DNA from: Chloroflexota bacterium
Lineage (GTDB): Bacteria; Chloroflexota; Dehalococcoidia; Dehalococcoidales; UBA2162
Direction: 5' to 3'
DNA: 15,254 nucleotides
Assembly: GCA_016202555.1 (NCBI GenBank)
Contig: JACQOL010000111.1
Coordinates: 1 to 15,254, forward strand
Part shown: positions 1-15,254 of the stretch, in pieces
Numbering within the stretch: position 1 is the stretch's first letter
Layout: each line of letters opens with the position of its first letter
The notes under the pieces: model-generated
What the model saw: only the letters and a program-made list of their open reading frames with translations
The model's database searches: none
What the model was told of the DNA's origin: nothing
Program-made: the position numbers and the translations under genes

Positions 1-1146
1 GATATTACCTTAAGAGATGGGGAACAGGCAGCCGGAGTTAACTTCTTCCCGGAAGAAAAACTGAGAATTGCTGAACAACTGGTGAAGATGAATTTGCCGA
101 TTATTGAAGCCGGCTTCCCGATTGCTTCTGACTCTGATTTTGAAGGGGTGAGGTTGGTTGCCTCTAAACTGGGCACAAAAGATGGGCCGATTATTTGTGC
201 TATGGCCCGGGCTGAAAAAAAGGATATTGACCGCGCCTGGCAAGCGGTAAGCCCAGCGGCTAAGCCGCGGATTCAAGTGGTGCTGGCGACCTCTGATATC
301 CACATGAAGTATAAATTGATAAAAACCAGGCCGGAAATACTGGAGCAGGCGGCTAACATGGTGGACTATGCCAGACAGCTAACTGATGATGTTGAATTTG
401 CTGCTGAGGATGCTACCAGGAGCGACCCCGAGTTCCTCCATCAGGTCTTCAAAGCCTGTGTTGAAGCTGGCGCCAAAACCTTAGAAATCCCTGATACTGT
501 GGGATACTCAACTCCGGAGGAATATGCCTTAATTGTCAGAGGGGTTTTGGAAAATGTCGTTGGTGATAGAGATATTGTTATCTCCGTTCACTGCCATAAT
601 GACCTCGGCTTAGCCACGGCTAATACCCTGGCTGGTATCAGGGCTGGGGCAAGACAGGCAGAATGCACCATCAACGGTATTGGTGAGAGGGTGGGTAATG
701 CTGCTTTTGAAGAAGTCGTTATGGCTCTTAAGACCAGGCAGAGCTATTATGGTTTTGAAATCGCCATCAATACTACTGAAATTATGAATACCAGCCGGTT
801 GGTGTCCGAATTAGCCAATATCCCCATTGCTCCCAATAAAGCGATTGTCGGGAAAACTGCTTTTGTCCATGAATCGGGTATCCACCAGCATGGCATGATT
901 AGTAACCGTGAAACCTACCAGATTGTTGAGCCGGAAGCCATCGGTCTGAAAAGTTACAGCCTGGTACTGGGCAAACTTTCTGGAAGTCACGCCTTAAAAA
1001 GTAAAATTGAAGAGCTGGGTTTTAAGCTTAGTGAGGCTGATTTTAGGACCGTGTATCAAAATTTTAAGGATTTCGCCGGCAAGAAAAAGTTTATTGTTGA
1101 CGAGGATATTGTTAATCTGGTTAACAAAATCGCTACAAAGCGTTGA
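1..1146 (+). CDS. LeuA-like 2-isopropylmalate/homocitrate synthase family enzyme, 5' partial
   Basis: The reading frame is open from base 1 and starts inside the family's N-terminal signature (DITLRDGEQ), so the start codon lies a short way upstream of the window. Enzymes of this DRE-TIM family condense acetyl-CoA with a 2-oxo acid. The metal site HCHND is at bases 589-603 and the catalytic HESGIHQ at 868-888; NGIGERVGNA and VGKTAFVHES also follow LeuA closely. Only 381 codons are present and the protein ends just after the linker subdomain (LGKLSGSHA, where LeuA usually has LGKHSGRHA). The roughly 120-residue leucine-binding regulatory domain is therefore absent, and feedback inhibition by leucine is not expected. 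No leuB, leuC or leuD is in the window. The stop is 8 bases before the E1 alpha start. I infer a paralogue recruited to the sugar pathway; ordinary isopropylmalate, citramalate or homocitrate synthesis remains possible. The family call is near certain, the substrate unknown. Confidence 0.9.
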   Translation, partial: DITLRDGEQAAGVNFFPEEKLRIAEQLVKMNLPIIEAGFPIASDSDFEGVRLVASKLGTKDGPIICAMARAEKKDIDRAWQAVSPAAKPRIQVVLATSDIHMKYKLIKTRPEILEQAANMVDYARQLTDDVEFAAEDATRSDPEFLHQVFKACVEAGAKTLEIPDTVGYSTPEEYALIVRGVLENVVGDRDIVISVHCHNDLGLATANTLAGIRAGARQAECTINGIGERVGNAAFEEVVMALKTRQSYYGFEIAINTTEIMNTSRLVSELANIPIAPNKAIVGKTAFVHESGIHQHGMISNRETYQIVEPEAIGLKSYSLVLGKLSGSHALKSKIEELGFKLSEADFRTVYQNFKDFAGKKKFIVDEDIVNLVNKIATKR

Positions 1147-1148
1147 GG
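1145..1148 (+). promoter_or_regulatory. Ribosome binding site deciding the E1 alpha start
   Basis: GAGG overlaps the stop codon of the LeuA-like gene and lies 6 bases before GTG at 1155. This favours GTG 1155 over the upstream in-frame TTG codons at 1143 and 1152, which have no properly spaced site. Confidence 0.55.
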
Positions 1149-1154
1149 TGTTTG

Positions 1155-2054
1155 GTGAGTTTAGCTACTTTAGGAGAGATACCAAATCTGGCAGAGTCGT
1201 TTAGTGCTGAAGAGTCGCTTGAGATGTTCCGGCGAATGTGTCTTACCCGCTACTTTGAGATGAGGCTTATTAAAGCTTACAAAGATGGTTTGATTAAGGT
1301 GCCGATATACCTTTCTATCGGTCAGGAGTCAATCTCGGCAGCCGTTGCCACCATGATTTCAGGTTACTATATTTTTGCCCAGCATCGTGCCCATTCGGTT
1401 TATCTGGCTTTTGGCGGGAATCCGGTAAAGCTGATTGATGAGCTTCTAGGACTGCCCACGGGGTGCTCGGCTGGAATGGGTGGCTCGCCCTCAATTCAGG
1501 ACCCGGATATTAAAATGATTGGTCATCACGGGCTTATCGGTGAGAATGTTCCCCTGGCGGTTGGTGCTGCGCTTGGAGCTCCTGATGCCGGTGTGGTCAG
1601 TTTCTTTGGCGATGCTGCCGCCGAGGAGGACTATGTTTTTGCCTCGATGGGCTTTGCCCTGACCCACAAGCTGAAAGTGCTCTTTGTCTGTGAGGACAAT
1701 AACCTTTCCATATTAACGCCCAAGAGTGACCGGCGTAGCTGGGAGATAGCTGATGCTACTCGCTCCATTGGTATGCCGACGGCTGATATCGGCGATGACC
1801 CGTGGCTAATTGCTCACTACACCAGGCAGTTTAGCTCTAATCTTCCTGCCTTCCTGAATTGCCGTACCTGCCGCCACCACTGGCACGTTGGTACTGGAAT
1901 CGATAATCCACCTGAGTGGGATAGATTTACCCTGGTTAAGGAACAACTTGATGCTTTCGGGCTTTCATCCCGTGCCGATAAAATAGAAGCCGAAACAAAG
2001 CAATACGTGGAGAATTTATGGAACGAACGCTTGCCGATACTATCCGGGAAATAA
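1155..2054 (+). CDS. Thiamine-diphosphate-dependent dehydrogenase E1 alpha subunit-like protein
   Basis: This 299-residue protein resembles the alpha subunit of pyruvate/branched-chain 2-oxo-acid dehydrogenase E1, which binds thiamine diphosphate and Mg at the interface with the beta subunit. Visible landmarks are QHRAHS near residue 77, AGMGGS, the GLIGENVPLAVGAALG stretch, and the ThDP motif running from GDA (D153) to DNN (N182-N183). The usual GDG is GDA here, and the following Asn-Gln of the family is Glu-Glu, but the metal-binding Asp and an Asn are kept. It is a little shorter than typical alpha chains (about 320-360). GTG 1155 is chosen because GAGG lies 6 bases upstream. Its end overlaps the beta gene by 37 bases, so the two are translationally coupled. 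No E2 or E3 gene is nearby, so a carboligase-type use, as proposed for the AviB1/AviB2 pair of avilamycin sugar biosynthesis, fits better than a dehydrogenase complex (inference). Confidence 0.88.
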   Translation: MSLATLGEIPNLAESFSAEESLEMFRRMCLTRYFEMRLIKAYKDGLIKVPIYLSIGQESISAAVATMISGYYIFAQHRAHSVYLAFGGNPVKLIDELLGLPTGCSAGMGGSPSIQDPDIKMIGHHGLIGENVPLAVGAALGAPDAGVVSFFGDAAAEEDYVFASMGFALTHKLKVLFVCEDNNLSILTPKSDRRSWEIADATRSIGMPTADIGDDPWLIAHYTRQFSSNLPAFLNCRTCRHHWHVGTGIDNPPEWDRFTLVKEQLDAFGLSSRADKIEAETKQYVENLWNERLPILSGK

Positions 2055-2941
2055 CCAGAGAGCATCTGGAGAAAAACAATGGTTTGCTGCTGGGTCAGGC
2101 AATAAGCGCTGTCGGCTGGGTGAATAATACGGTGCCACCTGATTGTTCCGGTATTATCGAGCTGCCAATGGCTGATGTTGCCGGGCCGGGTATTGCGGTG
2201 GGTGCGGCGGTAGTCGGGCGGCGTCCTATCCTTGTCATTCGTTTTCAGGATTTTATCTTCTTGAATTCAAGTCTGGTAATAAACTATGCGGCTAAGGCAA
2301 AGGATGTGTTTGGTCAGGTGGTGCCAATCTTTGTTAGAGCCATTGCCGATGAAGGCAAAGGTTTAGGCCCGGTGCATTCGGCTTGCCTGCACAGTATTTT
2401 TATGCACATGCCAGGAATGCGGGTTTGTGCCCCGATGACCCCCGAGGAGTATGAGGAGACCTGGGCAGTCTTTATGGCTAATGACGACCCGATGTATGTT
2501 AGCGAGCACCGGCGTAGTTTCGGACAGAAGGGCGAGATGCCAGATATTGTAATCGATAACGCTGACATTACTATTTTTAGCATATCGGCGGCACGCTTTA
2601 GCACCCTTGAGGCGGTTGAAATAGTGAAGCAAGATGGCATCAGGTGCAATGTAATTCATCTGATGTGGCTGAAACCATTTACCCTATCGTCCAGACTGCT
2701 TGAGCCGCTGGAATCGAGCGGTCGGGGTTTAGTTGTTGATAGTGATTTTGCCATTTGTGGCGCCGCCCAGTCTATTGCCTATGAATTGATGACGGCTAGC
2801 GGGCTACCGGTGAAGGCTCTGGGCCGTGAAGACCGCTCCTCTGGAGCCGCTCATCATCTGGAGGTTGGCACTCCTTCTTCACTTAAGATTGCTCAGGCGA
2901 TTAAAGATATCGTCAAAATAGGGAAAAAGGTAAGAACCTGA
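2018..2941 (+). CDS. Thiamine-diphosphate-dependent dehydrogenase E1 beta subunit-like protein
   Basis: This 307-residue protein is the partner of the preceding alpha subunit, a transketolase-type pyrimidine-domain plus C-terminal-domain chain. The region around residues 46-60 aligns without gaps to classical E1 beta (there PxSExGxxGIAVG, here PMADVAGPGIAVG). The Glu that activates the thiamine aminopyrimidine is Asp53 here. The later VHSACLHS corresponds to the active-site HSQS region, and VSEHRR to the conserved segment after it. The C-terminal transketolase domain (about residues 180-300) is present. ATG 2018 has GGAG 5 bases upstream and lies inside the alpha gene. The stop overlaps the next start by one base (TGATG). 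With no E2/E3 acyl carrier it probably donates an acyl or hydroxyalkyl group to a carbonyl acceptor (inference). The fold is certain, the reaction unknown. Confidence 0.88.
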   Translation: MERTLADTIREITREHLEKNNGLLLGQAISAVGWVNNTVPPDCSGIIELPMADVAGPGIAVGAAVVGRRPILVIRFQDFIFLNSSLVINYAAKAKDVFGQVVPIFVRAIADEGKGLGPVHSACLHSIFMHMPGMRVCAPMTPEEYEETWAVFMANDDPMYVSEHRRSFGQKGEMPDIVIDNADITIFSISAARFSTLEAVEIVKQDGIRCNVIHLMWLKPFTLSSRLLEPLESSGRGLVVDSDFAICGAAQSIAYELMTASGLPVKALGREDRSSGAAHHLEVGTPSSLKIAQAIKDIVKIGKKVRT

Positions 2942-4446
2942 TGAATGATAAAATAGATTTATTGTTAGTCAAGCCCGGCAATCAGCAGAAGCTGTATGGG
3001 GAGTTGAGCGCCGCTCTTTCGGGAAGTCTCCCCCTTTCAGCGATTGAGCCTCCGGTATTGGCGGCGGTACTGGCCGCCTTTATCCGGCAACACGGCTATT
3101 CGGTAAAGATGCTCGATGCTGAAGCGGAGAACTTAAGCCCGGAGGGAACCGCTGATAAGATTATCAAGTATAACCCGTTGCTGGCAGCGGTCTTTATCTC
3201 GGGAACAAATCCATCGGCATCTACCCAGAATATGCCCGGTGCCGGGGCTATTATCCGTTCCATAAAAGAAAAGGCCCCCCATATTAAAACCCTTCTGGGC
3301 GGTCTTCATCCATCATCACTTCCCGAACGCACGCTGAAGGAGGAAGATGCCGACTTTGTTTGCCAGGGAGAAGGCTTTGATACTATCTTGCAGTTATTAG
3401 CGGCATTGAAATCAGGGAAGACAGATGATTTGAGCATAAATGGTCTCTGGTATCAGCGGGATGGGAAGGTAATCTCAAATCCCCGGGCACCACTAATCAA
3501 GAACCTCGATGAACTGCCAATGGCGGCCTGGGACCTGTTACCGATGGAGAAATATAGAGCTCACAACTGGCATTGCTTCGGACATCTTGACCAGAGGCAG
3601 CCCTATGCCGTTATCTACACCAGTTTGGGTTGTCCCTTTTCCTGTTCCTTTTGCTGTATCAATTCAATTTTTGGGCAACGGGGTATCCGTTCCCGAAGTC
3701 CGGAGAATGTAATCGAGGAGATAGACTACCTGGTCAAGAATTATCAGATAAAGAATCTCAAGATACTTGATGAGCTATTTGTCATCAATGAGCAGCATGT
3801 TATCGGTCTTTGCGACCTTATTATCCAGCGCGGCTATGATTTGAACATCTGGGCTTACTCCCGAATTGACACCATTAATGAGAAGATGCTCAGGAAGATG
3901 AAGCAGGCTGGTATTAACTGGCTTGCCTATGGCATTGAATCGGGTAGTAAGAAGGTGCGGGATGGCGTTACCAAGGGTAGGTTTGGCCAGGATGATATCA
4001 GAAAAGTGCTTAAGATGACGCGGGCAGCCGGCATTTATATCGGTGGCAACTTTATTTTCGGTCTGCCTGATGACGACATGGAGACAATGCAGGAGACTCT
4101 GGACCTGGCTAAGGAGCTAAATTGTGAATACACTAATCTCTATGTTGCTATGGCTTACCCCGGTTCTCAGCTATATGAAGATGCGGTGTGTAATAATATT
4201 AAACTACCCGACAGCTGGCTGGGCTATGCCCAGTATAGTGATGAAACTTATCCCCTAGCCACTAAATATTTGTCAAGCGCCGATGTCCTTCGCTTCAGAG
4301 ATAGGGCTTTTGAAGAGTTTAACAATAGTCCGCAATATCAGGAAATGATCCGGCAGAAGTTTGGTGAAGATACCGTTGAGCATATTAGGGAAATGCTGAA
4401 ACGTAAACTGCATCGGAAGCTGCTTGAGGAGGAACAGGTGAGATGA
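2941..4446 (+). CDS. B12-binding-domain radical SAM protein
   Basis: The protein has 501 residues. The N-terminal part (about 1-150) is a cobalamin-binding-type Rossmann domain with the GGLHPSSLPE signature. A classical DxHxxG base-off motif is not evident, as in many class B members. The radical SAM core follows, with its [4Fe-4S] motif at C231, C235 and C238 (CX3CX2C), then GIESGS and a GNFIFGLPDD segment typical of these enzymes. The family (BchE-like, class B methylases and oxidoreductases) catalyses methylation of unreactive carbons, cyclisation and other radical chemistry. In a sugar cluster it may C-methylate or rearrange a sugar intermediate (inference). It starts at ATG 2941, overlapping the E1 beta stop by one base, and its stop overlaps the cytidylyltransferase start by 4 bases (ATGA). 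The specific reaction cannot be predicted from sequence. Confidence 0.9.
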   Translation: MNDKIDLLLVKPGNQQKLYGELSAALSGSLPLSAIEPPVLAAVLAAFIRQHGYSVKMLDAEAENLSPEGTADKIIKYNPLLAAVFISGTNPSASTQNMPGAGAIIRSIKEKAPHIKTLLGGLHPSSLPERTLKEEDADFVCQGEGFDTILQLLAALKSGKTDDLSINGLWYQRDGKVISNPRAPLIKNLDELPMAAWDLLPMEKYRAHNWHCFGHLDQRQPYAVIYTSLGCPFSCSFCCINSIFGQRGIRSRSPENVIEEIDYLVKNYQIKNLKILDELFVINEQHVIGLCDLIIQRGYDLNIWAYSRIDTINEKMLRKMKQAGINWLAYGIESGSKKVRDGVTKGRFGQDDIRKVLKMTRAAGIYIGGNFIFGLPDDDMETMQETLDLAKELNCEYTNLYVAMAYPGSQLYEDAVCNNIKLPDSWLGYAQYSDETYPLATKYLSSADVLRFRDRAFEEFNNSPQYQEMIRQKFGEDTVEHIREMLKRKLHRKLLEEEQVR

Positions 4447-5228
4447 AGGTCGTCATTTTTGCCGGTGGCAGAAGGGGAATACGCCTGCGTGAAGATACCG
4501 AGTATCGGCCTAAAGCCTTGGCTCCGGTTGGTGGCTATCCTATTGTCTGGCATGTTATGAATCTATACTCATATTATGGCTTTAATGATTTTGTCCTCTT
4601 GCTTGGCCCGGATAGCTACCAAATAAAGAGCTATTTCCTAAACTACAACGAAATGGTAAGGAATTTTACTCTGGAACTGGGTTCTAAATCTAAATCCTTA
4701 ACCTTCCAGAATTCAAATGCCTCAAGGGATTGGAAGATTGCCTTTGCGGATACCGGAGTAACGATGACCGGCAGGAGCCTGGCTCAGGTTAAACCTCTTA
4801 TCGATAAAGGTTCAAGCTTCTTCCTAACCTATTGCGATACGCTCTCAAATGTAAATATCACCGACCTGAAGAGGTTTCACGAAGCGATGGGGCGGGTGGT
4901 AACTATCACCGGGGCTCACCCCGCTTTCCCTTTGGGAATTGTTGAGGCTGAAGACGGCTTGGTAACCACTTTTCGGGAGAAAAAAAGGTTGGAAGGGTTA
5001 GTCAATGGTGGCTTCTTTGTTTGTGATTATCGTGTTTTTGACTATTTGAAGTTAGCCGGCGATTTTATGTTTGAGGAAGAACCATTACAAAAACTTACTC
5101 AGGAACACGAATTAGCATTGTTCGAGCATAAAGATTTCTGGTATCGGGTTGATACTCATAAAGATATTGAGGCATTAGAAGAGATGTGGAATGCTGACAA
5201 GGCCCTGTGGAAAGTGTGGCAGGATTAA
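4443..5228 (+). CDS. rfbF: Glucose-1-phosphate cytidylyltransferase-like sugar nucleotidyltransferase
   Basis: The 261-residue protein resembles RfbF (CTP plus glucose 1-phosphate to CDP-glucose) along its whole length: RPKALAPVGGYPIVWH, a YSYYG segment, DTGVTMTG, INxGGFFV-like VNGGFFVCDYRVFDY, FEEEPLQKL and KALWKVW at the end. The two metal-binding Asp residues are kept as D132 and D237, offset by +1 from the Salmonella enzyme. The offset comes from one extra residue in the glycine loop: the usual GGLGTRL is GGRRGIRL here (residues 8-15). The usual TYGDGVSDV is TYCDTLSNV. Nucleotide or sugar specificity may therefore differ. GAGGAGGAA lies 8-9 bases before ATG 4443, and the start overlaps the radical SAM stop by 4 bases. 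The family is certain; activation with CTP of a non-glucose sugar phosphate is possible. Confidence 0.85.
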   Translation: MKVVIFAGGRRGIRLREDTEYRPKALAPVGGYPIVWHVMNLYSYYGFNDFVLLLGPDSYQIKSYFLNYNEMVRNFTLELGSKSKSLTFQNSNASRDWKIAFADTGVTMTGRSLAQVKPLIDKGSSFFLTYCDTLSNVNITDLKRFHEAMGRVVTITGAHPAFPLGIVEAEDGLVTTFREKKRLEGLVNGGFFVCDYRVFDYLKLAGDFMFEEEPLQKLTQEHELALFEHKDFWYRVDTHKDIEALEEMWNADKALWKVWQD

Positions 5229-5229
5229 A

Positions 5230-5517
5230 ATGCCAACCACCAGTACCGGTAAAGATTTAGGCGTATTAACCATCCGGCTGGGGGAGAAGGATAGTGTCCT
5301 AACGGCATTAGCTGATATTGAAATGGGAAACTACGTTCTAAATGGTAAGGCTCTGGTTATCCAGGAAAAGATTCCCAGGGGTTTCAAGGTTGCAATTGCC
5401 GCCATTAAGAAGGGGGCAAAGGTGTATAAATATAACATGCCGATTGGCATTGCCAGTAGCGACATTCAATCGGGCAGTTTAGTTCACACCCACAATTTAA
5501 TCAGCGCGGTCAAGTAG
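5230..5517 (+). CDS. SAF-domain small subunit of UxaA/SuyAB-family dehydratase or lyase
   Basis: This is a 95-residue SAF-domain protein. It has the conserved run of the family: IRLGEKDSV, ALADIEMG, the KIPRGFKVAIAAI segment, KYNMPIGIAS and VHTHNL near the C-terminus. In altronate and galactarate dehydratases this is the N-terminal domain. In (R)-sulfolactate sulfo-lyase (SuyA) and several archaeal and bacterial enzymes it is a separate small subunit, as here. ATG 5230 is chosen because the SAF homology begins about ten residues later and it lies one base after the upstream stop. A longer in-frame start at 5191 would sit inside the cytidylyltransferase gene. The stop TAG is followed directly by the large-subunit ATG. 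Confidence 0.88.
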   Translation: MPTTSTGKDLGVLTIRLGEKDSVLTALADIEMGNYVLNGKALVIQEKIPRGFKVAIAAIKKGAKVYKYNMPIGIASSDIQSGSLVHTHNLISAVK

Positions 5518-6681
5518 ATGAGAAGTAATAAGCTGTTAGGATTTCGACGCCGGGATGATATCTTTGGCATCAGGAACCATATCGTTATTCTGCCCACTGT
5601 TCATTGCGCTATTCCGATTGTCCGGCAAATTGCCAGTAGTATTTCCGGAGTTACCCCGATTTTCCATCAGCACGGCTGCGACCACATCGGCGATGACCGC
5701 GAACAGGTTATCCGCACACTGGCTGGTATTGCTAATAATCCCAATGTGGGTGGCCTTTTGCTAGTCGGCTTGGGCTGTGAAAATGTTGCCCTCGACGAAG
5801 TTCTGGCTCGTCTGCATAAGCTAAATCGGCCAGTAGAGAGACTGCTAATCCAGGATATCGGTGATATGGATGAGCTTACCCGTCTTGGTAAGGAATCTAT
5901 CGCCAGAATCAAATCGGTGGTTGATAATCAAACTAGAGAGGAGTTTAATATCTCCCGGTTAGTGGTTGGTGTTGAATGTGGTGCTTCAGACTCATTTTCG
6001 GGCATCACGGCAAACCCGGCAGTGGGCATGGTGGCAGATAAACTGGTTGCCCTGGGGGCGACGGTGATTCTATCTGAAACTCCCGAATTAATCGGCGCCG
6101 AACCGCTGCTACTAAAAAGAATTCCCGATAAGAATGCCCAGGACAAATTGTTAACCAGAACTAGGCGCTACATAGAAATTGCCCGTTCCCTGGGTCAGGA
6201 TTTAATTGGGACTAATCCCACGCCGGGCAATATCAGGGCCGGAATCACGACCATTGAGGAGAAATCACTTGGTGCCGTGGCTAAAGGGGGCACTAGCCAG
6301 ATTAATCAAATTATTGACTATGCCGAAGTACCAAATCAAAAGGGATTGGTGATTATGGATACACCGGGTAATGACCCCGAGTCGCTGACCGGGTTGGTGG
6401 CTGGTGGGGCCCATTTAATCCTTTTTACTACTGGCTTGGGCACGCCCCTGGGCTACCCTATCGTTCCGGTTATCAAGATTTCTTCTAATAGTGAAACATT
6501 TTGCAAGATGGGCAGCTTTACTGATATAGATGCCGGTAGCATATTAAATGGCAAAACTATTACCGAAGTAGCTGACAATATCTTCCGGTTGCTTCTAGAT
6601 GTTGCGGGAGGGGAAAAAACAGTCTCAGAAAACTGGAGCAGTGGCGAAATAGCCATTAACCGGCTGGCGCCGACCTTTTAG
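5518..6681 (+). CDS. Large (catalytic) subunit of UxaA/GarD/SuyB-family dehydratase or lyase
   Basis: The protein has 387 residues and covers the whole catalytic part of the family: LGFRRRDDIFGIRNH at the N-terminus, LPTVHCA, LLLVGLGCEN, VVGVECGASDSFSGITANP, ILSETPELIGAE, NPTPGNIRAGITT, EKSLGAVAKGG, IMDTPGNDPES and FTTGLGTPLG. Known members eliminate water from sugar acids (altronate, galactarate) or sulfite from sulfolactate (SuyB). Its length and separate SAF partner resemble SuyAB, but sequence alone does not separate desulfonation from dehydration. ATG 5518 abuts the small-subunit stop, so the pair is coupled. No uxaB, uxaC or kdg genes accompany it, so it is probably not for hexuronate catabolism. 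I infer dehydration of a sugar-acid or hydroxy-acid intermediate in the biosynthetic pathway. Confidence 0.88.
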   Translation: MRSNKLLGFRRRDDIFGIRNHIVILPTVHCAIPIVRQIASSISGVTPIFHQHGCDHIGDDREQVIRTLAGIANNPNVGGLLLVGLGCENVALDEVLARLHKLNRPVERLLIQDIGDMDELTRLGKESIARIKSVVDNQTREEFNISRLVVGVECGASDSFSGITANPAVGMVADKLVALGATVILSETPELIGAEPLLLKRIPDKNAQDKLLTRTRRYIEIARSLGQDLIGTNPTPGNIRAGITTIEEKSLGAVAKGGTSQINQIIDYAEVPNQKGLVIMDTPGNDPESLTGLVAGGAHLILFTTGLGTPLGYPIVPVIKISSNSETFCKMGSFTDIDAGSILNGKTITEVADNIFRLLLDVAGGEKTVSENWSSGEIAINRLAPTF

Positions 6682-6711
6682 AGTTGACTGATAAAAAACT
6701 TAACCTTGTCT

Positions 6712-6716
6712 GGGGG
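6712..6716 (+). promoter_or_regulatory. Ribosome binding site deciding the phosphatase start
   Basis: A GGGGG run lies 4 bases before ATG 6721. It would be inside the coding region if the in-frame TTG at 6706 were used, and that codon has no purine-rich site upstream. Confidence 0.4.
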
Positions 6717-6720
6717 TAAA

Positions 6721-7482
6721 ATGGATACGATTCGCCAGGTATTAGAGATGGCGGCTCAAGAGGGGTCAAAGGCTATCTCAGCTACAAAAAAAGAGGGTAT
6801 TAGTATCAGAGAAAAATCTTACAAGGATTTGGTTACTGACTGTGATATTGCTTCGGAAAAAGCAATCATATCGGTATTACGTGGGGCATTTCCTGAATCG
6901 GCTTTCTACTCTGAAGAAGCCGGATATGAGGAGGGTGAAAACTGGCTCTGGGTGATTGACCCGATAGACGGAACACACAATTTTGTTTATGGCTTACCCG
7001 GCTACGGAATTTCAATCGCCGGAGTTAAAGAGAATAAATTCATTGTTGGCTTAATCTATTTACCCGAAACGAACGACTACTTCTTTGCTTACAGGAATAA
7101 AGGTGCTGATATGAATGGTAAAAAGCTCAGCGTATCCAATAGAGATAAGTTAGCTCAGTCAATGATTGCTTATGACAACCAGTTTCACAATCACCCATTG
7201 ATGCTCAAGAACTTCAAACCGGTGATTGATGCCTGTTTTACCATCCGGATTTTGGGTTCAGCAGTCGTTGACCTTTGTAAAGTTGCCGGGGGTGTTCTTG
7301 ATGCCCGCATATTTCATCAGCCTAAATTGGTCGATTTTGCGGCCGGGGCACTTATTGTGGAAGAGGCCGGTGGAGTGGTAACCGACCTGAATGGTGAAAA
7401 GGTTACCTTAAATTCGGCCAGTGTTGTTGCTTCAAATGGTCGCATCCATCAGAGTCTGCTCAGTGTTTTGAACAAGGGATAG
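6721..7482 (+). CDS. Inositol-monophosphatase-family sugar phosphatase
   Basis: This is a 253-residue Mg-dependent phosphatase of the IMPase/FBPase superfamily. The metal-binding residues are visible: E65-E66 in YSEEAG, D80 and D83 in DPIDGTHNF, and D205 in VDFAAG (usually WDxAAG, Val for Trp here), followed by EEAGG. Homologues hydrolyse inositol 1-phosphate, histidinol phosphate, fructose 1,6-bisphosphate or 3'-phosphoadenosine 5'-phosphate. In this cluster it probably removes a phosphate from a sugar or hydroxy-acid phosphate made by its neighbours (inference). ATG 6721 is preferred over TTG 6706 because of the GGGGG run just upstream. It follows the large dehydratase subunit by 39 bases and precedes the PdxA-like gene by 9 bases. 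Confidence 0.88.
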   Translation: MDTIRQVLEMAAQEGSKAISATKKEGISIREKSYKDLVTDCDIASEKAIISVLRGAFPESAFYSEEAGYEEGENWLWVIDPIDGTHNFVYGLPGYGISIAGVKENKFIVGLIYLPETNDYFFAYRNKGADMNGKKLSVSNRDKLAQSMIAYDNQFHNHPLMLKNFKPVIDACFTIRILGSAVVDLCKVAGGVLDARIFHQPKLVDFAAGALIVEEAGGVVTDLNGEKVTLNSASVVASNGRIHQSLLSVLNKG

Positions 7483-7488
7483 GAGGAG
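7481..7488 (+). promoter_or_regulatory. Strong ribosome binding site of the PdxA-like gene
   Basis: AGGAGGAG overlaps the phosphatase stop codon. The core AGGAGG ends 5 bases before the second of two tandem ATG codons (7489 and 7492), so the second is the better start. It is the strongest Shine-Dalgarno sequence I saw in the window. Confidence 0.6.
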
Positions 7489-7491
7489 ATG

Positions 7492-8523
7492 ATGGGTATA
7501 CCAAGAATTGCGATAACAATGGGCGACCCGGCCGGGATTGGTCCTGAGATTATCGTAAAGGTGCTTTCGCTGATGGAAACCTATGATATTTGCCAGCCTC
7601 TGGTCGTGGGCAGTAAAGAAATCATTGAAGATGCTGTCCGCATTACCCATCGGGCCCTGAAAACAAATGCGGTCAAAAGTCCCGAGGAAGGGAACTATCG
7701 TTACGGTGTGATTGACCTGTTGGATTTGGCTAATATCAAGATTAAGGATGTGGAGTATGGTAAGGTTTCTGCCCAATGCGGTAAAGCCGCCGGAGAGGTA
7801 ATTGCTAAAGCGATTGAACTGGCAAAGGCTGGTGAAGTAGATGCCGTAGTGACGGCACCAATCCATAAGGAGTCCTTTAAGTTGGGTGGTTGGGGTGAAA
7901 AGTATGTTGGGCACACCGAAATGTTTGCCGATTTAACCAATACTAAGAAGTATACAATGATGCTGGCTCATGGCGATTTTAAGGTGGTGCATGTTTCAAC
8001 CCATGTTCCTTTAGCCGAGGCGGTAAAGCTGGTTAAGAAAGATAGGATTCTTGAAGTAATCAAGATTGCTCATGATGCCTGTTTGACTCTTGGCATAAAA
8101 AAACCGAAGATAGCGGTTGCCGGACTTAATCCCCACGCCGGTGATGGTGGCGTCCTGGGAAGGGAGGAAATCGACGAGATAATACCAGCAATCAAAGAGG
8201 CGCAGCTTCTGGGCATTAATGCTGATGGTCCTGTTCCGGCCGATACTGTTTTCTCTAAGGCGGTTGGCGGGTGGTATGATATCGTGGTTACGATGTATCA
8301 TGACCAAGGTCATATTCCGATGAAAACGCTGGGTTTTGTCTGGGATGAGAGCCGTAAGGATTGGAAAGAGGTATCGGGAATTAATGCTACTCTTGGGTTG
8401 CCCATTATTAGAGTTTCCGTTGACCACGGTACCGCTTTTGGTAAAGCGGGCAAGGGGACTGCCCGCCCCGATAGCCTGATTGATGCTATCAAACTGGCAG
8501 TAAGGTTGGTCGGAAGTAGATAA
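7492..8523 (+). CDS. pdxA: PdxA-family 4-phospho-hydroxy-acid dehydrogenase (decarboxylating)
   Basis: The 343-residue protein has the full PdxA signature set: ITMGDPAGIGPE at 8-19, TAPIHKE, GHTEMFADLT, STHVPL, LNPHAGDGG, MYHDQGH and VDHGTAFGKAGKG. The three metal-ligand histidines of the E. coli enzyme correspond to H171, H215 and H270. PdxA oxidises 4-phosphohydroxy-L-threonine in vitamin B6 synthesis; PdxA2 relatives act on 4-phospho-D-threonate or -erythronate. All oxidise a beta-hydroxy acid with decarboxylation and share fold and chemistry with isopropylmalate dehydrogenase. An extra segment of about 12 residues (around VWDESRKDWKEVSG) precedes the TLGLP motif. No other B6 gene is present, and the position between a phosphatase and sugar enzymes suggests a sugar-acid phosphate substrate (inference). 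The second ATG (7492) is chosen for its spacing from AGGAGG. Confidence 0.88.
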   Translation: MGIPRIAITMGDPAGIGPEIIVKVLSLMETYDICQPLVVGSKEIIEDAVRITHRALKTNAVKSPEEGNYRYGVIDLLDLANIKIKDVEYGKVSAQCGKAAGEVIAKAIELAKAGEVDAVVTAPIHKESFKLGGWGEKYVGHTEMFADLTNTKKYTMMLAHGDFKVVHVSTHVPLAEAVKLVKKDRILEVIKIAHDACLTLGIKKPKIAVAGLNPHAGDGGVLGREEIDEIIPAIKEAQLLGINADGPVPADTVFSKAVGGWYDIVVTMYHDQGHIPMKTLGFVWDESRKDWKEVSGINATLGLPIIRVSVDHGTAFGKAGKGTARPDSLIDAIKLAVRLVGSR

Positions 8524-8564
8524 TTAAGCCCTGTGGGGTTGGTCAGAACGAGGTATATTTTATA

Positions 8565-9098
8565 GTGGATAAAAGCCAGCATCAGTCAAGTCAGATACAG
8601 AAAATTTGGGAAACAGAATGGTTCTCTATCGAAGCTGTACCCAATCAATCTTCGAGTGGCCGACCCTATTTCCGATTGTCGATGAATGATTCGGTTGAGG
8701 TGATTGCGGTTACTCCGGATAAAAAGATTATCCTGGTGCGGCAGTTTAGACCGGCCTTAGGTATTTCAATGCTGGAACTGCCGGCTGGCCACGTTGATAC
8801 AGGAGAATCAAGGGAAGAAGCCATCATCAGGGAATTGAGAGAGGAAACAGGGTATGTTTGTGATGAGACAACCTGTCTTGGTTCTTTCCGGATTGCCCCC
8901 AGCCGGATTAACAATACCTTGCACTTTTTCTTTGGGAAAGGTGCAAGGACGATGGATGTAAAAGGGGAAAGGGGGAGAGAGACTGAGGTTGTTTTAGTGA
9001 CAGAGGACGAATTTAACAAATTGATTTTAGATGGTAAGTTCTTAGAGGTTGCCGGGGTCGCCAGTTACTTTTTATCCCGGCTTAAAGGATTTTTATAA
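8565..9098 (+). CDS. Nudix hydrolase, ADP-ribose pyrophosphatase-like
   Basis: The 177-residue protein has a perfect Nudix box at residues 75-97: G75, E81, R89-E90, E93-E94, G96. The layout (KIILVRQFRP, LELPAGHVD before and within the box) is that of ADP-ribose/nucleoside-diphosphate-sugar pyrophosphatases. Such enzymes split the diphosphate of NDP-sugars, so it may clear dead-end or side-product sugar nucleotides of this pathway (inference), or be a general housekeeping enzyme. GTG 8565 is the only plausible start before the domain. The upstream GAGG is far away (about 11 bases), so expression may be weak or coupled. It lies 41 bases after the PdxA-like gene and 72 bases before the next. Confidence 0.85.
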   Translation: MDKSQHQSSQIQKIWETEWFSIEAVPNQSSSGRPYFRLSMNDSVEVIAVTPDKKIILVRQFRPALGISMLELPAGHVDTGESREEAIIRELREETGYVCDETTCLGSFRIAPSRINNTLHFFFGKGARTMDVKGERGRETEVVLVTEDEFNKLILDGKFLEVAGVASYFLSRLKGFL

Positions 9099-9103
9099 TT
9101 TTA

Positions 9104-9120
9104 GGTAATGTGTAATTACC
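9104..9120. repeat. Short inverted repeat in the 72-base gap
   Basis: GGTAAT and ATTACC form a perfect 6-base inverted repeat around a 5-base loop, just after the Nudix stop. No T-run follows, so it is not a convincing Rho-independent terminator. It could be a weak operator or chance. A poor promoter-like pair (TTGCCT at 9127, GATAAC at 9149, 16-base spacer) follows it before the next gene. Confidence 0.2.
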
Positions 9121-9170
9121 ATTCTCTTGCCTGAGTTTCAAAGAATAGGATAACTTTAGGGGATAGTTAT

Positions 9171-11056
<1,886 letters not shown>

Positions 11057-11067
11057 GAGGTAACAGG

Positions 11068-12075
11068 GTGATTATTAGTCGAACCCCTTTTCGTATTTCA
11101 TTTTTTGGCGGTGGTACCGACTACCCGGTCTGGTACCATGAAAATGGTGGTGCGGTATTGGGCACAACCATCGACAAGTATTGCTATATCACCTGCCGTT
11201 ACCTGCCGCCGTTCTTTGAACATAAGTACCGCATTGTTTATTCCCTTACAGAGCTTGTCCGTGATATTGATGAAATCCGTCACCCTGCTGTCAGAGAAAC
11301 CCTCCGATTTCTCGGAATTACTGAAGGAGTGGAAATTCACCACGATGGCGACTTGCCAGCCAGAACGGGATTGGGCTCAAGCTCATCATTTACTGTCGGT
11401 CTCCTCCACGCACTTTATGCCCTCAAAGGAATTATGCCTCCTAAGATGCAATTAGCCCAGGAGGCAATCGATATTGAGCAGAATATAATTAAGGAAAATG
11501 TCGGCTCTCAAGACCAGGTTTTAGCCGCTTTTGGTGGATTCAGCCGCATCAATTTTAGCGGAGATGGTAATATCGAAATTGAACATATCATCATCAAGCC
11601 ACAACGGCTTGAGTTACTTCAGAATCATTTGATGCTATTCTTTACCGGGTTTTCCAGGACGGCTTCGGAAATTGCCAGCGAGCAAATTAAACAGACCCCT
11701 AATAAAAAGCGGGAACTAGCAGAAATGCAAGGTATGGTGGACGAGGCTATAAATATTCTTGATGGAGACAATGACCTGCTAGAATTCGGAAAACTACTGC
11801 ACCAGAGCTGGCAACTGAAACGCAGCTTAACCGATAGAATATCGACGCCTTCTATTGATGCCATTTACGATAGGGCAATTTGTGCTGGTGCTACCGGTGG
11901 TAAGCTACTGGGTGCCGGCGGCGGGGGCTTTATCCTGCTCTTTGTCAGTCCTGAGCTTCAAGCCAGGGTAAAGGAAAATCTAAATGGTTTGTTGCACGTT
12001 CCTTTCCGCTTTGAGAACTTAGGTAGCCAGATTATCTTTTATGAGCCGGATTTATTTTATGGGAATTCGGGGTGA
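11068..12075 (+). CDS. GHMP-family sugar kinase, D-glycero-D-manno-heptose 7-phosphate kinase-like
   Basis: The 335-residue protein has the three GHMP motifs: the N-terminal SRTPFRISFFGGGTDYP, the ATP loop PARTGLGSSSS at residues 97-107 and KLLGAGGGGF at 279-288. The N-terminus and overall length match HddA-type heptose 7-phosphate kinases and relatives that phosphorylate the anomeric C1 hydroxyl, giving the substrate for a nucleotidyltransferase. HddA normally travels with gmhA, gmhB and hddC, none of which is here, so the true sugar may differ. The cytidylyltransferase-like protein could be the next enzyme (inference). GTG 11068 is supported by GAGG with a 7-base spacer and by homology starting at residue 1. 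A 129-base gap follows. Confidence 0.87.
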   Translation: MIISRTPFRISFFGGGTDYPVWYHENGGAVLGTTIDKYCYITCRYLPPFFEHKYRIVYSLTELVRDIDEIRHPAVRETLRFLGITEGVEIHHDGDLPARTGLGSSSSFTVGLLHALYALKGIMPPKMQLAQEAIDIEQNIIKENVGSQDQVLAAFGGFSRINFSGDGNIEIEHIIIKPQRLELLQNHLMLFFTGFSRTASEIASEQIKQTPNKKRELAEMQGMVDEAINILDGDNDLLEFGKLLHQSWQLKRSLTDRISTPSIDAIYDRAICAGATGGKLLGAGGGGFILLFVSPELQARVKENLNGLLHVPFRFENLGSQIIFYEPDLFYGNSG

Positions 12076-12159
12076 TGCTTCCCTTTAGTCTTAGTCAAGT
12101 GATGGTACAGATTTAAAACCGCCGGCAAGTCGCTCGGGTAAACGATGCTCTGGCGATGG

Positions 12160-12168
12160 TGATATAAG
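12160..12168 (+). promoter_or_regulatory. Possible extended -10 promoter element
   Basis: TGATATAAG matches the extended -10 form TGnTATAAT at 8 of 9 specified or free positions. It lies 36 bases before the DegT-fold gene in the largest non-coding gap. No good -35 hexamer sits 16-18 bases upstream, which extended -10 promoters can tolerate. It could start an internal transcript for the 3-dehydrase and exporter genes. Pattern match only. Confidence 0.3.
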
Positions 12169-12182
12169 CTTGAAGTATGACA

Positions 12183-12195
12183 CCCTGTTCCAGGG
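12183..12195 (+). promoter_or_regulatory. Small hairpin overlapping the ribosome binding site of the DegT-fold gene
   Basis: CCCTG, loop TTC, then CAGGG form a perfect 5-base-pair, GC-rich stem. The 3' arm contains part of the Shine-Dalgarno sequence AGGGGG (12192-12197) for ATG 12205. If formed in the mRNA it would partly hide the site. It is short and could be chance. Confidence 0.3.
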
Positions 12196-12204
12196 GGATA
12201 AGAA

Positions 12205-13323
12205 ATGCGAATAATGTTTGGCGACCTTAAAATTGGTGATACTGCCCGAAAATATATCCAGAGAGCGCTTGATAGCAACTGGGTTTCCGAGGGAGCTAAT
12301 GTTAAAGAATTTGAGCAAAATTTTGCTAATAAATTTGGTTATAAGCATGCTATTGCCACCAGCTCAGGTACGGATGCCGATATCGTCTCCTGTGCTTCAC
12401 TGTATGATTTCGGGGCTAACCGGGGGGATGAAATTATTGTCCCGGCGTTATGCTTTGTTGCCTGTGCCAATTCAATTCTGGCTGCCGGTTTTACCCCTAA
12501 ATTCGTTGATGTCAGGGTCGATAGCCTGAATATCGACCCGGCTAAAATTGATGAGGCGATTACCGATAAGACCAGAGCCATCATGGTGGTTCATACAATG
12601 GGTAAACCTTGTGAAATGGATGCTATTCTTAAAATTGCTCGCCCCCACAATCTAAAGATTATCGAAGATGCCTGTGAGGCGCATGGGGCTACTTATAAAG
12701 GTAAATTTGTCGGCAGTATTGGCGATATGGGCACTTTTAGTTTTTATGCTGCTCATGTCGTCGTTGCCGGCGAAGGCGGGATGGTGGTTACCAATAATGA
12801 TGAAATCGCTAATGTGGTTCGGTCAGTAAAATCTCACGGTCGTCCTTTCGGTAGTATCTACTTTGATTTCCAGCGGATTGGCTTTAACTCCAGAATGAAT
12901 GAGCTGACGGCTGCCATTGGACTGGAAGGTCTGGAAAAGTTTGATCAGACCTTCAGTAAACGCAAGGGTAATTTTTATAAGTTATTAGAATTGACCAGAG
13001 GGTTATCTGATTACCTTTACTTTCCTAAAGAAGAGAGCTATGAAAAAATAAGCCCTCATGCTTTTTCCATCGTCTTGAAAGATAAGAAATATGATTGCCC
13101 AAAACTCTACAAATATCTGGAAGCCAAAGGTATTCAGTGTAAGACCTTATTCGCCAGCTTGCCCACCCAGCACCGAGCGTTCCAATTTATGAACTACAAA
13201 TACGGTCAGTTCCCGGTATCGGAGTATATTGGGGAAAACGGGCTGCATTTTGGTATTCACCAGTATTTAACTGAAGATGATTTGGTCTATATTAGCGATA
13301 CCCTAAAAGCCTATTTTAAGTGA
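12205..13323 (+). CDS. ColD/RfbH-type PMP-dependent sugar 3-dehydrase, DegT/DnrJ/EryC1/StrS fold
   Basis: The 372-residue protein has the DegT aminotransferase fold: NWVSEG near the start, TSSGTDAD, the cofactor-binding D155 in IIEDACEAHG, and SRMNELTAAIGL. The position of the PLP Schiff-base lysine, normally in SFxxxK, is H184 in SFYAAH, followed by GEGG. His at this place is the hallmark of ColD (GDP-4-keto-6-deoxymannose 3-dehydratase) and RfbH (CDP-4-keto-6-deoxyglucose 3-dehydrase), which use pyridoxamine phosphate to remove the 3-hydroxyl. I see no cysteine cluster after the active site like the [2Fe-2S] motif of RfbH, and the length is close to ColD (about 390), so it is probably iron-sulfur-free. 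The substrate must be a 4-keto nucleotide sugar; the 4,6-dehydratase making it is not in the window. AGGGGG lies 7 bases before ATG 12205. Confidence 0.85.
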   Translation: MRIMFGDLKIGDTARKYIQRALDSNWVSEGANVKEFEQNFANKFGYKHAIATSSGTDADIVSCASLYDFGANRGDEIIVPALCFVACANSILAAGFTPKFVDVRVDSLNIDPAKIDEAITDKTRAIMVVHTMGKPCEMDAILKIARPHNLKIIEDACEAHGATYKGKFVGSIGDMGTFSFYAAHVVVAGEGGMVVTNNDEIANVVRSVKSHGRPFGSIYFDFQRIGFNSRMNELTAAIGLEGLEKFDQTFSKRKGNFYKLLELTRGLSDYLYFPKEESYEKISPHAFSIVLKDKKYDCPKLYKYLEAKGIQCKTLFASLPTQHRAFQFMNYKYGQFPVSEYIGENGLHFGIHQYLTEDDLVYISDTLKAYFK

Positions 13324-13331
13324 GAGGATAA

Positions 13332-14159
13332 ATGCAAGCAAAACCATATTTAGTTATCAAGCCGAAAAAAGGCTGGCAGCTAATTGATTTCAAAGAGCTA
13401 ATTGAGTATCGCGACCTGTTCTACTTCCTGGTTACTCGTGATATTAAGGTGCGCTATAAGCAAACCGTGTTGGGCGGGTTGTGGGCAATTATCCAGCCCT
13501 TTTTTATGATGGTTGTTTTCAGCCTTTTCTTTGGCACTTTAGCTAAAGTGCCTTCTGATGGCGTTCCTTACCCCATCTTTAACTATTCGGCAATGATTGC
13601 CTGGACTTATTTTGCCGGTGCCGTTACCGGTTCGAGCAATAGCCTTCTTCAGGAAGCCAGTTTAATATCCAAGGTCTATTTCCCTCGCCTGATTGCTCCC
13701 TTAGCCCCGCTGCTGGCAGGTTTACTGGACTTTGCTATTGCCTTTATCGTTTTAATCGTTATGATGCTTTTTTATCGGGTCTACCCGACTATTATGATAC
13801 TATTTTTGCCCCTCCTGGTGCTCCTGATGATGCTGGCCGCCAGTGGGGTCGGCATGTTTCTGGCCGCTCTAAACGCTAACTACCGTGACATCCGCTACAC
13901 GATTTCATTTTTAGTGCAGTTCTGGATGTTTGCCTCACCGGTCGTTTATCCGGTGTCGATAATACCGGAAAAGTATCGTCTTATTTATGCTATCAATCCG
14001 ATGGTTGGCGTCATTGAGGGGTTTCGCTCGGCGTTACTGGGGACGGTCGCTTTCCCCATTCAGATGCTGCTAATTTCTACCCTGGTAAGTGTGATACTAT
14101 TTATTATTGGAGCGTTGTATTTTAAACAGACAGAACGCTCTTTTGCTGATGTGATTTGA
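13332..14159 (+). CDS. wzm: ABC-2 type polysaccharide exporter permease (Wzm/TagG family)
   Basis: The 275-residue integral membrane protein has about six hydrophobic segments and a charged N-terminal cytoplasmic part. The family signature RDIKVRYKQTVLGGLW is at about residues 37-52, and the conserved NANYRDIRYTISFLVQFWMF, YPVSIIPEKYR and NPMVGVIEGFR regions follow. Wzm/TagG permeases form the channel through which lipid-linked O-polysaccharide or teichoic acid crosses the cytoplasmic membrane. It starts 8 bases after the 3-dehydrase stop with AGAGG upstream, and the ATPase gene follows after 8 bases. The close link to the sugar genes indicates that the sugar is part of an exported surface glycan. 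Whether that is O-antigen or a Gram-positive-type wall polymer depends on the host, which I cannot tell. Confidence 0.92.
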   Translation: MQAKPYLVIKPKKGWQLIDFKELIEYRDLFYFLVTRDIKVRYKQTVLGGLWAIIQPFFMMVVFSLFFGTLAKVPSDGVPYPIFNYSAMIAWTYFAGAVTGSSNSLLQEASLISKVYFPRLIAPLAPLLAGLLDFAIAFIVLIVMMLFYRVYPTIMILFLPLLVLLMMLAASGVGMFLAALNANYRDIRYTISFLVQFWMFASPVVYPVSIIPEKYRLIYAINPMVGVIEGFRSALLGTVAFPIQMLLISTLVSVILFIIGALYFKQTERSFADVI

Positions 14160-14167
14160 GGTGGGGA

Positions 14168-15254
14168 ATGTCTGAGCCAATAATTAAGGTTAAAAACCTC
14201 TCTAAGCGCTATCGAATTGGCGCCCGGGAACAGTATAAAACATTTCGTGAAGCAATCATAGACGGCATCAGTGCCCCGGTGAGAAATTTGGGCAGACTGC
14301 GCCGTATGACCAGGTTCAAAGATGGTGATGAGGCTGATGTCATCTGGGCGCTGAAGGATGTCTCCTTTGATGTTAGTGAAGGGGAAGTGCTGGGTATCAT
14401 CGGCAGGAATGGGGCTGGTAAGACTACGGTTTTGAAAATCTTATCCCGCATTACTGAACCAACTGGTGGTTTCGCTGAAATTTATGGCCGGGTTTCCAGC
14501 TTGCTGGAGGTTGGTACCGGCTTCCATCCTGAGCTTACCGGCCGCGAGAATATTTTTCTGAATGGTGCTATTCTGGGGATGCGGAAGCGGGAAATCGAGC
14601 AGAAGTTCGACGAAATTATTGCTTTTGCCGAACTGGAGAAGTTTCTGGATACCCCGGTGAAGCGATATTCCAGCGGTATGTATGTTCGGCTCGCTTTTGC
14701 CGTGGCGGCTCACTTGGAGCCGGAGGTTTTGCTAGTGGACGAAGTGCTGGCGGTGGGAGACATTGCCTTTCAGCAGAAATGCCTGGGAAAAATGGAAGAA
14801 GTGGCTAAAGGGGGGCGGACGGTGCTCTTTGTCAGCCATAATATGGGGGCAATCCGTAACTTATGTAACAGCGTTCTCTGGCTAGATAGTGGTCAGGTAG
14901 TGAAAAAAGGGGCAACTGATGAGGTGGTCAGGGACTACGAAGAGCAGATGTTAAAGCATTTTGACAAGTCTTCCTATGTTGTAGAAAGAAATCCGGAAGA
15001 GGTCAAGGGTAAGAGCTTCTATTTCAGCCGCGTTGAAATGCGGGATGCCAGGGGTGAAAATACTAACCTGTTTAGATATAATGACACATTAGTCTTGCTT
15101 GTTGATTTTGCCGGTGAGCTTGCCGGAGGTAATTTTTGTCCTGAATTCTATCTCCATAATGAGCTAGGGCAACTGGTTTCCGTCGGGTCATCAGGGGTTT
15201 TGCACAGTGTTTATTTCGGCGATAAAGTTAGAAAAGTAAGAATAGATATTGGAC
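14168..15254 (+). CDS. wzt: ABC polysaccharide exporter ATPase with C-terminal glycan-binding domain (Wzt), 3' partial
   Basis: The frame from ATG 14168 (GAGG 6 bases upstream) stays open for 362 codons to the end of the window. The nucleotide-binding domain (about residues 1-260) has Walker A GRNGAGKT at 79-86, the signature SSGMY at 168-172, Walker B LLVDE at 188-192 and the H-loop His224. The long insert between the first strands (about residues 20-58) is usual for Wzt/TagH. After residue 270 a beta-rich region begins (SFYFSRVEMRD, FRYNDTLVLLVDF), as in the Wzt C-terminal domain that recognises the modified end of the O-polysaccharide. This domain is cut by the window edge. It energises export together with the preceding permease. 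Confidence 0.92.
   Translation, partial: MSEPIIKVKNLSKRYRIGAREQYKTFREAIIDGISAPVRNLGRLRRMTRFKDGDEADVIWALKDVSFDVSEGEVLGIIGRNGAGKTTVLKILSRITEPTGGFAEIYGRVSSLLEVGTGFHPELTGRENIFLNGAILGMRKREIEQKFDEIIAFAELEKFLDTPVKRYSSGMYVRLAFAVAAHLEPEVLLVDEVLAVGDIAFQQKCLGKMEEVAKGGRTVLFVSHNMGAIRNLCNSVLWLDSGQVVKKGATDEVVRDYEEQMLKHFDKSSYVVERNPEEVKGKSFYFSRVEMRDARGENTNLFRYNDTLVLLVDFAGELAGGNFCPEFYLHNELGQLVSVGSSGVLHSVYFGDKVRKVRIDIG

Follow-up and report, generated by a model that had tools for sequence, protein, structure and literature searches.

Organization of the locus

The window, that is the whole stretch of 15,254 nucleotides that was analyzed, carries sixteen genes, all on the + strand. The original prediction had described a co-directional run combining a LeuA-like condensing enzyme, stand-alone E1 alpha and beta subunits, a two-subunit UxaA-like dehydratase and a PdxA-family oxidative decarboxylase. 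Every gene it named was indeed found between positions 1 and 8523, on the + strand, with family matches far above chance. Its list omitted, however, the intervening radical-SAM, nucleotidyltransferase and phosphatase genes. The co-directional run passes into a Wzm/Wzt glycan-export operon. The complete gene content is as follows.

1..1146, +, LeuA-like condensing enzyme lacking the regulatory domain; truncated at its 5' end by the contig start
1155..2054, +, stand-alone, TPP-dependent E1 alpha (E1_dh, E 2.6e-17); start at 1155 taken from relatives, 1143 also possible
2018..2941, +, stand-alone E1 beta, by family match
2941..4446, +, B12-binding radical SAM protein; relatives in 28/60 core E1 loci, the window counted
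4443..5228, +, RfbF-like nucleotidyltransferase; nearest NCBIfam model glucose-1-phosphate cytidylyltransferase (222 bits, cut-off 300)
5230..5517, +, UxaA-like dehydratase, SAF-domain small subunit; the longest open reading frame begins at 5191 and the start at 5230 is our reading
5518..6681, +, UxaA-like dehydratase, large subunit (GD_AH_C, E 3.1e-91)
6706..7482, +, inositol-monophosphatase-family phosphatase, by family match
7489..8523, +, PdxA-family oxidative decarboxylase (PdxA, E 7.3e-105); PdxA2-type structures are the closest
8565..9098, +, NUDIX hydrolase; a relative with 58% identity lies in E1 locus L006
9171..10127, +, GDP-fucose-synthase-like SDR, by family match
10124..11056, +, NAD-dependent epimerase/dehydratase (SDR); in 31/60 core E1 loci
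11068..12075, +, HddA-like GHMP kinase; in 30/60 core E1 loci
12205..13323, +, DegT-family aminotransferase; in 31/60 core E1 loci
13332..14159, +, Wzm-type glycan export permease, by family match
14156..15253, +, Wzt-type glycan export ATPase; 3' end open

Within 1-8523 no gap or overlap between successive genes exceeds a few tens of bases, and this region therefore reads as one operon. The E1 genes are separated from the dehydratase by the radical-SAM (2941-4446) and nucleotidyltransferase (4443-5228) genes, and the large UxaA subunit from PdxA by the phosphatase gene. The SAF, GD_AH_second and GD_AH_C domains of the dehydratase are all present. The PdxA-family protein scores 348 bits with TIGR00557, above the cut-off of 290, while the other PdxA models listed stay below theirs. 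The closest solved relatives of these proteins are the PdxA2-type dehydrogenases (4jqp, 2hi1, 6e85) and the UxaA/GarD dehydratases (6u7l). In contrast with those systems, no DUF1537-type kinase, catabolic or uptake gene was recognized in the window, and the setting is a glycan operon.

A LeuA paralogue adjoining a stand-alone E1 pair in distant phyla

The new and solid feature of this locus is the front of the run, where the LeuA-like gene is followed by the stand-alone E1 alpha/beta pair. The related E1 loci compared here, which do not represent independent samples, are the best 80 of at least 184 matched in a scan. Genes were counted by profile searches of all open reading frames with score thresholds; loci cut by a contig end (for instance L012, L014, L021, L028, L033, L039, L051, L058 and L060) may hide neighbours and were kept in the counts. 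In 12 of the 59 other core E1 loci, a LeuA gene immediately precedes E1 alpha on the same strand; these 12 come from five named phyla, and with the window the count is 13/60. That LeuA and the E1 pair belong together, as predicted from the sequence, is borne out by this arrangement. The first possible start of E1 alpha overlaps the end of LeuA or follows it by 21 bp at most in 11 of these 13 loci, and lies 176 bp away in the remaining two. The LeuA paralogue clade and the stand-alone E1 pair are tied as adjacent genes in glycan-type islands of distant phyla. Mapping the presence of LeuA on the E1 alpha tree requires 6 changes; the two were therefore not simply inherited together. A class-I aminotransferase accompanies LeuA in 10/12 other loci; it was not found beside LeuA in L025 and L030, nor in the window, whose upstream side is off the contig. 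LeuA and DJ-1 genes are found together in none of the 60 core loci. Within the phylum of the window, an E1 alpha query against 400 sampled genomes gave a single match at E <= 1e-50, to the genome of the window itself. A 72% identical E1 alpha protein (P0125) is named Chloroflexota bacterium, which shows that this phylum holds the family outside the window as well.

The LeuA-like protein of the window (HMGL-like, E 1.5e-85; HCS_D2, E 1.2e-27) comprises 381 residues, about 7-8 fewer than its relatives owing to truncation by the contig start. It ends after HCS_D2, and the C-terminal leucine-binding regulatory domain is absent. All 12 relatives from the E1 loci measure 384-424 residues, and in BLAST alignments the end of the window protein coincides with their own C-terminus to within a few residues; the full alignment shows 7 of the 12 ending without the regulatory domain. 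Together with the window protein they form one clade (support 100/99). The HMGL barrel with its catalytic and metal residues is present in the window protein, and R5, D6, Q9, T166, H197, H199, H295 and Y306 are kept in all the cluster and full-length LeuA proteins compared. Positions 68, 92, 134 and 162 are occupied by M, Q, A and E in 13/13 cluster proteins, the window counted, and by L, H, S and N in all 45 full-length LeuA (17/17 and 28/28). One of the listed LeuA matches, in G1717, is a 426-residue open frame with 52% identity, shorter than the remaining full-length ones.

Three of the four replaced positions are published substrate-pocket positions. In an alignment to 6e1j, which we take to be BjMAM1A since the numbering agrees with that of the paper, Q92 falls on residue 182 and E162 on residue 253. 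Val182 and Ala253 of BjMAM1A are among the residues to which the substrate side chain points (PMC8468904). The position equivalent to A134 is Gly in all methylthioalkylmalate synthases (MAMS) examined (PMC6603273), and is also treated in PMC11532901. Two of the five near-substrate positions considered in PMC6603273 are undiagnostic here, P164 being unchanged and S195 being S in 7/13 and A in 6/13 proteins. The cluster clade thus resembles plant MAMS, in which a LeuA ancestor likewise lost its regulatory domain and changed at the same pocket positions (PMC6603273, PMC8468904), namely 186, 229 and 257 in AtMAM1 numbering with an inferred offset of four relative to BjMAM1A. MAMS also pair with an aminotransferase, BCAT, as most cluster loci carry one of class I. 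However, two of the cluster replacements are polar (Q and E), whereas the residues of MAMS there are mostly small or aliphatic, and the cluster proteins are bacterial and adjoin a TPP enzyme. The two groups probably arose independently.

Type I 2-isopropylmalate synthase shares the catalytic barrel, the post-barrel domain and the checked metal and catalytic residues with the cluster clade, at 48-55% identity. It differs from it by the regulatory domain and the four otherwise invariant residues, and also by context. Indeed, the window copy lies in a glycan operon with no ilv/leu neighbour downstream (the upstream side is off the contig), whereas the second LeuA of the same genome (locus L102) adjoins a gene read by eye as ilvC. 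Full-length LeuA also occurs in 10/12 carrier genomes and was not seen in G297 and G300. A role as the only LeuA of the cell was rejected for the genome of the window and for these ten carriers. With its regulatory domain absent, its pocket rebuilt and a second LeuA in the genome, the cluster protein does not look like a housekeeping enzyme, as judged from sequence. The combination M/Q/A/E without regulatory domain provides a sharp signature separating the cluster paralogues from true LeuA. Such a signature is useful, as the window protein passes one NCBIfam 2-isopropylmalate synthase model (NF002086, 556.6 bits, cut-off 532), the other LeuA models listed remaining below their cut-offs.

A proposed route to carbon-branched sugars

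On the basis of these observations, we propose, with a probability of roughly 45%, that the LeuA paralogue lengthens a polar 2-oxo acid and that the E1 pair decarboxylates the product and adds it to a keto sugar. Acetyl-CoA would be condensed with a hydroxylated or amino-bearing 2-oxo acid, supplied in most relatives by the nearby class-I aminotransferase. The condensation product would then undergo isomerization and oxidative decarboxylation, presumably through the housekeeping LeuCD and LeuB in most hosts. LeuC, LeuD or LeuB homologues were recognized in none of the other LeuA loci, which had no dedicated search for these families; an elongation cycle would therefore need enzymes from elsewhere. 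In the window, part of these steps might fall to UxaAB and PdxA. More probably, UxaAB and the phosphatase would supply this TPP enzyme with a further 2-oxo acid, of the 2-oxo-3-deoxy type. E1 alpha/beta would decarboxylate the 2-oxo acid obtained from the elongation and transfer the acyl carbanion to a keto-sugar nucleotide, itself formed by the products of the SDR, Fcl-like and DegT genes. The carbon-branched sugar so formed would be exported by Wzm/Wzt.

The attachment of an acyl unit to a keto sugar by the E1 pair is inferred by analogy. No E2 or E3 was found among the 16 window genes scanned, and both E1 subunits are encoded in a sugar cluster. For the pyruvate-dehydrogenase-like pairs AviB1/AviB2 and Pau11/Pau12, the proposed reaction is the transfer of a two-carbon branch onto a 4-keto sugar (PMC4425429, PMC4753412), and a similar proposal concerns the E1 pair EvdU5/EvdS3. 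As described there, AviB1/AviB2 and Pau11/Pau12 share with the window their gene arrangement, E1 alpha and beta being encoded on their own within a cluster for sugar modification. Those pairs reportedly use pyruvate in antibiotic pathways, whereas the window pair is flanked by 2-oxo-acid-forming families in a surface-glycan operon. YerE, involved in yersiniose formation for O-antigen, provides an example of TPP-dependent C-branching in a surface glycan (PMC4753412), but it is a single TPP-dependent flavoprotein and not an E1 pair.

Alternative roles for the dehydratase, PdxA and LeuA genes

The co-occurrence expected of the whole gene set was observed in part: the LeuA-E1 arrangement recurs in 12/59 other core loci, but neither UxaA nor PdxA was found in the fetched DNA of these 12. 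In the 79 fetched E1 loci (best of at least 184), neither PdxA nor a separate small UxaA subunit was found, although the latter may have escaped detection because of its small size. Among these loci and the window, only the window was found to combine UxaA with LeuA. Close relatives of the large UxaA subunit, at 71-86% identity, amount to 14 proteins (P0002-P0015), none of which was retrieved in its genomic context: in a class sample, 16/294 genomes matched, that of the window counted, the best others at 46-47%. In phylum samples centred on three other genomes, strict cut-offs left 1/297, 0/343 and 0/327 genomes with a match, which shows little. As for PdxA, the vitamin B6 enzyme PdxS is present in 23 of 31 genomes, that of the window counted (10/11 good ones), and the PdxA family in 8 (1/11 good ones). 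PdxS was not found in the window's own genome, which is 62% complete. A function of the window PdxA in vitamin B6 synthesis is unlikely because most relatives carry PdxS.

UxaA enzymes catalyze a dehydration to a 2-oxo-3-deoxy acid, unlike the isomerization performed by LeuCD. PdxA, like LeuB, is a beta-hydroxyacid oxidative decarboxylase, and those members of its family whose function is known mostly use 4-phosphorylated acids. Two supplies of 2-oxo acid could serve one E1 pair, LeuA giving one donor and the phosphatase with UxaAB a 2-oxo-3-deoxy sugar acid, PdxA acting upstream on a phosphorylated sugar acid. This arrangement, unlikely as it stands, is consistent with the phosphatase gene directly 3' of the large UxaA subunit, and with the 9 other core loci where UxaA accompanies E1, of which 8 carry DJ-1 and 6 of those 8 a HAD phosphatase as well. 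However, the UxaA proteins of these 9 loci are only 34-39% identical to the window large subunit, so that their substrate may differ, and the DJ-1 step is left unexplained. Locus L016 contains a tblastn match to this subunit (33%) missed by the profile count.

The original prediction read LeuA, UxaAB and PdxA as a complete analogue of LeuA-LeuCD-LeuB, through which a hydroxylated 2-oxo acid would be lengthened before it reaches E1. The tight operon, the kinship of reaction between PdxA and LeuB, the large-plus-small design common to UxaAB and LeuCD and a PdxA probably free of B6 synthesis would all agree with it. Such a cycle is nevertheless weakly supported and rather improbable, neither UxaA nor PdxA having been found in the fetched DNA of the 12 other LeuA-E1 loci and UxaA residing instead in E1 loci mostly with DJ-1. 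Moreover, PdxA and the short small subunit have no counterpart detected in the 79 related loci, dehydration by UxaA gives no isomerized malate, and the adjoining phosphatase gene fits the phosphorylated substrates typical of PdxA.

It is still less probable that the LeuA paralogue is simply a feedback-resistant isopropylmalate or citramalate synthase, raising the pool of branched 2-oxo acid for the acyl group with no new specificity. The score with NF002086 and the preserved catalytic residues would suit such an enzyme, but four residues invariant in 45/45 full-length LeuA are all replaced in 13/13 cluster proteins. Three of these residues lie at published pocket positions, and Glu and Gln occupy two positions whose counterparts in a related enzyme are turned towards the side chain of the substrate. 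Finally, the rarity of the cluster in its phylum could point to LeuA as a stray gene hitch-hiking in horizontally assembled glycan islands, a very improbable view given its same-strand adjacency to E1 in five named phyla besides the window and its clade-wide residue signature.

To return to the lengthening of a polar 2-oxo acid by LeuA for the E1 pair, the recurrence of the LeuA-E1 pairing in very distant bacteria suggests an undescribed route for making carbon branches and attaching them to sugars. Among the open-licence papers listed by literature searches, titles and abstract starts showed no such pathway with LeuA or UxaA/PdxA in surface-glycan clusters. More speculatively, and less likely than not, bacteria may have in this system their own version of the 2-oxo-acid chain elongation of plants, spread by horizontal transfer. 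A custom 2-oxo acid would be made by an aminotransferase and a neofunctionalized, feedback-free LeuA, an E1-type carboligase would add the acyl group to a keto-sugar nucleotide, and interchangeable supply modules (LeuA, or DJ-1/HAD/cupin/UxaA) would feed a common E1 pair and vary the carbon branches of the glycan. If true, this would open the synthesis of C-branched sugars to a tractable set of enzymes, namely a polar-pocket LeuA paralogue and a two-subunit carboligase. It would also link the leucine pathway, a part of primary metabolism, to surface-sugar diversity by a compact module in phyla that are mostly uncultured.

A specialised LeuA paralogue in the glycan operon

The window, one contig (C78) of a 0.955 Mb genome estimated to be 62% complete, carries 16 genes, all on the forward strand and separated by small gaps. 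Their order, based on family matches, is as follows:

1-1146, +, LeuA-like protein, truncated by the contig start (only its downstream side is visible)
1155-2054, +, E1 alpha
2018-2941, +, E1 beta
2941-4446, +, B12 radical SAM protein
next, +, RfbF-like nucleotidyltransferase
5230-5517, +, SAF small subunit of the UxaA-type dehydratase
5518-6681, +, UxaA-like large subunit
next, +, IMPase-family phosphatase
7489-8523, +, PdxA-family protein
next, in this order, +, NUDIX, Fcl-like SDR, second SDR, HddA-like kinase, DegT, Wzm, Wzt

All the genes named in the original prediction are present in the window, and its gene list is correct. Its interpretation, a LeuA-LeuCD-LeuB-like cycle formed by LeuA, UxaAB and PdxA and feeding the E1 pair, is partly supported: for the association of LeuA with E1, and not for UxaAB and PdxA as elongation steps.

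Judged by sequence comparison, the window LeuA is a specialised paralogue. A second LeuA is encoded in the host genome (locus L102), adjoining a 132-aa gene fragment that lies at the edge of its contig and was identified by eye as ilvC. In a tree of 36 LeuA/HMGL proteins, the window LeuA and the 12 LeuA adjoining E1 alpha elsewhere form one clade (support 100/99), separate from 17 full-length LeuA, of which 10 belong to carrier genomes and 7 to genomes with a LeuA-less E1 locus. The clade members measure 384-424 aa versus 498-560 for the full-length proteins, and both lengths and alignment place the absence of the regulatory domain in this clade. Four positions divide the two groups with no exceptions: M68, Q92, A134 and E162 (window numbering) are found in 13/13 clade members, and the corresponding L, H, S and N in 17/17 full-length LeuA as well as in 28/28 further ones drawn from genomes sampled around G294, an Omnitrophota carrier. 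The residues of catalysis and metal binding that were compared (R5, D6, Q9, T166, H197, H199, H295, Y306) are the same in both groups.

In an alignment to 6e1j, which we take to be BjMAM1A and whose structure record is labelled 2-isopropylmalate synthase, Q92 and E162 correspond to residues 182 and 253. In the excerpt of PMC8468904 used here, Val182 and Ala253 of BjMAM1A are among the residues towards which the substrate side chain is directed, and the Arg89, Asp90, Thr257, His288 and His290 of that paper fall at the expected positions of 6e1j. A134 aligns with a position that is Gly in the plant methylthioalkylmalate synthases of PMC6603273 (see also PMC11532901; both in excerpt). The 15 columns diagnostic of the clade against full-length LeuA include three of the five near-substrate positions given in the excerpt of PMC6603273; the remaining two, P164 (unchanged) and S195 (mixed), are non-diagnostic. 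For this overlap a simple hypergeometric test gives 5e-4, a loose value as the positions had been picked as variable. Because Glu and Gln occupy the pocket, a polar substrate is suggested.

Linkage of LeuA to E1 and proposed exchange of supply modules

The genome_contigs collection was scanned with an E1 alpha alignment of 18 sequences. At least 184 relatives were confirmed and the best 80 retained, giving 79 loci in which genes were counted by profile searches over all ORFs. The 60 core loci, 59 of these and the window, are those with an E1 alpha profile score >350, plus three partial ones.

Gene families in the 60 core loci (from the best 80 of at least 184 relatives)
LeuA 13; DJ-1 33; HAD 19; cupin 21; UxaA 10; class-I aminotransferase 13
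B12 radical SAM 28; SDR 31; HddA 30; DegT 31; Fcl-like 23

In each of the 13 LeuA-bearing core loci (best 80 of at least 184), LeuA is the gene immediately before E1 alpha. Taking the earliest possible start of E1 alpha, the two genes overlap at the LeuA end or are ≤21 bp apart in 11 of the 13, and are 176 bp apart in the close relatives L043 and L044. The carriers are named as members of Omnitrophota, Planctomycetota, Vogelbacteria, Nitrospiraceae and Alphaproteobacteria/Proteobacteria, two magnetospirilla among them. Among 193 genomes sampled from the phylum of one carrier, 161 contain a LeuA-type match; two of the matches listed are of the short clade (open frames of 399 and 395 aa, 62% and 59% identity), leaving out one listed 426-aa frame at 52% identity, and both were already known as E1 neighbours. 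On these comparative grounds LeuA and E1 belong together. The module of LeuA and E1, along with its residue signature, stands as a solid result of the comparison, and no description of it was seen among the open-licence papers listed.

LeuA and DJ-1 occur together in 0/60 core loci (best 80 of at least 184); the Fisher value of 4e-6 is overstated because the loci share ancestry. Neither gene is found in 14/60, several of these ending at contig ends. Mapped onto the E1 alpha tree, presence of LeuA requires 6 changes, and well-supported branches force at least 4 of these, which suggests that a common E1 pair has had its supply modules swapped.

Of the 12 non-window LeuA loci, 10 have a class-I aminotransferase, immediately before LeuA in 8 of them by order of recognised genes; the radical SAM gene sits in between in L034 and L038. 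It directly precedes E1 alpha in three Nitrospira-type loci without LeuA (L008, L015, L017). In a scan of three of these aminotransferases, none reached an NCBIfam cut-off among the matches listed. A longer UxaA, presumably a fused form, is found in 9 core loci besides the window; DJ-1 is present in 8 of them, 6 of which also have a HAD phosphatase. In the window, the next gene after the split UxaA is that of the IMPase-type phosphatase.

The DJ-1/PfpI protein lies near the E1 pair in, for example, L003, L004, L006, L009, L011, L016, L018, L032, L048 and L052. DJ-1 loci often also have a HAD phosphatase together with a mannose-6-phosphate-isomerase-like cupin, and in some of them the cupin is apparently fused to the Fcl-like SDR.

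UxaA and PdxA in the window

Neither PdxA nor a separate small UxaA subunit was found in the 79 fetched loci. Elongation by UxaAB and PdxA in the window is conceivable, but unsupported by these relatives, and UxaA chemistry fits a LeuCD/LeuB-like role poorly. The nearest solved relatives of the window PdxA include PdxA2-type proteins, with which it has an HDQGH stretch in common; this reads HDQGL in 1ps7, presumably E. coli PdxA. PdxS is present in 23/31 genomes from the family and order, with the own genome counted, and in 10/11 good genomes, and was not found in the incomplete own genome; any PdxA is present in 8/31, own included. In two relatives (L134, L135) PdxA adjoins a DUF1537-type sugar-acid kinase, identified by eye. 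According to the excerpt of PMC9997740, PdxA2 serves acid catabolism and is also able to perform the PdxA reaction. From the PdxA2-like relatives and motif, the PdxS-rich lineage, the kinase neighbours and this catabolic role, the window PdxA is probably a sugar-acid enzyme, and a function in vitamin B6 synthesis is less likely.

In L138, a relative in the same order, a PdxA gene (1399-2415) directly follows a gene (3-1373) judged by eye to resemble an acetolactate-synthase-type TPP enzyme.

Apparent mosaic operon and proposed donor supply

E1 alpha of the window type was found in 1/400 sampled genomes of the phylum, its own (E ≤ 1e-50); a protein named Chloroflexota bacterium (P0125) is 72% identical. 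At 7800-18500 of L064 (Chloroflexi), Fcl, SDR, HddA, DegT, Wzm and Wzt are 65-80% identical to those of the window and the radical SAM gene 60%. The L064 E1 pair is different (36% and 30% identity), and LeuA, UxaA and PdxA were not found within the fetched DNA. Since L064 shares the rear genes and differs in this way at the front, the front half of the operon looks to have been exchanged.

Two distinct E1 alpha/beta pairs are present in each of the glycan-type loci L005, L010, L022 and L025, as if attaching two different branches. Relatives of the window B12 radical SAM protein, besides those in the core loci, also lie beside other E1 types (L064, L067-L069); as it accompanies several E1 types, this protein may act on the same sugar as E1.

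Judged by family, the recurrent E1 neighbours (aminotransferase, LeuA, UxaA) would act on or towards 2-oxo acids. Conversion of the LeuA product to a 2-oxo acid would need LeuCD/LeuB-like enzymes, and these steps may be performed by housekeeping enzymes, as in plant chain elongation (see PMC8468904 for part of this parallel). We infer the full elongation pathway and its sugar product. The best reading is that these neighbours would supply the TPP enzyme with unusual donors, and that the surface sugar would receive a branch other than acetyl.
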